A DNA stretch of 64,000 nt from Saprospiraceae bacterium (GTDB lineage: Bacteria > Bacteroidota > Bacteroidia > Chitinophagales > Saprospiraceae). The stretch lies in NCBI GenBank assembly GCA_028280415.1, contig JANQLV010000054.1:1-64000 (forward strand). Direction: 5' to 3'. Below the pieces are notes generated by a model that was given only the letters and a program-made list of their open reading frames with translations, was not told where the DNA came from and ran no database searches. Position numbers and translations under genes: made by a program. The stretch's first letter is position 1. The number at the start of each line of letters is the position of its first letter. Below, piece by piece: positions 1 through 64,000 of this stretch.

Positions 1-205
1 AGAGACGTTCGGGATGGCGGGACAGTTGCACCTTTTGCCAGCCGGTGAGGTTGCTGTAGATCTCTTTGCGCTGGTTTTTGATCTTGGTTTCCAACTCGAT
101 GATCTTGTCGCTCACGTCGATGTCCCCCAGTTCTCCCACCTGCCGGATCTTGTCGAGTTGCTCGTAGAGATTCTCCAGAGGCTTCTCAAATTCTAAAAAA
201 ATCAT
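1..205 (-). CDS. accA: Acetyl-CoA carboxylase carboxyltransferase subunit alpha, N-terminal part
   Basis: This gene runs off the left edge of the window. Only the first 68 codons are present, on the minus strand, starting with ATG at 203-205. The translation begins MIFLEFEKPLENLYEQ and continues through LTGWQKVQLSRHPER, which matches the conserved AccA N-terminus (acidic FEKPL start, then the IY-LT-WQ-VQL-RHP signature). The family product is the alpha subunit of the carboxyltransferase, which moves the carboxyl group from biotin to acetyl-CoA in the first step of fatty-acid synthesis in the cytoplasm. The codons are visibly richer in G and C than the accessory genes to the right, consistent with a core gene. 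The plus-strand reading frame over the same bases is a shadow. Confidence 0.85.
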   Translation of the reverse strand, partial: MIFLEFEKPLENLYEQLDKIRQVGELGDIDVSDKIIELETKIKNQRKEIYSNLTGWQKVQLSRHPERL

Positions 206-577
206 ATCTAACCTTTTTGTGGGGTTCCGCGCCGTTCTGTCTCCCGCTGTGCAACAGCGATGAGGTGGGATTGAAGAAGGGATCGAGCAGTAGATAGAGA
301 GGCAGAAACCCGCAATGTTTAGTATAAACTACGTTGGAATCGGTAGAATATTGGCAAATTTAGCAATAAGGCAACAGTATGAATGACACTGGCAAACTTT
401 TTTTATTTTTTAGTGAAAATTATTGCGTCTTTGACGAATGTCCTTTACATTTGCAGTCGCTACGTCCAAAACGTCGGATGTTCGATGAAATAAGGCCTTG
501 AGGCCATTTTCCAACAAGCTAAAGAGGCGGATGAAGGGAGAAAAGTTGGCTTTTTATTTGTAAGAATTTACTTTATT
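206..577. other. Intergenic region between accA and tRNA-Asp
   Basis: No convincing gene was seen in these 372 bases. The stretch must hold the promoter of accA (minus strand) and that of the tRNA (plus strand). I could not place either with confidence. Confidence 0.5.
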
Positions 578-652
578 GGTCCGGTAGTTCAGTCTGGTTA
601 GAATACCTGCCTGTCACGCAGGGGGTCGCGGGTTCGAGTCCCGTCCGGACCG
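578..652 (+). tRNA. tRNA-Asp (anticodon GTC)
   Basis: The acceptor strand GGTCCGG (578-584) pairs exactly with CCGGACC (645-651), followed by discriminator G at 652. The anticodon loop reads CTGTCAC with anticodon GTC. The T arm carries the invariant GGTTCGAGTCC. The 3' CCA is not encoded. The gene marks the border between the GC-richer accA side and the accessory genes; tRNA 3' ends are common integration sites, and the next 4.5 kb has the look of a decayed island. Confidence 0.97.
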
Positions 653-662
653 CTTGATTTTC

Positions 663-704
663 AAGGAGTTATGAGTTAAGTCTCATAACTCCTTTTGTTT
701 TTTG
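663..704 (+). terminator. Rho-independent terminator of tRNA-Asp
   Basis: A perfect 13-bp inverted repeat (AAGGAGTTATGAG at 663-675, CTCATAACTCCTT at 682-694) with a 6-base loop is followed by a T-rich run. It sits 11 bases after the tRNA. A 27-base part of this region (676-702) recurs with two mismatches at 11429. Confidence 0.9.
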
Positions 705-808
705 CTAGTTATTTGCCAGTGAATAGTGGGTTTTATGGGGTCATATTATGTTTTATGAATAAGGTGCAGAAGTCTCTTTAAGACTCCTATTTGACATGAT
801 CTTCATGT

Positions 809-1009
809 TTACTTTTTGGTAGATTTCACTATCACTGCTTTAGGGCCTCCATCACTAGTTCCTTCTATTACGTTTTCAAGATGCACTTCAGCTTGGATTA
901 TCTCAGAGTCATATTCTGGTGCTAAATGGTCTGCCATTTCTTCTGCCTTTTGCTGTGAAGAGTTTTCTGACCCAGGCACGAAAATATAAAAGATTGTTTC
1001 CTTAGACAT
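809..1009 (-). CDS. Hypothetical small protein, 66 aa
   Basis: I do not recognise this protein. The open frame extends to 1051, but I prefer the internal ATG at 1007-1009 because the protein then starts MSKETIFYIFVPGSEN, while the extra 14 residues are unlike a conserved start. It is small, acidic in the middle and ends in a basic tail (IVKSTKK). It has no membrane segment and no cysteine motif. It is the first of a run of minus-strand small genes behind the tRNA. Confidence 0.5.
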   Translation of the reverse strand: MSKETIFYIFVPGSENSSQQKAEEMADHLAPEYDSEIIQAEVHLENVIEGTSDGGPKAVIVKSTKK

Positions 1010-1118
1010 GATAAATTGTTTTGGTGAGCAAAGGACTCTTTTGCAAAGCACTCAGCCAACCAAAAGAATGATAAAAGATCACAACTACTTTTTACCATTT
1101 AATTAGTCAGAAGTCAAG

Positions 1119-1373
1119 CTAAGTTTTATTTTTTGCTTGTAAAGCATCAACAATCACCTTTGTTTCTTGCCATCTTTCCTTTGCCTCTTTAACTATTTCT
1201 TCCAATATTTTTTCGTACTCTGGCCTTTCTTCGAGAAACTGCAACAGCTCATCGTTTTGATAGTACTTTACTACTAAGGGGGCACGTGTAAAAGAAAGAG
1301 TGCAATGACTCTGTTGATTTATTTGATGTTCTGCCAGCATATGACGCTTTGAGTAACTTTTGACCACTATCAA
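1119..1373 (-). CDS. Hypothetical protein, 84 aa
   Basis: Not recognised. The C-terminal half (from about residue 38) is charged and predicted helical, with many Glu and Lys residues, and may form a coiled coil. An alternative start is the Met at residue 12. It lies 33 bases downstream of the RadC-like gene on the same strand, so the two may be co-transcribed. Spurious translation cannot be excluded. Confidence 0.4.
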   Translation of the reverse strand: MIVVKSYSKRHMLAEHQINQQSHCTLSFTRAPLVVKYYQNDELLQFLEERPEYEKILEEIVKEAKERWQETKVIVDALQAKNKT

Positions 1374-1406
1374 ATTACAACTATAGGTTTAGTGTTAATA
1401 ACTATA

Positions 1407-1895
1407 CTAGTCGCTACTGACTATAGACAGGACCCCATCATCAGCGAAGGAGTAAAACGGTTCTTTGGTCATAATAATATGGTCAAGTACTGAGATATCA
1501 AGTAGCGCGGCACCGTTCACTATCTTTTTGGTTAGTGCAATGTCTGCCTGTGATGGAATGCAATTTCCAGAGGGGTGATTATGCGAAAGAACTATTGAAC
1601 AGGCATTACTTTTTACCGCAATACCAAGTATCTGCTTCACGTCAACCACAGTTCTTAATACGCCACCAATGCTATGTATATGATACCCAAGTAGATCGTT
1701 CTTTTTGGAAAAGAAGAGCGCATAGAATTGTTCTTTATACTCAATAGTGTCATTATCCCAGAGTAAGCGAAGTACTCGTTCTGCCTCTATTGAAGCTGTT
1801 ACTTGTGTGCAATTTTCTAACAGAATAGTGTTGTGATAGCTTACTTGTATTTCCGAAATAGTTGATGGAATACCAAATTGCATGTGTTGATCCAT
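1407..1895 (-). CDS. RadC-like JAB/MPN domain protein
   Basis: A 162-aa protein with the RadC-type JAMM motif: His105-x-His107-Pro-Ser-Gly then Pro-Ser-x-x-Asp118, in SHNHPSGNCIPSQAD. These residues bind zinc in JAB/MPN metalloproteins. The family (DUF2466) is named after RadC, but no repair role is established. Short stand-alone copies like this are frequent on conjugative and integrative elements of Bacteroidota, often near anti-restriction genes. The usual N-terminal helix-hairpin-helix of full-length RadC is absent, which fits the short mobile-element form. Neighbours are other small accessory genes. The domain call is firm; the function is not. Confidence 0.85.
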   Translation of the reverse strand: MDQHMQFGIPSTISEIQVSYHNTILLENCTQVTASIEAERVLRLLWDNDTIEYKEQFYALFFSKKNDLLGYHIHSIGGVLRTVVDVKQILGIAVKSNACSIVLSHNHPSGNCIPSQADIALTKKIVNGAALLDISVLDHIIMTKEPFYSFADDGVLSIVSSD

Positions 1896-1965
1896 AATAA
1901 TTGTGTTTGTTGTATCATACCTGTGTCGTAGAACCGTAACCGAGAAAAGAGTATAGTGTCCATAA

Positions 1966-2017
1966 CAAAGGTATAAATGAAGAAAAAGATTCGTTCGTCC
2001 ATTTGGTTATACCTTTG
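1966..2017. repeat. Inverted repeat, 11-bp arms
   Basis: CAAAGGTATAA (1966-1976) and its exact reverse complement TTATACCTTTG (2007-2017) are separated by 30 bases. Outside the arms TGTCCA and TGGACA also pair, at unequal distances. It lies upstream of the RadC-like gene and could be an operator or a decayed element end. No gene was seen between 1896 and 2399. Confidence 0.5.
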
Positions 2018-2245
2018 CTGGACGTTTGGACATTAACAGGGCGATACAGTTTTTCTGAAATTATAATAGATGACTTTTCTGCTAGTTGTGGTATTGCACT
2101 ACTTCTGTTTATTGTAAGGATATGGCACTAAGGTAATACAAGAGTATAGCATTAGTGGTAATTGCAACAAACTGGTATTATGAAGAAATAAATGGGAACA
2201 AGTATAAATAGTAGCCCCTACCTGGTTTTGTATCCGTAATGCATG

Positions 2246-2295
2246 GTGAGACGAGGAATAGACCATTGCTCCGCATGGTCTATTCCTCGTCTCAC
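2246..2295. repeat. Perfect 21-bp inverted repeat (hairpin)
   Basis: The left arm (2246-2266, beginning GTGAGACGAGG) and right arm (2275-2295, ending CCTCGTCTCAC) are exact reverse complements with an 8-base loop. It would form a very stable hairpin. No T-run follows, so an ordinary intrinsic terminator is unlikely on either strand. It lies in the gene-free gap between the RadC-like and GIY-YIG-like genes. Confidence 0.8.
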
Positions 2296-2399
2296 TCGCT
2301 CCTCCACTAAAGCTGCTGCTTGCTCAGGGGTGCCCTGAGAATCCCATAAAGCTAAATAAATGATGCCAGTTATAAAACAAACCATATCAGTTATTAAGA

Positions 2400-2600
2400 T
2401 TAGATTCGGCGTCCGCCTTCACGTTCCCATCTTAGGGCTGAATCTCTACTCACTATCGGGCCCACTTTTACAATACGCACTTCACTATCGTACGTTTGCT
2501 TGTGTTCTGCATGGCGACGATCTAAGTCATTTGTTATCCCTCTATGGAGGATTTCGTTACCACGTTTAATGTGGTATCTATATGTATCTCTATTAGACAT
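2400..2600 (-). CDS. Small GIY-YIG-like protein
   Basis: A 66-aa protein that starts MSNRDTYRYHIKRGNEILHR and continues GITNDLDRRHAEHK. The spacing of the tyrosines, the Gly-Ile-Thr and the Arg-Arg-His segment resembles the core of the GIY-YIG nuclease fold, but the canonical motif is degenerate (YRYHI for GIY). It is much shorter than active nucleases, so it may not cut DNA. Such proteins are common in mobile regions. It lies near the RadC-like gene on the same strand. Confidence 0.55.
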   Translation of the reverse strand: MSNRDTYRYHIKRGNEILHRGITNDLDRRHAEHKQTYDSEVRIVKVGPIVSRDSALRWEREGGRRI

Positions 2601-2648
2601 ATTGTTTTAATTTAAAAATTTAAAAATCGATTGTTACCTATTCCCCAA

Positions 2649-3227
2649 TTACAAGAAGGATGCTTGCTCACCATTGTATGGTTGTCGTACAGCTCCATGT
2701 AATCCAAATAAAATTGCCAATACACCCAAAGCATTGACAAAACCATTTTTTGATTTCAACATGTATGCCCCCACACCAATTGAGGTTACACTTGTCGTGA
2801 TACGTTGTACATCTAGGGATTCCTTTATATTGTTACAAGCATCAGAAACGAAGTGTTGGCAATTCTCCAATAGTGTCAGATATTGGGCACCTAATATAAT
2901 TGCGTCTAATGCTTTATTCACAATCTCGAAAGGTGTATTAACACATTCTTTGTTGTCCTCATATACAGTGTAGCCTTTGGAAAAATTTTCCACCGAATCA
3001 AGAACTGCTTGCCCGTTATCTATATGGCTGTGTGCAATATAACTTCGCCCCCATTCATCTTTGCCTATATAAATACCGGTATGCTGAACATTAAAAATAG
3101 TAGCTCCTTTTTTTCGATATACTAATTTCCCAGAATTGTTGTCGCCCCATAGTGTTACTTGTTCATCATTGTTGGTAATGAGCACGATGAGGCCGTTATT
3201 GTATATACTAAAATTATTTATGACCAT
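2649..3227 (-). CDS. LRAT-like (NlpC/P60 superfamily) membrane-anchored protein
   Basis: A 192-aa protein with the two signatures of the circularly permuted papain-like LRAT/HRASLS fold: a His in HTGIYIG (His49) and a catalytic-type Cys in NCQHFV (Cys123), with possible partner histidines near 66-68. A hydrophobic C-terminal stretch (about 146-180) could be one or two membrane segments, as in many LRAT-like proteins. Relatives act as acyltransferases, phospholipases or deamidating enzymes; some bacterial forms are effectors or defence proteins. The substrate here is unknown. The gene lies 66 bases downstream of the YegP-like gene and may share its transcript. Confidence 0.6.
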   Translation of the reverse strand: MVINNFSIYNNGLIVLITNNDEQVTLWGDNNSGKLVYRKKGATIFNVQHTGIYIGKDEWGRSYIAHSHIDNGQAVLDSVENFSKGYTVYEDNKECVNTPFEIVNKALDAIILGAQYLTLLENCQHFVSDACNNIKESLDVQRITTSVTSIGVGAYMLKSKNGFVNALGVLAILFGLHGAVRQPYNGEQASFL

Positions 3228-3293
3228 GATTAAAATATTTTAAAGTAAAAAAATAGAGGAGCTTTTTATCGCCCCTCATTTTGCTTTGTACGT

Positions 3294-3653
3294 TTAATAC
3301 CGAGACTTTACTAAAGTAAGATCTTCGACAGGTGCACCTGGAGCATCACGCTTCACAGCAGCAATACCATTTTCCATTGCAGCTTTAGTAGTGTAATATT
3401 CACTTCTACCCAATTGCTCACCATTAGCAGCTGTGAGAACAAAATAATACTGACCATTGGATGCCTGCTTTCGTTGGTATCGACTGTCGATTCTGCAGTT
3501 GCGCTTCACAGACTCAATGCCCCACTGGCACATTTGTTTTGAAGAATACCCTTCGGTGCTGTGAAGAATGTTTTCTAGGTTGCCCCTAGATAGCAGGCGA
3601 AATCTGAACTCTCCTGCTGTGTCTTTGTACAATTGGAATTTAGATTCTCTCAT
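3294..3653 (-). CDS. YegP-like DUF1508 repeat protein
   Basis: A 119-aa protein built of two DUF1508-type halves. Each half has an F/Y-Q/V-L strand, then a short helix that runs GIESVKRN in the first half and GIAAVKRD in the second. The second half contains the typical YYFVLTAANGEQLGRSEYY. This is the usual length and two-fold architecture of the family, which is widespread and has no assigned biochemical role. It probably acts in the cytoplasm. The start is followed by a 66-base gap to the LRAT-like gene. Confidence 0.8.
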   Translation of the reverse strand: MRESKFQLYKDTAGEFRFRLLSRGNLENILHSTEGYSSKQMCQWGIESVKRNCRIDSRYQRKQASNGQYYFVLTAANGEQLGRSEYYTTKAAMENGIAAVKRDAPGAPVEDLTLVKSRY

Positions 3654-4188
3654 AAGATAAAGATTTAAAAGGTGAAAAAATAAAATTACTTTCGAGCACT
3701 TGCATCAAGATTCCCAAGTGCCAATGTGTGTAGGGCATACCTTGCCCATGTAATGACTGTGTTTTTTGCATTACAAAAGTTTTTAATGAAAAAATGGCCT
3801 ACCGTTAATCAGGTAGACAATACAACACATTGAAAGATGGTAACAGAGGAGAGTCGCGCTTGGAAGGTAATTTTTATATCACACCTTTTTGCTTATATCG
3901 CAAAAAAATGCTATTTTTATAGTTCAATTTAAAATTCCAGCCGTAGCATGATTCTCGGATCTGTTCCGGCTTTTTTCTTTTCTAAAACCGGCTTTCAACA
4001 AAAAATTCATACATTTATACTACCACAGTACCAGGTGGAAGTACAACGATCTCTCAATATACAATATATTTCTATCTGCGGCAAGATTACAAGCAAGCTT
4101 AATCTGCTTTTTATTAACATTTCACTAACATTAAGATTTTTTGCTTTGTGATACTTGACATTTTAAACCTTTTGTATTATATTTAGAT
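3654..4188. other. Intergenic region between divergent gene blocks
   Basis: This 535-base gap separates the minus-strand small genes from the plus-strand XRE-ImmA pair. I see an A+T-rich sequence with no convincing gene. A 67-codon frame at 3948-4151 has no recognisable features and was rejected. Promoters for both directions should lie here. Confidence 0.5.
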
Positions 4189-4515
4189 ATGAAACAGCAA
4201 TTATATGATTGGATAGGTAAAAAGATTGCTGCTTATCGGCAAGCACAAAAAATATCCCAAACTGACCTTGCCAAATTAACAAATCTAAGTCGAGGCTCTA
4301 TTGCCAATATAGAGAAAGGACGGCAGCAAACTTCACTTCACGTATTATGGGATATTGCGTACAAATTAGAGGTTTCTATAGAGAGCATACTACCATTACA
4401 GAATGAGCATCTAACAAAGAGTACTGATGATTTACTTGATTATGTTGATGAAATACATGATTTGGATCAGGAGAATAAAGGTATACTCAGTAAGTTTCTG
4501 AAAGATAACCTATAA
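4189..4515 (+). CDS. XRE-family transcriptional regulator
   Basis: A 108-aa protein with a classic HTH_3 domain at residues 7-66: IGKKIAAYRQAQKISQTDLA, then LSRGSIANIEKGRQ. It should bind DNA as a dimer and repress its own operon. The C-terminal 40 residues are acidic and may contact a partner. It lies 137 bases upstream of an ImmA/IrrE peptidase on the same strand. This is the regulator-protease pairing seen in mobile elements, where the peptidase cleaves the repressor. No operator could be assigned. Confidence 0.85.
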   Translation: MKQQLYDWIGKKIAAYRQAQKISQTDLAKLTNLSRGSIANIEKGRQQTSLHVLWDIAYKLEVSIESILPLQNEHLTKSTDDLLDYVDEIHDLDQENKGILSKFLKDNL

Positions 4516-4652
4516 AGTCTATTATACTACATTATTATATTAGGCGTAATATTTGCTTTGTAATATTGTTATACTATTTTTGCTTCACTTTGCTGGGCAC
4601 ACTATTGAGCACTACTGCATAAATTCAGCAACAAATAACAATCGGGCACCAC

Positions 4653-5225
4653 ATGTATCGCTACCTCACCAAAAAGAGAATCAATCAAATCGCTTGGAAA
4701 ATACTCCAAAATGAAGGTGTTAAAAAACCATGGGTTGATGTTGAAGCAATTGCAAATCAACATGGTATTGAGGTAACTCGGGATGATTTAGGTAATGACA
4801 TATCGGGGCTACTTATTACCAAGACAGGTAAAACAGTCATAGGTGTTAACAACCAGGGACATGGTGAAAATCGACAGCGATTTACTATAGCTCACGAACT
4901 CGGGCATTTCTTTTTAGGACATCATAGAGAAAAGGGAATGTTTGTAGATCAATCCAGACATCAATTCTCTTTATTCCTGCGAAATGAACGTTCATCTGAG
5001 GGAACAAATCAACAAGAGATTGAGGCAAATGCTTTTGCTGCTGCGTTGCTTATGCCAGAGCAATTTGTTCGGGTAGAACTCGTAGCCTTAATGGAGACAG
5101 GTAAGATATTCGATCTTAGTTCTGACAATGAAGAATTTATCAAATCATTATCAAAAACGTTTAAGGTTAGCACAATGGCTATGACGTATCGTATAGGTAA
5201 CTTAGATTTATTTAATACTATGTAG
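4653..5225 (+). CDS. ImmA/IrrE-family metallo-endopeptidase
   Basis: A 190-aa protein with the zinc-peptidase motif HELGH at residues 81-85 (FTIAHELGHFFLGH) and a downstream acidic helix QQEIEANAFAAALLMP, whose Glu is the likely third zinc ligand. Members cleave XRE-type repressors or, in Deinococcus, the DdrO regulator. The upstream XRE gene is the natural candidate substrate. Length is normal for the family. The pair resembles toxin-antitoxin-like modules of integrative elements and fits the idea of a decayed island behind the tRNA. Confidence 0.88.
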   Translation: MYRYLTKKRINQIAWKILQNEGVKKPWVDVEAIANQHGIEVTRDDLGNDISGLLITKTGKTVIGVNNQGHGENRQRFTIAHELGHFFLGHHREKGMFVDQSRHQFSLFLRNERSSEGTNQQEIEANAFAAALLMPEQFVRVELVALMETGKIFDLSSDNEEFIKSLSKTFKVSTMAMTYRIGNLDLFNTM

Positions 5226-5299
5226 TATACGATTTATTCCCCAATAATCATCTCATTATACTTATCCAATACTACCCTCTCTTCAGACAGAAAACTAGG

Positions 5300-5992
5300 T
5301 CACCCCAATAAGTTGTATTTAATAGCTGTTTGAATAGCCTCTACCTTATTATGAACATGAAGTTTGTTGTAGATGTTTTCGACATGTTTTTTCACAGTCT
5401 TGGGGCTGATGAATAGTTGATCTGCGATTTTCTTGTATGTCTTTCCGAGGGATATTAGAGATAATATCTCCAGCTCTCTTTTGGTGAGCTCAAAGTCTGG
5501 AATTTCAGTTGGTTTCTGAGCTTGTAAGCGAATAAGACTAAGTGTTTTGTTTGCAATAGTTGGAGACATTGGTGCACCGCCATCAACCACTTCTTCTATA
5601 GCATTTATCAATTCCCCCGGAGATTCATCTTTTAGTAAATAGCCGGATGCTCCTGCAACAATGGATTCAAATATACTCTCATCATCATCAAAGACCGTTA
5701 AGATCAAAATTTTAATATCAGGATAAGTGCTTTTGATTATTTCTGTTGCCTCAATACCATCCATGATAGGCATATTAATGTCCATGAGAATGACTTCAGG
5801 AAGTCTCTGTTTAAGACAATCAATTGCCTCAGCTCCGTTCTTTGCTGTAAACAGTAGATTCAAACTTTCTATTGCTTCTATTTTTTTTGCAATAGCCTGA
5901 GTCAAGTTTTGGTTATCTTCAACCAATGCACAATTAATCATTCTCATATTTGGCAAAATTAATTTGAATTCGTTTAGAGTACAATACGCCAA
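5300..5992 (-). CDS. NarL/FixJ-family response regulator
   Basis: A 230-aa protein with a receiver domain and a LuxR-type HTH. The phospho-acceptor is Asp71 in VILMDINMPIMDG, with the acidic pair in ALVEDNQ near residues 25-26. The DNA-binding domain (about 166-230) carries TKRELEILSLISLGKTYKKI and SPKTVKKHVENIYNKL. The first 15 residues are unlike the family, so the true start may be the Met at 5947 or 5941. It lies 5 bases after the sensor kinase stop, so the two form an operon and a two-component pair. The genes it controls are unknown; the secreted protein at 9.4 kb is a possible target. Confidence 0.9.
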   Translation of the reverse strand: MAYCTLNEFKLILPNMRMINCALVEDNQNLTQAIAKKIEAIESLNLLFTAKNGAEAIDCLKQRLPEVILMDINMPIMDGIEATEIIKSTYPDIKILILTVFDDDESIFESIVAGASGYLLKDESPGELINAIEEVVDGGAPMSPTIANKTLSLIRLQAQKPTEIPDFELTKRELEILSLISLGKTYKKIADQLFISPKTVKKHVENIYNKLHVHNKVEAIQTAIKYNLLG

Positions 5993-5997
5993 TCATC

Positions 5998-8900
5998 CTA
6001 TTTTGCGTTTAGAGGAATCCGTATGATGATTTCTGTACCAGAATCTTTGATTGATTTAAGTTTAAACTCCCCTCCAATATCAGAAACACGATCTTTCATT
6101 GATTTCAGTCCAAACTTATTTTCTTCCTGTTGCTCCACATCAAACCCTTTACCATTGTCTTTTAAAAGAATCTCAAGCCCATAGGAGCTTTTTAATGAGA
6201 TTTCAAAAGTACTCCCCTTTGAATGTTTTACAGCATTATGAACAGCTTCCTGTATAATTCTGAATAAATTAAGCGCTACGAATGGAGAAAGTGTGATTTT
6301 TCCATCTGTTTGAAAATTCACGATTAAGTCAATATCAGCGGAGGACAACAGCTTTGAAGAAAAATCAATAATTCTATTTTCCATTTCATTAATTGAAACA
6401 GCTTCTTTTTTAACTGCCCAAATGGTCTCCCTCAAAGAACTCATCACACTCCTTGTCTCATTTCCAAGATCAGAAAGTTCATCCGATAATGCGTTGTTTT
6501 CTTTTTTTAATTGATAAGAGTAATTATCCAATGAGTGAACTATGTAACTTAAATTTGCACCAACGTTGTCGTGTAAATCTCTTGAAATCCTTTGCTTTTC
6601 ATAAAGAAGTCTCTTTTCTTCCTCCATTTTTGCAATTCGCTTTTTATATTTTCTGCGAACTACTCCTCTGATAATTAAAAATATAATTCCAACGATTATG
6701 ACCACTATGGTTAATATAAACCACACCCTTTTCCAGAGAGGTGTGCTTACATGTATTTTTAGAATGGCATGATTAGAACTAATAACACCATGTTTATTGA
6801 TGGCACGAACCTTTAATGTATAGTCTCCAGGGTTTAAATTTGTAAACGTAATTTTACCATTACTTTCTACTTCAACCCAGTTAGAATTAAACCCCAGTAA
6901 CTGATACTCCAGTTTAATGCCGGAATTCTGATAATCTACTACATTAACCCTAAAGGAAACCACTTTATCAATTGGATGGAGTGTTAAAGTGTTGTCAGAA
7001 GAATTAACCAATGAAAACAAGTCGCGATAATCATAGTTAATTTCAATTCCTGATAGTACAACCTTGGAGTTAAAAGTGTCGGTTTGTACCCAGGAGTAAT
7101 TAGGAATGAAATTAACACCATTGGCACTTCCAAACCAAACTTGTCCTTTATTGTTCTTAAAGCTTGAGTTAATGGCAAATTCGTCAAATACGACCCCGTC
7201 ATTTACATCATAATTCTTAATGCGTCCTCTTGTCAATTCATAAGATGAAATTCCCTTATTGTGGGAAATCCAGAGTATAGAACCGGCTAATTCCAAGCCT
7301 AGAATATTGTTATTTGCTAAGCCATCAAATTCGGTTAAATAATTGAAATTTTCAGTCTGAATATTAAAATGGTTAATTCCACCTCCGGCCGTCCCAAGCC
7401 ATAAACCTCCATTGTTATCTTTGGTTATTGATGTAATGATCTTATGTGAAGGCCCTTTACCAGAGTTGCTGAATTCATTATACACATACTTTTTATGGGA
7501 TAAAGTTTTGTGATTTAATCTTATAATACCTTTGTTCGTTGCCATCCAAAGATTATGTTCAACCACGGTGGCATCCAGTATATGAACCTTTTCCATCTCT
7601 TTTATATGATTCAAATTCGAGGAAGTCTCCTTGTTCACATAATACACTCCCTTTTGAGTTAGAATAAAATTCCGATCATTAAGGGATATAATATTTGTAA
7701 CAGTTGGAGAAGCTTTTGATTCCAGGCCTTGATCCATTTTGTATTGATCTATGGAATATGATCGGACAAGCTCATTTAATTTCTGATTTAAGACAAAAAC
7801 TTGACTTCCGGCCCCAATCCAGAATTCATTGTCAATTTTTGAAATCGTTCCTATCCTTTCAGTTCCAATAAGAGAAATTTTGCCTTTATAAGTCAGTTCT
7901 TTACTCAAAAACCTACGCTTGCCAATATGATCTACGGTGGTTCTAAACACTTCTAAGCCAGAGTTAGTCCCTAAAAGAAGAATTGACGAGTCCTGATAAA
8001 TAGACCATACAACCGGATCCTCAATACCATGGTTATGATTCAAAAACTTAAATTGATCAGCCAAAGGGTTGTAAATGGAGACTCCATGATTTGCGGACCC
8101 TATCCACATTTGACCATGATGGTCCTTGAACAAACAATTAACGACTCCATCATTTTGTTTGCTGTTGGATGAATAATCCATTGGTATGTGATCTTTGATG
8201 AGGGTGCCATCAAGTACATAGATACCGTGATTAGTAGCAGCCCAAAGCTCATTACTATTACTCCAGCATAAATCTGTCAGCTGAATATCAGGGTCTTCAA
8301 TAAGCTCTATTTCTTCAATATGAGAATCTTCAGGATTATAGATGTATAAATGTCTGTATGTAGTAAAATACAGATTACCATTTACATCCATTGTAAGTTC
8401 TTTATTGAAGCTGGAGTAGTGTTCTTCAGCGTTAGGATATGAAATGGCTTCTCCCGATTCAGGAATGCTTTCAGATATAACTAAGCCTTCCGTTGTAACT
8501 AAATACCAGGTTTCTGAAAACTTTCTTACAGATATGACTTTACCATCATGAACTGACAGATCAATTTTTTCCAGATAATACCTTCCATTATTCCAGACAG
8601 ATTTGAACAAGTTATGATTGCTATCTACCAAATAGATCTCGCCATCAATTTTTGCTAACCAGTCAACAGGTTGATAAAATGTACTATCAACAGTTTTTAA
8701 TAAATAACCTGTGTTCTTTGTTTTTGAAAATACAGAAACTCCCTTGCGATGTGCCAACCATAAATTTCCTTTATCATCTTCAACTGTTTTGGTGATGAAG
8801 TTATCATGGACGGCACTTTCATCTCCTTGATATCTGAAATATTTAAACTCGTAACCATCATATCTGTTAAGTCCATCCTGGGTACCTATCCATATAATAC

Positions 8901-9039
8901 CATCACGATCTTGAAAGACATCATTTACTGAGTTTTGTGATAGACCATCTACACTGCTTAGATGCTTCAATCTAAAGTTCTGAGATAAACCATGTATGAA
9001 GGCTATTAAAAATATGTAAGTAAATAAAAATCTGATCAT
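5998..9039 (-). CDS. Propeller-type sensor histidine kinase (Reg_prop, Y_Y_Y, HisKA_3)
   Basis: A 1013-aa inner-membrane kinase. A signal peptide (MIRFLFTYIFLIAFIHGLSQ) is followed by many Reg_prop blades of the type DGIIWIGTQDGLNRYDG that form periplasmic beta-propellers. A Y_Y_Y domain (about 696-750) and one transmembrane helix (about 771-793) come next, then a HisKA_3 domain with its His near 822 in RISRDLHDNVGANL. The HATPase_c domain near the end shows EAVHNAVKHS and DNGKGFD. This is the layout of propeller sensors in Bacteroidota, except that it is a stand-alone kinase with a separate NarL-type regulator rather than a one-protein hybrid. The signal is unknown; relatives often sense glycans. 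Confidence 0.93.
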   Translation of the reverse strand: MIRFLFTYIFLIAFIHGLSQNFRLKHLSSVDGLSQNSVNDVFQDRDGIIWIGTQDGLNRYDGYEFKYFRYQGDESAVHDNFITKTVEDDKGNLWLAHRKGVSVFSKTKNTGYLLKTVDSTFYQPVDWLAKIDGEIYLVDSNHNLFKSVWNNGRYYLEKIDLSVHDGKVISVRKFSETWYLVTTEGLVISESIPESGEAISYPNAEEHYSSFNKELTMDVNGNLYFTTYRHLYIYNPEDSHIEEIELIEDPDIQLTDLCWSNSNELWAATNHGIYVLDGTLIKDHIPMDYSSNSKQNDGVVNCLFKDHHGQMWIGSANHGVSIYNPLADQFKFLNHNHGIEDPVVWSIYQDSSILLLGTNSGLEVFRTTVDHIGKRRFLSKELTYKGKISLIGTERIGTISKIDNEFWIGAGSQVFVLNQKLNELVRSYSIDQYKMDQGLESKASPTVTNIISLNDRNFILTQKGVYYVNKETSSNLNHIKEMEKVHILDATVVEHNLWMATNKGIIRLNHKTLSHKKYVYNEFSNSGKGPSHKIITSITKDNNGGLWLGTAGGGINHFNIQTENFNYLTEFDGLANNNILGLELAGSILWISHNKGISSYELTRGRIKNYDVNDGVVFDEFAINSSFKNNKGQVWFGSANGVNFIPNYSWVQTDTFNSKVVLSGIEINYDYRDLFSLVNSSDNTLTLHPIDKVVSFRVNVVDYQNSGIKLEYQLLGFNSNWVEVESNGKITFTNLNPGDYTLKVRAINKHGVISSNHAILKIHVSTPLWKRVWFILTIVVIIVGIIFLIIRGVVRRKYKKRIAKMEEEKRLLYEKQRISRDLHDNVGANLSYIVHSLDNYSYQLKKENNALSDELSDLGNETRSVMSSLRETIWAVKKEAVSINEMENRIIDFSSKLLSSADIDLIVNFQTDGKITLSPFVALNLFRIIQEAVHNAVKHSKGSTFEISLKSSYGLEILLKDNGKGFDVEQQEENKFGLKSMKDRVSDIGGEFKLKSIKDSGTEIIIRIPLNAK

Positions 9040-9185
9040 TTGAAGCTGACTAAGCAGTCCAAAAATACTATATAATACCTGTTAATTCTAGAATGTGCCC
9101 CCGGATTTAATAAAAATAGGGAAAAGGGCGTATTGACTAAAAACATCAAGCTAACCAACTTTACAATCACAAAATTCAATCGACT

Positions 9186-9397
9186 ATGAAGCAATTTATT
9201 TTATTGTTTATATGAAACTTGGATTAAAACCTCAGGCTCAACGATTCAGTCAAATAACATTAAGATCGTGGACATATATGGTCAATGAAGTAGGGAACAA
9301 AAAAGCCACTCAAATAAACGACAATCAAGTTCAACTGGATTTAAGCGACTTACCAAAGGGTATATATATAATTTGTCCATTGTTAGAAACAGAGTAG
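9186..9397 (+). pseudogene. Remnant of a secreted protein with a T9SS sorting tail
   Basis: Three short pieces in different frames together look like a decayed secreted protein. A start MKQFILLFI (9186) resembles a signal peptide but stops at once. One frame then reads SNNIKIVDIYGQ and another QVQLDLSDLPKGIYII, which together are the beta-strand core of a type IX secretion C-terminal domain. The middle of the gene is missing and at least one frameshift is needed. It lies just upstream of an intact T9SS-tailed gene, so it may be what is left of a neighbouring copy. Confidence 0.6.
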
Positions 9398-9450
9398 TCC
9401 ACTTATAAAAATCAGGGTAATCATATTATAAAAGAACCAAAACAATTAAA

Positions 9451-10887
9451 ATGAAAATAATTAGTACATCCATTTTTTTAGTAGCATTGAATTTGGGAAT
9501 TTTTGCTCAAAGTTCAGGCTCTCTAGATACCTCATTTGACCCAGGAACTGGAACAAACACACTTGTCGAATCAATAGCCGTACAAGCTGATGGGAAAATT
9601 TTAATAGGAGGACCTTTTAATACATATAATGGAACTTCAATAAATGGAATAGCGCGGTTAAATTCTGATGGAAGTATTGATTCATCTTTCGATCCGGGAA
9701 CCGGAATACAAGGCATAGTTGCGGGTCAACAATATCACGTATATGACATAGCAATTCAATCAGATGGAAAAATAATTCTCGTTGGTGGTTTTAACAATTT
9801 TAATGATGTAACTGCTAACGATATTGTCAGATTAAATAGTGATGGATCGATAGATCCTACATTCGACCCAGGAACTGCAACTGGCGATGGAAATGAAGTC
9901 ATTAACTGTGTGTCTATTCAGAGTGATGGTAAAATTGTAATTGGGGGATCCTTTGATAATTTCAACGGTCTATCTGGTGTGAATGTGACCAATAAAATTA
10001 CTCGACTCAACACGGATGGAAGCGTGGACGCTTCTTTTGATGAAGGAAGTGGGGCCAATTTATCCATCCGTGATTTAGCAATCCAGTCAGATGATAAAAT
10101 TGTAATCGTTGGTGATTTCACATCCTATAATGGTACAACCTACAATAAAGTAGCAAGGATTAATTCTGACGGGTCCTTGGACACAGATTATAATACTGGT
10201 ACTGGTAGCGGAGGTACATTCCCTTCCACTAGAGCAGTAAAAATTCAAAGTGATGGAAAGGTTATCATATCTGGAGACTTTGATTCATTCAATGGTACAA
10301 CAAGAGGCAAAATTGCCAGATTGAATACAGATGGAACGCTGGACACCTCCTTTGACCCAGGAACGGGAGCGGATCTAAATGCCATTAACAAAATTGAAAT
10401 ATTATCAGATGGAGATATTATTATTTGTGGAGGCTTTTATAACTATGATGGAAATTCCAGAAACTCTATTGCGCGAATTAATTCAGATGGTTCTATTGAT
10501 ACAGACTTTGATCCAGGTTTCGGGTGCAATAATACAGGAGAAGCTATTGCCGTTCAAACTGATGGGAAAATTCTGATTGGAGGAAACTTTACATCTTATG
10601 ATGGTACACAAAGAGACCACATTGCAAGAATAAATAATCAAGAGGATGTTTTAAGTGTCAGTGAATTAATTAATGATTTTGAGCTGTTAGCGTTTCCTAA
10701 TCCATCTAGCGGAATGTTTCAAGTTAGTAGCTCAGTTCAAGATTTAGAACTCAGAATAGTTTCGATTGATGGAACTGTAGTCAGAGACTGGACTTCTTCA
10801 AAAATGGTAGATCTCGGTAATATGCAATCAGGAGTATATTTGCTGGAAACTAACTATGGTAAAACCATACGAATTATTAAAAATTGA
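9451..10887 (+). CDS. Secreted delta-60 repeat protein with T9SS sorting domain
   Basis: A 478-aa protein with a signal peptide (MKIISTSIFLVALNLGIFAQ), about seven delta-60 repeats (LDTSFDPGTG ... VQADGKILIGG ... NSDGSIDSSFDP) of roughly 55 residues, and a C-terminal type IX sorting domain (LLAFPNPSSGMFQVSS through SGVYLLETNYGKTIRIIKN). It should be exported across the outer membrane by the T9SS and anchored at the cell surface. The repeats form a beta-propeller-like fold of unknown ligand. The nearby propeller kinase is divergently transcribed. No enzymatic residues are evident. Confidence 0.92.
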   Translation: MKIISTSIFLVALNLGIFAQSSGSLDTSFDPGTGTNTLVESIAVQADGKILIGGPFNTYNGTSINGIARLNSDGSIDSSFDPGTGIQGIVAGQQYHVYDIAIQSDGKIILVGGFNNFNDVTANDIVRLNSDGSIDPTFDPGTATGDGNEVINCVSIQSDGKIVIGGSFDNFNGLSGVNVTNKITRLNTDGSVDASFDEGSGANLSIRDLAIQSDDKIVIVGDFTSYNGTTYNKVARINSDGSLDTDYNTGTGSGGTFPSTRAVKIQSDGKVIISGDFDSFNGTTRGKIARLNTDGTLDTSFDPGTGADLNAINKIEILSDGDIIICGGFYNYDGNSRNSIARINSDGSIDTDFDPGFGCNNTGEAIAVQTDGKILIGGNFTSYDGTQRDHIARINNQEDVLSVSELINDFELLAFPNPSSGMFQVSSSVQDLELRIVSIDGTVVRDWTSSKMVDLGNMQSGVYLLETNYGKTIRIIKN

Positions 10888-10894
10888 AATCGTA

Positions 10895-11386
10895 TTACGA
10901 CCAATGTAAGACGATAAAACCAAAGAACAGTGAACACAACATGAGCCATCCCAAATTTTGAGCCCAAAAGACGAAGAGGCAGTTGAAGATGGCCATTCTC
11001 AATCTGTAAAGCGGTATCGAAGCATCTCGGTACCGCTTTCCTGTTCTAAGGCACCACTGCGTTAAGAAGACAAAAAACCAGGAGAACCAATTTCTGATAA
11101 GATTCAGTAGGGAGTAATAAACTAAAGCTACTATCGCTGTGAGTTTCAAATGGTTTTCCCAAAACCAAAGTCTGGGTGATTCCATAGCTAACTCAAACTT
11201 TCCAAAACGAAAAGATTGTTCCACTTCCCAGCGATGGATATAAGAAAAAAACACCTTCTATGCATTTTTATGATTTTCAATGGATAAAGAAGTAATCAAA
11301 TATATTGGGCTAGTATAGTTGTATTTGTCTCGAAAAATGGCAATAAACAATTGATTATTAATATGATCTAAATGAAATACAGGAGT
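10895..11386 (-). pseudogene. Transposase remnant (DDE type, C-terminal part)
   Basis: The longest open part (10895-11254) contains YIHRWEVEQSFRFGK, the conserved Y-x-x-R-W-x-V-E segment near the third acidic residue of IS4-like DDE transposases, followed by hydrophobic helices. Upstream in the same frame, across a TAG stop, the reading continues back to about 11386 (for example HINNQLFIAIFRDKY). The N-terminal half with the first catalytic residues is missing. The copy is therefore dead. It ends 8 bases after the delta-60 gene. The family is assigned only broadly. Confidence 0.65.
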
Positions 11387-11774
11387 CTAGGCAATACTTA
11401 TATTTTTAGCTTATTTACGCTGTTTATCTTAAGTCTCATGATTCCTTTTGTTTTTGTGCAGAAAAGCAATGGAAAGTGGTTTTCAGAGCAAAGAATTTTC
11501 TTCTAAATATTTAAGTCTAAATTTGAAAAAATAACGTTGTGATTTTTCTTTTTTCTAACAGAAGTAAAGTACTCCAATAATACCGTTCAATAAATAATTG
11601 AGATATCAATATAATTTTTACTGTTTTGAACAGCATATCAACGATCCTGAAAGCATCTACCTAGTAAAACTCTATTTTTTCCATCTTCTCCTTCCCTTTA
11701 AGAATCTTTGATTTTACTTCCCCCTCCTTTAAAAAGGAAATCAAGATTCTCTAACCAAAAAATAAAAATATAAT
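11387..11774. other. Gene-free interval with a copy of the tRNA-Asp downstream sequence
   Basis: No gene was found. At 11429-11455 the sequence repeats 27 bases from just after tRNA-Asp (676-702) with two mismatches: TTAAGTCTCAT, a variable triplet, then TCCTTTTGTTTTT. The tRNA itself is not repeated here and the hairpin is absent. The copy could be a worn att-like direct repeat or chance similarity. Confidence 0.35.
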
Positions 11775-12074
11775 ATGGAAAAATGGATCAGACAGCTGCA
11801 AGAACGGAGTGGCACTTATTTCTTTTCTGGTAAGTTCCTGGTGACAAGAGGAGTTCAAAGCTTACTGAACGACAATGAAATCTGAGCTATCTACTTCGAT
11901 ATTCAAAAGTTGGTCAAGCAATATGAGGGAATTGACTATCTGGTGGTTTATGTCCATGAGGATACCCAACAGAAGTTATTCTCCATTAATCAATTAAATA
12001 AAGAAATGATAGAAAGCGGTGAATTTCTACCAGAGTACAATTATTGCACATTGCTTCTGGCAGAGGAGTATTAG
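11775..12074 (+). pseudogene. Small conserved protein interrupted by one stop codon
   Basis: A 99-residue reading frame opens with MEKWIRQLQERSGTYFFSGK and ends in YNYCTLLLAEEY, but codon 37 is TGA. Without that stop it would be a complete small soluble protein with a FLVTRGVQ segment that faintly recalls the DUF960 family. Both halves are in the same frame with no other defect, so this is either a recent nonsense mutation or a sequencing error. It lies about 240 bases upstream of the defence operon. The function is unknown. Confidence 0.5.
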
Positions 12075-12316
12075 GTTGGGCGAATCCAACCTATTTTTTT
12101 ATTCACCGATAAAAGTGCGGTTGAAAACGCCCCTTAGATGCAGGAAAAATCAAGAATCAAAACTTTATTTCACGATAGATATAATTTAATTTTCTAAATT
12201 AGAATGTAATTTACCTCCAATGAAAAATTAGTGGATGTTTGAGCAATAATGATTTGGTTACCCAAGATATTTTATTTTTTATTACAATGTTTTGATTTGT
12301 TGATTTGCAAAGAGTT

Positions 12317-15184
12317 ATGAACTACATCGAATGGAACAACGCCATCGCCAGTTATTTTTTCTGTCCTGAACATACAGAACAGTTTGTCTATTTGTATGTA
12401 GACAAGCCAACAATTATCAGAATAGGATTAGAAAATGGTGAGTTTCAAACAAGAGAAGCAGCATGGTATGATTTCCTCGATGCAGTAAAATCAGGAATAC
12501 CGGGTTCTCCAAAAACGAGTGACATGCTGAAAAAAGCCATTTATTCTTACCACAGTTGGAAAAGGACCCCAGTCAAGATTGGAGAAATTGAAACTAGGTA
12601 TCCACTGTATATTGCTTATCTCGCATTATTTGTTATACCATTAACTGATTCAGTTTATGCTTCAAGACGGTCTTCAGAATACTATCCCCGTTTCGAAAAG
12701 TTTGCCCAAAAATGGAGCTTACGAAAATTAAATTATCAACATGAAAATTATAACTGGAATGCTCTATGGAGTGACCTGGAAGATTGGACTTTTAATACCA
12801 AAAACATGGATTTGGGGGTGTTTGATGATAGAGATTATACAAACAAAAATTGGATTTATGTAGGGAAAGCATTAGCTCAATGTCTTCTACCCCTTAAAAC
12901 TCTAAAAAACTTGGGAAGTTTCTTTCAATCTGTGGGATTAACACCTGGCGAAAATATTAGTCGTAAAAAACTACGTCAACTGTTACTCTATCATTCAAAA
13001 AAAGGTTTTCATCTTGGACCTGATGTATATAGCGCATTAAAAATAGAAGGTAATGAAAAAGGTGAAACGGTAATTGATATTGTAAAACAGGAATTTGACA
13101 AGTGGCAAGGAAGTTCAGATGTAAATGAATCTGAAAGTGGGAATATCATTAAAGGGTGGACAGTAGCAAGAGTTTTTACCATCATGGACATAGAGGAAGG
13201 TTGGGATGAAAACGTCAGTTTTAGTTACCGAATATTTAGCCAACATGATTTTCCTGATGATTTAAACTTTGATAGTCTTAAATGTATCAACTCGACCGGA
13301 AATTGGTCTAAAGCCTTAAAGCTGAAAAACAACTACTATGAAAATATTGAACTAAAAGACAACTATAATAAGTGGATTGCTAGGTTGCCTGACAATCCTG
13401 TACGGATATTTGTTTCTGGTTCTAGATTCAATTTGAATGGGTGGGTTGAAACTGAATTTCTAATTCCTGGAAGAAGAATGTACCTTTTGGTTAAGGAGGA
13501 ATTAAAAGAAGCAATTTTAGACTGGAATCCTCAACCAGAGGAATTAACAATTTTAGATAAATATGAAGGAGTTCCTGATAAATATGTTCTTTTTCATATT
13601 CTAAATCCTCAAAAAAGCCACTCCACTATAGAAGAGCTCACCTTAAAGTCAGATGTTACAATTCAACTTAATGGGGGGCTAAATATTGCTCGTAGAACTT
13701 GGCTGGACGTTTTATTGCCAGAGGTCTTGATTGATGGAGCACCAGATAATTCCCAAGTTTATTTACACTTGAAGGGATCGAATGAAAAAATCAAACTAAT
13801 AAAAAAAACAGAAGTTGACCCTATTTGGCTATTACCTGATGGATTGCCTCAAATGACGGAATTTCACATAAAATTGGAAGGGAAAAAAGTAAAAGGAGAC
13901 CATTTACCTTATCAACTTATTAGCTATAAAGATTACCCTCCTCATTTTTCAGAAGATTGTCTTCCAATGCGTGATATGTTTGGTAACTTGGTTGATAAGG
14001 AAATGAAAACATACGCAATAGGCTCACATGTTACTGGGATGAATTATAAAAAACAATTAATTTACAACTACAATTTTGTACCTGTTACCAGGATGAAAGA
14101 ATTAACACAAACACTAGTTGACTCTCTCTCAGTTTATCCCAATTTACTACTTTATTATTTATCCATTAAAAGAGAGGCATCTGCAAAAGAGTATTTTGAC
14201 GCCCTCGAAAATATAATTAATTATTCTGGACAAAGTTCCGGTAATCAAAATCAATCCTCTTCTATTTCTGATTTAAAAAGGACTTCTTTACAAATGCTGG
14301 ATTATTTAGGTTTCATAGATTATGAATATTCGACCAGAAGAATTGTGGTTAACCCACCACAGCTAATATTTATTCCTACTAAAGCTGGTAGAAAATTAAT
14401 TTTAATTGGAGGAAGAACGCCAGAACTAGTTGAAACTGTTATTCAGAAGTCGAAGGAATATAATTTCTATCCAATTATTGAACCCCAACATCCCTCTAAT
14501 GGAGGTTTTTATTTGCCCGACAGGGTTCAAATTGTGGTTCTTGAAATTAACAGAGATAATGATATCGTAAAATTTGCGGAAGAATGTAATCTGGTTTTGA
14601 AAGTCAATCCAAAATCAATTGCCAGATTTGAATATTCGCAATTTGGACTATTAGAATTCTCGGGATATATCAATGAACTTGAACAGCAAATTGAACCAGA
14701 GAATCAATTTCCTGGAACTGGTTGGGTTTGTAAAATATTTAATCCAGAAAAGTTGTCTTTTGAGAGAGCACTAGAAAATGAAATTGAAAGATCATTTCAG
14801 TTGGTAGAATATAAAGTTAATGAGTATACCTTTTTACATAGATTATGGAAAGCAGGAAAAGCATTTCCTGTTAATAAAAACTGGGGACGGTACATGGTAC
14901 TCAAACATTATGGAAAACATGTAATTTTCTACGACAAAGATACAGGGTTGTTTGCCGTTCCGGCAAGTGTGCCATTACCCCGTTTAATGATGGAAGGAAT
15001 AATTTTGTGTAGCGGATTTGCACCTGTAAAGGTGTGGTTGAAAATTGAAGAATATGAAACCTATTGGCATATTTTTGACAATGTTCCAAGTAACCTTGTT
15101 TATAACGAATTTCAAAAAATTGGTCAAAGATTAAGAGAAACCAAAATTCCATACAAGCATGAAGAATCCCATAGGGTCATTTAA
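12317..15184 (+). CDS. Large uncharacterised defence-operon protein (DruF-like candidate)
   Basis: The frame opens with TTG at 12305, but the ATG at 12317 gives the better start MNYIEWNNAIASYFF, for a protein of 955 aa. I recognise no catalytic motif: it is rich in Trp, Tyr and Asn, has no membrane segment, and contains a region near residues 600-690 that looks like a winged-helix (LKRTSLQMLDYLGFIDYEYS). It overlaps the giant helicase gene by 26 bases, so the two are translationally coupled. From position and size, and from the helicase, nuclease and methyltransferase that follow, it is a candidate for the large uncharacterised subunit of a Druantia type II-like system. That assignment is inference. 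Confidence 0.55.
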   Translation: MNYIEWNNAIASYFFCPEHTEQFVYLYVDKPTIIRIGLENGEFQTREAAWYDFLDAVKSGIPGSPKTSDMLKKAIYSYHSWKRTPVKIGEIETRYPLYIAYLALFVIPLTDSVYASRRSSEYYPRFEKFAQKWSLRKLNYQHENYNWNALWSDLEDWTFNTKNMDLGVFDDRDYTNKNWIYVGKALAQCLLPLKTLKNLGSFFQSVGLTPGENISRKKLRQLLLYHSKKGFHLGPDVYSALKIEGNEKGETVIDIVKQEFDKWQGSSDVNESESGNIIKGWTVARVFTIMDIEEGWDENVSFSYRIFSQHDFPDDLNFDSLKCINSTGNWSKALKLKNNYYENIELKDNYNKWIARLPDNPVRIFVSGSRFNLNGWVETEFLIPGRRMYLLVKEELKEAILDWNPQPEELTILDKYEGVPDKYVLFHILNPQKSHSTIEELTLKSDVTIQLNGGLNIARRTWLDVLLPEVLIDGAPDNSQVYLHLKGSNEKIKLIKKTEVDPIWLLPDGLPQMTEFHIKLEGKKVKGDHLPYQLISYKDYPPHFSEDCLPMRDMFGNLVDKEMKTYAIGSHVTGMNYKKQLIYNYNFVPVTRMKELTQTLVDSLSVYPNLLLYYLSIKREASAKEYFDALENIINYSGQSSGNQNQSSSISDLKRTSLQMLDYLGFIDYEYSTRRIVVNPPQLIFIPTKAGRKLILIGGRTPELVETVIQKSKEYNFYPIIEPQHPSNGGFYLPDRVQIVVLEINRDNDIVKFAEECNLVLKVNPKSIARFEYSQFGLLEFSGYINELEQQIEPENQFPGTGWVCKIFNPEKLSFERALENEIERSFQLVEYKVNEYTFLHRLWKAGKAFPVNKNWGRYMVLKHYGKHVIFYDKDTGLFAVPASVPLPRLMMEGIILCSGFAPVKVWLKIEEYETYWHIFDNVPSNLVYNEFQKIGQRLRETKIPYKHEESHRVI

Positions 15185-18100
15185 CACTATCAAGGAAAAT
15201 TTTATACGCTATATCAAAACTGCTTTCTGGACAAAATTTGAAGGTCTTGAAAGAGAACGTGAGACCCTGCTTCATAAGGATAAAGTGTTTTATCGTCAAC
15301 CCTGGATTGAGTTACTCCCCGAATACAAACAAAGTGGAAAGTACATCCAAAACCTTCAATTGAATGATTTTCAGGGCAAATTGAGTGAGAATGATTTGGC
15401 AAACTTCAAGAGTTTGGTAAGTAGGGGATTAGTTCAGGGATATGAATTGTATAAGCATCAGCTAGACATGCTTCAATATGCAATGGCAGGTAAGCATTGT
15501 GTAATAACTTCTGGTACTGGTTCAGGAAAAACGGAGTCTTTTTTATTACCTCTTTTTGCCCAATTAGTCAAAGAGCTTTCTTCTTGGGACGTGCCAGGAA
15601 TTAACACCTCTAACGGTTGGTGGAATAATACAACACCTGCTAATGTTGTTAATAGGCAGAATGATTACAAATTGCATGAGTCAGTTCAACAACGCTCGCA
15701 CGAGAATAGACCTTCAGGAGTTCGAGCCTTGATATTGTATCCTATGAATGCATTAGTAGAAGACCAGATGACTCGTCTTCGCATTGCATTGGATTCTGAT
15801 AAAGTGGAGGAATGGTTTAAAGATAAGGTGGATAACAATAGAATTTATTTTGGTCGCTATAATGGAGCCACTCCTATTGCGGGACAGTTGAAAACTTTTG
15901 ATAGAGATGGAAACCCCAGAAGAAACAATTACAAGATACAAGACCTGATTGCTCAACTTGAAAAAGTGGAAGATAATACACAAAAAGTTGAAAGATATAT
16001 TTCTCATCAAAGAGAAGCCCTTGAAAAAAAGTTAACGGAAGGAGAATTAACTCAAGAGGAGTTTGACCTTGAAAAAAAGAAACTTATCGAAGAGAGTTCT
16101 GAGTTGAGAGCCTTTTTTCCACGATTAGATGGTGCAGAAATGCGTTGTCGGTTTGACATGCAACTTGCACCTCCTGACATTCTAATCACTAATTTTTCCA
16201 TGTTGAGTATTATGCTGATGAGAGACATTGATAGTGCTGTTTTTGAAAAAACCAGGCTGTGGTTGCATTGTGAAGATGAATATTCTAATAATTTATCCTT
16301 TGAAGAAAAAACAGAAGAGAGAAAGAACCGGATTTTCCATCTTATTATTGATGAACTACACTTATACCGGGGAACCGCAGGTACAGAGGTAGCATATTTA
16401 TTAAAGTTGGTTTTGAAAAGACTTGGACTTCATCCTAAGCATCCACAATTAAGGATTTTAGCTTCGAGTGCCTCTTTGGAGGCAGGTGATAATAAGAGCC
16501 TGGAATACTTGAGTGATTTTTTTGGATTTGAAGGGGAAGAAGATATAAGATCCAGGTTTGAAATAATCGAGGGAGAAAACACACCAGTTGCAAAAGTAGA
16601 GTTGCCTAAAGAATTGCCTATAACACCTTTTGAACTGATAAAAGAAAGCTTTCATAACAAAAATTCTTCTGTTCAATTTAGGAATGCTTGTCAAGAAGCA
16701 AGTGAAATGTTGGAAAAGGAGTTCTCTGTTTCTAATGACAAATCCGATCCAATTGAAAGACTTCTATTTACTTTATTACATCCCAAATTAGAAATAAGGG
16801 AACGCCTGTTTGCTGCATGCCAGGTTGTCGATAAAAATGGAGAAGAAAGATATAGACCTGTTTGTTCATTTAGGGTTAAGGATGATGATAATTTAGGTGG
16901 TTTGCCATATTTTTCAGAAGTTCTTTTTGGAAAATTGGAAAAAGAAAAACTACAAAACGCAGTTGAAGGACTGCTTATCGCTCGATCATTGCTTGATGAA
17001 CCTAGGTTTAAAAACCTTCCAGACTCTTTTAAAGAAAGGAGAATCTTACCTCGCTTCCGTTTTCATTATTTTTTCAGAAATATTGAAGGACTTTGGGCTT
17101 CCATCTTTTCAGACGATTTAGATAATAAAGAAGAGTTTGAAACTGATGGAAGGACAGCCGGAAAGCTGTTTTCTTCTGTTCAAATAAAATCTCAGAGAGG
17201 GAATAAAAGCTACCGGGTGTTGGAATTGTTGTATTGTGACAATTGTGGTACAACCTTATTTGGTGGAAGCAGAGGAGGAACGAAAGCAGGTGAATTTGAG
17301 ATGCTTCCTGTAAGTCCAAAGATAGAAGGCGTTCCAGAGAAAACACCTGCTAAATTTGTTGAGAAAAGAACATATCAAGAATACGCTGTTTTCTGGGTGC
17401 AAGGCAATCAAGAGTTTGTCCGGCATGAACGGGAACATAGGGTACCTCAAAATTATTGGCGTCAAAAGTCGATAAACGAAGGTGAATTTCCACAGAATTC
17501 TTTTGAATCAAGATGGGAAACTGCTTCTATTAATGTTTTTTCCGGCGACGTTGTTCCTGAACATTCCCATCACGAACAAAATCCAGATGAATGGATTAAA
17601 GGCTATCTTTTTAGAGTAAGAGATAACAATCGTTTTGATGTATGGAACCGGACAGATGAAAATGGTAATCCGGTAGATACTCATTCAGCTTTGCCATGTG
17701 TCTGTCCTGCCTGTGGAATCAATCACCAAACCAGGCATATACGTTTCCCCAGAGCAAAGACTTCACCTATAAGAGGATTTAGAACGGGTTTTGCAAAAAG
17801 CATACAGTTATTCGCTAAGGAAATGGTTTACCAACTGCCTGATAATGAAAAGCAAAGAAAATTGGTGGTTTTCTCGGATAGTAGGGAGGATGCGGCAAGT
17901 ATTGCAAATGGCATCGAGCGAAATCATTTCACTGATTTGTTGAGAGAAGTTCTGATTGATGAACTACAAAGGAGATTGCTTCGAGCACCAGAGATTTATA
18001 AAGCTATTAAGGCTCAAGAAAATACGGACTACTATCAAACTCATTATTCTGATGAATTTTATGAAATGGAAATATTGATAGAGGAAGCAGAAAAGGCGGA

Positions 18101-21100
18101 TAGTAATAATCCCAAAAGACAAGCTAAGAAAAAGAAGGCTAAACGTAAGTTAGAAGAAAAACTTTCCAGAATAATTAAAGTCGGAGAATTAATTAGATTA
18201 ATAAATACTGAAGAATGTGCGCCACTTATAAGCAGATTAATTGAATTGGGAGTTAATCCAGGTGGAGTCAGTATTCACCTTCAGGAAGTATTATCAGGTA
18301 ATACTTCTATTCCCTGGTATGAACTTTTTGATTTTGATGAAAAAGAATGGGTAAGAGATCACCGAGATTTTCAGGATAATATTGAATCTGGCACATATTC
18401 TCAATTGGGAAGCCTGTTTTTTGGAAACTTATTCTATTCTTTTGAATCATCGGGTTTGGGTTATCTTACTGTCAACCCAAAAACTGAAGTTGTCCGTACC
18501 CAGGCATCACGAAATGGAATGAACAAGGATGAGTTTTTAGAAATCGTCTGTTCTGCTATCCGAATCTTAGGAGATAAATATAAGTATCACCCAAATGACT
18601 TTGACACCCAATCATTTAACAACTTTGATGGGTATAGAAGTTTTCCAGCAAAATTAAGAGATTACATTAGGGAAGTAGCTACAAGGAAAGGGAGACCGGA
18701 AAATGAATTAGGGAATAGTATTTTTGAAACGCTTATTTCTACAAGAGTACTTGATAGGAATAATGGTATACAAACTCCTGAATTATACCTAAAGTTAGCT
18801 GATAAAAATGACAGAGTTTGGATAAGTTTAAGAGGTAAAAGAGCGCATCTTCATCCATCTTCGGGGGTTTGTACTCTTTCAAGAAATGAATTGATTGAAT
18901 CCCCCAGAATCCAAAATTGTGCACAACTATGGGAGAAAAACTATTTGTCCTTTCATGCTGCTATCGAAAAAAGACCTCCAATCCGTCTTCATTGCGAAGA
19001 GCTAACAGGACAAACAGATGACCAATTTGAACGACAACGTCATTTTAGAAATGTGATTTTACAAAATGATGGCGAGCCTAGAGTTAGAATGATTGATTTA
19101 TTGAGTGTGACAACTACCCTTGAAGTAGGAGTTGATATTGGTGCTTTACAAGCCCTCATGCTTGCAAATATGCCGCCTCAACGATTTAATTATCAGCAGC
19201 GGGTAGGACGAGCAGGAAGGCGTGGACAAGCTTTTTGTGCAATCTTAACCTTTTGCAGAGGTCGCAGCCATGACGAATATTATTTCAACAATCCTCACAG
19301 AATAACCGGAGACCCTCCTCCCACTCCATTTTTGGCAATGAAGCAGGAAAGGATAATGAGGCGATTGATAGCGAAAGAAGTGCTTAGGCAGGCTTTTATT
19401 GGCATTGTACCTGAACAAGAGGCTATTTATTCTAGCGTTCATGGGCAATTCGGAAGTGTTGATAATTGGGAATTATATATGCAAAGAATAATAAATTGGA
19501 TTTATCATAACCAGTCAGAAGTTGAGAATATTATTTTGTCGTTAAAACCAAATATTGAAGGAACAGAGCTTACTAAATTAAAGGAATGGATTAGTGATAC
19601 TGCTTCTAATGAAGGAATGATTTCAAGAATAAACCAAATTGTCAATAATGATGAACTCGCTGCCACTGATTTATCAGAGAAATTAGCTGAAGGAGGAATA
19701 CTGCCGATGTTTGGAATGCCAACTACTGTAAAGAACCTCTATCATGGTATCAAAAGAAAAGAAGGTAGTTATCAAATACAGAGTATTGATAGAAGCCAAG
19801 ATTTGGCAATTTACGAATTTGCTCCTGGGGCGCAAAAAACAAAGGATAAAGCTATTCATACAGCCATTGGTTTTACTGATGACTTTGTTGAAAAAGAAGA
19901 ACAAGGTTATAAAAAGAGAGTTGTTTTGAGGGGTATCCCTAACGAACACCCATTCAATTTGGAGAGGTGGATGTTGCGTTGTAAAGGATGTGGTTTTTTA
20001 GAAACTTATAAAATTAACGAAAAACCGGAAAGAGAGCACTGCCAAAGATGCGGTTCACCACTATCAGAACCAGAAAACATTTTTCCCATTAAAGCACCAA
20101 AAGGATACCGGACTAACCTCTCTGCTGGTAGCGACCGGAAAGAATTCATGGATATTACTTTGTCCCGTCCGCCCATTTTTGCAGAAGGAGGTGAAAAGTC
20201 TAAAGAGGATTTTAAATCTAATTGGAATTATAAAGTAATCATTTCAGATAATGATATAGCTTGGCGGGTTAATACGAATGGAGATAATTTTTTTACAGGT
20301 AAAATACAAAGACCATCAAATTTTTTCCCTTTCCAATCATACCCCTTTTCTTTTGAGAGCCAATGGATTTTAGAGGATTTAGCAGCACCATATGACCAAT
20401 ATGGTCATCGTTTTCATATTTCTTCAAATGATACTGAGTTAGAAACTATCGCTCTTGTAGCAGGAAAAAACACTGAAGTATTCCGCTTAAGTCCCAATAA
20501 TTACCCTGGGGAACTTGATTTAGATATGTTTAATAATTCGGGTAAAAGGTCTTGTGTGGGTGTTCGGTCTGCTTTTTATTCTGCCGCTTTTTTGCTCCAA
20601 AGAACACTGGCAGACGAATTAGACGTTGACCCTACTGAAATTGAAATTGCAGACATACGAAGAGTGGAATTGGAAGATGGTAGAAAGACAGCAGAGATTG
20701 TATTAACTGATGAGCTTCCTAATGGTTCGGGTTTTACCAGAAAACTATTTGACGAACTTGATAGGTTTTTACAAATGATTGTCCTGATGCAAGACGCTAC
20801 TGAATTTGTAAAAAATATCCATTCCAACAAACACCAGAAAAAATGTAACACAGCTTGCTATGATTGTTTGAAAGTTTTCAAGAACATGAATTATCACAGT
20901 TTATTAGATTGGCGTTTAGGAATTGCTCTGTTGAGAGTTTTAACTGACGGCAACTATAAGGCAGGTACTGATGGTCACTTTGAAAACTTTATAGAAATTA
21001 ATAATTGGCTTGAGTCAGCCTTTCAATTAAGAGATGAATTCATTAACAGTTTTGGGGTGAAAGGGAATAGAAAATTATTCTTTCCATTGGAAAATCCAGA

Positions 21101-21323
21101 AATCCCTATTCCGGCAATTACTAATGAGAAAAAAAATAGAATTATCCTTATCGTCCATCCATTTTGGCAAGTTACCCCTTCTAAATTAGAGGAAGATAGT
21201 TGGCTTTCTAAAATCATTTTCAAGGCATTGGAATTGGTTGATTTTGAGGAAAATAAATTACATTTCTTGGATTCTTTTAACCTTCACAGGAGATTAGGTT
21301 GGTGTTATGAGCAACTTAGATAA
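15159..21323 (+). CDS. druE: Giant DEAD/DEAH helicase with DUF1998 domain (DruE-like)
   Basis: A 2054-aa superfamily 2 helicase. Seen: Walker A TSGTGSGKTES near residue 120, DELH box near 397, SSASLEAG near 436, and motif VI QQRVGRAGRRGQ near 1347 preceded by TTTLEVGVDIG. Four Cys pairs (CDNCG near 693, CVCPACG near 849, CKGCG and CQRCG at 1607-1631) probably bind zinc. The C-terminal DUF1998 region ends with the Cys cluster CNTACYDCLKVF near 1900. Fusion of helicase and DUF1998 in about 2000 residues is the hallmark of DruE, the only subunit common to all Druantia anti-phage systems; in DISARM the two parts are separate proteins. It overlaps its neighbours by 26 and 17 bases. Confidence 0.75.
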   Translation: MKNPIGSFNTIKENFIRYIKTAFWTKFEGLERERETLLHKDKVFYRQPWIELLPEYKQSGKYIQNLQLNDFQGKLSENDLANFKSLVSRGLVQGYELYKHQLDMLQYAMAGKHCVITSGTGSGKTESFLLPLFAQLVKELSSWDVPGINTSNGWWNNTTPANVVNRQNDYKLHESVQQRSHENRPSGVRALILYPMNALVEDQMTRLRIALDSDKVEEWFKDKVDNNRIYFGRYNGATPIAGQLKTFDRDGNPRRNNYKIQDLIAQLEKVEDNTQKVERYISHQREALEKKLTEGELTQEEFDLEKKKLIEESSELRAFFPRLDGAEMRCRFDMQLAPPDILITNFSMLSIMLMRDIDSAVFEKTRLWLHCEDEYSNNLSFEEKTEERKNRIFHLIIDELHLYRGTAGTEVAYLLKLVLKRLGLHPKHPQLRILASSASLEAGDNKSLEYLSDFFGFEGEEDIRSRFEIIEGENTPVAKVELPKELPITPFELIKESFHNKNSSVQFRNACQEASEMLEKEFSVSNDKSDPIERLLFTLLHPKLEIRERLFAACQVVDKNGEERYRPVCSFRVKDDDNLGGLPYFSEVLFGKLEKEKLQNAVEGLLIARSLLDEPRFKNLPDSFKERRILPRFRFHYFFRNIEGLWASIFSDDLDNKEEFETDGRTAGKLFSSVQIKSQRGNKSYRVLELLYCDNCGTTLFGGSRGGTKAGEFEMLPVSPKIEGVPEKTPAKFVEKRTYQEYAVFWVQGNQEFVRHEREHRVPQNYWRQKSINEGEFPQNSFESRWETASINVFSGDVVPEHSHHEQNPDEWIKGYLFRVRDNNRFDVWNRTDENGNPVDTHSALPCVCPACGINHQTRHIRFPRAKTSPIRGFRTGFAKSIQLFAKEMVYQLPDNEKQRKLVVFSDSREDAASIANGIERNHFTDLLREVLIDELQRRLLRAPEIYKAIKAQENTDYYQTHYSDEFYEMEILIEEAEKADSNNPKRQAKKKKAKRKLEEKLSRIIKVGELIRLINTEECAPLISRLIELGVNPGGVSIHLQEVLSGNTSIPWYELFDFDEKEWVRDHRDFQDNIESGTYSQLGSLFFGNLFYSFESSGLGYLTVNPKTEVVRTQASRNGMNKDEFLEIVCSAIRILGDKYKYHPNDFDTQSFNNFDGYRSFPAKLRDYIREVATRKGRPENELGNSIFETLISTRVLDRNNGIQTPELYLKLADKNDRVWISLRGKRAHLHPSSGVCTLSRNELIESPRIQNCAQLWEKNYLSFHAAIEKRPPIRLHCEELTGQTDDQFERQRHFRNVILQNDGEPRVRMIDLLSVTTTLEVGVDIGALQALMLANMPPQRFNYQQRVGRAGRRGQAFCAILTFCRGRSHDEYYFNNPHRITGDPPPTPFLAMKQERIMRRLIAKEVLRQAFIGIVPEQEAIYSSVHGQFGSVDNWELYMQRIINWIYHNQSEVENIILSLKPNIEGTELTKLKEWISDTASNEGMISRINQIVNNDELAATDLSEKLAEGGILPMFGMPTTVKNLYHGIKRKEGSYQIQSIDRSQDLAIYEFAPGAQKTKDKAIHTAIGFTDDFVEKEEQGYKKRVVLRGIPNEHPFNLERWMLRCKGCGFLETYKINEKPEREHCQRCGSPLSEPENIFPIKAPKGYRTNLSAGSDRKEFMDITLSRPPIFAEGGEKSKEDFKSNWNYKVIISDNDIAWRVNTNGDNFFTGKIQRPSNFFPFQSYPFSFESQWILEDLAAPYDQYGHRFHISSNDTELETIALVAGKNTEVFRLSPNNYPGELDLDMFNNSGKRSCVGVRSAFYSAAFLLQRTLADELDVDPTEIEIADIRRVELEDGRKTAEIVLTDELPNGSGFTRKLFDELDRFLQMIVLMQDATEFVKNIHSNKHQKKCNTACYDCLKVFKNMNYHSLLDWRLGIALLRVLTDGNYKAGTDGHFENFIEINNWLESAFQLRDEFINSFGVKGNRKLFFPLENPEIPIPAITNEKKNRIILIVHPFWQVTPSKLEEDSWLSKIIFKALELVDFEENKLHFLDSFNLHRRLGWCYEQLR

Positions 21324-22383
21324 TCTGAAAATACCGGCATTTGAGCTAAAAGCCCCTGAGCGCATTTCACCGAGCCAATATACTTCAATGTGCAAATGTT
21401 CTTATCGGTCAGTTCTAAAAGAAAGCTTGAGAAACTCTCTACTTCCTCCTTTCCCTGCTGCTCTCTTAGGTAGCATCATTCATAACATACTTGAATTAAT
21501 CGCTAAAAGGGAGATTTTGAATAAAGCTGACTTTATGCAAATTTGGAATAATCTTGTTGCAAAGAAAGAAAAAGAATTGAAAGAGAATGGCTTGAATGAA
21601 TTTATTCCCTTAAAAAGGTCAGTGCCATATTTTGCCATCAAAAAACTTCAAACTTTAAAGTATCTATATAAATCTACCAATTCTGGTAAATCATTTTCAA
21701 ATAAGATAAATAGAAGTCTTTCAGAAAAATGGTTTGAATCAACAGATAAGAAGATAGGTGGTTATATTGATTTGGTTCTAGAAGGAGAAAAGATTAAAAT
21801 TGTGGATTTTAAGACAGGAGAAGTATATGCCGATAGAGAGTCCAAAAGGGTAAAGCCAGAATATGAAATTCAGTTAAAATTATATGCTTGGTTGTATTTT
21901 GAGAAGACTGGAAACTATCCAGATGAACTTTGGCTTGTAGATTTAAAGCAGCAATGGCATTCAATTCCGTTCATACCGGAAGAGTGTGAATCGCTCGCAA
22001 ACGAAGCTAAACGAAGGCTCAATGATATTAGTCTCAAAGTAAAAGAAAATCAAAGTGGAACTTTGGCTTTACCAAATTTTGAAACATGCCAAAATTGTAA
22101 TTTCAAACCAGCTTGCAAATTCTATTGGACATTGGAATCGAACGATAAAAACCATTTTCTTGATTTGAAAGGCTCACTTAAAGCAGTAGAGGAATTCCAA
22201 TCTGGAAGCTTAAACCTCGAAATCGAAAATGAGGATGGAATTCACTATATTGTCAATTTTAAACAAATTGATTTTGAATCAATGAAATTATTACAAAACC
22301 AAGAAGTCCAAATATTTAACCTATTAAGAACCAAAAAAGAAGGTGTTTTCACAATCCTAAAAAATACCAAGCTTTATGCCTAA
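21307..22383 (+). CDS. PD-(D/E)XK nuclease, RecB/Cas4-like with Cys cluster
   Basis: A 358-aa protein with the RecB/AddB/Cas4-type nuclease layout: an N-terminal SPSQYTSMCKCSY (first Cys), LLGSIIHNILELI, then GGYIDLVLEGEKIKIVDFKTG, which carries the catalytic D and D-x-K, then QLKLYAWLYF. A C-terminal Cys triplet (CQNCNFKPACKFYW) would complete a four-Cys iron-sulfur cluster with the N-terminal Cys. The last 80 residues look like a small beta domain. It overlaps the helicase by 17 bases and the methyltransferase by 8. It fits the nuclease arm of the system and may be the DruG-like subunit; that name is not certain. Confidence 0.7.
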   Translation: MSNLDNLKIPAFELKAPERISPSQYTSMCKCSYRSVLKESLRNSLLPPFPAALLGSIIHNILELIAKREILNKADFMQIWNNLVAKKEKELKENGLNEFIPLKRSVPYFAIKKLQTLKYLYKSTNSGKSFSNKINRSLSEKWFESTDKKIGGYIDLVLEGEKIKIVDFKTGEVYADRESKRVKPEYEIQLKLYAWLYFEKTGNYPDELWLVDLKQQWHSIPFIPEECESLANEAKRRLNDISLKVKENQSGTLALPNFETCQNCNFKPACKFYWTLESNDKNHFLDLKGSLKAVEEFQSGSLNLEIENEDGIHYIVNFKQIDFESMKLLQNQEVQIFNLLRTKKEGVFTILKNTKLYA

Positions 22384-23518
22384 GAAAGCAAAGTCCAAAT
22401 ACCCAATTATTTCTTGTTTTACTGGTGGGGGATTTCTCGATATGGGATTTGAAGATACAAACTTTTTTGAAGTTGTTTGGACGAATGAAAAGAATCCCAC
22501 ATTTGCAGAAATGTATGAGTGTGGTTATACAAATTGGAAAAATGAGCAAGGTCATAAAGGGGATGTGAAAATTTCACACATCGGCTCTATTGAATCTATT
22601 AACCCAGAAGCTATCAAAAATCAGGCTTTCGGTCAAAATGTTCCAGAACATTTTGGGATAATTGGTGGCTCGCCTTGTCAAGATTTTAGTTCATCTGGAA
22701 AGAATGCTGGTTTTAGTGGAGAAAGAGGTAAACTAACAAAAGTTTTTTTTGATTTAATCAAAAAAATATCGCCTTCCTTTTTTGTAGTTGAGAACGTCAA
22801 AACCCTTTACAGCCGAAACGTTCATAGAAAAGAATTGGGCAAGATACTAGCAGGGTTAAAAAAGGAGTATTTCATAGATATAAAAATTCTAAATGCTATT
22901 CATTATGGAGTACCGCAAGACAGGAAACGTTTATTTATTATTGGCATTAAAAAACCAGATGAAATCAAGGAAAGTTTTATGGAGTATGATTTCACACTTC
23001 CTAACCCTCCCGTTAAAAAAGAATACCAAAATGCACTAAATAAATATACTTGGGCTACTGTGGATGAATTTCAAAATGGCGTTGTACGACCAAGAGGTAT
23101 TCCAAAAGAGTTGTATGTGAAGCATTGTTTGTTGCAAAAAAAAGAAGAAGCGAAAATCGAAAATGGTAATGAATATTTCAAGCCCTACTCTAAGAAGTTT
23201 TGGAAAGTAAAAGAGGGAGACACTAAAAACCGTTCTTTCAAAAGATTACACAGATACCGTTACAGCCCAACCGCTTGTTATGGAAATAATGAAGTACATT
23301 TACATCCTTTCTTACCAAGACGCCTCTCCGTTCGGGAGGTACTAAGGATTCAATCTGTACCGGATTCTTATATTTTACCTTCACACATCAGCTTGACCCA
23401 AAAGTTTAAAATGATTGGAAACGCTGTTCCATTCAAATTGGCATATGCAGTCGCAGAAACTTTAAAAACAACTTTGGTGAATCAACAAAAAACAAAAAAA
23501 GAAAATGGCATTGTATAA
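22376..23518 (+). CDS. DNA cytosine-5 methyltransferase (DruM-like)
   Basis: A 380-aa C5-cytosine methyltransferase. Motif I is FTGGGFLDMGFE near the start. Motif IV is GGSPCQDFSSSG near residue 100, whose Cys is the nucleophile. Motif VI is VENVKTL near 139, motif VIII is PQDRKRLF near 181, and motif X is KMIGNAVPFKLA near the end. It transfers a methyl group from SAM to a cytosine in host DNA and should mark self DNA for the nucleases in the operon. The recognition sequence cannot be read from the protein. It overlaps both neighbours. A Vsr gene nearby is typical of cytosine methylation, since Vsr repairs T:G mismatches from deaminated 5-methylcytosine. Confidence 0.9.
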   Translation: MPKKAKSKYPIISCFTGGGFLDMGFEDTNFFEVVWTNEKNPTFAEMYECGYTNWKNEQGHKGDVKISHIGSIESINPEAIKNQAFGQNVPEHFGIIGGSPCQDFSSSGKNAGFSGERGKLTKVFFDLIKKISPSFFVVENVKTLYSRNVHRKELGKILAGLKKEYFIDIKILNAIHYGVPQDRKRLFIIGIKKPDEIKESFMEYDFTLPNPPVKKEYQNALNKYTWATVDEFQNGVVRPRGIPKELYVKHCLLQKKEEAKIENGNEYFKPYSKKFWKVKEGDTKNRSFKRLHRYRYSPTACYGNNEVHLHPFLPRRLSVREVLRIQSVPDSYILPSHISLTQKFKMIGNAVPFKLAYAVAETLKTTLVNQQKTKKENGIV

Positions 23519-24056
23519 TACGCCATATGATGCTGCAAATACGGCAGTACGGGCATTTCTGACTAAAATTGGAGAGTATTACCTTGAACGGTCATTCAAT
23601 ACTAGTTCAGGATTGGCTAAAAAGGATTGGCTAAAAATTAGAGATGAAATTTTTGAAGGATGTTGTGCTTATTGTGGTGTGTCAGGTGTTAAACTTCAGA
23701 TGGATCACCTAATAATGTTCAATCGGCAAGAGTTTGGATTACACCATCCTGGGAATATCGCTCCGGCTTGTAGTCCTTGTAATAAAAGGACCAAAAATAA
23801 TAACAGAAAATATAATTCCTGGGAAAACCATTTGTCTATCATCTGCGAGAGGAATAAATCCAAAGAACAGTTTTTTGATAGATGGAAAAGAATCAAACAA
23901 CATATTGATGAAGGAGATTTTGCCTATCCAAAACTTACGGAGGGAGAGTCTAAAGCAATAAAAATTATAGCCAGCAATTTATATGAAAGAATCAAAACTG
24001 AGTTTGAATCTTCTATTGAATTATATCAAGAACTGGACAAAGAATTCATTAAATAA
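23505..24056 (+). CDS. HNH endonuclease
   Basis: A 183-aa protein with a zinc-stabilised HNH (beta-beta-alpha metal) motif: CAYCG, then MDHLIMFNRQ with the catalytic His, then PGNIAPACSPCNKRTKNN. The four Cys in two CxxC pairs should hold a structural zinc. HNH proteins of this size occur as restriction partners of cytosine methyltransferases. The gene overlaps the methyltransferase by 14 bases and is followed after 2 bases by vsr, so it is part of the same operon. It may be a restriction subunit rather than part of a standard Druantia set. Target specificity is unknown. Confidence 0.88.
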   Translation: MALYNTPYDAANTAVRAFLTKIGEYYLERSFNTSSGLAKKDWLKIRDEIFEGCCAYCGVSGVKLQMDHLIMFNRQEFGLHHPGNIAPACSPCNKRTKNNNRKYNSWENHLSIICERNKSKEQFFDRWKRIKQHIDEGDFAYPKLTEGESKAIKIIASNLYERIKTEFESSIELYQELDKEFIK

Positions 24057-24058
24057 TT

Positions 24059-24499
24059 ATGGACATTTGGGACAAAAAAAAGAGAAGCGAAGTCATGTCG
24101 CATATCCGGTCAAAAGATACCAAACCGGAACGAATTTTACGCTCTGCGCTCCACAAGCGGGGTTATCGATTCCGTATCCATCGGAAAGATTTGCCTGGCA
24201 AACCTGATATAGTCTTACCTAAATATCAAACTGTTATTTTTGTTCATGGCTGTTTTTGGCACTATCATGCTGATTGCCGGGAAGGTAGAATCCCTCATAC
24301 CAATACTAAATTCTGGAAAGAGAAGCTTTCTAAAACAGTGAACCGGGATAAGGAACACCAAAAAGTTCTCCAGGAAATAGGGTGGAAAGTGATGGTTTTT
24401 TGGGAGTGTGAGGTTGAAAATAAATTGCAAGAAGTTTTAAAGGTTGTGGACAAAAACTTGAAAAAAACCGAAATCACATCACAGACTTTGCCTCTATAA
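24059..24499 (+). CDS. vsr: Very-short-patch repair endonuclease
   Basis: A 146-aa protein with the complete Vsr signature: MSHIRSKDTKPE near the N-terminus, GYRFRIHRKDLPGKPDIVLP with the catalytic Asp, and VIFVHGCFWHYHADC with the His and Cys zinc residues. Vsr nicks DNA 5' of the T in T:G mismatches that arise when 5-methylcytosine deaminates. It therefore protects the genome from mutation by the methyltransferase two genes upstream. Length is normal. It is the last gene of the operon; no clear terminator hairpin was seen after it. Confidence 0.93.
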   Translation: MDIWDKKKRSEVMSHIRSKDTKPERILRSALHKRGYRFRIHRKDLPGKPDIVLPKYQTVIFVHGCFWHYHADCREGRIPHTNTKFWKEKLSKTVNRDKEHQKVLQEIGWKVMVFWECEVENKLQEVLKVVDKNLKKTEITSQTLPL

Positions 24500-25013
24500 A
24501 AGTCCAAATTCTTTTCTAAAAAATGGATGGATTAGCGTTTAGGCCGTTTTATACGAAAGGGAAAATCATTTTAAATACAAGCCAAGGAGATTGGAGGAAG
24601 TGGAAGGAGCGGTTGAAGAATATTTTGGCGTAAAAAACGTATTTCGAAATAATTAATATAACTGAATTAAAGATGCTTCCTAACTGGCAAGCTAATGATG
24701 TCTGTTTTATGTGTCTTAATGACGAAAACGCTGCGGTGAATTTCCACGATATATGGCGGATTTGACAGTAATGTCAATCTGGTCCACTAACATCTGGATA
24801 CCTAGAATAAGAACAACAAAAAGTGTCAAACTGTTATCGATTGCTTTCATAAATATACGAACTTTGTTGAGTATGTTTCTAATGATAGTAACAACTTTCA
24901 TGTTCCAAAAGCAGTGCCTCAAATTTAAGTAGAAGTGTTATAGCACTAACATGAGCCTGATGGATAGTATCATAAAGATAGTTGCGATTAGTCCGCCTTT
25001 TTTATTTTCTATT
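24500..25013. other. Interval after the defence operon
   Basis: No firm gene. A 36-codon plus-strand frame (24523-24633) and a 68-codon minus-strand frame (24716-24922) show no recognisable domain. The region leads into a broken reverse transcriptase, so it may be scar tissue from insertions. Confidence 0.4.
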
Positions 25014-25623
25014 ATGAAGGATTGGTTAAAACTTAAACGTTATCCTCATTTTTCTCGTCCCTATGAGAAACGAGATATTCCTTTTATTCTCTCCTATATA
25101 AAATCTTCTTCCAAAGTTAAGAAACATCGTTTTTTTTATTCATATACTATACAATTCAAGAAAATAGATTCAGGCATAATTATGATTATTTTGGTGTGAA
25201 AAATACCGAAAGGACTCTGAAGAAAAAGAAGCGAGAAATATTTTATGCAAACCACCTAGATGCTCAGGTATTTACATATTATAGTTATTTGATCAATCAA
25301 AAATTGGATAAAGAATATTCTAAAGATCAATTGTTAATCGAAAGCGTGATTGCATATAGAAATATTCCATTTAATGAATATAGAAGCAAGTATAACATTA
25401 ATTTCGCAAAAGAAGTATTTGTTTTTATTAAGCATTCTAAAGAAACGGAACTAAACGCAATTTGCTTTGACATAAAAAGTTTTTTGACTCATTAGATCAT
25501 AAAATATTAACGAAACTTTGGTGCAAAGTGTTTGATAGAGCTAACTTACTTGAAGACCACTATCAAGTCTTTAAAACAATAACGAGATTTAAGTTCGACT
25601 TTAGCAAAATGTTAAAGTCTTAA
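25014..25623 (+). pseudogene. Truncated, frameshifted reverse transcriptase (defence-RT-like)
   Basis: Three frames joined in order read like the N-terminal half of an RNA-directed DNA polymerase. The first starts MKDWLKLKRYPHFSRPYEKR (25014). After an 8-T run at 25130-25137 the frame moves by one and reads IYTIQENRFRHNYDYFG, then KNTERTLKKKKREIFYANHL. After a 6-T run at 25480-25485 it shifts again to DIKSFFDSLDHKIL, the RT motif A region. The catalytic YxDD box is missing because the sequence ends near 25623, next to transposase debris. Both shifts look like single-T losses. The family resembles stand-alone defence RTs of Bacteroidota, but the class is uncertain. Confidence 0.65.
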
Positions 25624-25679
25624 AAATAAAAGAGAATTCTCTGAGAGTACATAAATTTGATTTACCACAATTAAATTTA

Positions 25680-26604
25680 TGATGACACTTCCAAAAGAAT
25701 TCTCGAAACAAATATTGGAATTTGCTCCGTTATTCAGCAAAAAGGTCTTTGAACATGAGAAAGTTTTAATAATAGGCGCTATACTTTGTACAAGCACTCG
25801 AACTGTTTGTAGTGCCTTACGATCAGTAGGTTTATAAAATTTAAAGCAGTTTCATAAGTTTCATCGAGTACTTAGTTTATCAAAGAGGTCATCGCATAAA
25901 GCTGCTAGAATATTATTAAAAATGCTCCTAGATCGCTTTATCCCAACAGGACAGCCCATAGTTTTTGGTATAGATGAAACGGTTGAGCGTCGTTGGGGAC
26001 ACAAGATAAAAGCTTGTGGTATCCACCGAGATGCTGTACGATCCAGTTGCAGCCATTTTGTAAAATGTAGCGGCTTAAAATGGATTTGTGTGATGCTTTT
26101 AGTTCCAATTCATTGAGCTGGTAGATTTTGGACCTTACCTTTTTTAAATGTGCTAATGGCTTCAAAGAAATATCATGAAGCACAAGGTAAAAAGTACAAA
26201 AAACTTACTGATTGGGCCAGACAAATCATTGGAGACCGACAATTAACTTTGAAGCAGAGGTTAGCTGATTCAACAACCAAGTGGCAGCAAGTACTTATTG
26301 ACCAATGGCTTTATTGTGTACCGATCTAGGTTTAGAGCCCCGCCAAACTATTAGCTACTTTGTTCGAAGATGGACCGTCGAAGTTACTTTTGGAGAAACT
26401 CGAAAACATCTGGGAGTGCAAACTCAAAGACAGTGGTCAGATAAAGCTATTCTGAGAACAATACCCGTTTTGGTGGCTTTATTTAGCATCATTACAATTT
26501 GGGCAGATCAATTGTATCAACACAAAAGTTTATCTATTAAAACTTTAAATTCAAAATGGCTTGAACAATTCTTCACCCTTACAGGTTTAAGTACATCGCC
26601 TTAA
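25680..26604 (+). pseudogene. Decayed DDE transposase (IS701-like)
   Basis: A broken transposase in several frames. It opens MMTLPKEFSKQILEFAPLFS at 25680 and stops after about 51 codons. It continues with FIPTGQPIVFGIDETVERRW (25922 on), which has the first catalytic Asp of DDE_5/IS701-type enzymes. It ends with the segment ISYFVRRWTVEVTFGETRKH (26305-26604), which has the last Glu region. Several stops and at least one frameshift make it inactive. Clear terminal inverted repeats were not found. It directly follows the truncated reverse transcriptase, so its insertion is the likely cause of that truncation. Confidence 0.75.
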
Positions 26605-26948
26605 ATTTTACTTGATTACAAGGCTAACAAAGCTCATTTTGATGAGTATAATTAAGAAAAAACCCTTCTTAACCAGACGATTCACTCTGGCTCTTGCCTC
26701 AACAAAATGAGTAAATTCTTTATCTATCTAGTGCCTCTAACTCTAATCATGAGACTGCAAACCTGGGTTTAATTGATGAAATGCTATTCTCTCCCGAATG
26801 ATGATGGGGTACAATAGGTTTTTCTTTCAATAGAGGGCCATAAATAGTATTTGAATTATTTGATGTTAAAAATTTAGTAGATTTTATATAATTTAATGAA
26901 TCGGTTTAAACTGTTGGGGCTATTTACTTAATAGAAATTTGAGTATTT
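26605..26948. other. Interval after the transposase remnant
   Basis: This gap of 344 bases holds no recognisable gene. I looked for the missing 3' half of the reverse transcriptase here and did not find it. The promoter of the TPR gene should lie near its right end. Confidence 0.4.
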
Positions 26949-28958
26949 ATGGAATGGAAGTTTATCATATTTTTTTCAATGTGTTTTTGGTATCAAAGTC
27001 AGGCAATCTCTAAAGTCGATAGCTTGAAATTGCTATTAAATGATAGTGATAAGGAGAAGAAGGCCGTGATTTTGAATGAACTGAGTTGGGAGCTGAAATT
27101 TTCAAATCCTGCTTTGGCTGATGAATATGGACAAGCTGCATTCAAAATTGCAAATGAAATCGAAGACAGGCCCCAGGAAGCGAAAGCTTTGTATCAACTG
27201 GGCGTCATTCATTCTATCACAAGTGAATATCAATTGTCTAATGACTATGCGGAACGCGCTATCAAAATCTATCAGACATTCGATGATGCATCCGGGATTG
27301 GCAGATGTATAAATCTTCAAGGGATTAATGAACAAAGTAGAGGCAATTATGAGCTGGCTCTATCGCATTATGATAAAGCATTGGAAGTTTTTGAACTCTT
27401 AGGCAACGCTGCTTATTGTTTGAAAATCAAAGGTAACATTGGCAATGTAAACTATTTGAGAGGGAATTATGAAGCGGCAATTCAAGCTTATGAAGACTTA
27501 GTTGATTTTGGCAGAAAAAATAGAGATACAGTGACTTTGGCGGATAATTTGGCTAACCTGGGAAGATGCCTGAACTCGGTTGGTAGCTATGACAAAGCTT
27601 TACCTGTTTTTTTTGAAGCAGTCGAATTATTTAAAAAAACGAATAACAAGCATGGACTTGCTAATGTCTGTAATGATTTAGGCATCTTATTCTATACCGT
27701 TCAAATGTATCCCGAATCCTTAGCCAAATACCGCGAATCTCTGGAATTGTTCCATCAAATTGGTAATGGGCTGCAAATCAGTTCCGGTTATAATAATATT
27801 GGAATGGTTTACAGCATTTTAGAAAACTATGATTCGGCATTGTTTTATTTTGAAAAAGGGCTGCAGTTGTATGAAGAAAATGATATCAAGCGAAAAGGAG
27901 AGCTATTGAATAATATTGGAGAGATAAAATACAAGAAAGGAGAGAAGACAGCAGCGAAAGCTCTTTTTGAAAAAGCATTAACTATAAATACCGAACTGGG
28001 AAACAAGAATGGTATAGCGCTTCACAAGGCCTGGTTGGGGCTAGTTGCACAAGATGATTCAGCATATACGAAATCAGAACAATTGCTGTTGGAAGCTTAT
28101 GAGGAATGGTCGAAACTGGGAAACAAAAATGGATTATTGACCGCTACAAAGCGTTTAGCTAATTTCTATGAGGTGACAGGTGAGTACAAAACTGCACTAA
28201 AATTCACGGCCGAAAAAGAGCTGTTGGAGGATAGTATTTTTAATAATCAACAGAAGATTGAGTTGATGAGGATTATGATAAGGCAACAATTAAAGGAGAA
28301 AGAACAAGCACTGAAATCATTGGAAAGCGACCAACTGAAATTTGAGCGATTAAGCATTCGAAAATTATCTGCCTGGCAAACTATATCTTTGATTGTTTTC
28401 ATTTTCTTAGGGATTTTATCTTTTAGTTGGTTTCGAATCAGCAAATCACGCAAAAAGTTGCAGGCCAAACTTAAAGTACAGGATCAAGATTTAAAATCTT
28501 TAGAAACAGAGAAAGAAGGTCTGGCTTCTGCATTAGAAAAGAAAAATCAGGAGGTCGTTTTTTTATCTTTATCAACCATTCAAAAAGATAATTTCGTCAA
28601 GCAGTTTTCTAAAAAACTTAAAGAAGTCACTAATCAATATCCTCAGCATAAATCCTTACAAAAGCTATCTAGTTTATTATATTTCAATCAGGTACAACAA
28701 CAGGATTGGGCAAGGTTTAAAGCAGCCTTTGAGCAAATTTCACCGGGCTTTTTTGATAAGCTATTTCAGCTTTGTCCAAATTTATCCAATAAGGAACTGA
28801 GACATTGCGCTATGATTCGATTGAAGTTTTCTTCAAAAGATATTGCAGAAATTTTGGGCATTTCTGTAGCAAGCGTTCATAAGGCTCGTTATAGATTGCG
28901 CAAACAACTGGAACTAAATCGCGATCAGAACCTTGAAACCTTCCTGGCTTCAATTTAG
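26949..28958 (+). CDS. TPR-transmembrane-HTH sensor regulator
   Basis: A 669-aa protein. A hydrophobic start (IIFFSMCFWYQSQAISK) is a likely signal peptide. About eight tetratricopeptide repeats follow (residues 60-430; for example GNYELALSHYDKALEVFELL). Next come a charged coiled coil, one membrane helix near 474-495 (TISLIVFIFLGILSFSWF), a second coiled coil, and a C-terminal helix-turn-helix (ELRHCAMIRLKFSSKDIAEI then SVASVHKARYRLRKQL). This layout is common in Bacteroidota and probably couples a periplasmic protein-protein interaction to DNA binding. Targets are unknown; the NHL-repeat gene downstream is a neighbour on the same strand. Confidence 0.85.
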   Translation: MEWKFIIFFSMCFWYQSQAISKVDSLKLLLNDSDKEKKAVILNELSWELKFSNPALADEYGQAAFKIANEIEDRPQEAKALYQLGVIHSITSEYQLSNDYAERAIKIYQTFDDASGIGRCINLQGINEQSRGNYELALSHYDKALEVFELLGNAAYCLKIKGNIGNVNYLRGNYEAAIQAYEDLVDFGRKNRDTVTLADNLANLGRCLNSVGSYDKALPVFFEAVELFKKTNNKHGLANVCNDLGILFYTVQMYPESLAKYRESLELFHQIGNGLQISSGYNNIGMVYSILENYDSALFYFEKGLQLYEENDIKRKGELLNNIGEIKYKKGEKTAAKALFEKALTINTELGNKNGIALHKAWLGLVAQDDSAYTKSEQLLLEAYEEWSKLGNKNGLLTATKRLANFYEVTGEYKTALKFTAEKELLEDSIFNNQQKIELMRIMIRQQLKEKEQALKSLESDQLKFERLSIRKLSAWQTISLIVFIFLGILSFSWFRISKSRKKLQAKLKVQDQDLKSLETEKEGLASALEKKNQEVVFLSLSTIQKDNFVKQFSKKLKEVTNQYPQHKSLQKLSSLLYFNQVQQQDWARFKAAFEQISPGFFDKLFQLCPNLSNKELRHCAMIRLKFSSKDIAEILGISVASVHKARYRLRKQLELNRDQNLETFLASI

Positions 28959-29150
28959 TACTTGTCCAGATTGTTGTATGTTTAATTAGCTGTAAATCAG
29001 TTTATTATAAATAAATCGACAAAAATGTCCAGTATTGTAATAAGAGCCGTTTTTAGCAAAAAATAAATTGTCCAATATATATCTAAATCGCAATCGGTAT
29101 AGACAAGTAAGGATATTGATAGATTTGAATTTTTACCAAAATCAAATCAA

Positions 29151-30638
29151 ATGTCTGGATTGTTCAAGCTTTTTACATTTACCCTTTACATTTTATTTTT
29201 CACATCTGCTTCCCTAATTGGTCAACCTATATTTAATGCTAGTGTTGGTTCGAATGGCTCCGGGAATGGACAATTTAATCAAGCCAATGGCATTGCGATT
29301 AATCCTACGAATGGCAATATCTATGTAGCGGACCGCAATAATGAGCGGGTTCAAATTTTTAATAGTGCAGGAGTCTATCAGTCTCAATTTGGTTCTGTAG
29401 GAAGCGGAGATGGCCAATTCGCTTCCAACAATGGCTGCGTGGCTTTGGCAATAGACGCTTCGGGCGATGTTTGGGTAGTAGATAGGGGGAATCATCGCGT
29501 TCAACAATTTAATAGCGCGGGCGTCTATCAGTCTCAGTTTGGTTCGAATGGCTCCGGGAATGGACAATTTGATCAAGCCAATGGCATCGCCATTAGCTCT
29601 ACGAATGGCAATATCTATGTAGCGGACCGCAATAATGAGCGGGTTCAAATTTTTAATAGTGCAGGAGTTTATCAGTCTCAATTTGGTTCGGTTGGCTCCG
29701 GGGATGGACAATTTGCTTCCAATAATGGTTGTGTGGATATAGCAATAGACGCTTCGGGCAATGTTTGGGTAGTAGATAGAGCAAATCATCGCGTTCAGCA
29801 ATTTAATAGCGCGGGCGTCTATCAGTCTCAGTTTGGTTCGAATGGCTCCGGGAATGGACAATTTGATCAAGCTAATGGCATTGCTATTCATCCTACTAAT
29901 GGCAATATCTACGTAGCTGATCGTAACAATGAGCGCGTCCAGATCTTTAATAGTGCAGGAGTCTATCAATCCCAATTTGGTTCGGTCGGCTCGGGGGATG
30001 GACAATTCGCTTCCAACAATGGCTGTATAGACATAGCCTTTGCCTCTGGTACGCTGTTCTGGGTAGTGGATAGAGGAAATCATAGGATCCAGCAATTTTT
30101 TGATGCTTCTTTACCCATAGAATTGATGTACTTTGATGCTTTCGCTAAAGAAAGTGTAGTGTATATCGAATGGCAGACAGGCTCTGAACAAAACAATCAC
30201 TTTTTTGAAGTAGAACGATTGAATCATACTTTATCATGGGAGGTATTAGAACGAATAGAAGGCTCTGGGAACTCTTCTGATATCAAAAACTATCAAACTG
30301 TTGACCCCATTGCGCAGGCCGGTATATATTACTATCGATTGAAGCAAGTTGATTTTGATGGTCGTTCTTCCTACTCTGAGATAAAACAGGTAGAAATTCA
30401 AGCAAAAGGAACAAGTCTGGAGGTTTTCCCTAATCCTGCCAATGATTATTTACAAATTAAATTTGATCGACCCTCAAGCGGACAGTGGCTTATTATATAT
30501 GATTATAGTGGAAAAATGGTTTTTCAAAAACATATAGAACAGGGGATGACCTTAGATGAAATACAAATTAAAGATTTAGTTAAAGGAATGTACTGTATTA
30601 AATTCGGAGAATTTGGAGCCCTGTTTATTAAAGAGTAA
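29151..30638 (+). CDS. Secreted NHL-repeat protein with T9SS sorting domain
   Basis: A 495-aa protein with a signal peptide (FTLYILFFTSASLIGQ), six NHL-type blades in three nearly identical double units, and a C-terminal region with a sorting tail (LEVFPNPANDYLQIKFD, ending KGMYCIKFGEFGALFIKE). Blades read GNIYVADRNNERVQIFNSAG and VWVVDRGNHRVQQFNSAG. Six blades would close one beta-propeller. A spacer domain (about 325-410) has the fibronectin-like text IEWQTGSEQNNHFFEVERL, common before T9SS tails. It should be displayed on the cell surface. Near identity of the repeats at DNA level suggests recent duplication or gene conversion. Long minus-strand frames here are shadows of the repeats. Confidence 0.92.
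   Translation: MSGLFKLFTFTLYILFFTSASLIGQPIFNASVGSNGSGNGQFNQANGIAINPTNGNIYVADRNNERVQIFNSAGVYQSQFGSVGSGDGQFASNNGCVALAIDASGDVWVVDRGNHRVQQFNSAGVYQSQFGSNGSGNGQFDQANGIAISSTNGNIYVADRNNERVQIFNSAGVYQSQFGSVGSGDGQFASNNGCVDIAIDASGNVWVVDRANHRVQQFNSAGVYQSQFGSNGSGNGQFDQANGIAIHPTNGNIYVADRNNERVQIFNSAGVYQSQFGSVGSGDGQFASNNGCIDIAFASGTLFWVVDRGNHRIQQFFDASLPIELMYFDAFAKESVVYIEWQTGSEQNNHFFEVERLNHTLSWEVLERIEGSGNSSDIKNYQTVDPIAQAGIYYYRLKQVDFDGRSSYSEIKQVEIQAKGTSLEVFPNPANDYLQIKFDRPSSGQWLIIYDYSGKMVFQKHIEQGMTLDEIQIKDLVKGMYCIKFGEFGALFIKE
29247..30095 (+). repeat. 294-bp tandem repeat, three copies, inside the NHL gene
   Basis: The string GGTTCGAATGGCTCCGGGAA begins at 29247, 29541 and 29835, exactly 294 bases apart. Each unit codes for 98 residues, i.e. 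two NHL blades. The first two units differ at few positions; the third diverges towards its end (about 30030 on). Confidence 0.9.
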
Positions 30639-30735
30639 TATCATTAAATATTTTTCTTATTTCCTAACACTACTAAGTATAGTCGTATTTAAGAATTGTA
30701 TCTCGGTACAAGGTATACGAAGTGCTGAAATAATA

Positions 30736-31008
30736 AAGTCATCCGGAGATTAAAAACTTACTATCCGTGTAAATGTTTATCGAGCAGGAGAATCGAAGGA
30801 TAGTATTTTGGTAACATGGGGAGATGGTCAAGGATAATTTTTGCAATTAGGCGCAAGCTCAGTTCATTTCTCTGGTTATAGGGTAGATGCTGATGGTGGA
30901 AGTCCTGTTTATGATAGTTCAGGTTATATAGTCGTAGGCTTTGAGGATGAGTTTTTAGTAGATGGAGTTGTCAAGTCAATATCGAAAATTCGTGGCAGAA
31001 AGGAATAA
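30736..31008 (+). pseudogene. Degenerate gene fragment of unknown family
   Basis: One frame reads coding-like sequence through two stops. After an early stop comes LTIRVNVYRAGESKDSILVT, then WGDGQG and a second stop, then FLQLGASSVHFSGYRVDADG continuing to KIRGRKE and a final TAA at 31006-31008. The composition is that of a soluble beta-rich domain. No start codon was found. It may be the remains of a secreted or PKD-like domain protein; the family is not recognised. A further 49-codon frame at 31011-31160 has no support. Confidence 0.4.
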
Positions 31009-31251
31009 GTATGTATGACGCAGTATATATAAGTATAAGCATTCTTTATTATGTTGTGGCTGTGGCAGCTTGGGCAGAGTATCATCATTTTTTCGTTTTG
31101 TCACTTAAACATAACGACTTTTTCAAGTTGCCCGCTTTTACTACTTTACCCATACATTAATTACACCGCCAAATCAATTAATACAGCTATGCTAAAAGCA
31201 TATAATCTACTTTTGTATTAATATCTTTTTCGTATTTTAACAACAAAAAAC

Positions 31252-31809
31252 ATGTCCAAAAGAACGAACCGAATAGCTATATTTATTGATTTTGATAATT
31301 TTACGTCTGGTTATTATAGAAGATTTAAAAAAAGGAGAATTGATTTTGAAGATTGGAAAATACTAAACGAAAAATTAATTAATAGATACCGTGTGCTTTT
31401 TCCTTTTAAAGAAATAATTGATCATATTGGAACCTGGATTTCGATTGGAGTTTCGGAGTCGCCTAGTGAAAAAGAAAAAGAATTTCGTAAACGTATTCAT
31501 CAAATCGATTGTATCAATAAATTCAATGTGAAATATGGTTATAGAAATACTAAAGGAAAGGAAAAAGGAGCTGATACAGAAATAATTTGCCAGATGCTTG
31601 AATACGCTATTCTTGATCAATATGATAATGCTATCCTCCTAAGTGATGATGGCGACTTTATTCCTGCCGTACATAGAGTACAAGACAGGTACGGAAAAAG
31701 AGTGATTCAGGCAGGCTTTGAAAAAGTTTCCAGATTAAGAGGTGCTTGTTATGGAAATATCAAATTAGAAAATGCGAATACTTCTTTTGATTTTAATAAC
31801 GAACAATAA
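31252..31809 (+). CDS. NYN-domain ribonuclease-like protein (LabA/DUF88)
   Basis: A 185-aa NYN (PIN-like) protein. The acidic residues expected for metal-dependent RNA cleavage are present: Asp in IAIFIDFDN near the N-terminus, Asp in GADTEIICQM, and the SDDGDF motif in AILLSDDGDFIPAVHRVQ. Members of the family cleave or bind RNA and often sit in defence or regulatory contexts. The protein has no membrane segment, so it should be cytoplasmic. It stands alone between the pseudogene and a long gene-free gap. Its location between two defence loci is suggestive but proves nothing. Confidence 0.88.
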   Translation: MSKRTNRIAIFIDFDNFTSGYYRRFKKRRIDFEDWKILNEKLINRYRVLFPFKEIIDHIGTWISIGVSESPSEKEKEFRKRIHQIDCINKFNVKYGYRNTKGKEKGADTEIICQMLEYAILDQYDNAILLSDDGDFIPAVHRVQDRYGKRVIQAGFEKVSRLRGACYGNIKLENANTSFDFNNEQ

Positions 31810-32325
31810 AAAATAACTCTAGAATGTTATGTTCGTCGGAAAATTGTATAATACTATCTAATAAATGAGGTAGTTGAGAAAGAAAAAAACAAATTACCTG
31901 TGTAATGCAATAATAATCAATTATTAAAAAGAAATGTACAGTATATCAATACTTCGATACATTTACTTCTTTTCAAATTAATTCCACAATAAAAGTCTGG
32001 ACCTGTTTAGGTGAATCGTAGGTTTTTTATCATTTTTTGAATAAAATGGCATCTGCGTTAATATTCAGGTTAAAACGCCTTATTTCCACGAAATATGTTG
32101 GTGGAATTTATGTAAAGGCTAAACCCTGTGCACTACAAAGGTAGGGCGCAGGGAAGACTTCACCATTTGTACTTCTAATGATTTTTCAAAAAGAAGTAAC
32201 GAAGAAATTTACATGATACGGTTAGATATAATTCCTGGGTACTGTATAACATTACTCATTAGCTCGAATTTTTATTTTCTAACCAGTTTGATTAGAATTT
32301 TCTAGTCGAGCGCAACTTTTTTATC
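31810..32325. other. Gene-free interval upstream of the leader peptide gene
   Basis: This A+T-rich gap of 516 bases shows no convincing gene on either strand. It should contain the promoter of the short peptide gene at 32326. Confidence 0.45.
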
Positions 32326-32469
32326 ATGTGTAAAAACAAGGAGTCTAAATTAGACGAATTTTCAAAATTTCAGTTAACAGTAAAACAATTAGCCAGTTTG
32401 AAAGGAGGAAGTGATACTTCTTCCGATGATAAGACTTACATTATTATTGTAGAAGAAATTTTTGATTAA
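32326..32469 (+). CDS. Gly-Gly leader peptide (bacteriocin/RiPP precursor-like), 47 aa
   Basis: An ATG-initiated 47-residue frame begins MCKNKESKLDEFSKFQLTVK and continues QLASLKGGSD. The arrangement of Leu/Phe-rich amphipathic helix, then L-x-x-L-K-G-G, resembles the double-glycine leaders of Bacteroidota natural-product precursors (TIGR04149-like). Cleavage after Gly-Gly would release an acidic, Ser/Thr-rich 19-residue core ending in Asp. The core has no Cys, so a lanthipeptide is unlikely. No modification enzyme or C39-type transporter is encoded nearby, so the maturation machinery would be elsewhere. Length, leader pattern and ATG support it; function is inference. Confidence 0.5.
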   Translation: MCKNKESKLDEFSKFQLTVKQLASLKGGSDTSSDDKTYIIIVEEIFD

Positions 32470-32497
32470 TAGATTTGTCCTTGCTTATTAAGTAATA

Positions 32498-33934
32498 CTA
32501 GAGCTGCTCCAGATCACTGACTTTCTGGAGTAGCCAGTTTTTAGCAATCAAAGGGCTCGTATTTTTAATACGCTCTCTGATTCGATCGATGGAATGGCTA
32601 TTCTTTTTTACACAATTATCTATGATAAGTTTTGTGATTTTTAAAAAATTAGAAAAGCCTGATAATTGATCTGTTTTTGCCCGGCGATTCACATATTGCT
32701 CCATTCGGTGGATGAAGTTTTTTGTAAATTTTAAATTTTTGGAATCTTCAAAAACTAATTCTATATAAGCTTTTACGCTAATAAATCTAAACCTGAGTCC
32801 AAAAGCAGATTTTCGGAAGCTATAAGGCAAGAGCAGCTCTATAACCTCTCCGTAATTACCTAAATCATAATGGACTGTTGCATATGCTAAGGCTTCGACT
32901 TGTTCTTTTTCATTTTCAGGAAGGTAATTTTTATAATTTTTAATAAAATCGGTCGCCCAACTTGTTTTATTATTTCTTGATGCAGTAGTGACGATGTTTA
33001 AAAAGTCGAAACTTACCAGTCGATTATTGTATAATAGTATATTTTTCATTAAACCAAACTGATAGAGGTGATGAATTTTTTTTAAATAGGCTGGATGTCC
33101 CGACAGTAATAAAGAATTCATCTGATTAATAATGATCATTAAGATCATTTTTTTATCAAATAAAGAAAACTTTTTGTGATGCATCTTAAAAAGTTTCGTT
33201 GCCAGTTGGATAAGGTCTTCCGAAGGATTGCTATAAAATTTTTCCAGTAAGAGTAAAATGCGTAAGAGAATTTGTTTGTTTTTAGATAGACTTGCAAGAT
33301 ACTGCTCGATATAAGGCTTAAAATAAAAAATTGGTGGTTTTTCTTTTAATACGCGTTGCCTGGAAGCTATTTCAATGGCCAGTTGAAGTTTTGAGAGCGC
33401 AAAGAACTGATTTAAATTACTTAACATATTGATAAGAAATTCTCTGGGCAATTCTTGACGATTGGTCTCGGGAAAATGATAATAAGTTTTTAAAAATAAA
33501 TACTGCTCTAAATAATACATACTATCCTTTGGTGAAATATCTTGCGAACGTTTGATGAGTTTATCAAATTGATGATCGAATTCTCTCTTGAGCGTTCTAC
33601 TGGAGAATGCGTTTAATAATAGCTGTTCTTGTAAAGCTTTGTTTTTTTTTAACTCAACCTGCTTAATATATTCTTGAATCAAATTGGTGAGGTCTAAAAT
33701 CAAATTCCTAAAACTGTTATCTCTATAGTTTTTGTTCGGATAAACCAGGGTATATAGATATTGCTTGGAGATATGTTCTTCTTTGAAATCAGGATAACTA
33801 ACGGAGATGGCTTCGTAAAGCTTAAGTACGCTGGGGTTAGTGTTAAAAAATGGAGAAGCTAAAAAGTCGCCTAATTCTTGTATTTCACTTTTTGTTAGCG
33901 TACTTACTAACCGGATAAGTTTACTTTTGAGCAT
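32498..33934 (-). CDS. Conserved helical hypothetical protein, about 478 aa
   Basis: The frame opens at 33967, but the Met at 33934 gives a more plausible start (MLKSKLIRLVSTLTKSEIQE). The protein is almost wholly alpha-helical, rich in Leu, Lys, Phe and Tyr, with no membrane segment or catalytic motif that I can see. The opening text with LGDFLASPFFNTNPSVLKL, then a Tyr-Pro and a KNYRDNSFRNL segment, is of a type I associate with a large uncharacterised family in Saprospiria. It lies convergent with the leader peptide gene. Helical repeats suggest a scaffold or binding role, unproven. Confidence 0.6.
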   Translation of the reverse strand: MLKSKLIRLVSTLTKSEIQELGDFLASPFFNTNPSVLKLYEAISVSYPDFKEEHISKQYLYTLVYPNKNYRDNSFRNLILDLTNLIQEYIKQVELKKNKALQEQLLLNAFSSRTLKREFDHQFDKLIKRSQDISPKDSMYYLEQYLFLKTYYHFPETNRQELPREFLINMLSNLNQFFALSKLQLAIEIASRQRVLKEKPPIFYFKPYIEQYLASLSKNKQILLRILLLLEKFYSNPSEDLIQLATKLFKMHHKKFSLFDKKMILMIIINQMNSLLLSGHPAYLKKIHHLYQFGLMKNILLYNNRLVSFDFLNIVTTASRNNKTSWATDFIKNYKNYLPENEKEQVEALAYATVHYDLGNYGEVIELLLPYSFRKSAFGLRFRFISVKAYIELVFEDSKNLKFTKNFIHRMEQYVNRRAKTDQLSGFSNFLKITKLIIDNCVKKNSHSIDRIRERIKNTSPLIAKNWLLQKVSDLEQL

Positions 33935-34112
33935 TATTGATATTTTGAAATGACAAAATTTTATCAATTATAATTATAAATAGCTAATTTACAGTTGTTT
34001 AAATACTTATTTGGTCTGTCAAGACTTATTTTTAAAATGACAAAGCTTAATTTATGAAATTAAAATTAATTTGTACATTGAATAATATTATAAATCTTTA
34101 ACCTACCTGAAA

Positions 34113-34697
34113 ATGAATGATTTTTTGAGACATAAGAGGAGTGAGTTGTTGTTTCTGGATACCGAATTTACCGGTTTGCATCAAGGTACGACCTTGATTA
34201 GTATCGGGATAGTAACACAGAACGGTAGCTCTTTTTATGCGGAACTGACGGATTATGCTCAGGAACAAGTTGATCGCTGGATTAAGGAAAATGTGATCAA
34301 AAACTTAACTCTTAGTGAGTTCCCGGCATCTTACTTCGAAATAAAAACGGATAGGCACTGGCGGGTCAAAGGAAATCGAGATTGGGTACGAGAAAAACTC
34401 AGTATTTTTTTATCGCAATTCGATTCGGTTATATTCTGGCTTGATCACTTGGCTTATGATTGGGTTTTATTTTGTCAGTTATTCGGAAATGCGCTCAAAA
34501 TTCCGGAGCAGGTATATTATATCCCCTTCGATTTAGCAACCTTTTTTCAGATCAGGGGAATTGATCCGGATATCAAACGGGCGACTTATATAGCTAAGGA
34601 GCTTTCAAACGGGCAACTTAGTCAAAAGAGACACAATGCTTTATTTGATGCTCACATCATACGATTGTGCTACGAAAAATTGATTAACACAGAGTAA
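34113..34697 (+). CDS. DEDDh 3'-5' exonuclease, first gene of the type III CRISPR operon
   Basis: A 194-aa DEDDh exonuclease of the Rv2179c/RNase T type. Catalytic residues seen: Asp16 and Glu18 in FLDTEFTGL, Asp116 in HLAYDWVLF, and His174 with Asp179 in KRHNALFDAH. The family trims RNA or short nucleotides 3'-5' with two metal ions. It lies 16 bases before CorA and reads into the cmr genes, so it belongs to the CRISPR operon. In CorA-linked type III systems the genes next to corA encode enzymes that degrade the SAM-AMP messenger (NrN phosphodiesterase or a lyase); neither is seen here. This enzyme is a candidate replacement. That role is inference. Confidence 0.85.
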   Translation: MNDFLRHKRSELLFLDTEFTGLHQGTTLISIGIVTQNGSSFYAELTDYAQEQVDRWIKENVIKNLTLSEFPASYFEIKTDRHWRVKGNRDWVREKLSIFLSQFDSVIFWLDHLAYDWVLFCQLFGNALKIPEQVYYIPFDLATFFQIRGIDPDIKRATYIAKELSNGQLSQKRHNALFDAHIIRLCYEKLINTE

Positions 34698-34713
34698 AAA
34701 TAATTATTTAAAA

Positions 34714-36588
34714 ATGCAAGATTCTTCAACATTTAATGGCAATACGGAAATCAAGAAGAATCTTGCTAAAACTACTTTTAGCAGACACATTTTTTTATTT
34801 TCTTTCAAATGGGAATACATTCAGGAAGATCAGAAAGGGTCTCTAACCAGTCAACCTCAAGTCAATAAATTTATTGAATTACTTCAATCTACTTCCAGGG
34901 AATCAGATTCGTCACCTTGGATCAAAAAACCTTTCCAACTTGATACTGCACTCAATTACAATGAGTATAATTATTTCTACGATTTCACCCGGGAGGTGAT
35001 GTATGACGTTTCTCCTTCCCTGAGTATATTGCGTGACGATGATGAAAAAATTCTTTACCATTTTCAATATCAGGAAATAGAGAATGCAACGTACCGCATT
35101 AAAATAAACAAAAACAGAAATCAGAAATCATCCGAAAATACAACCTATACGCTGGATATCGATAGCATACTTTTAAATGTTTACAATACAGGTGTGGCTG
35201 TGTTATCTTTTCATTTAATCAATTCACGATACGAAAATCTGCAAAGTGTCCTGGATATTAATCAATTTGGTCGAAGGATATATGCACCTTTCTTGGGACA
35301 ATCTGATGGAAATTTTGACCTGAAAGAAACTTTCGCCAGTGAACTCCCATCCGAAATATCCATTACTTTAGATCATTTGTCTATCATAGAAACATTCAAT
35401 GGTTACAAGAATAAAAACAATCTAAAAAGTGGGCCATTTCGGCTTCCTGCTTTTATTCAAAAGCTCCTTAGCGAAAAATTTAGATCTAGAAATTTTAGCC
35501 ATAAAAATAGCACGATTAAAATACCAGCCGAACCATATATATTGATTTCTCCGGTACAGGATGATCGAATGTTTGTACTGTGTTGGTTTCGTAGCCCTGA
35601 TTTTGCAATAAAAATAAAGGCAGCAGGACAAAAATATTTGGAAAACAAAGATTGGTATAAATTTCTTTTTGTGGACACGGATAGTCCTGGCTGTGGAAAT
35701 TCACGAATGATTGCTGAGCTTATTAAGCAGCATACCTATGACCGCTGGCTGGACTATGGGACACTTTACGGGATTTGTCGCTATGCGTTTGTATGCTTGG
35801 AGTCGAATACCTTTGCCCGGGATCACATGGTGGGAATGTATTATAAAATGATTGAATTGGCTCTGGTTCAGCGGGCGAGTATGCTGAAATTTTCGGATGA
35901 TGTCACTCGGCTTTCCCAGCTCTGGGAAAAGAAAGATGAGAAACAAACAACAAAAGAGATTCGCGAGTTATATGCCAATTACATTCGCTTTGTAAATAAG
36001 ATTTATTTCCGGGAAGTGACAGCCCAAGAGCAGGGAATTGAATTGTACGATCAGATTCAAGATCGATTCCGATTGAAAGAACATATTAAAGATCTGGATC
36101 AGGAAATCGAAGAACTGCATAGTTATGCGTCTATGCTCGAAGATAAAATGAAACGGGATCGTGAGGAAGAACGAAATGAACGTCTGGAGCTATTGACGAA
36201 AATGGGCTTCTTGTTTTTAGTACCTTCCTTCATCACAGGATACTATGGAATGAATGTCTTCGATGATCATTTGGCTCCTTATAACCTATACCACCTTATA
36301 GGTATTGGATTCGCTATTATTTTGGCAACTTTTATGATTTATTTTTCAACTCAGTTTCATGGTTCCCGAAAGAAAAGTATTACTATCCGTAAATGTTTAA
36401 CAATACTAAGTTTAATCGTCGTCATTTTCATGATGTTCTTTCCAGTAACCAACCAAAGGTCGAACCCGGGAATAGTCAAGGATAATCAAATTCCTCAAAT
36501 TAATAATGAAATAGATACTACCCGTCCCTCCAATATACCTGCTGAAAATTTAGAACTTAAATCCAAAGAAACAAATGACAAAGAATAA
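34714..36588 (+). CDS. corA: CorA-family membrane effector of type III-B CRISPR
   Basis: A 624-aa CorA-like protein. The long N-terminal part is cytoplasmic. A charged coiled coil (about 440-490, DQEIEELHSYASMLEDKM) leads to the first membrane helix, which ends in YGMN (YYGMNVF), the signature loop of CorA channels. A second helix follows (HLIGIGFAIILATFMIYF). A third hydrophobic segment (CLTILSLIVVIFMMFFPV) and a 45-residue tail are extra compared with classical two-helix CorA. In Bacteroides fragilis a CRISPR CorA is gated by SAM-AMP made by Cas10 and is required for immunity. The gene overlaps cmr1 by 14 bases. Confidence 0.88.
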   Translation: MQDSSTFNGNTEIKKNLAKTTFSRHIFLFSFKWEYIQEDQKGSLTSQPQVNKFIELLQSTSRESDSSPWIKKPFQLDTALNYNEYNYFYDFTREVMYDVSPSLSILRDDDEKILYHFQYQEIENATYRIKINKNRNQKSSENTTYTLDIDSILLNVYNTGVAVLSFHLINSRYENLQSVLDINQFGRRIYAPFLGQSDGNFDLKETFASELPSEISITLDHLSIIETFNGYKNKNNLKSGPFRLPAFIQKLLSEKFRSRNFSHKNSTIKIPAEPYILISPVQDDRMFVLCWFRSPDFAIKIKAAGQKYLENKDWYKFLFVDTDSPGCGNSRMIAELIKQHTYDRWLDYGTLYGICRYAFVCLESNTFARDHMVGMYYKMIELALVQRASMLKFSDDVTRLSQLWEKKDEKQTTKEIRELYANYIRFVNKIYFREVTAQEQGIELYDQIQDRFRLKEHIKDLDQEIEELHSYASMLEDKMKRDREEERNERLELLTKMGFLFLVPSFITGYYGMNVFDDHLAPYNLYHLIGIGFAIILATFMIYFSTQFHGSRKKSITIRKCLTILSLIVVIFMMFFPVTNQRSNPGIVKDNQIPQINNEIDTTRPSNIPAENLELKSKETNDKE

Positions 36589-37951
36589 ATTCACGCTCCG
36601 GTTTACGTTAAAACAACATACACCAATTATTCATTTCCAGGCAGATCAGGAAGGGGCTACGCTACGAGCCTCGGAGTTGAAGCCGAAATTGGATCGGTTT
36701 GTGGCTGACGACTTGAAGAAATTAAATCCAGAGTTATATAAAAAGCATCATGAAATGATTAAGAAATTTTTCATTTCTCAAAAGGATAAAAATCAACAAA
36801 CCGCATCATCTTATAAAATGAAAATCATATATGATGCTGATGCAACCGATGCGTATATTATTTCATCCTATCTGAGCAAAAAACAAATGGATTTACTGCA
36901 TTCAAAAAAAATAAAATTTATAGCACCTTCTCTATATTTTGCTCAAGAGAAAGAAATTGGAGCGTTGTTCAAAAAAGAAAAGATTAATAATAGAAACACC
37001 GTTTCTTTAGTGGACGATTATGAGGATAAACTTAAAGAGATTTTAAATAAAGGAATTGTAGCAAAGGATCAAAGTGTTCGTGTGGAGGTTTTTTCTTTCT
37101 ATGAAAGTATAAGAACATTAATTTCGTATAGCTTACCTTATGTGCTAACACTAGAAAATTTTGGGACTCGCCAAAATAAAGGTTTTGGCTGTTTTAGTTT
37201 AGAAGGACAATCCATTGAAGATTTTGAAGAGGGTTTAAGAAAGTTGATACGGGCGAAAATAGTTACTGCAGCTTACAAACATGTTAAGAGTTATTCTAGA
37301 TATAATGAAGTGCATGGTATAATCAACCAGGATTATAAGGTATTGAAATCCGGGATTAATAATAATAAAGATCCATATACTAAATCGCAATTATTTAAAT
37401 ACTTCTGTAAAGCGGAGCAAGATGCTATTCGATGGGAAAAGAGAACGATCAAACAACAAATTAATGCTATCCAAAATTCCGCATTTAGAAAGCGATTAAA
37501 ACAAATGAAATCAGATCCTGTAGATTGTGGAGATAGAAAGGGATGGAATGATTTAGAACCATACAATTATAAGTACATCCGAGCTTTATTGGGTTTAGCA
37601 GAACAATTCGAATTTCAGGTTACGAATAGTCGAGAAAAATATATCGTAACAATAAAATCAAAAGGAAAAATAGATCGATTCAAATCTCCCTTAACTTTTA
37701 AAGTATTAGACGGACACATTTATATCCTGGCATTTCAGGCCTCTATTAGTAGGATTACTAATGAGCTATTTGGTTTGACCTTAAAAAAGAAAACAAATAA
37801 TGGATATGAGAAGATTAATTTGAATGATATTCGAACCCCAGAAAAGTTTAATATCGAACATTTTTTGGATAAAGTAGTCAATAAAGAATTGCCAACAAAA
37901 AATGATGAATTAGAAATAAATTACAGAAAAATTATAGTTGATGAATCCTAA
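36575..37951 (+). CDS. cmr1: Type III-B CRISPR RAMP protein Cmr1
   Basis: A 458-aa RAMP protein at the first cmr position. The N-terminal LKQHTPIIHFQADQEGATLR then ELKPKLDRF matches the Cmr1 signature (T-P-h-h ... LR-x-x-E-h-K-P-x-h-D). A Gly-rich loop ENFGTRQNKGFGCF is the RAMP RNA-binding motif. Cmr1 (Cas7 group) caps the head of the Cmr complex and contacts the 3' end of the target duplex. The length is normal for the Bacteroidota form. It overlaps cas10 by 14 bases and corA by 14 bases, so the operon is tightly coupled. Confidence 0.85.
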   Translation: MTKNKFTLRFTLKQHTPIIHFQADQEGATLRASELKPKLDRFVADDLKKLNPELYKKHHEMIKKFFISQKDKNQQTASSYKMKIIYDADATDAYIISSYLSKKQMDLLHSKKIKFIAPSLYFAQEKEIGALFKKEKINNRNTVSLVDDYEDKLKEILNKGIVAKDQSVRVEVFSFYESIRTLISYSLPYVLTLENFGTRQNKGFGCFSLEGQSIEDFEEGLRKLIRAKIVTAAYKHVKSYSRYNEVHGIINQDYKVLKSGINNNKDPYTKSQLFKYFCKAEQDAIRWEKRTIKQQINAIQNSAFRKRLKQMKSDPVDCGDRKGWNDLEPYNYKYIRALLGLAEQFEFQVTNSREKYIVTIKSKGKIDRFKSPLTFKVLDGHIYILAFQASISRITNELFGLTLKKKTNNGYEKINLNDIRTPEKFNIEHFLDKVVNKELPTKNDELEINYRKIIVDES

Positions 37952-39662
37952 ACAACAATACCTTGCTCTGACCATTGGCCCGATATACCGAACCCTTACC
38001 GCAGTCAAAAGCACTAAAGCAATCTGGGCGGCAAGTTATCTATTCTCTCACTTGATGCACACGGTGTTAAGGGCGATTAAAGATCAGCCTGGCCTGAATA
38101 TTTTAATGCCCTACACCGGTGATTTGGGAGATAAAACCGAAGTTATCAATCTTTTCGAGGAAAAATTCACGAAAGATTTTGGTCTGTTTCCCGATCGTCT
38201 GATTGCTGAAAGTATAGCGCCGCAAAGGGATTACGATAGCCTAAAGAATGCTATTGATACGGCACGCATGAATCTGGTGGATTATCTTTTTGCGGATTTA
38301 AAAAATGAATCAAAAGATGCGCAGGGAGTATTCGAAAAACTTCGGCCGAGACTGACTAAACAGGATTTGACGGTATTTGTCCAATCTTATTTTCAATTGT
38401 CTCTTTTGCAATTCGAGCTAGGAGCTGAAGATATTGCAAAGGATAGTAATCCGGTCTTTGAGATTAATGCACTGCTGGATACCGTCGAATTACAACAACA
38501 ATTTCCGACTGTTGTCTCCGTGAATTATCTAAAGTACTTTTTAGAAGATATTTTCTATAATACGCTTGTGCAAAAAGGAAGCAGTTTGGAGCGCTTTCCT
38601 TCTACTATTGAGATTTCAACTTCGGGTTTATCTAAAATTTCTGAAAAAGCAAAGGAGTATCGTATCGCTGCCAGGCTATTGGTTTCGAAAGATAAAGCTG
38701 AAAACCAGGAAGGATTTCTCCAGGAATTGCGAGGGGCTAATTTCGAACTTCTACAGCATCATAAATACATCGCTATCGTAGTAGCCGACGGCGATAATAT
38801 GGGCAAACTGATTAGTGAAATCTATGCTTTTGATCCCGGTCTGTTTGAACTGTTTTCCAAACAACTGCTTCGCTTTGCTTATGCTGCGGCCTTACTCGTC
38901 AAAAAGAGCGGAGCCTATCCGATTTATACTGGTGGGGATGATCTCTTGTTTTTTAGTCCAATAGATGGTTTGGATATATCATCGGGTATAGAAACAAAGC
39001 ATTCCACTATTTTTCATCTCATTGGAAAAATAGACGAATTATTTGAACAATATATTGGAAGCCACGCTACTTTTCAGGACTTGTTTGATCGAATGGAAAA
39101 AAATGCTGTCGAGAAAAATACGGTTTTTCAAAAACCTTCCATGTCTTATGGTTTATCTATCAGTTATTATAAACATCCCCTCAACGAAGCTTTACAAAAA
39201 GGCTACGAATTACTCTTTCAAACAGCGAAAAATACGAAGAGTAAAAATACAGTGGCTTTTAGTTTGCAGAAGCACAGTGGTCAATCCTTCGGTGCAAGTA
39301 TTTCTAAAAATACCCGAAGTTATCAGGATTTCGTTCGACTACAAGACAGAGCCGTATTAGGAAGTGAGCGCTTTTTTACTTCAATCACCCACCGTCTTTT
39401 CGACCATCGAGCAACACTCTATTGGATTTATGATCACTTAAGGGATGAAACTTTACAGCTCCAACATCTCAGTAATTTCTTTGAGAATAATTTTGATGAA
39501 GCAATTCATCGGGATAACAGCAAGTATCTCGATGAAATCAAGCATCTAATGCACCATTTTTTTATCGATATAAATGCGGAAAGAAAAGACAATCAACTAG
39601 AGCAATTATACGCACTTATTCGCTTCATTCAATTTTTAAAAACGGAATATAAAAATGACTAA
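37938..39662 (+). CDS. cas10: Type III-B Cas10 (Cmr2), lacking an HD nuclease domain
   Basis: A 574-aa Cas10. The palm polymerase domain is intact: IVVADGDNMGKL near residue 282 and the GGDD motif in YTGGDDLLFF near 332. The N-terminus opens like Cmr2 (ALTIGPIYRTL ... AIWAASYLFSHL), with no HD motif and no room for a full HD domain; the protein is far shorter than the HD-containing form. It should therefore not cut single-stranded DNA and should act by making a nucleotide messenger. In relatives next to CorA the product is SAM-AMP, not cyclic oligoadenylate. The start overlaps cmr1 by 14 bases and the end overlaps cmr3 by 8. Confidence 0.92.
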   Translation: MMNPKQQYLALTIGPIYRTLTAVKSTKAIWAASYLFSHLMHTVLRAIKDQPGLNILMPYTGDLGDKTEVINLFEEKFTKDFGLFPDRLIAESIAPQRDYDSLKNAIDTARMNLVDYLFADLKNESKDAQGVFEKLRPRLTKQDLTVFVQSYFQLSLLQFELGAEDIAKDSNPVFEINALLDTVELQQQFPTVVSVNYLKYFLEDIFYNTLVQKGSSLERFPSTIEISTSGLSKISEKAKEYRIAARLLVSKDKAENQEGFLQELRGANFELLQHHKYIAIVVADGDNMGKLISEIYAFDPGLFELFSKQLLRFAYAAALLVKKSGAYPIYTGGDDLLFFSPIDGLDISSGIETKHSTIFHLIGKIDELFEQYIGSHATFQDLFDRMEKNAVEKNTVFQKPSMSYGLSISYYKHPLNEALQKGYELLFQTAKNTKSKNTVAFSLQKHSGQSFGASISKNTRSYQDFVRLQDRAVLGSERFFTSITHRLFDHRATLYWIYDHLRDETLQLQHLSNFFENNFDEAIHRDNSKYLDEIKHLMHHFFIDINAERKDNQLEQLYALIRFIQFLKTEYKND

Positions 39663-40773
39663 GTCGCAAAAAGTACTCATTACACTAAAGCCACTAAAAC
39701 CTTATTTCTTTGGTGGTGAGCAAACCTTCGGTCCGCCGGGAGATCGTTCGAATTATTTTGCAAAATCCAGAAAATTGCCACAACAAACAACACTTTTGGG
39801 TATGTTGCGCTACGAGCTGCTTGCACTTAAAGGTTTGTTGAATAATAAAGATAAAAAGAAAGCGAATCTTATTATTGGTGGAAAAAGTTTCAATGGAGAG
39901 GTGGAGGACTTCGGATTGATTGAAAAGCTTTCTGCCCTTTTTTTAATGAAGAAGAATACACCTTATTTACCTTTACCTAAAGCACATTTTTATGGTGAAA
40001 AAAATGTTTTACGTAACTACGACCTCCATGTTCTAGGGACGCCGGAAAGCCCTTCCGCTTTTATGCTACGGGATGATAAAGGAAATAATTATACGGCTAA
40101 GAATCATTTCGCCGAAGCCTGGATCAATACAGAGGATGAAAAAGAAGTAATTAAGGAATCAAAAATCTTCCAAAGTTCGGATAAAGTAGGAATTCGAAAA
40201 ACCAAAACCGGTAAGACAGAGGAGCACGCTTTTTTTAAGCAGAGATACTACGCAATGGTACAGGATTGGAAAATGGCTTTTATACTTTCTTTCAAAACAG
40301 ATGATGAAGTCGTTTGTAATTTTTTTTCCATCGGCCAGAAGCATCAGGTAGAATTAGGTGGAGAAGGTTCTGTCTTTTTAATGGAAATTAAATCGGCTGT
40401 AACTGAACCCACTTTACCCCAAGGCTATCCACGCTCGACAGCTTATCAAAAACTGATCCTAAAAAGTGATGCTTATGTTAAAGACCTTTCTGCGCTCTAC
40501 GACAGAGCTGTTTTTTCAATTACTGAGCCGGTGAGCTTTAGAAATATTAGAAGTAGCAATTCGGATAAAAAAGATTTTCGCTGGTCTAAACTGGATCGAT
40601 CCGGTCAGGAAAACAAAACCGCACCGTACAAAAGTGGATTGCATTTTTTGTTAAGCCGGGGAGCGATATTCTTTTGCGAAAATGCTGAAGCTTTCTCAGC
40701 ACATCTTCGGCATTCCGCCTTCCAAAAGATCGGATACAATCAGTTTGATATTATTCATAAAAATGAAAAATAA
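39655..40773 (+). CDS. cmr3: Type III-B CRISPR protein Cmr3
   Basis: A 372-aa Cas5-group RAMP protein. The opening ITLKPLKPYFFGGEQTFGPP followed by QQTTLLGMLRYELL is the typical Cmr3 N-terminus (L-K-P-x-F-F-x-x-x ... P-x-T-x-x-G-x-L-R). Cmr3 sits at the foot of the complex next to Cas10 and binds the 8-base 5' handle of the crRNA. It overlaps cas10 by 8 bases and is 6 bases from cmr4. Length is within the normal range. No internal defect was seen. Confidence 0.88.
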   Translation: MTKSQKVLITLKPLKPYFFGGEQTFGPPGDRSNYFAKSRKLPQQTTLLGMLRYELLALKGLLNNKDKKKANLIIGGKSFNGEVEDFGLIEKLSALFLMKKNTPYLPLPKAHFYGEKNVLRNYDLHVLGTPESPSAFMLRDDKGNNYTAKNHFAEAWINTEDEKEVIKESKIFQSSDKVGIRKTKTGKTEEHAFFKQRYYAMVQDWKMAFILSFKTDDEVVCNFFSIGQKHQVELGGEGSVFLMEIKSAVTEPTLPQGYPRSTAYQKLILKSDAYVKDLSALYDRAVFSITEPVSFRNIRSSNSDKKDFRWSKLDRSGQENKTAPYKSGLHFLLSRGAIFFCENAEAFSAHLRHSAFQKIGYNQFDIIHKNEK

Positions 40774-40779
40774 ATACCT

Positions 40780-41619
40780 ATGCCAAAATTTACCAGTCAT
40801 TTATATACTATCGAAGCCCTGACTAATCTTCACCCGGGAAGCGGAGATGTTAATTATTCTACTGTTGACAAGACCGTACAGCGCGATCCCGCTACCGGAT
40901 ATCCGACGATCCACAGTAGTAGTCTTAAAGGGGCGCTACGGAAATATTTTGAGGAAGAAACAGATATGGGGGATCGGGTCACATATATTTTTGGAGATCG
41001 TCCGGAAAATGGAAGTCAGGAAGCCGAACAAAAAGGAGCTTATCGTTTTTTTTCGGCTCAGTTACTTTCGCTACCCTTGCGTAGCAATTACCGGCCTTAT
41101 TACCAGGCCTTATCCAATGGTACGCTGGAGACACTGACGAAATTGTGCGAATATTTGTTGAGCCCGAAGCAATTTACCTTTGGGGATGCCTTAGAAAAAC
41201 TGAAACTACCGGAAGATGCTGCAACGACACTCTGTTACGTACTGGATACTGTAGATGGTCCCATCAGTGTGGAAGGCTATCCCGCTATGGAAGCGCAACA
41301 TGTCAGTACAGTTCCTGATACACTAAGCGAATTTATCGATAAACGGCCAGTACTTTTCTCCTCCCGGGATTTATCTCAAATTACAAAAAACCAGCTCCCG
41401 GTTATCGCCAGAAATCAGTTGGACAATGGCGAGAGTAAAAATCTTTGGTATGAAGAAGTGCTTCCCCGCATGACGAAGTTTTACTTCTTTGTTCAAGTAC
41501 CGCAAATAGGAAAAAATCATTTTACTGACTTCGAAAAAGAACTGAATAATAAAATCGTTCAAATCGGTGCCAATGCCAGTATCGGTTACGGTTATTGTTT
41601 GATTAAAAAAATAGTATAA
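40780..41619 (+). CDS. cmr4: Type III-B CRISPR backbone protein Cmr4
   Basis: A 279-aa Cas7-group protein. The N-terminal YTIEALTNLHPGSGD and YPTIHSSSLKGALRKYFE are the Cmr4 signature (L-H-x-G-x-G and h-P-x-h-x-x-S-S-h-K-G-x-h-R). Asp30 in STVDKTVQRD is the probable catalytic residue that cuts target RNA at six-base steps. Several copies form the backbone along the crRNA. The C-terminal NASIGYGYC is the expected Gly-rich loop. It is 1 base from cmr5. Normal length; RNA cleavage should be intact. Confidence 0.92.
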   Translation: MPKFTSHLYTIEALTNLHPGSGDVNYSTVDKTVQRDPATGYPTIHSSSLKGALRKYFEEETDMGDRVTYIFGDRPENGSQEAEQKGAYRFFSAQLLSLPLRSNYRPYYQALSNGTLETLTKLCEYLLSPKQFTFGDALEKLKLPEDAATTLCYVLDTVDGPISVEGYPAMEAQHVSTVPDTLSEFIDKRPVLFSSRDLSQITKNQLPVIARNQLDNGESKNLWYEEVLPRMTKFYFFVQVPQIGKNHFTDFEKELNNKIVQIGANASIGYGYCLIKKIV

Positions 41620-41620
41620 C

Positions 41621-42100
41621 ATGAACAAACGCATCAATGAATTGATCCCGGTAGCGATTTCGGTTATTCATAAACAATTGGCGGAGAATAAGTCTATCGA
41701 GGTACCGGAAACGTACAAAGGATACATTTCTGCTTTCTCTGGAAGTATCGTACAATCCGGTTTGTTGGCCGCGCTCACTTTTTATTCCGAAAAGTCTCCT
41801 GAAAAAAATGATGAGACCAAGAGTAGGAGAAATAAAATGCTGTGCGCTATCAAGACTATTCTACTTAAAAAAGGCTTGATTAAAACGACCTTGCTAAAAC
41901 TGGAATTCGCAGAAGGGGAGCAGAAAGATTTGCTGACCTATACCATGAAGTTTATTGATCCCAATTATAACAGCACGACGGATGAGTACACCTTTGAACT
42001 ACGGCCGGATCGAAGCAATATCATCCGCAACGAAATCATCGATGCGGCGATTGCACTCAAAATGGGACTCCGGATTTTTAAAATGAAGCAAAAAACATAG
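41621..42100 (+). CDS. cmr5: Type III-B CRISPR small subunit Cmr5
   Basis: A 159-aa mostly helical protein in the cmr5 position. The segment YKGYISAFSGSIVQSGLLAA matches the family core (Y-x-x-x-h-x-x-h-x-x-h-I-x-x-x-G-L-x-x-A-L). Cmr5 forms the inner filament against the Cmr4 backbone and guides target RNA. It lies between cmr4 and cmr6 with gaps of 1 and 3 bases. It is slightly longer than archaeal forms (about 150 residues at most), as usual for Bacteroidota. Confidence 0.85.
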   Translation: MNKRINELIPVAISVIHKQLAENKSIEVPETYKGYISAFSGSIVQSGLLAALTFYSEKSPEKNDETKSRRNKMLCAIKTILLKKGLIKTTLLKLEFAEGEQKDLLTYTMKFIDPNYNSTTDEYTFELRPDRSNIIRNEIIDAAIALKMGLRIFKMKQKT

Positions 42101-42103
42101 CTT

Positions 42104-43288
42104 ATGTCCAATCCAAATTTAGGCTACTTATTTTATAAAGAGTACTATCGACAAATCGACCTTAGACAGTTTTCTGAAGCGAATATAAATCGCCAAAAGA
42201 AAGTATCGAAAAGCAATAAAAAAATATTTGAGCAGAGAAATAAAGATCTTATAGGGGCAAAATTGGATGGAGGACTCCTGAAGTTTTTGCATCGCGTACC
42301 CCCTGGTGCGCAACAAAAGATTAAATTGAAAACGACCTATCCGGGACTCTTACTGGGGTCGGGCTACCTACACGAATCCGGTAGCGAAGGAGAATTTAAA
42401 CTGGGTTTTTTCTTTGATTATACAACGGGCTATCCGGTGATTCCAGGCTCGAGTGTAAAAGGAAAATTGCGATCGGTTTTTCCTTCTTTTAAAAGCCCTG
42501 CAAAGCATTTGCTACAACCCGAGCTGGAAAAAGAAGATGAATTGTCTAAAAACAAAGCCCAATACATCTGGTCCCTACTGCAAGCTGAAACGAACGAGGC
42601 TGTATTTGAAGAAAAAGATTATTCCCTGATCCATGAAATAGAGCAATGTGTTTTTGAAGGATGGGACCTAAAACGAGTAAAAGAACAAACAAATCGAATT
42701 CATTTTTTGCCGCTGGCCGGGAGAACTGTTTTTTTCGATGGCTTACCGGATACGGAAACGAATCAGGCTAAAGCATTCCTGACCGAAGATGCAATTACAC
42801 CACACCGGAATGAGCCGCTAAAAAATCCCATTCCCCTTAAAATGCTAAAAGTAGCGCCGGGGATTTGCTGGGTATTTTACTTTCGTATACCGGATATTGT
42901 CCTGAGTGATCACCGCCTGATCCCTGGCGAACAACTGGAAAAATTATTTACCCGGATTTTAATCGATCAGGGTATTGGCGCCAAGACGAATGTGGGTTAC
43001 GGCCAGTTAATCGAAATGCCTAAACCCAAAACATTTCAGAAAGGAGACCAGGTAGAAGGGATAATAGTCAACCAGCTGATTAGCGCGCAGGGACGGTATG
43101 AAATATACTTTGAGGTAGTGGGAAATCCGACTCCCGCCGTGGCTAGCGTTAGCCGGGATCAATACTACGAATTGGATGAAAAAGATCAGTGTCTGCTTAA
43201 AGTAAGCAGTATACGCCCGCAGGATAAGTCTATCAAATACGTCCAGATTTTGAAAGAAATCACCAAAAGGAATGGGCGACGGAAATGA
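42104..43288 (+). CDS. cmr6: Type III-B CRISPR RAMP protein Cmr6
   Basis: A 394-aa Cas7-group protein. The N-terminal part starts NLGYLFYKEYYRQID; the central GYPVIPGSSVKGKLRSVF is the typical RAMP helix of Cmr6 (P-V-I-P-G-S-S-h-K-G-x-L-R). A later IGAKTNVGYGQL is the Gly-rich loop. The last 80 residues look like a small beta domain (KGDQVEGIIVNQLISAQGRY), longer than archaeal Cmr6. It caps the head of the complex next to Cmr1. It is the last effector gene; the first CRISPR leader begins 16 bases after its stop. Confidence 0.88.
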   Translation: MSNPNLGYLFYKEYYRQIDLRQFSEANINRQKKVSKSNKKIFEQRNKDLIGAKLDGGLLKFLHRVPPGAQQKIKLKTTYPGLLLGSGYLHESGSEGEFKLGFFFDYTTGYPVIPGSSVKGKLRSVFPSFKSPAKHLLQPELEKEDELSKNKAQYIWSLLQAETNEAVFEEKDYSLIHEIEQCVFEGWDLKRVKEQTNRIHFLPLAGRTVFFDGLPDTETNQAKAFLTEDAITPHRNEPLKNPIPLKMLKVAPGICWVFYFRIPDIVLSDHRLIPGEQLEKLFTRILIDQGIGAKTNVGYGQLIEMPKPKTFQKGDQVEGIIVNQLISAQGRYEIYFEVVGNPTPAVASVSRDQYYELDEKDQCLLKVSSIRPQDKSIKYVQILKEITKRNGRRK

Positions 43289-43304
43289 TGGATAAAATAT
43301 ATTT

Positions 43305-43404
43305 AAAAAACATCAAAATGATAGCAAATGCATAATTTAAGGCTTTGTAGTATCTTGAAAAAGAGGGTAAGTGCTTTATTATCAGTTGCTTATAAAACGG
43401 AAGG
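43305..43404 (+). promoter_or_regulatory. CRISPR leader 1 (diverged copy)
   Basis: About 100 bases that match leaders 2 and 3, sharing ATGATAGCAAATGCATAATT, GGGTAAGT, CTTTATTATCAG or CGTTTATTATCAG, and a final CGGAAGG. In this copy the GCAAAT...ATTTGC inverted repeat is broken and the middle differs. It probably drives or once drove array 1. Confidence 0.75.
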
Positions 43405-43581
43405 ATAGGAGAGGACTGTTTTTAAGAGAGCATTGCGACCATATTTGAGAGTCGTATCACCAGGACTGTTCACTGTAGGAGAGCACTGTTTTTAAGATAG
43501 CATTGCGACATTGATCTTGTCGATTCCTTTCTGTCGAGAATCGAAAGTAGGAGAGCACTGTTTTTAAGAAGGCATTGCGAT
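43405..43581 (+). CRISPR. CRISPR array 1, three degenerate repeats
   Basis: Repeats lie at 43405-43439, 43475-43509 and 43547-43581, each 35 bases, one shorter than in the other arrays because the central T-rich tract reads CTGTTTTTAAG. All three differ from one another, and the last ends in GAT instead of GAC. Two spacers of 35 and 37 bases. Few, unlike repeats and a diverged leader suggest an array that no longer gains spacers. Confidence 0.92.
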
Positions 43582-43657
43582 CCGGATGGAAGTATTTATT
43601 AAAACAATACCTTATTCTTTTTGATCTAGAAAGGAATAAAAATTAAAAAATAAAATA

Positions 43658-44464
43658 ATGCAGCAAAAAAAAAGGAATAGCCTTTCAAAAAAAGATTATT
43701 GGCAGACTACTCTCCATGTCCCTATTTTAAAAATGACGTTTAGTATACCTCTTAAGCCCCATCAAATACCACAGTTCCGAGGGGCCATCGTTCACCTGGT
43801 AGGTAGAGAGTACGATCTTTTTCACAATCATCAACAACAGGACGACCGCTATTTCTACCGCTTTCCAGCGATTCAGTATCGGGTAGAGAGCGGCCAGGCG
43901 GTACTGATTGCTTTTGGCCCGGATGCTGTCGAGCAGGCGAATTGTTTATTAGGGAAAACAGGTCAGGAAATCACCCTTAAAAACCGGCGACAACCATTGC
44001 ACTTACTTGGTTTCCAGCAAGAGACCTTTAGATTATGTAAAGCAGTGAGTATGCAAAGCTATTGTCTTTACGACTACCTCGCTCTTAATCATGATAATTT
44101 TAAAAAATGGAAAGCCTGCAATAGTTTCCGGGATCGGATAGCTTTGCTGGAAAGGCTCTTGGTTGCACATTTGTTTTCTTTTGGTGCCGGGCTCGGTTGG
44201 ACTATCGAAAAGCCGCTGGCAGTTTGTATTCAGGAGATTCGACGGATCAGGATGGTCAAATGTTTCGGTACACGAACTCTGAGCTTTAACCTGAGCTATC
44301 AGACCAATCTTCAACTTCCTTCGGGCATTGCGCTTGGACGGGTGACCAGTCACGGATTTGGTGTACAACACCCTTTTGCCATCCCAAAATCTCCTGGGGA
44401 AAATCCCCGAAATTTCCATAGCATTCAACAATATGAAAAACATATTTTAAAAACCATAAAATGA
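43658..44464 (+). CDS. cas6: CRISPR RNA endonuclease Cas6
   Basis: A 268-aa RAMP protein between arrays 1 and 2. The N-terminal FSIPLKPHQIPQFRGAIVHL and YDLFHNHQQQ are typical of the Cas6 form found in Bacteroidota type III loci. The C-terminal LGRVTSHGFGVQHPF is the Gly-rich RAMP loop. Cas6 cuts the repeat within the transcript and leaves an 8-base 5' handle, here ATTGCGAC. A catalytic His may be in DLFHNH or further on; I could not assign it. It has its own position outside the cmr block, flanked by leaders. Confidence 0.85.
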   Translation: MQQKKRNSLSKKDYWQTTLHVPILKMTFSIPLKPHQIPQFRGAIVHLVGREYDLFHNHQQQDDRYFYRFPAIQYRVESGQAVLIAFGPDAVEQANCLLGKTGQEITLKNRRQPLHLLGFQQETFRLCKAVSMQSYCLYDYLALNHDNFKKWKACNSFRDRIALLERLLVAHLFSFGAGLGWTIEKPLAVCIQEIRRIRMVKCFGTRTLSFNLSYQTNLQLPSGIALGRVTSHGFGVQHPFAIPKSPGENPRNFHSIQQYEKHILKTIK

Positions 44465-44547
44465 TAGCAAATGCATAATTTGCAGGGTTTTATTGTTATT
44501 GATTATGGGGTAAGTCGTTTATTATCAGCTTATTATAAAACGGAAGG
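44446..44547 (+). promoter_or_regulatory. CRISPR leader 2
   Basis: The copy starts within the last codons of cas6 and runs to the first repeat. It contains ATGATAGCAAATGCATAATT, in which GCAAAT and ATTTGC form an inverted repeat, then GGGTAAGTCGTTTATTATCA and a final CGGAAGG. The near identity to leader 3 marks it as the functional leader type. Confidence 0.85.
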
Positions 44548-45433
44548 GTAGGAGAGTACTGTAGTTTAAGAGAGCATTGCGACTTTTTAGATGTGTCGTT
44601 CAACTGAGCCAAAGAAAGTAGGAGAGTACTGTAGTTTAAGAGAGCATTGCGACTTCAATTTTGATGCGAGGCTGTTCATTTTCATCTTTGTAGGAGAGTA
44701 CTGTAGTTTAAGAGAGCATTGCGACCAACATTTCTGGCCCATCCAGTGGCGGATTTGGAATGTAGGAGAGTACTGTAGTTTAAGAGAGCATTGCGACCTA
44801 CAAATAGCCCTAATTCATCGGGTGTTGGCTTGTAGGAGAGTACTGTAGTTTAAGAGAGCATTGCGACTTTATTATACCATTGAATATATTCTACAACCCC
44901 GTGTAGGAGAGTACTGTAGTTTAAGAGAGCATTGCGACATTGAATTGAGGCGCACAAAGAAGTGCAATTACGTAGGAGAGTACTGTAGTTTAAGAGAGCA
45001 TTGCGACCTATACTGAACATCTCCTGTATAGTTGCTGTAACCGAGTAGGAGAGTACTGTAGTTTAAGAGAGCATTGCGACTTTGCAAAGAGTTCTTGCAA
45101 CTCTTCAAGTGAGGGTAGGAGAGTACTGTAGTTTAAGAGAGCATTGCGACTTTTATACATTCGGGGGGTAATGTACCATCCTTAACGTAGGAGAGTACTG
45201 TAGTTTAAGAGAGCATTGCGACAATTGCTTTCTCCAGCTTGATAACCTGGTTTCCGGGTAGGAGAGTACTGTAGTTTAAGAGAGCATTGCGACAATTATA
45301 AATAATTGGTCAAAATGACCGAGAAAAGTAGGAGAGTACTGTATTTTAAGAGAGCATTGCGACTTTTCTGCCTCACCTTTCGGGAGGCTTTGAGAATGTA
45401 GGATAGTACTGTATTTTAAGAGAGCATTGCGAC
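44548..45433 (+). CRISPR. CRISPR array 2, 13 repeats and 12 spacers
   Basis: The repeat is 36 bases, starting GTAGGAGAGTACTG and ending GCATTGCGAC. Repeats start at 44548, 44618, 44690, 44762, 44832, 44903, 44972, 45045, 45115, 45187, 45258, 45328 and 45398; spacers are 33-37 bases. Repeats 1-11 have GTAGTTTAAG in the middle; the last two have GTATTTTAAG, as in array 3, and the last also has GGATAG for GGAGAG. The leader is on the left, so the last repeats are the oldest. Transcription to the right gives the handle ATTGCGAC, typical of type III. Confidence 0.98.
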
Positions 45434-45463
45434 CTGATTATAAATTTTTTAACGTAAAAAATA

Positions 45464-46507
45464 ATGAAAAAGAAGCAGTCCTTACGAAAAGTACGAAAGA
45501 TGAAAAATACCTTTTGTAAGCTCCGTACAGTAAGAGAGCTGGCGCAGTTATTAAAAATAGAATCTTTTAAATTACACTTATATGCGCATCAACCCGCTTA
45601 CCGCATTTTTTCTATTCCTAAAAAAGATGGCTCCAAACGCTGGATTGAAGATCCCGCGCCTAAACTGAAAAAAGTACAACGCTTATTAAATCATTATTTA
45701 CAAGCCACGTATTTTTTGTGCCGAAGCGATGCTACCTACGGGTTTATGATGAGTATCAAGAGTGATCCCGAGCCGCGTAATATTGTGACCAATGCACAAA
45801 AGCATTTGGGGGCAAACTATTTACTAAATGTTGATCTGGAAGATTTTTTTCACCATATTAAAGCGCCACGAGTATTAGAGGTTTTTCAAAATAAGCCCTT
45901 TGAATTTGAATTTGATTTAGCCAGTTTATTGACGCGATTGACTTGTCATCAGGGACGCTTGCCTATGGGGGCACCGACTTCTCCGGTCTTATCTAATTTT
46001 GCTTGTCGGGATATGGACGTTGCTTTATTGGAATTATCCAACTGGGCCGACTGGCAATTTAGTCGTTATGCAGATGATCTGAGTTTTTCGTCCCTTGACC
46101 GGGCAATCACAGAAATGGAATTTAAAAAAATCGAAACAATCGTTCAGTCGGCGGGATTTAGATTTAATCCGGAAAAAATTAAATTCTACGGTATCGAAGA
46201 AGATAAAAAAGTGACGGGGCTGCTATTGCGTGAAAAAGTTGAAATACCCATTGCGTTTTGGATGGAGTTAGATAAAGATTTATTGCGGCTTCGCCATCTT
46301 CGGGAGGTACAACAAATGGCTGGACGGTCGACAACCAAATGGGTAGATCGATTTGCTGAAAAAGTGCAGGGTAAAGTAACCTTTGCCGGGTTTGTTTATG
46401 GGGAAGAAGATTCCAGAAGTTTAACCCTTTATGATCAATTCGAAAATGCACTCCATCCGCCTCAAACTTTTGAGACCTTGAGCTGGCTGGATTTTCCATA
46501 TCTATAG
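45464..46507 (+). CDS. CRISPR-associated reverse transcriptase
   Basis: A 347-aa stand-alone reverse transcriptase. Motif A is YLLNVDLEDFFHHI, motif B is RLPMGAPTSPVLSNFA, and the catalytic box is SRYADDLSFSS with YADD near residue 200. The opening includes YRIFSIPKKDGSKRWIEDP, which is typical of retron/CRISPR RTs. It is 9 bases upstream of cas1 and so forms an RT-Cas1-Cas2 adaptation module. In some type III systems such modules acquire spacers from RNA; elsewhere the RT is fused to Cas1, here it is separate. No maturase or endonuclease domain was seen. An internal start at 45500 is possible. Confidence 0.92.
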   Translation: MKKKQSLRKVRKMKNTFCKLRTVRELAQLLKIESFKLHLYAHQPAYRIFSIPKKDGSKRWIEDPAPKLKKVQRLLNHYLQATYFLCRSDATYGFMMSIKSDPEPRNIVTNAQKHLGANYLLNVDLEDFFHHIKAPRVLEVFQNKPFEFEFDLASLLTRLTCHQGRLPMGAPTSPVLSNFACRDMDVALLELSNWADWQFSRYADDLSFSSLDRAITEMEFKKIETIVQSAGFRFNPEKIKFYGIEEDKKVTGLLLREKVEIPIAFWMELDKDLLRLRHLREVQQMAGRSTTKWVDRFAEKVQGKVTFAGFVYGEEDSRSLTLYDQFENALHPPQTFETLSWLDFPYL

Positions 46508-46516
46508 ATAACGATT

Positions 46517-47512
46517 ATGCAACTTGTTTTAGACACCAAAGGCTTAATTGTGAAAAAGCGTAATAACTGTTTTCATATTATCAATGGAAAACAAAGCCGC
46601 CTGATTAGTCCACATAAACTGACCAGTATTGCAGTATTCCAGCAATGCCTTCTGAGTACACCGGTCATAATACTAGCCGCTAAATATCAGATTCCAATTT
46701 TATTTATAGGAAAAACGGGAAAAGTGAATAGTCGATTATGGTCGCCAAATTTTGGAAGTATTTCTACGATAAGGCGGCACCAGGCCTATTTTGCATTAAG
46801 TGGAGCCGCGACGGACTGGATCATTGATTTACTAAAAATAAAACTGGAGCAACAGGATCATCTGCTTAAAAAGCTTGGTACCAGAAATTGGTCCAAATCC
46901 GAAAAACGAGAAAAGATGTTGACTACTTTTCGAAAAGTGGAGCATTACCGCGGGAACAGGCTTGGTAGTTGCAGCGAACAAATCATGGGGCTAGAGGGTA
47001 GTATAGCGAAGATCTACTGGTCGATGGTCTCTCAATATTTACCCAAACCTTTTCAATTTGCGAAGAGAAGTCGTCGGCCTTCGCTGGATGCTTTTAATGC
47101 CTTGCTCAATTACGGTTATGGTATGTTGTATGGTGTAGTGGAAGGAGCGACCCTGGCAACAGGACTCGATCCTTATCTGGGTTTTTTGCACAGTGATGAG
47201 TACAATAAACCTACCTTTACTTTTGATCTGATCGAAGCCTTTCGCCCCTGGGTGGATGAGTTGATCGTACAACTCATACTGGAACAGCGGATAAAGACTA
47301 ATTATTTTACCGTTAAAGAGAATACCTGGCTGCTTTCCAAAAAAGGAAAACAATTTTTGATACCGGCTTTTAATCAATGGTTACACAAAAAAAGAAAGTT
47401 TGGGCAAAAGATACTTAGTCATAAGAATCAAATTCATGATTTTGCTGGAAGATTTGCCCAATATTTGCGCCATTATAAATTTACCGAGAATGCCACTACT
47501 GGTTTGTTATGA
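46517..47512 (+). CDS. cas1: CRISPR integrase Cas1
   Basis: A 331-aa Cas1. The N-terminal beta domain (LVLDTKGLIVKKRNN ... SPHKLTSIAVF) is followed by the helical domain with a Glu near 158 in GLEGSIAKIYW, a His near 224 in GFLHSDEYNKP, and an acidic residue in FDLIEAFRPWVDE, the expected metal-binding triad. Cas1 with Cas2 inserts new spacers at the leader end of the array. It is 9 bases after the RT gene and overlaps cas2 by 23 bases. Length is normal. Confidence 0.95.
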   Translation: MQLVLDTKGLIVKKRNNCFHIINGKQSRLISPHKLTSIAVFQQCLLSTPVIILAAKYQIPILFIGKTGKVNSRLWSPNFGSISTIRRHQAYFALSGAATDWIIDLLKIKLEQQDHLLKKLGTRNWSKSEKREKMLTTFRKVEHYRGNRLGSCSEQIMGLEGSIAKIYWSMVSQYLPKPFQFAKRSRRPSLDAFNALLNYGYGMLYGVVEGATLATGLDPYLGFLHSDEYNKPTFTFDLIEAFRPWVDELIVQLILEQRIKTNYFTVKENTWLLSKKGKQFLIPAFNQWLHKKRKFGQKILSHKNQIHDFAGRFAQYLRHYKFTENATTGLL

Positions 47513-47792
47513 TATCAGCAATGACAGGCTTCGAGTGAAGATTGCCAATAAATTGCGCTATTTTGGATTGGATAATATCCAGTATTCTGTATTTTTAGGT
47601 AAGGTTAAAGCGAAAAATAAGAAAAAGCTGATAAGTTCATTGAAACAACTAATCGAAACGAAAGGAGGAATAAAAGACAGCATCTTTGTCATCGAATTGA
47701 ATCCGTCGCAAATTCAAAACATGCAAGTTCTGGGAAAGCGCCAATTAGACCTGGATTTGTTAAGAGGGATGAGGTATACGATTTATATTTAA
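47490..47792 (+). CDS. cas2: CRISPR-associated protein Cas2
   Basis: A 100-aa Cas2 with a ferredoxin-like fold. The longer frame opens at 47400, but the ATG at 47490 gives the family start MPLLVCYDISNDRLRVKIAN. The Asp in CYDIS is the conserved metal-binding residue and RYFGLDNIQYSVFLGKV is the typical dimer strand. It overlaps cas1 by 23 bases, which supports translational coupling. It bridges two Cas1 dimers in the integrase complex. Leader 3 begins at its stop codon. Confidence 0.95.
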   Translation: MPLLVCYDISNDRLRVKIANKLRYFGLDNIQYSVFLGKVKAKNKKKLISSLKQLIETKGGIKDSIFVIELNPSQIQNMQVLGKRQLDLDLLRGMRYTIYI

Positions 47793-47890
47793 AAAATCAT
47801 AAAATGATAGCAAATGCATAATTTGCAAGGTTTTAGTGTTGTTAATTATAGGGTAAGTCGTTTATTATCAGTGTATTATAAAGCGGAAGG
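47791..47890 (+). promoter_or_regulatory. CRISPR leader 3
   Basis: Begins at the cas2 stop codon and ends at the first repeat of array 3. It contains the same blocks as leader 2: ATGATAGCAAATGCATAATT with the GCAAAT/ATTTGC inverted repeat, GGGTAAGTCGTTTATTATCA and GCGGAAGG. Differences are few. Confidence 0.85.
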
Positions 47891-49115
47891 GTAGGAGAGC
47901 ACTGTATTTTAAGAGAGCATTGCGACTTTCTTCCCAGTCGAATACCAATCGCTCCAGTAGGAGAGCACTGTATTTTAAGAGAGCATTGCGACGAACCAAT
48001 CAACAGTTTGAGCTCTTTCAAATAAGAGTAGGAGAGCACTGTATTTTAAGAGAGCATTGCGACTTTCGAAAATCATAGTTCACTTCAGTCACCCGAGTAG
48101 GAGAGCACTGTATTTTAAGAGAGCATTGCGACTTTACCAGCATCAATTTCAGTTAGGGGTTGAAGGTAGGAGAGCACTGTATTTTAAGAGAGCATTGCGA
48201 CTTTTTGAATGACTTCGTTGGCAATTGTTTCATTAGTGTAGGAGAGCACTGTATTTTAAGAGAGCATTGCGACCTACTTTTTGAGCGGCTTCTATTAGAT
48301 GAGCAGGTAGGAGAGCACTGTATTTTAAGAGAGCATTGCGACATAAGATCTTGTTTGTGACATGATGCTAATGTGTAGGAGAGCACTGTATTTTAAGAGA
48401 GCATTGCGACTAGCAACTTCTGTCGCTCTTCAAAAGAGTCAACATGTAGGAGAGCACTGTATTTTAAGAGAGCATTGCGACATTTCCATAAATAATACTC
48501 TTTCTAGAAATTCTAGGTAGGAGAGCACTGTATTTTAAGAGAGCATTGCGACTTTCCCTCCTCCCTGTACACATAGTAGGGGAACTGTAGGAGAGCACTG
48601 TATTTTAAGAGAGCATTGCGACAAAATATTCTCCTGTTTTTGAAAGCTTTCGGTAAAGTAGGAGAGCACTGTATTTTAAGAGAGCATTGCGACATCATAG
48701 TCGTTGAACTCATGGAATACTAATGGTTGGTAGGAGAGCACTGTATTTTAAGAGAGCATTGCGACTTTGTCTCGTTCGCTTACATCATCAGGAACATGCA
48801 AGTAGGAGAGCACTGTATTTTAAGAGAGCATTGCGACCTGGAAGTCCCTGATCTTCTTTGCCGTTAGTACGGTAGGAGAGCACTGTATTTTAAGAGAGCA
48901 TTGCGACTCATAAAACTTATCTCTTGATATCATTACTTTTACGTAGGAGAGCACTGTATTTTAAGAGAGCATTGCGACTCTCCAGTAGTGCGACTGTCTA
49001 GCCCCATGTCATCGTAGGAGCGCACTGTATTTTAAGAGAGTATTGCGACCTGTTACCTGCTATCCAATAGCTAAGGCGTGGTTCAGTAGGAGTTGTACTT
49101 CAAGAGAGCATTTCT
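47891..49115 (+). CRISPR. CRISPR array 3, 17 repeats plus a degenerate terminal one
   Basis: The repeat is 36 bases, starting GTAGGAGAGCACTG and ending GCATTGCGAC, and differs from that of array 2 at positions 10 and 17. Intact repeats start at 47891, 47957, 48028, 48097, 48166, 48238, 48307, 48375, 48446, 48517, 48587, 48658, 48730, 48802, 48872 and 48943. The seventeenth at 49014 has two substitutions. A last copy at about 49086-49115 is strongly eroded. Seventeen spacers of 30-36 bases. Erosion is confined to the right end, so the leader end is the left. Frames that read through the repeats are not genes. Confidence 0.98.
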
Positions 49116-49185
49116 TATGCTGATTCTAAAAGCTTATTAATTAAATTGACCTTATTTTTTAGCTTGACATTAGCACTTTGTTATT

Positions 49186-49199
49186 TACATTGTAATGTA
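49186..49199. promoter_or_regulatory. Short palindrome, possible operator
   Basis: TACATT and AATGTA flank a 2-base centre. The TACA/TGTA ends resemble operators of small winged-helix repressors such as BlaI-type, but no such regulator is nearby. It lies 130 bases before the SnoaL gene. Confidence 0.3.
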
Positions 49200-49328
49200 C
49201 AATACCTTATATGGATAACTCATACAAAAAGATGTTTATACAGAAATTATATTTGTCCTTGAATTTTAAAGATTGTGAAATTGTAAAGAATTGATTATTT
49301 ATAATGCGCGGCAATTAAAAAAACACTA

Positions 49329-49703
49329 ATGAATTTAGAAGAAAATAAAAACAATGCTATTGCTTTTTACAAAACTGCATTTGAAGGGAATCCAAGGGAA
49401 GCAATTGAAAAATATGTAGGTGATACTTATATTCAACACAATCCGGTGGTCGCGGATGGCTTACAGGGCTTTATTGATTATTTCGATCGAATGCATAAAG
49501 AGTTTCCGAACAAATCAATAAATTTTGTTCGATGTATTGCTGAGGGGGATTTAGTAGCATTGCATACCCATCAAAACTGGCCGGGAGAAGAATATGTCAC
49601 TATGGATTTTCTTCGTTTTGATAAAGACGGGAAAATATGTGAGCACTGGGACGCAATTCAAAAGATTCCGGAGACTTCTGCCAACCCAAATACGATGTAT
49701 TGA
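49329..49703 (+). CDS. SnoaL-like (NTF2-fold) protein
   Basis: A 124-aa NTF2-fold protein. The text YIQHNPVVADGLQGFIDYFD then GDLVALHTHQNWPGEEYVTM and RFDKDGKICEHWDAIQ is the usual SnoaL-like pattern of bacterial small-molecule cyclase/isomerase-like proteins. The conserved His, Asp and Trp positions line the pocket of the cone-shaped fold. The substrate is unknown; most family members with this pattern have no assigned role. It stands alone between the CRISPR array and a transposase crumb. Confidence 0.85.
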   Translation: MNLEENKNNAIAFYKTAFEGNPREAIEKYVGDTYIQHNPVVADGLQGFIDYFDRMHKEFPNKSINFVRCIAEGDLVALHTHQNWPGEEYVTMDFLRFDKDGKICEHWDAIQKIPETSANPNTMY

Positions 49704-49869
49704 TCCCAATAGTTATTTGATTGATTTAAAGGGGCATTTTGAAGGGAACTCTCTCCTGACCTTTTTCCAAAGCCCACATAATTAGCCCTCCGGTCTGCGA
49801 GTTGGGGTTTGAAACATTAAATGCTCATACCATACTGATAGAATTAAGGGTAATCTGCGTCAAGAATTT

Positions 49870-49953
49870 ACCAGCTTGACCCATTCCCAATAGGAATTTA
49901 TAAAACGTTTAGTAGATGATAGTAGAAAACGAAAACATTGTTTACGCCCGTAA
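49870..49953 (+). pseudogene. Fragment of an IS5-type transposase N-terminus
   Basis: Twenty-seven codons with one internal stop read TSLTHSQ, stop, EFIKRLVDDSRKRKHCLRP. This resembles the opening LT-x-x-Q-W-E-x-I-x-P-L of IS5-type transposases (DUF4096). Nothing else of the gene remains. The surrounding gap (49704-50031) has no other recognisable content. Confidence 0.45.
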
Positions 49954-50031
49954 TTACACTTAAATATACTTTCTCCCCATCTCTAAACTATTGGAAACCA
50001 TCTTAATCACTACTCATTTAATTCACAAAAA

Positions 50032-50517
50032 CTAATTGTATTTTATCTCCAAATGATCCAGTGTTTCTAAATTTAGACAGCCTACAGGAAGTTTCGGTAT
50101 TTGTTGACGTTGATATTGATGCAGTGCTGATTGCGTTGCTTCATCATAAATACCCGTAGCAATAACGGAAGTAAAATCCCGGTGAATTAATTTTAATTGT
50201 AATTCAAAAATAATACGAGCCGGGGGATTACGTAGACAAGGTCTGATTTCTTTACCAAATCCTTTTCGCGTTAATGTGTCCAGGGCTACAAAATCTGTAT
50301 GGAGTTCATTTAATTCACTCTCTTCTAATAATAAAAAAGAGTCTCTTTGAAAATGTGAAAAAGAAATTCTAATTAATTTTTCCTCTTCATAAATTAAGCA
50401 AGTGTCCATACCTATCTCTATATCAATTTGCATTTCAGAAACCTCGATTTCAATCGGCTGAGCCATAAATAAAGTTGGGTAAAATAAAAGTATTATAATT
50501 ATTTGTAGGTTTTTCAT
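50032..50517 (-). CDS. Secreted protein with peptidoglycan-binding-like C-terminus
   Basis: A 161-aa protein with a clear signal peptide (MKNLQIIIILLFYPTLFMAQ). The C-terminal 45 residues (TGIYDEATQSALHQYQRQ ... LPVGCLNLETLDHL) resemble a PG_binding_1 helical domain, which binds cell-wall glycopeptide. The middle is a beta-rich region of unknown type. It should be periplasmic or surface-exposed. It lies 62 bases downstream of the EAD-SPOR gene on the same strand and may be co-transcribed, which would fit a shared link to the cell wall. Confidence 0.6.
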   Translation of the reverse strand: MKNLQIIIILLFYPTLFMAQPIEIEVSEMQIDIEIGMDTCLIYEEEKLIRISFSHFQRDSFLLLEESELNELHTDFVALDTLTRKGFGKEIRPCLRNPPARIIFELQLKLIHRDFTSVIATGIYDEATQSALHQYQRQQIPKLPVGCLNLETLDHLEIKYN

Positions 50518-50579
50518 GTTTTAGCATTTAGGGTTTGATGAAATTTCTGAACAAATTTTGTATGCTTTATTATTTTCGG

Positions 50580-52874
50580 TTAATTAAAATTTTTTACGAA
50601 AAGTTTATTTTTTAAATAGGGCTTTATACATGCTTCCTGATTTTTATAAAAAATATTATTCTTGAAATAATCAGCTTTTTTTCTTTCTTTAAAACTGCCG
50701 ATAAAAATTTTATAATAATTATCTTTAAAATCGATGTAAATTCTTTTTTCCGGAAAAATACTTTGTAAACATTCTGCAGCGGTTACCATTGAATAATACT
50801 TTTCTACAGCAAGCACTTGAATACCATAACCTTCGGGAAGGGCCCGTGGAACCCACTTATAGAATTTGTCTTTGGTTTCTAATAATACGTAGGTTGTTCC
50901 CTCCGGATTGCGGTTAAAAGATTGTTCTATTTTTACTTCTTTGGGTGCTTCTTTTATATCCGTTATCGGATTAAAACAATTTGCCTGGAAGTTCATTAAC
51001 AGGCTGTCAAACTGACTTGCTTGCTGATAGCCGGGGATGAATATTTGATCATTATTTTCAGAGCAGTATAGTAAAACTGCCGGCGCATTTTTAAAAGACG
51101 ATGGCAAAGGACAATTTTCCGGATTTGCCACATCCATTGAACCGTATTCGTAAAACTCATCAATCGTTTGTTTTACCTGATTATCGGCAAAAGTGATGTA
51201 CTTCATTTTTTTACTTACATAAGATTTCGTAGAGTGATAAAAATAAAGCGCGCATTTTTTTGCTCCTTTGGCTCTTCCTCTAATTTCTTCATAGCATTCC
51301 GGATATGGATTGATTGGTAAAGGACTGGTGTCTAGCTCAATAATAAACTTGCCTTTTTGAACCGTCCCCTTTTTATCTGTTATTCGAAACCGGTACTCTC
51401 CCGGGTTTTTCTTAAAGGAACGGATATCTATATAGTGATTGCCGCTTGAAGAGAATATTATACTCGTATCTATACGACCATAATAACCCATGGTGAAATG
51501 ATAATTCGGAACGCCATCAATGATTTTTAATCTTAATCTGTTTTTTTCTTTTTGATAAGTGTAGTCTATATTGAGTTTTAGTTCTTTCGGTTCTGGAGGA
51601 TCAGGAAATGGGATTGGAATTATAATTGAAACACAAATACTATCTCGGGATAATTGTTGTTTCATTTGTCTGGCCTGTTCGGCAAATTGACCTTTGGGGC
51701 AAATGGCCAGATAATTATCAATTTCATCGCAAAGCGCTTCACCTTCAAGTTTTGACCAGGGAACGGTAGTAGAAATTAATCTGCGTTTTTCCTTTGCTTT
51801 TCGACTAAACCAAAAGCCCTCTTCTTCTATAAATTCATCAATAAGCATTATTGCTTTAGCAGGCTGGCATTTTTCATATTGCTCAATTTTCGAATGAAGA
51901 CCATCGAGGTCTTTTTTTTCTGCCTGATAATCAAAATAACCCAGTGCTACAGCTCCGCCACCGAACAGGGTTATTAATGCTGCAATTATATGATTAATGA
52001 ATAAACTTGCGGCTAAGCCTTTATTATTCAAATGGGCAGGAACACCGGCATTAAAAGCTTCTGAAGAGAGCTGATCACTGAGCGGAAAAAAACTAATACC
52101 TGATTTATATACTTTTAAAGGATTTGTAAGTGCAGTATTTTCCGGAGCGCTGGATACTATAGTAATTGCTTTATTAACGACCAGTTCATTAGGAATTTCT
52201 TTTCCATTTTTTTCTTCAATAATTCCTATTCTTAAATAAAGTTTATGTACTCCTTTTTTAAGCGGTTTTATATTAATTACCCAGTCGGTAGGATGGGTCC
52301 AGCTAATAAATTGTTTTTTACTGGAAATATGATCTATTTCAAATTTTTTTTCGCCCTTGATTTGTATAATTTCCACTCTCATCTTATTTCCGATGGGGCG
52401 CTTCATTCTTACATCACCTGCTTCTTTTTTTAGGTCTTTATAAAGCTGGTTCTCTTCATAAGCAATTCGGATCAAACACTCTGTCCATTTGTTGACTTCC
52501 ATTTTTTCAGGAATACGATGCAGAATATTCCCTTGGTTTTGAATTTTTTTCTTTGTATTATTTTCAAGGTCATTTAATAAATTATCAATGGCTTCCTGAT
52601 CCTGAAGTTTGAAATCTTCCTCAGTCAATTTGTCAATTAAAGCGAGTATGGCTACATTGATCTGACTTAATTCTCGCTGCGCTTCATCATAGGAAATGAT
52701 ATTTTTTAAACGATTTTTTACAGTAGAGTTATAACGGTTTTCATAAAGGATTACTTCTTTTCTGCTTTCCGAATGGTCGACTAATAATTGCCGAAAAGCT
52801 TCTAATAATAATCCCAGATTATTTTTTCCGATATAATCAGTTAGTCTGTTTTTTAGGGGGGGCAAGAAAGTCAT
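50580..52874 (-). CDS. Effector-associated-domain protein with TM helix and SPOR-like domain
   Basis: A 764-aa protein. The first 85 residues (RLTDYIGKNNLGLLLEAFRQ ... AQRELSQINVAILALIDKL) match an effector-associated domain of the EAD11 type, a small helical adaptor that recruits effectors in bacterial conflict systems. A beta-rich region with SAPENT near residue 245 precedes one membrane helix at about 285-310 (IIAALITLFGGGAVALGYF). The C-terminal part ends with a SPOR-like fold (YGIQVLAVEKYYS ... YYKIFIGSFKERKKADYF), which binds denuded peptidoglycan. The combination suggests a membrane-anchored sensor or scaffold with a cytoplasmic adaptor and a periplasmic wall-binding tail. Role is unproven. 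Confidence 0.6.
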   Translation of the reverse strand: MTFLPPLKNRLTDYIGKNNLGLLLEAFRQLLVDHSESRKEVILYENRYNSTVKNRLKNIISYDEAQRELSQINVAILALIDKLTEEDFKLQDQEAIDNLLNDLENNTKKKIQNQGNILHRIPEKMEVNKWTECLIRIAYEENQLYKDLKKEAGDVRMKRPIGNKMRVEIIQIKGEKKFEIDHISSKKQFISWTHPTDWVINIKPLKKGVHKLYLRIGIIEEKNGKEIPNELVVNKAITIVSSAPENTALTNPLKVYKSGISFFPLSDQLSSEAFNAGVPAHLNNKGLAASLFINHIIAALITLFGGGAVALGYFDYQAEKKDLDGLHSKIEQYEKCQPAKAIMLIDEFIEEEGFWFSRKAKEKRRLISTTVPWSKLEGEALCDEIDNYLAICPKGQFAEQARQMKQQLSRDSICVSIIIPIPFPDPPEPKELKLNIDYTYQKEKNRLRLKIIDGVPNYHFTMGYYGRIDTSIIFSSSGNHYIDIRSFKKNPGEYRFRITDKKGTVQKGKFIIELDTSPLPINPYPECYEEIRGRAKGAKKCALYFYHSTKSYVSKKMKYITFADNQVKQTIDEFYEYGSMDVANPENCPLPSSFKNAPAVLLYCSENNDQIFIPGYQQASQFDSLLMNFQANCFNPITDIKEAPKEVKIEQSFNRNPEGTTYVLLETKDKFYKWVPRALPEGYGIQVLAVEKYYSMVTAAECLQSIFPEKRIYIDFKDNYYKIFIGSFKERKKADYFKNNIFYKNQEACIKPYLKNKLFVKNFN

Positions 52875-53078
52875 AATTACGGAGAATTAGCGTTCTCAAA
52901 ATAAGTTGTTCAAACGTACATGGGCGAGGTCGATGAGACTATATGAAGTAGAGGTTTTATCAAATATAATCTTTTCTGTTGAAAAAAGCATTAATACGTG
53001 GGAATATTGTCATGGCTTTTGTTGCACAGAATACCTGCTTCATTACAGCTTCTAAGCTCGAAACTACTAATCTTGCAC

Positions 53079-53098
53079 GTATGAACATATATTCATAT
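53079..53098. promoter_or_regulatory. Candidate ArsR operator 1 (own promoter)
   Basis: GTATGAA-N6-TTCATAT, an inverted repeat of 7-base arms with one mismatch to the other two sites. It lies between TTG (53074-53076) and TATCTTTG (53096-53103), spaced 19 bases, which fits a Bacteroidota -33/-7 promoter. Repressor bound here would block the promoter. Confidence 0.7.
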
Positions 53099-53107
53099 CT
53101 TTGGAGC

Positions 53108-53434
53108 ATGAAAAAAGAAAATGCTAAGAATACGGTTATCGATGACGATTTGGTTGAGAAACTGGAGCGCATTGCTTATATCCTGAAAACGGTGGCGCAT
53201 CCTACGCGTTTGGGAATCATTCATATTTTAGAACTGCATCCAAAACTTTCGGTTTCTCAAATCTGTGAGATGCTGGGCTCCGAACAATCCCTGACTTCTC
53301 ACCATCTCCAGAATATGAGATTGAAGGGTATTCTAACCGTTAAGCGCGATGGTCGTAGCATGATGTATTCGCTCAAGGAGAAAGATGTTTCCATGATCAT
53401 TGAATGCCTTGAAAATTGCCAGTGTAATATGTAA
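53108..53434 (+). CDS. ArsR-family winged-helix regulator
   Basis: A 108-aa ArsR-type repressor. The open frame starts at 52979, but the ATG at 53108 gives MKKENAKNTVIDDDLVEKLE, a normal family start. The HTH is HPTRLGIIHILELHPKLSVS, QICEMLGSEQSLTSHHLQNM; the wing is LTVKRDGRSMMYSL. Cys residues are at 53, 100, 104 and 106. The C-terminal CLENCQC could sense metal or reactive sulfur; SqrR/BigR-type persulfide sensors also use a C-terminal Cys, though their first Cys is not at the same place. A candidate operator ends 10 bases before the ATG, and the predicted transcript would have almost no leader. Confidence 0.85.
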   Translation: MKKENAKNTVIDDDLVEKLERIAYILKTVAHPTRLGIIHILELHPKLSVSQICEMLGSEQSLTSHHLQNMRLKGILTVKRDGRSMMYSLKEKDVSMIIECLENCQCNM

Positions 53435-53558
53435 AAGAAGATACGCGATCAGAAAAGTGTAGAATGTACTTTCTTAATATGGAAGCGCAATCTAATTTTA
53501 GAACAAGTTCGAAACTTTTAGAGTAGTCAATCCTTAATACGAGAAAAAGATAATTGTA

Positions 53559-53954
53559 ATGAGTGAAAAAAAGAGAAGCATTATCTCCAGTGTATTGGCG
53601 ATGAAGTGTCCGAGATGCCGGGAAGGTAACTTATTTAAAACGCATACTTTTTCCTTCCAAAAACCTTTTGAAATGCCGGATCATTGCCCGATTTGTAAGC
53701 AAAATTATATGCCGGAGCCCGGGTTTTATTTCGGGGCTATGTTTATCTCCTATATCATGTGGGGTTTTATTTCTTTAGGAATCTGTCTGCCTTTGGTTTT
53801 TGTCCTGGATTGGAGCGTGAACGCTGCTTTTGCTTTATTACTACTTGTTTCTGCCATTTTCTTTATATGGTTATTTAGGACTTCCAGGTCAATATGGATT
53901 CATATTGCTATAAAATACGATCCACAAAAAAGTAAAATGCCAAAAACTACCTAG
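53559..53954 (+). CDS. DUF983 family protein with zinc ribbon and two TM helices
   Basis: A 131-aa protein. Two CxxC knuckles (CPRCREGNLF and CPICKQNY) make a zinc ribbon, and GFYFGAMFISYIMWGF is the typical start of the DUF983 membrane part, followed by a second helix (AAFALLLLVSAIFFIWLF). The family is often encoded near haem-copper oxidase genes and is thought to assist respiratory assembly, but no activity is known. It lies between the ArsR and Crp/Fnr genes on the same strand. Confidence 0.88.
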   Translation: MSEKKRSIISSVLAMKCPRCREGNLFKTHTFSFQKPFEMPDHCPICKQNYMPEPGFYFGAMFISYIMWGFISLGICLPLVFVLDWSVNAAFALLLLVSAIFFIWLFRTSRSIWIHIAIKYDPQKSKMPKTT

Positions 53955-54071
53955 TTCGGCTTATTAAACTAATTACTGCTGCTGCATGTTATCTTTAGGC
54001 AGTATAAATCCAGCTTTGAAAGGCCTGAAAACCTGTCTGAAAATTAAACCAAAACCTGATATTGAATAAAA

Positions 54072-54722
54072 ATGAACCAGTCAAATCCGGAGATTTTACG
54101 ACTCATTCGGGAACAGTTTCCCGCTATTGCCGAGCCACGACTTCAGGAAGAGATCGCAGAGGTGGCCCGCTTGATGAATTTCCGGCAAGGAGAAATGATT
54201 TTAGACTTTGGTAATTATGTCAAATTGGTTCCCCTGGTTATTAAGGGAAGTATAAAGGTTGTACGGGAAGACGATGAAGGGGATCACGAGATATTTCTTT
54301 ATTTTTTAAAACCGGGAGAAACTTGCTCGATGTCTTTTTCCTGTTGCATGATGGATAAGCGAAGTGATATTCGAACGACAGCCGAAGATGATACGATAGT
54401 TCTGGGGATTCCGATCAAGTACGTTGACCAATGGATGATGAAATACCAAAGCTGGAAAAATTTTGTCATGAGTTCTTATGATCAAAGAATGCAGGAGCTG
54501 GTCAAAACAATTGATAGTATTGCCTTTCGTAAAATGGATGAGCGACTGCTCGATTATTTGCAGAGAAAATCAAATGCAGTTTCTTCGACTATTATCCAGA
54601 CCACCCACCAGGACATTGCTCATGATCTCAATGCTTCCCGGGAAGCTGTTTCCAGACTGCTTAAATCTCTGGAACATGCCGGCCGAATCAAATTGGGCAG
54701 AAATAAAATAGAGTTGCTGTGA
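54072..54722 (+). CDS. Crp/Fnr-family transcription regulator
   Basis: A 216-aa regulator with an N-terminal cNMP-binding-like beta barrel (NFRQGEMILDFGNYVKLVPL, FLYFLKPGETCSMSFSCCMM) and a C-terminal winged HTH (TTHQDIAHDLNASREAVSRL). The FNR-type N-terminal Cys cluster is absent; three Cys in ETCSMSFSCC sit inside the barrel, a common pattern in Bacteroidota and a possible redox or sulfur sensor. A CRP-like palindrome overlaps its stop codon and a second lies before the persulfide dioxygenase gene. By position and spacing these are its candidate targets, together with the sulfate transporter. Confidence 0.9.
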   Translation: MNQSNPEILRLIREQFPAIAEPRLQEEIAEVARLMNFRQGEMILDFGNYVKLVPLVIKGSIKVVREDDEGDHEIFLYFLKPGETCSMSFSCCMMDKRSDIRTTAEDDTIVLGIPIKYVDQWMMKYQSWKNFVMSSYDQRMQELVKTIDSIAFRKMDERLLDYLQRKSNAVSSTIIQTTHQDIAHDLNASREAVSRLLKSLEHAGRIKLGRNKIELL

Positions 54723-54732
54723 TCTAAATCAC
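54719..54732. promoter_or_regulatory. Candidate Crp/Fnr site upstream of sulP
   Basis: GTGATCTAAATCAC, a GTGAT-N4-ATCAC palindrome. Its centre is 36.5 bases before the G of a TTTG -7 element (54759-54762), which places the centre near -41.5 of the predicted start, the class II activator position. It overlaps the Crp/Fnr stop codon. The same site with one change and the same spacing is at 56607. Confidence 0.7.
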
Positions 54733-54811
54733 TTATTTTATGGTGTAAAAACTGTTTTTTTGCATACAAAATCTACAGTATCTAAAACTCATAATCTAAT
54801 ATCTGCACACA

Positions 54812-56554
54812 TTGAAATTAAAGGACTATATACCTATCATAGATTGGTTACCGCAATATAAAAAAACAGATTTAAAAGGTGATCTTGCGGCAGGACTTAC
54901 CGTAGGCGTGATGCTTATCCCTCAGGGTATGGCTTATGCTATGCTCGCCGGACTTCCACCAATTTATGGTCTTTACGCTTCTATTCTACCCTTGATTATT
55001 TATGCAATTTTTGGGACTTCCCGGCAACTGGCAGTAGGTCCCGTAGCTATGGTCTCCCTGCTGATTGCAGCTGGAGTTGGAATGATTGCCGATATGGGGA
55101 GTACGCAATATATTCAGCTGGCTATAATGCTCGCTTTGATGGTAGGAGCTATCCAACTGCTAATGGGCCTCTTTCGCCTGGGCTTTTTAGTCAATTTTTT
55201 GTCCCATCCGGTGGTAAGTGGTTTTACCTCAGCCGCCGCTCTGATCATTGGCTTTAGTCAGTTAAAACATCTACTGGGAATTGATATCCCCCGATCGAAC
55301 CATGTACATGAGATTTTACAAAATGCCTTTCTCAATATTGAAGCCACCAATCTGTATACCCTGGGAGTGGGGCTTTTGGCTATTTTTATTATACTGCTGA
55401 TCAAGCGATTGAAATTGAAGATTCCCGGCCCTCTGGTCGCGGTTGTATTTGGTGTTTTGGCAGTATGGGGTCTGGGCTTGCAGGATCAGGGGGTGAAAAT
55501 TGTCGGTTCCGTGCCCGAAGGACTTCCTGCTTTTGCGATACCCTTTTTTGATATTGAACAGTTCCAGGCTTTGTTGCCAATTGCTTTAGCGATTTCCTTT
55601 ATCGGATTTATGGAAAGTATTGCTGTGGCGAAGGCCATACAGAGTAAGCACAAAAATTACGAAGTAGTACCGAATCAGGAATTAATCGGTCTTGGTCTGG
55701 CTAATATCGGAGGCGCTTTTTTACAGGCTTTTCCGACTACCGGAGGTTTCTCACGTACAGCGGTCAACGATCAGACGGGGGCAAAAACCGGAATGGCTTC
55801 GATTATCAGTGCTGGATTGATCGTACTGACTTTATTGTTTCTTACGCCTTTATTTTATTTTCTGCCCAAAGCGATCCTGGCTTCCGTTATTATGGTAGCG
55901 GTTTTCGGTTTGATCGATTATAAAGAGGCCTTCCATCTTTGGAAGCATTATCGTCCCGATTTTTGGATGCTGGCCGCAACCTTTATAGGGACGCTGGCTC
56001 TGGGAATTGAGGAAGGCGTTTTGATCGGCGTTGTATTATCACTGACGACAGTAATCTATCAAACTACCCGGCCTCATATCGCCAAACTTGGAAAAATTCC
56101 GGGCAAATCCTATTATCGAAATCTCGATCGTTTTGATAACCTTGAAGACCGGGAAGATGTCTTGATTGTTCGTTTTGATGCTCGGCTATATTATGCGAAT
56201 GTTGCGTATTTTTTGGAGACATTGAAAAAGATGATTCTAAAAAAAGGGGATGCCTTAAAATTACTTGTCCTGGATGCCGATTCTATCAATGGTATCGATA
56301 GTACCGGAGTACATGCTTTGGAGGATTTGGTTAATTATTGTAAAGCAAAAGAAATTGACTTCTTCATGGTTAGTGTAAAGGGCCCGGTCAGAGATATTCT
56401 TCGCAAATGCCAGTTTTATGATAAAATAGGGGAGGAGAAGTTCTTTCTTCAGATACAACATGCCGTTGATACTTTTGATAAAAAATCTGCTGAACGCTAC
56501 CAGGAATATACATTGCAAACCAATGAAAACGAAGAGAACCTCTCGTCATCCTGA
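54812..56554 (+). CDS. SulP-family anion transporter with STAS domain
   Basis: A 580-aa SulP/SLC26 protein. About twelve membrane helices follow the opening PQYKKTDLKGDLAAGLTVGV, with the conserved GLYASILPLIIYAIFGTSRQ and PTTGGFSRTAVN. A C-terminal STAS domain (about 445-560) shows SINGIDSTGVHALEDL with the usual Ser. The start is TTG at 54812, since no better codon precedes. It is probably a sulfate, bicarbonate or similar anion carrier; in this cluster it could move the sulfate produced by sulfur oxidation, but SulP direction and substrate cannot be told from sequence. Confidence 0.9.
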   Translation: MKLKDYIPIIDWLPQYKKTDLKGDLAAGLTVGVMLIPQGMAYAMLAGLPPIYGLYASILPLIIYAIFGTSRQLAVGPVAMVSLLIAAGVGMIADMGSTQYIQLAIMLALMVGAIQLLMGLFRLGFLVNFLSHPVVSGFTSAAALIIGFSQLKHLLGIDIPRSNHVHEILQNAFLNIEATNLYTLGVGLLAIFIILLIKRLKLKIPGPLVAVVFGVLAVWGLGLQDQGVKIVGSVPEGLPAFAIPFFDIEQFQALLPIALAISFIGFMESIAVAKAIQSKHKNYEVVPNQELIGLGLANIGGAFLQAFPTTGGFSRTAVNDQTGAKTGMASIISAGLIVLTLLFLTPLFYFLPKAILASVIMVAVFGLIDYKEAFHLWKHYRPDFWMLAATFIGTLALGIEEGVLIGVVLSLTTVIYQTTRPHIAKLGKIPGKSYYRNLDRFDNLEDREDVLIVRFDARLYYANVAYFLETLKKMILKKGDALKLLVLDADSINGIDSTGVHALEDLVNYCKAKEIDFFMVSVKGPVRDILRKCQFYDKIGEEKFFLQIQHAVDTFDKKSAERYQEYTLQTNENEENLSSS

Positions 56555-56563
56555 TATTTGTAA

Positions 56564-56583
56564 ATATGAACATTGTTTCATAT
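56564..56583. promoter_or_regulatory. Candidate ArsR operator 2
   Basis: ATATGAA-N6-TTCATAT, perfect 7-base arms. It lies between TTG (56558-56560) and TATTTTTA (56581-56588), 20 bases apart, a plausible -33/-7 pair for the persulfide dioxygenase gene. Flanking bases match those of site 3. Confidence 0.75.
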
Positions 56584-56606
56584 TTTTACGTTAGACCTCA
56601 AACAGT

Positions 56607-56620
56607 GTGATCTCAATCAC
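56607..56620. promoter_or_regulatory. Candidate Crp/Fnr site upstream of the persulfide dioxygenase
   Basis: GTGATCTCAATCAC, one base different from the site at 54719. The centre is again 36.5 bases before the G of a TTTG element (56647-56650), which is followed by CAT as at the sulP promoter. The gene starts at 56696. Confidence 0.7.
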
Positions 56621-56695
56621 TGTGCCTTTAGCTTAAAAGCTGCTTCTTTGCATTAGTAAATTATTAGAACGTATTAATAAAAAGAAATTATTCCA

Positions 56696-58105
56696 ATGAA
56701 AGTTGAACAAATATATACCGGTTGTCTTGCTCAGGGAGCATACTATATTGAAAGTAATGGAGAGGCAGCTATTATTGACCCCTTGAGAGAGTCGGCTCCT
56801 TATATTGAAAAAGCTGAAGAAAATGGTGTAAAGATTAAATATATTTTCGAAACACATTTCCACGCTGACTTCGTTTCCGGCCATTTGGATTTGGCCAAAA
56901 AAACCGGTGCCAAGATTGTCTATGGACCGAATGCGGAAACAGCGTATAAAAAATACCTGGCTAAAGACGGAGAAGTTTTTAAATTGGGTAAAGTAACGAT
57001 CACCGTTTTGCATACACCGGGACATACGCCCGAAAGTACGACCTTCCTTTTGAAAGATGAAAAGAAAAAGCCATATGCAATATTTACCGGAGATACACTC
57101 TTTATTGGCGATGTAGGTCGTCCGGATTTGGCACAGAAGAATGGCAAGCTTACCAAAGAAGAACTTGCGGGATGGTTGTATGACAGTTTGAGAACGAAAA
57201 TTATGACTTTGCCGGATGATGTCATCGTATATCCGGCTCACGGCGCGGGTTCTGCCTGTGGTAAAAATATGAGTAGTGAAACCTGGGATACCCTCGGTAA
57301 TCAGAAAATGGTAAATTATGCGCTCCGGGCGGATATGACGAAAGAAGAATTTATCAAGGAAGTTACGGATGGCTTAATGGCTCCACCTGCTTATTTTGCC
57401 CAAAATGCCAAGATGAATAAGTCCGGTTATGAAAGCATTGATGTGGTCATGAAAAGAGGTGTAAAAGCGCTTTCCCCCAGAGCATTTGAAGCCGCCGCTA
57501 ATGAATCGGGTGCTTTGATTTTGGATGTTCGCTCCAAAGAAGAATTTGTAAAAGGCTTTATTCCGAATTCTATCTTTATCGGTCTGGATGGAAGCTTTGC
57601 TCCCTGGGTAGGTGCCTTGGTTCCCGATTTGATGCAACCAATTTTGATAATCGCTCCCAGAGGTCGAAATAAAGAAACCGTCAAACGCCTGGCAAGAGTC
57701 GGTTATGATAATGCAATTGGCTATTTGAAAGGAGGCTTTGAAGCCTGGAAAAAAGAAAAAAGAGAGATTGATAAAATCGAAACGATTAAAGCCAATACGT
57801 TTGCTAAATCTTACAACAAACGCCTCAATGTTTTAGATGTTAGAAAACCCGGAGAATTTGCTTCTGCTCATGTTGAAACAGCGCAAAATTTTCCATTGGA
57901 TTTTATCAATAAAAACATGAGTGAAATTTCAAAAAAGAAAAAATATTATTTGCACTGTCGCAGCGGTTATCGTTCCACAGTAGCTGCTTCTATTTTGAAA
58001 GCCAGAGGTTATGATAAATTAATTAATGTACAGGCAAAATTTGATGATATTGCAGCTTCTAAAATTCCAACTTCGGATTATGTTTGCCCATCGACTTTGA
58101 AATAA
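56696..58105 (+). CDS. Persulfide dioxygenase-like MBL protein fused to two rhodanese domains
   Basis: A 469-aa fusion. The metallo-beta-lactamase part (1-230) has the ETHE1-type iron motif THFHADFVSGH, then HTPGHTPES and FTGDTLFIGDVGRPD. Two rhodanese domains follow: the first (about 255-355) has APRGRNK in place of an active Cys and should be inactive; the second (about 370-465) has the active-site loop CRSGYRS. ETHE1-type enzymes oxidise glutathione persulfide to sulfite. The fused rhodanese probably supplies or accepts sulfane sulfur. Both candidate operators lie upstream. A terminator follows the stop. Confidence 0.92.
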   Translation: MKVEQIYTGCLAQGAYYIESNGEAAIIDPLRESAPYIEKAEENGVKIKYIFETHFHADFVSGHLDLAKKTGAKIVYGPNAETAYKKYLAKDGEVFKLGKVTITVLHTPGHTPESTTFLLKDEKKKPYAIFTGDTLFIGDVGRPDLAQKNGKLTKEELAGWLYDSLRTKIMTLPDDVIVYPAHGAGSACGKNMSSETWDTLGNQKMVNYALRADMTKEEFIKEVTDGLMAPPAYFAQNAKMNKSGYESIDVVMKRGVKALSPRAFEAAANESGALILDVRSKEEFVKGFIPNSIFIGLDGSFAPWVGALVPDLMQPILIIAPRGRNKETVKRLARVGYDNAIGYLKGGFEAWKKEKREIDKIETIKANTFAKSYNKRLNVLDVRKPGEFASAHVETAQNFPLDFINKNMSEISKKKKYYLHCRSGYRSTVAASILKARGYDKLINVQAKFDDIAASKIPTSDYVCPSTLK

Positions 58106-58157
58106 ATCATAGATAACTCATACATAACAAAATTTATTTACTAGACAAACAAGAAGC

Positions 58158-58198
58158 ATCCCGGATTTTTGTGTTTTGCAGAAATTCGGGATTTTTAT
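58158..58198 (+). terminator. Rho-independent terminator
   Basis: ATCCCGGATTT (58158-58168) and AAATTCGGGAT (58182-58192) form an 11-bp RNA stem with one G-U pair, followed by a T run. It lies 53 bases after the persulfide dioxygenase stop. Confidence 0.85.
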
Positions 58199-58274
58199 TT
58201 AAAACAGTTTGAAAGAATTTATTCGGAGAATTTTGCCTGGTATTTTCCAAATATTATTTAATCTACATTTGTAA

Positions 58275-58294
58275 ATATGAAACATCATTCATAT
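58275..58294. promoter_or_regulatory. Candidate ArsR operator 3
   Basis: ATATGAA-N6-TTCATAT with perfect arms, between TTG (58269-58271) and TATTTTTA (58292-58299), 20 bases apart. It is 178 bases upstream of the iron-sulfur/NrfD gene. The flanks TTTGTAA and ATTTTTA match site 2. Confidence 0.75.
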
Positions 58295-58472
58295 TTTTAT
58301 GCTTTCTCATGAAAGATTATTTTGCATCAGCATAATCGCGAAAACTGGAATCGATCTTTAGATGATCAGTACGAATTTTAAAAATAAAAAATATCTGTAT
58401 TCTGGACAGTATTCAGCTAAAGCCTCATATCTAGTTTCTAAAACTTTCGCCTGATACCTAAAACCAAATTTT

Positions 58473-60098
58473 ATGAAATATGGATTTGTAATCGACAATC
58501 GGAAATGTATAGGTTGTCATGCATGTACCACTGCGTGTAAATCGGAACATGAGGTACCGATCGGCGTTAATCGTACCTGGGTCAAGCAAGTGGAAAAAGG
58601 TACTTTCCCTAATACCCGTCGATTGTTTTCAGTGATGCGTTGTAACCACTGTACGGATGCTCCTTGTGTAGAGATTTGCCCCGTCGAGGCACTTTATATC
58701 AGAAACGACGGGATCGTGGATTTTGATAAGGATCGTTGTATTGGTTGCAAATCCTGTATGCAGGCCTGCCCTTATGACGCGCTTTATATTGATCCGGAAA
58801 ATCATACCGCCGCCAAATGTAATTATTGTGCACATCGGATCGATATTGGCCTTGAACCCGCCTGTGTAAACGTATGCCCGGAACACGCAATTATCTCCGG
58901 GGATATGGATGATCCCAATTCGGAAATCACCCAACTGCTTGCTCGCCAGCAAGTCAAAGTTCGGAAACCTGAAAAAGGAACGATCCCCAATCTTTTTTAT
59001 ATCGACGCAGATGAAGCTTCTTTAAATCCCGTAGCTACTTCTAAAGAAGATGCTTATTTCTGGAGCTCTCAGTCGAGGGGAGTGGGGCATTTTGCCAAGC
59101 AAGCTGAAAAGATGGCTTTCTCTAACGGGGACTTGGTAAATGCACTAATGAAAGCAGAGGCACATCAAACGGCCGGAGAAATCGCAAAAAAAGGTCCCGC
59201 AAAATCAGTTGACGTTCTGATGGGCAAAGAAGCCCGGCGGATTTATGACGTAGCGGACAAAGGAATTTTATGGGGTTGGGAAGTTTCCGCTTATGTCTGG
59301 ACAAAAGCTATTGCTGCGGGGGCATTTTTGGTTCCCTTTCTGGCCTGGGCTTTTGGTTTTGCGGAAGTTAGCGAAACTGCTCAGTGGTGGGGGCTTGGTA
59401 TAGGAGTTCTTTTCCTCGCGGCTACGGGATTGTTATTGGTAATGGATTTGGATCGGCCGGATCGTTTTCTTTCTGTATTGCTGCGTCCGCAGTGGGGTTC
59501 CTGGCTGGTCAAAGGTGGGTATTCGATTTCTGCTTATGGTGCTTTGTTGACCCTTTTGGCAATCGCGGCCTGGTTGGGTTGGGAAGATATCTGGGCACCA
59601 CTAATGTATTTGACAGCTCCGATAGCTGTCCTGGTGGCAATTTATACGGCTTTTCTTTTTGCTCAGGCTAAAGGAAGAGACTTTTGGCAAAGTCCTACTT
59701 TATCGATTCATATGTTGGTGCATAGTTTTATGGCCGGTGCTGCGATTTTCGGAATCATGGCATTGTTTGTAGAAAGTGATGCGAACTGGTTGGGTTTTAT
59801 TAAAAATGTCATGTTGATTGGCATCGGAGTGAACCTTTTTACCATGTTGATTGAACTGACTACTACACATCCAACGAACGATGCCAAAAAAACGGTAGAA
59901 ATGATTCTGCAGGGCAGATACAAAAATAAGTTTTGGGCAGGTGTGCTTTTATTTGGAAATATAATTCCATTTATCCTGCTGTTTTTTATGGGAGAGACTG
60001 CGGTGCTACTGGCTGCTGCTGGAGCAATTATTTTGATTGGCATTTATTTGACGGAAGATATCTGGGTCGAAGCACCTCAGCGAATTCCTTTGAGTTAA
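58473..60098 (+). CDS. Fused four-cluster ferredoxin and NrfD/PsrC membrane subunit
   Basis: A 541-aa fusion of two usual subunits. Residues 1-190 carry four Cys groups for four [4Fe-4S] clusters (CIGCHACTTAC, CNHCTDAPCVEIC, CIGCKSCMQAC, CNYC with ACVNVC). Residues about 260-535 are an eight-helix NrfD/PsrC-type anchor (ILWGWEVSAYVWTKAIAAGA at its start) that exchanges electrons with quinone. In PsrABC, SoeABC and Dms/Phs systems these are separate B and C subunits. With the molybdenum subunit that follows it should form a membrane-bound sulfur oxidoreductase. The candidate ArsR operator lies upstream. It ends 122 bases before the next gene. Confidence 0.9.
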   Translation: MKYGFVIDNRKCIGCHACTTACKSEHEVPIGVNRTWVKQVEKGTFPNTRRLFSVMRCNHCTDAPCVEICPVEALYIRNDGIVDFDKDRCIGCKSCMQACPYDALYIDPENHTAAKCNYCAHRIDIGLEPACVNVCPEHAIISGDMDDPNSEITQLLARQQVKVRKPEKGTIPNLFYIDADEASLNPVATSKEDAYFWSSQSRGVGHFAKQAEKMAFSNGDLVNALMKAEAHQTAGEIAKKGPAKSVDVLMGKEARRIYDVADKGILWGWEVSAYVWTKAIAAGAFLVPFLAWAFGFAEVSETAQWWGLGIGVLFLAATGLLLVMDLDRPDRFLSVLLRPQWGSWLVKGGYSISAYGALLTLLAIAAWLGWEDIWAPLMYLTAPIAVLVAIYTAFLFAQAKGRDFWQSPTLSIHMLVHSFMAGAAIFGIMALFVESDANWLGFIKNVMLIGIGVNLFTMLIELTTTHPTNDAKKTVEMILQGRYKNKFWAGVLLFGNIIPFILLFFMGETAVLLAAAGAIILIGIYLTEDIWVEAPQRIPLS

Positions 60099-60220
60099 TT
60101 AACAGCCGGCTGTTATCATTATTAATAATGAAACGATCAAAACAAGCTTTTGAATTCAGAATATTTTGGCTGCTGATCTAAATATAATTACTACAAATTG
60201 AATTAATATTTGACTTAAGC

Positions 60221-63124
60221 ATGGGAAAATTTAAACCTTCATTTATAGAGCGTATTGCTACGAAAATTGGCTTGATCCAGGATTTACATTCTGTAGATGA
60301 AGCTCCTTTAGAGCGTCTGACAGAAGCAGGACAGCTTACCGGTTTCCCCCCACCAGAAAAGTGGGATGATTGGGTGGAATACGAAGCCAAGGCACATCCT
60401 CGAAAAGTAAAAAAAAGGTATTCTATTGTACCTACGACTTGTTTCAACTGCGAAAGTGCTTGTGGATTGACGGCCTATATTGATAAAGATACCAATGAGA
60501 TTAGAAAATTTGAAGGTAATCCATACCATCCGGGAAGCCGGGGACGTAATTGTGCAAAAGGACCGGCAACGATTAATCAAATTACGGATCCGGATCGGAT
60601 TTTATACCCTTTAAAAAGAGTCGGTAAAAGAGGCGAAGGAAAATGGGAACGCGTTTCCTGGGAGGAAGTACTGGATAAGGTTGCAGCCAGAATGCGCAAA
60701 GCTATTCAGGAAAACCGGCATAATGAAATCGCCTATCATGTGGGCCGACCGGGCCATGAAGGTTATGCCAACCGGGTCATTCAGGCATGGGGAGTAGATG
60801 GTCACAATTCCCATACAAATATTTGTTCTTCGGGAGCCCGCTTTGGTTACAACATCTGGTATGGCTACGATCGGCCATCACCGGATCATGCCAATGCAAA
60901 ATTTATCCTTTTGATTTCGGCACACCTGGAAAGTGGGCACTATTTTAATCCACATGCTCAGCGAATTATTGAAGGTAAAATGAAGGGCGCCAAGCTGGCG
61001 ACGATGGATCCGCGTTTGTCGAATACAGCCAGTATGTCTGATTATTGGATGCCCACCTATCCCGGAACCGAAGCCGCTGTGCTTTTGGCAATGGCGCGAA
61101 TTATCCTGGAGGAAGGTTTGTACAATCGCCCTTTTTTGGAAAACTGGACCAACTGGGAAACTTATTTGGAAAAACGGCATCCGGATAGCCCTCGAACATT
61201 TGAAACGTATATTGAAAAGATGATCGGCGAATACGAGGAATACACTCCGGAATTTGCAGAAAAAGAAAGTGGGGTCCCCGCAGCTACGATCAGAGAAGTA
61301 GCTATTAAAATAGGTGAAGCCGGTGAGCGATTTGCTACGCATAACTGGCGTTCCGCCGCAAGTGGAAACCTCGGGGGCTGGTGTGTTTCTCGCTGCTTGC
61401 ATTTTCTAAATGTACTCACGGGAAGCGTCGGAACAGTTGGAGGCACTTCTCCGAATAGCTGGAATAAATTCAAGCCTAAATTCCATTCTACGCCTCCGGG
61501 ACAAAAATTCTGGAACAGCCTGCATTTTCCAGATGAATATCCGCTGGCGATGTTTGAGTTAAGCTTCCTTTTACCCCATTTTCTTAAAGAGGGAAGAGGG
61601 AAAATGGATGTCTATTTTTCCAGGGTTTTTAATCCGGTATGGACTTATCCCGATGGATTTTCCTGGATGGAATCCTACTTGAATGAAGAACATTTTGGCT
61701 TGCATATCGCTATGACGCCTACCTGGAACGAAACGGCTTTTTTTGCGGATTATGTTATTCCGATGGGACATGCTGCCGAGCGGCATGATTTAAACAGCTA
61801 TGCAACACATAGCGGTATGTGGATTGCTTTCCGGCAACCGGTATTGAGAGAAGCCGCTCGAAGGAAAGGGAAAAAAGTTCAATTCACCTATGAAGTGAAT
61901 CCCGGAGAAGTTTGGGAAGAAGATGAATTCTGGATTGAATTGAGCTGGCGAATTGATCCGGACGGAAGTCTGGGGATTCGTAAATATTTTGAATCGCCTT
62001 ACCGCAAGGGAGAGAAAATTACCATTGATGAATACTATCAATACATCTTTGAAAATACCAAAGGCCTGTCAGAAGCGGCTCAAAAAGAAGGCTTAACGGA
62101 GCTGGATTATATGAGAAAATACGGTGCTTTTGAAGTTGAAAGGCATAGCTATAAAAAACATGAATACGAGCTGACAAAGGAGCAAATGCAAGATGCCGAG
62201 ATAGATGAGCAAAGCAAAGTTATTCGAAAAAATGGTAAAGAGATTGGCGTAATGATCAACGGAAAAGCCTGTGTGGGTTTTCCAACGCCCAGTCGCAAAA
62301 ATGAATTCTTTTCGCAAACTATGGTTGACTGGGATTGGCCGGAGTATGCGATTCCGACTTATATTAAGAGCCATATTCATCAGGAAAAGCTGGATCGGGA
62401 AAAGGGGGAATACGTTTTGGTTCCGACTTTCCGCTTACCGGTCCTGATCCATTCCCGCTCCGGAAATGCTAAGTGGCTGACGGAGATTGCCAACCGGAAT
62501 CCAATCTGGATGCACCCACAAGAAGCAGAACGCTTTGGTTTTAAAACCGGTGACCTGGTTCGATTAAACACCGATATCGGCTATTTCGTAGACAAAGTCT
62601 GGGTAACCCAGGGAATGAAGCCTGGCGTTATTGCCTGTTCGCATCATCTTGGCCGATGGCGACGAAAGCAGGATCAGGGAAATCGCTGGGCCACGAATAC
62701 AGTTGACATCCAGCACGATGGGGATGGTGGCTGGAAAATGTCTACACTTTCCGGTATTCGACCTTTTGAAAGTTCAGATACGGATAGTAAACGGATTTTT
62801 TGGAAAGATGGAGGCGTCCATCAGAATATTACCCATGCGGTTCATCCCGATCCTATTTCCGGAATGCATTGCTGGCATCAGCGCGTCAGGATCGAAGGAC
62901 CCCGTCCGGGAGATAGATACGGAGACCTTTTTGTAGACACCAAAAAAGCCCATGAGATTTATAAAGAATGGCTGGCCATGACTCGTCCAGCCAATCAAAC
63001 GGATAGCTTGAGAAGACCAATCTGGTTTAAACGGCCACTTAAGCCGAATATCAAAGCTTATTATCTCGATAATATGGATGAGCTTGGTAAAATAAAAGAT
63101 GAAATTTTTTACAAAACGGAATAA
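60221..63124 (+). CDS. Molybdopterin oxidoreductase, SoeA/PsrA-like
   Basis: A 967-aa catalytic subunit of the DMSO reductase superfamily. An N-terminal [4Fe-4S] motif CFNCESACG with a later NCAKG is followed by the molybdopterin domains. A Cys in HTNICSSGARFGY is the likely molybdenum ligand. The C-terminal dinucleotide-binding part has TGDLVRLNTDIGYF and HHLGRW. There is no twin-arginine signal, so it should stay in the cytoplasm, as SoeA (sulfite oxidation) does, unlike exported polysulfide or thiosulfate reductases. With the persulfide dioxygenase upstream, sulfite is the most likely substrate; reductase activity cannot be ruled out. Confidence 0.88.
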   Translation: MGKFKPSFIERIATKIGLIQDLHSVDEAPLERLTEAGQLTGFPPPEKWDDWVEYEAKAHPRKVKKRYSIVPTTCFNCESACGLTAYIDKDTNEIRKFEGNPYHPGSRGRNCAKGPATINQITDPDRILYPLKRVGKRGEGKWERVSWEEVLDKVAARMRKAIQENRHNEIAYHVGRPGHEGYANRVIQAWGVDGHNSHTNICSSGARFGYNIWYGYDRPSPDHANAKFILLISAHLESGHYFNPHAQRIIEGKMKGAKLATMDPRLSNTASMSDYWMPTYPGTEAAVLLAMARIILEEGLYNRPFLENWTNWETYLEKRHPDSPRTFETYIEKMIGEYEEYTPEFAEKESGVPAATIREVAIKIGEAGERFATHNWRSAASGNLGGWCVSRCLHFLNVLTGSVGTVGGTSPNSWNKFKPKFHSTPPGQKFWNSLHFPDEYPLAMFELSFLLPHFLKEGRGKMDVYFSRVFNPVWTYPDGFSWMESYLNEEHFGLHIAMTPTWNETAFFADYVIPMGHAAERHDLNSYATHSGMWIAFRQPVLREAARRKGKKVQFTYEVNPGEVWEEDEFWIELSWRIDPDGSLGIRKYFESPYRKGEKITIDEYYQYIFENTKGLSEAAQKEGLTELDYMRKYGAFEVERHSYKKHEYELTKEQMQDAEIDEQSKVIRKNGKEIGVMINGKACVGFPTPSRKNEFFSQTMVDWDWPEYAIPTYIKSHIHQEKLDREKGEYVLVPTFRLPVLIHSRSGNAKWLTEIANRNPIWMHPQEAERFGFKTGDLVRLNTDIGYFVDKVWVTQGMKPGVIACSHHLGRWRRKQDQGNRWATNTVDIQHDGDGGWKMSTLSGIRPFESSDTDSKRIFWKDGGVHQNITHAVHPDPISGMHCWHQRVRIEGPRPGDRYGDLFVDTKKAHEIYKEWLAMTRPANQTDSLRRPIWFKRPLKPNIKAYYLDNMDELGKIKDEIFYKTE

Positions 63125-63130
63125 TATAAT

Positions 63131-63169
63131 GAAGTGCTTTAAATTATTGGAAGTAGTTTAAAGCACTTC
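63131..63169. terminator. Hairpin after the molybdopterin oxidoreductase
   Basis: GAAGTGCTTTAAA (63131-63143) and TTTAAAGCACTTC (63157-63169) are exact reverse complements with a 13-base loop. It starts 6 bases after the stop codon. No good T-run follows, so it may act as an mRNA-stabilising stem or weak terminator. Confidence 0.65.
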
Positions 63170-63533
63170 ATTAATCGAAAACCTGTCTAAAACAACGGGT
63201 CTTTTTTATCTGAAAAAGTGCTTAAAAAATAGATTAATTATAAAGGCTTGTTCCTGTTTTCAACCTTCATTTTTGAACAATTTCAAAAAATAATTTGCGG
63301 GCTTCTATAGTTTCTTAAAAATTATTTATGTAAATTAAAGTCCCAATGAAAAGATATAAATACCCTCCCTTGGTTTAAAATCTCCTTTCCTGAGTATATA
63401 GTTCCTCCTTATTCCTAAAAACCGTAGATCGCACAAGCTGCTTGCATGTAAATGTAAGGTGCTCAGGATCAGGTGTTTATGGATGGAGTATTTTTTTAAC
63501 GAATCTTTGGCCTTTAACTAAAAACCACAGCTC
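63170..63533. other. Gene-free interval before the DoxX-like gene
   Basis: Nothing was recognised in these 364 bases. Neither of the two repeated operator types of this cluster was found here. Confidence 0.5.
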
Positions 63534-63968
63534 ATGAGACACAGTGACCAGACGAAAAAAATGAAAATACTGGCAATAAGTATCGGAATTGTTTATTTAT
63601 GGTTTGGAATATTAAAGTTTTTTCCCGGACTAAGCCCTGCTGAAAACCTCGCCCAGGATACGATTTATAATCTCACCTTTGGGATAATCGGTAAGCAATT
63701 GGCGATTATTCTTTTAGCGATTTGGGAAATTACAATTGGAATCCTGTTTATCCTTTCAAAAATTAATAGAAAGCTTATCATATTTACCATCATCCATATG
63801 GTTTTTACATTTACACCTTTATTATTATTTCCCGAACTGTCTTTTAACGAATATCCCTTTTCTTTAACACTGGTCGGTCAGTATATTATGAAAAACCTGA
63901 TCATTATTAGTGCCCTGGTAGTGATTTGCCCACCGAGAAAAAAAGCTTTGGTAAAACAGAATAAATAA
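63534..63968 (+). CDS. DoxX-like membrane protein
   Basis: A 144-aa membrane protein with about four helices. The opening IGIVYLWFGILKFFPGLSPA followed by AENLAQDTIYNLTFG is typical of the DoxX-like family, as is the second helix AIILLAIWEITIGILFILSK. DoxD/DoxX proteins are subunits of thiosulfate:quinone oxidoreductase in archaea; most bacterial relatives have no known function. Its place at the end of a sulfur cluster is suggestive. It has its own upstream gap, so it is probably a separate transcript. Confidence 0.75.
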   Translation: MRHSDQTKKMKILAISIGIVYLWFGILKFFPGLSPAENLAQDTIYNLTFGIIGKQLAIILLAIWEITIGILFILSKINRKLIIFTIIHMVFTFTPLLLFPELSFNEYPFSLTLVGQYIMKNLIIISALVVICPPRKKALVKQNK

Positions 63969-64000
63969 AGCTTTGGGCTTTTTAAAAGGCACAAATTAAA

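Follow-up and report, generated by a model that had tools for sequence, protein, structure and literature searches.

Why immunity through the membrane effector CorA should need a destroyer of its own activator is a question that stands in print, in passages of PMC10600005 and PMC12255297. It bears on a CRISPR locus in a 64,000-nucleotide stretch of DNA from a Saprospiraceae bacterium (GCA_028280415.1, contig JANQLV010000054.1, positions 1 to 64,000; hereafter the window), where a DEDDh exonuclease gene precedes corA. What does this enzyme act on? The earlier note described an intact exonuclease as the first gene of a CorA type III-B operon, with 16 bases between it and corA, and the open reading frames and five catalytic residues bear this out. 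The gene (34113-34697, forward strand) opens with ATG and encodes 194 residues; the operon starts with it, the preceding ORF (32498-33967) lying on the opposite strand.

The remainder of the locus is also on the forward strand. After corA (34714-36588; 624 residues; Pfam, PADLOC and alignment) come cmr1 (36575-37951; PADLOC Cmr1 at 2.1e-67, no match in Pfam), cas10/cmr2 (37938-39662; Pfam, PADLOC and alignment) and, each recognised by both Pfam and PADLOC, cmr3 (39655-40773), cmr4 (40780-41619), cmr5 (41621-42100) and cmr6 (42104-43288). These are followed by cas6 (43658-44464; Pfam Cas6b, PADLOC Cas6), an array of 13 repeats (44548-45433), a reverse transcriptase gene (45464-46507) adjoining cas1 (46517-47512), cas2 (47400-47792, an ORF that extends back into cas1, the Cas2 match beginning at residue 31) and a second array of 17 repeats (47891-49049). 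The stretch between cmr6 and cas6 also contains a decayed mini-array of three degenerate repeats (43404-43581). The reverse transcriptase is a stand-alone protein whose top models are retron-type, below their cut-offs. Counting the window, 12 of 86 corA loci have a homologue, which perhaps serves spacer capture from RNA. The 28 spacers of the window match none of the corA loci fetched at an E-value of 0.01. Outside the operon, an ORF at 29151-30638 with near-identical tandem repeats has the appearance of an NHL-type repeat protein. An NYN-domain gene (31252-31809; PADLOC NYN 4.6e-8, HEC-09 1.4e-10) lies 2.3 kb upstream of the operon and has a homologue in none of 85 other corA loci, making a tie to the CRISPR NYN proteins doubtful.

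By signature, the locus is a SAM-AMP type III-B (CorA-1) system. For Bacteroides fragilis Cas10, the acidic residues D70 and E151 are reported to be absolutely conserved and to lie close to the SAM acceptor site, and R152-R153 and D219-D220 are the residue pairs of the proposed SAM-AMP site of CorA (PMC10600005). Their putative counterparts in the window, equated by conservation and order rather than by direct alignment with the B. fragilis proteins, are D86 and E184 of Cas10 and RR187-188 and DD283-284 of CorA (part of a conserved DDR283-285). Across the first 276 residues of Cas10 from 62 corA loci, position 86 is Asp in all and position 184 is Glu in 60 and Asp in two; with six further rows the figures become 68 of 68 for Asp86, and 64 Glu and four Asp, where it should be noted that among these 68 rows L217 repeats L093 and L213 overlaps L046. 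Twelve of 13 DEDDh loci are present in this alignment, with nine Glu and three Asp at position 184. The window Cas10 also has an intact GGDD motif, with the cyclase residues DD334-335 present. In CorA the arginine pair is retained in 87 of 88 proteins, the other having a gap, and the two aspartates in 88 and 86 of 88.

The exonuclease itself has all five catalytic residues (Asp16, Glu18, Asp116, His174 and Asp179), which are invariant in all nine corA-linked copies first collected and in all 13 of the larger set. It reaches 38.7 bits against the Rv2179c-like domain PF16473, above the gathering cut-off of 27, and 65.2 bits against the NCBIfam RNase AS equivalog NF033638, below its cut-off of 200; the PADLOC model for CRISPR-associated DEDDh proteins gives a weak match (8.1e-05). 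It also matches the phage family PHROG_2259 (E 4.6e-50; residues 12-191 against 8-173 of the 186-position profile). A sequence search of the PDB with E-values up to 1 yields only three distinct sequences, RNase AS (6s0m, 4oke) and 4hec, which is labelled uncharacterised. An AlphaFold model (pLDDT 87) has a predicted RNase H-like exonuclease fold and, compared with the PDB, finds RNase AS on top (6s0m, 4hec, 4oke and 4hvj; for 6s0m_B, E 5.4e-10 and TM 0.82 when scaled to the target's length); RNase T, Cap18 and DnaQ follow. Identity in these RNase AS matches is 26-28%, and D111, D140 and R156, common to corA-linked and phage copies, are missing in the single actinobacterial row that was compared. 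RNase AS is poly(A)-specific according to its PDB title, and 4hvj is an AMP complex; no paper on its enzymology was among the literature matches listed. A nearest fold of this kind, in the model, would suit an enzyme that takes AMP off SAM-AMP.

Enzymes next to corA have been described before. In the text of Chi et al. (2023; PMC10600005), the gene adjoining corA encodes NrN, a lyase (Clostridium botulinum) or, in Streptococcus oralis and S. lipocalidus, a DEDD-family nuclease; NrN and the lyase were assayed, and an off-switch is given as one possibility for the NrN and DEDD enzymes. The same source reports that NrN is required for immunity in E. coli and is inactive on pApA and cyclic oligoadenylates (cOA), while whether the degrader resets CorA or averts its desensitisation is still a question there. 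Hoikkala et al. (2024; PMC11229360) marked the three enzyme kinds, DEDD, NrN and lyase, along a phylogeny of CorA and repeat the DEDD-corA proposal, and a 2025 paper on the lyase reports that it can substitute for NrN and that a SAM-AMP lyase is carried by a phage (PMC12255297). The premise of the earlier note, that known loci carry NrN or a lyase and that a DEDDh enzyme departs from them, was thus incomplete: the DEDD proteins of Chi et al. and Hoikkala et al. are likewise found in type III-B loci, next to corA, and are proposed to switch SAM-AMP signalling off. In the open-access literature searched we found neither an assay of a DEDD protein nor a link to a phage family. The arrangement is already known; the present analysis adds the kinship with a phage family, the way DEDDh alternates with NrN, and the exchange of cassettes.

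NrN, a DHH phosphodiesterase, and the lyase compare differently with the window enzyme. The fold family of NrN is unrelated to DEDDh. In B. fragilis NrN fills the same slot upstream of corA, with the same predicted products, SAM and AMP. The clostridial lyase also fills the slot, but belongs to the PII superfamily and yields products other than those proposed for the DEDDh enzyme (PMC12255297). As the earlier note had it, neither is present at the window locus: a search of the window ORFs of at least 60 residues with the NrN (DHH) profile and for homology to the clostridial lyase gave no match. Elsewhere in the genome, on other contigs, open frames of 585 and 336 residues are its only two matches to the DHH family.

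To survey the slot upstream of corA, we used five CorA proteins as queries against the genomes of 84,980 species. Of 139 relatives 80 were kept and, with five further loci (two of them repeating scan records) and the window, make 86 loci (numbered with the prefix L). Among these, 32 have NrN, 22 an NrN-CorA fusion, two both of these, nine DEDDh and 21 neither; the last group includes four with the clostridial lyase, whose homologues were seen only there (L070, L071, L079 and L094), and two with another DEDD type. In the set of 88 loci used for the CorA tree, NrN is found in 53 (31 stand-alone, 22 fused), DEDDh in 13, the other DEDD type in three and the lyase in four; nothing was recognised in 11, and in four the slot is cut off by a contig end. 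No locus among the 88 has two kinds of degrader. The 11 loci with none recognised in the DNA examined, three of which have less than 2 kb upstream, imply either that a degrader is dispensable or that further kinds exist. At one locus with no known SAM-AMP degrader (L029, a Campylobacterota MAG), a gene for 728 residues (3154-5340) lies 70 bases upstream of corA; it has cyclic-nucleotide-binding and metallo-beta-lactamase domains and a weak match to Apyc1, and is possibly a fourth kind of degrader, possibly a chance neighbour.

The positions agree closely. In 30 of 34 cases stand-alone NrN immediately precedes corA and reads in the same direction, from an overlap of 131 bases to a separation of 10; of the other four, two are divergent and two lie more than 4 kb from corA, at loci with a fusion as well. 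DEDDh takes the same place, from an overlap of 62 bases to a separation of 223 (longest ORFs), so that the predicted placement in the NrN slot holds. The further prediction, that DEDDh and NrN or lyase exclude one another, holds equally within the locus DNA examined: none of the 13 DEDDh loci carries either, upstream DNA being short for two of them (966 bases in L035, 1719 in L047). Were the genes independent, finding no NrN in the nine DEDDh loci of the first survey would have a chance of 3e-5, a figure that ignores relatedness.

Searched with a profile built from those nine copies, 390 genomes of the phylum yield matches in two, both times beside corA. Among 396 genomes of the order, 11 contain matches, at 12 places in all, ten of them directly upstream of corA and four of these ten new, bringing the corA-linked copies to 13. 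The association of DEDDh with corA in the order exceeds chance. The two exceptions are L211, on a contig of 3.75 kb, and L212 (8446-9045, 9264-10192), where a DEDDh gene of the corA-linked clade stands beside a CRISPR array of 14 repeats and an AAA ATPase gene, with neither corA nor NrN in the 18 kb examined. This orphan is perhaps the remnant of a locus, perhaps a sign of a role on RNA.

The distribution of the enzymes over the CorA tree (88 proteins) indicates repeated swapping. The DEDDh label changes eight times, at least six of these forced by well-supported branches, and often the change is against NrN. Sister pairs with DEDDh in one member and NrN in the other are L089/L086 (support 100/100) and L216/L024 (98/96), and L021, with DEDDh, groups with the NrN loci L018, L019 and L031 at 100/100; the window CorA has no well-supported sister. 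L021 and L019 are 58% identical in corA, 61% in cas10, 58% in cmr3 and 54% in cmr4, though only 27% in cmr1; L021 has DEDDh where L019 has NrN, and both Cas10 proteins keep the Asp and Glu columns and read GGED. Gene displacement of this sort is a usual mark of equal function, and by that mark DEDDh may be taken to do the work of NrN, whose activity was tested in B. fragilis. At L089 there is also an ORF of 1022 residues (17806-20874) with a stretch 36% identical to a 358-residue ORF of the L086 locus.

A different kind of exchange is seen in two genomes of one genus (L093, which is contained in L217, and L216). Their flanking DNA is 89-90% identical and their DEDDh proteins are 93% identical, DNA identity ending within the last bases of the gene. 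Beyond that point the cassette has been exchanged, with amino acid identities of 33% for corA, 40% for cmr1, 38% for cas10, 31% for cmr3, 44% for cmr4, 31% for cmr5 and 52% for cmr6, and DNA matches of only 280 and 111 bases inside it, before the match resumes at cas6 (94%), the reverse transcriptase (92%) and cas1 (93%). The dN/dS ratio of the DEDDh pair is 0.147, against 0.054-0.074 in the four neighbours compared, as for a gene under purifying selection, to judge from this comparison. That DEDDh was retained while the CorA and Cas10 it serves differ so much between the two genomes would agree with a diffusible substrate common to both sets. The exchange taken alone would also be compatible with action on RNA, the gene having stayed together with cas6, the reverse transcriptase and cas1.

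From its slot, the exclusion and the swapping, we infer that the window DEDDh probably degrades SAM-AMP as the partner of CorA and so takes over the function of NrN in this operon. DEDDh enzymes take 5'-mononucleotides off 3' ends. SAM-AMP, in which AMP is joined 5'-3' to SAM (PMC12255297), thus looks like a dinucleotide that ends in a free 3' adenosine. Judging by its signature residues, Cas10 would respond to the binding of target RNA by joining AMP to the 3'-OH of SAM; the product would bind CorA and open the membrane, as in the B. fragilis system; and the DEDDh protein, as a two-metal 3'-5' exonuclease, would remove 5'-AMP and leave SAM, by which CorA may be reset or tuned.

Could the enzyme instead trim the 3' ends of crRNA, or degrade RNA, on behalf of the Cmr complex and have no part in the messenger's fate? 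Members of the family are labelled as RNA or DNA 3' exonucleases, an NYN protein has been proposed in print to trim crRNA in the B. fragilis Cmr system, and the orphan beside an array at L212, with no corA, fits a role on RNA equally well, as does the way in which DEDDh stayed with cas6 while corA and the cmr genes were exchanged. A trimmer, however, should ignore NrN, whereas DEDDh was found together with neither NrN nor lyase and occupies the slot that they have elsewhere, and ten of the 12 copies in the 396 genomes of the order adjoin corA. NrN, its counterpart in the slot, has no action on pApA or cOA in the reported assays (PMC10600005). We consider this alternative unlikely.

Less likely still is that the enzyme, as a secondary effector, has a different or an additional substrate, either some other product of Cas10 (pppApA or linear oligoadenylates, for example) or host poly(A) RNA. 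The poly(A) specificity in the title of its nearest solved relative would agree with this, as would the loss from most of the 13 corA-linked copies of three residues, described below, that are nearly invariant in phages. It is harder to square with the repeated exchange against NrN, which spares pApA and cOA (PMC10600005), and the signature residues of Cas10 indicate SAM as the acceptor. That a phage gene landed beside corA by chance is very improbable in spite of the window copy's grouping with phage proteins, the position being conserved in 13 loci (ORFs overlapping in nine of them, longest ORFs taken), the catalytic residues intact in all 13 and the dN/dS ratio low in the one pair.

The SAM-AMP-degrading partner that we favour has its closest relatives in phages. 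Of 50,697 phage records, 378 match the window protein, 332 of them covering 80% or more of it, the best near 50% identity (49-51% for phages Eldridge, EFDG1 and Goe21). A scan of viral contigs gave 277 relatives, of which 80 were kept, with identities up to about 52-53%; the best corA-linked relative, at 45%, falls below the viral best. With L046 as the query, a scan of viral sequences gave no relative. The phage proteins form the family PHROG_2259, labelled RNase H and present in phages of Bacillus, Enterococcus and others, to which the window protein also belongs, a point that the earlier note had missed. No corA, cas10, NrN or lyase was seen on 128 viral stretches (flanks of 2-5 kb or less, some sharing a contig), and a thymidylate synthase gene is nearby in three of five close phages examined. 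With such neighbours, the ancestral substrate was probably nucleic acid.

In the DEDDh tree a branch with 96/97 support separates the window copy and 83 viral rows from the 12 other corA-linked copies, the orphan and one viral sequence (L266). None of 200 trees, from a bootstrap that had not settled, joins the 14 CRISPR rows in a single clade; an AU test does not reject such a clade (p 0.184 with 14 rows, 0.253 with nine). A separate capture of the window gene is thus suggested only. Adding distant outgroups gave a tree distorted by long branches, which was set aside. Among 84 phage and viral rows, E157 is found in 83, K173 in 79 and I183 in 81, against two, one and one of the 13 corA-linked copies; the main viral scan patterns spare these three positions, one later pattern covering 173, with Gln. 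The L212 orphan retains E157 and K173. The losses hint at an altered substrate or partner in corA-linked copies, or could reflect their faster evolution.

The other corA-linked DEDD branch (L106:3065-3610, L033:2216-2734 and L037:1342-1842) and the window family have homologous profiles (hhalign 97%). Unlike the window type, it has Val at the position aligned with Asp116, followed by Glu (the copy of genome G501 together with L033 and L037), such that the third metal ligand may have moved. A structure model of this branch, with pLDDT 61, was too poor for use. The DEDD protein of S. oralis may be of the window type.

The lyase family, too, is shared between phages and CRISPR loci, as phage AcrIIIB4 illustrates (PMC12255297). 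It is conceivable, if doubtful, that some or all PHROG_2259 exonucleases are anti-CRISPRs that hydrolyse SAM-AMP or similar adenylate messengers, and that type III-B systems captured them repeatedly, the window separately, as an off-switch for CorA; SAM-AMP degraders common to phages and CRISPR systems would then come from two unrelated enzyme families, the lyases and these exonucleases. As to why CorA immunity keeps such an enzyme, if a third unrelated one fills the slot and swaps with NrN, the need would be for the removal of SAM-AMP and not for one particular protein partner. The kinship with phage proteins would in turn make a large phage family, which carries fold-level labels only in the records examined, relevant to SAM-AMP.
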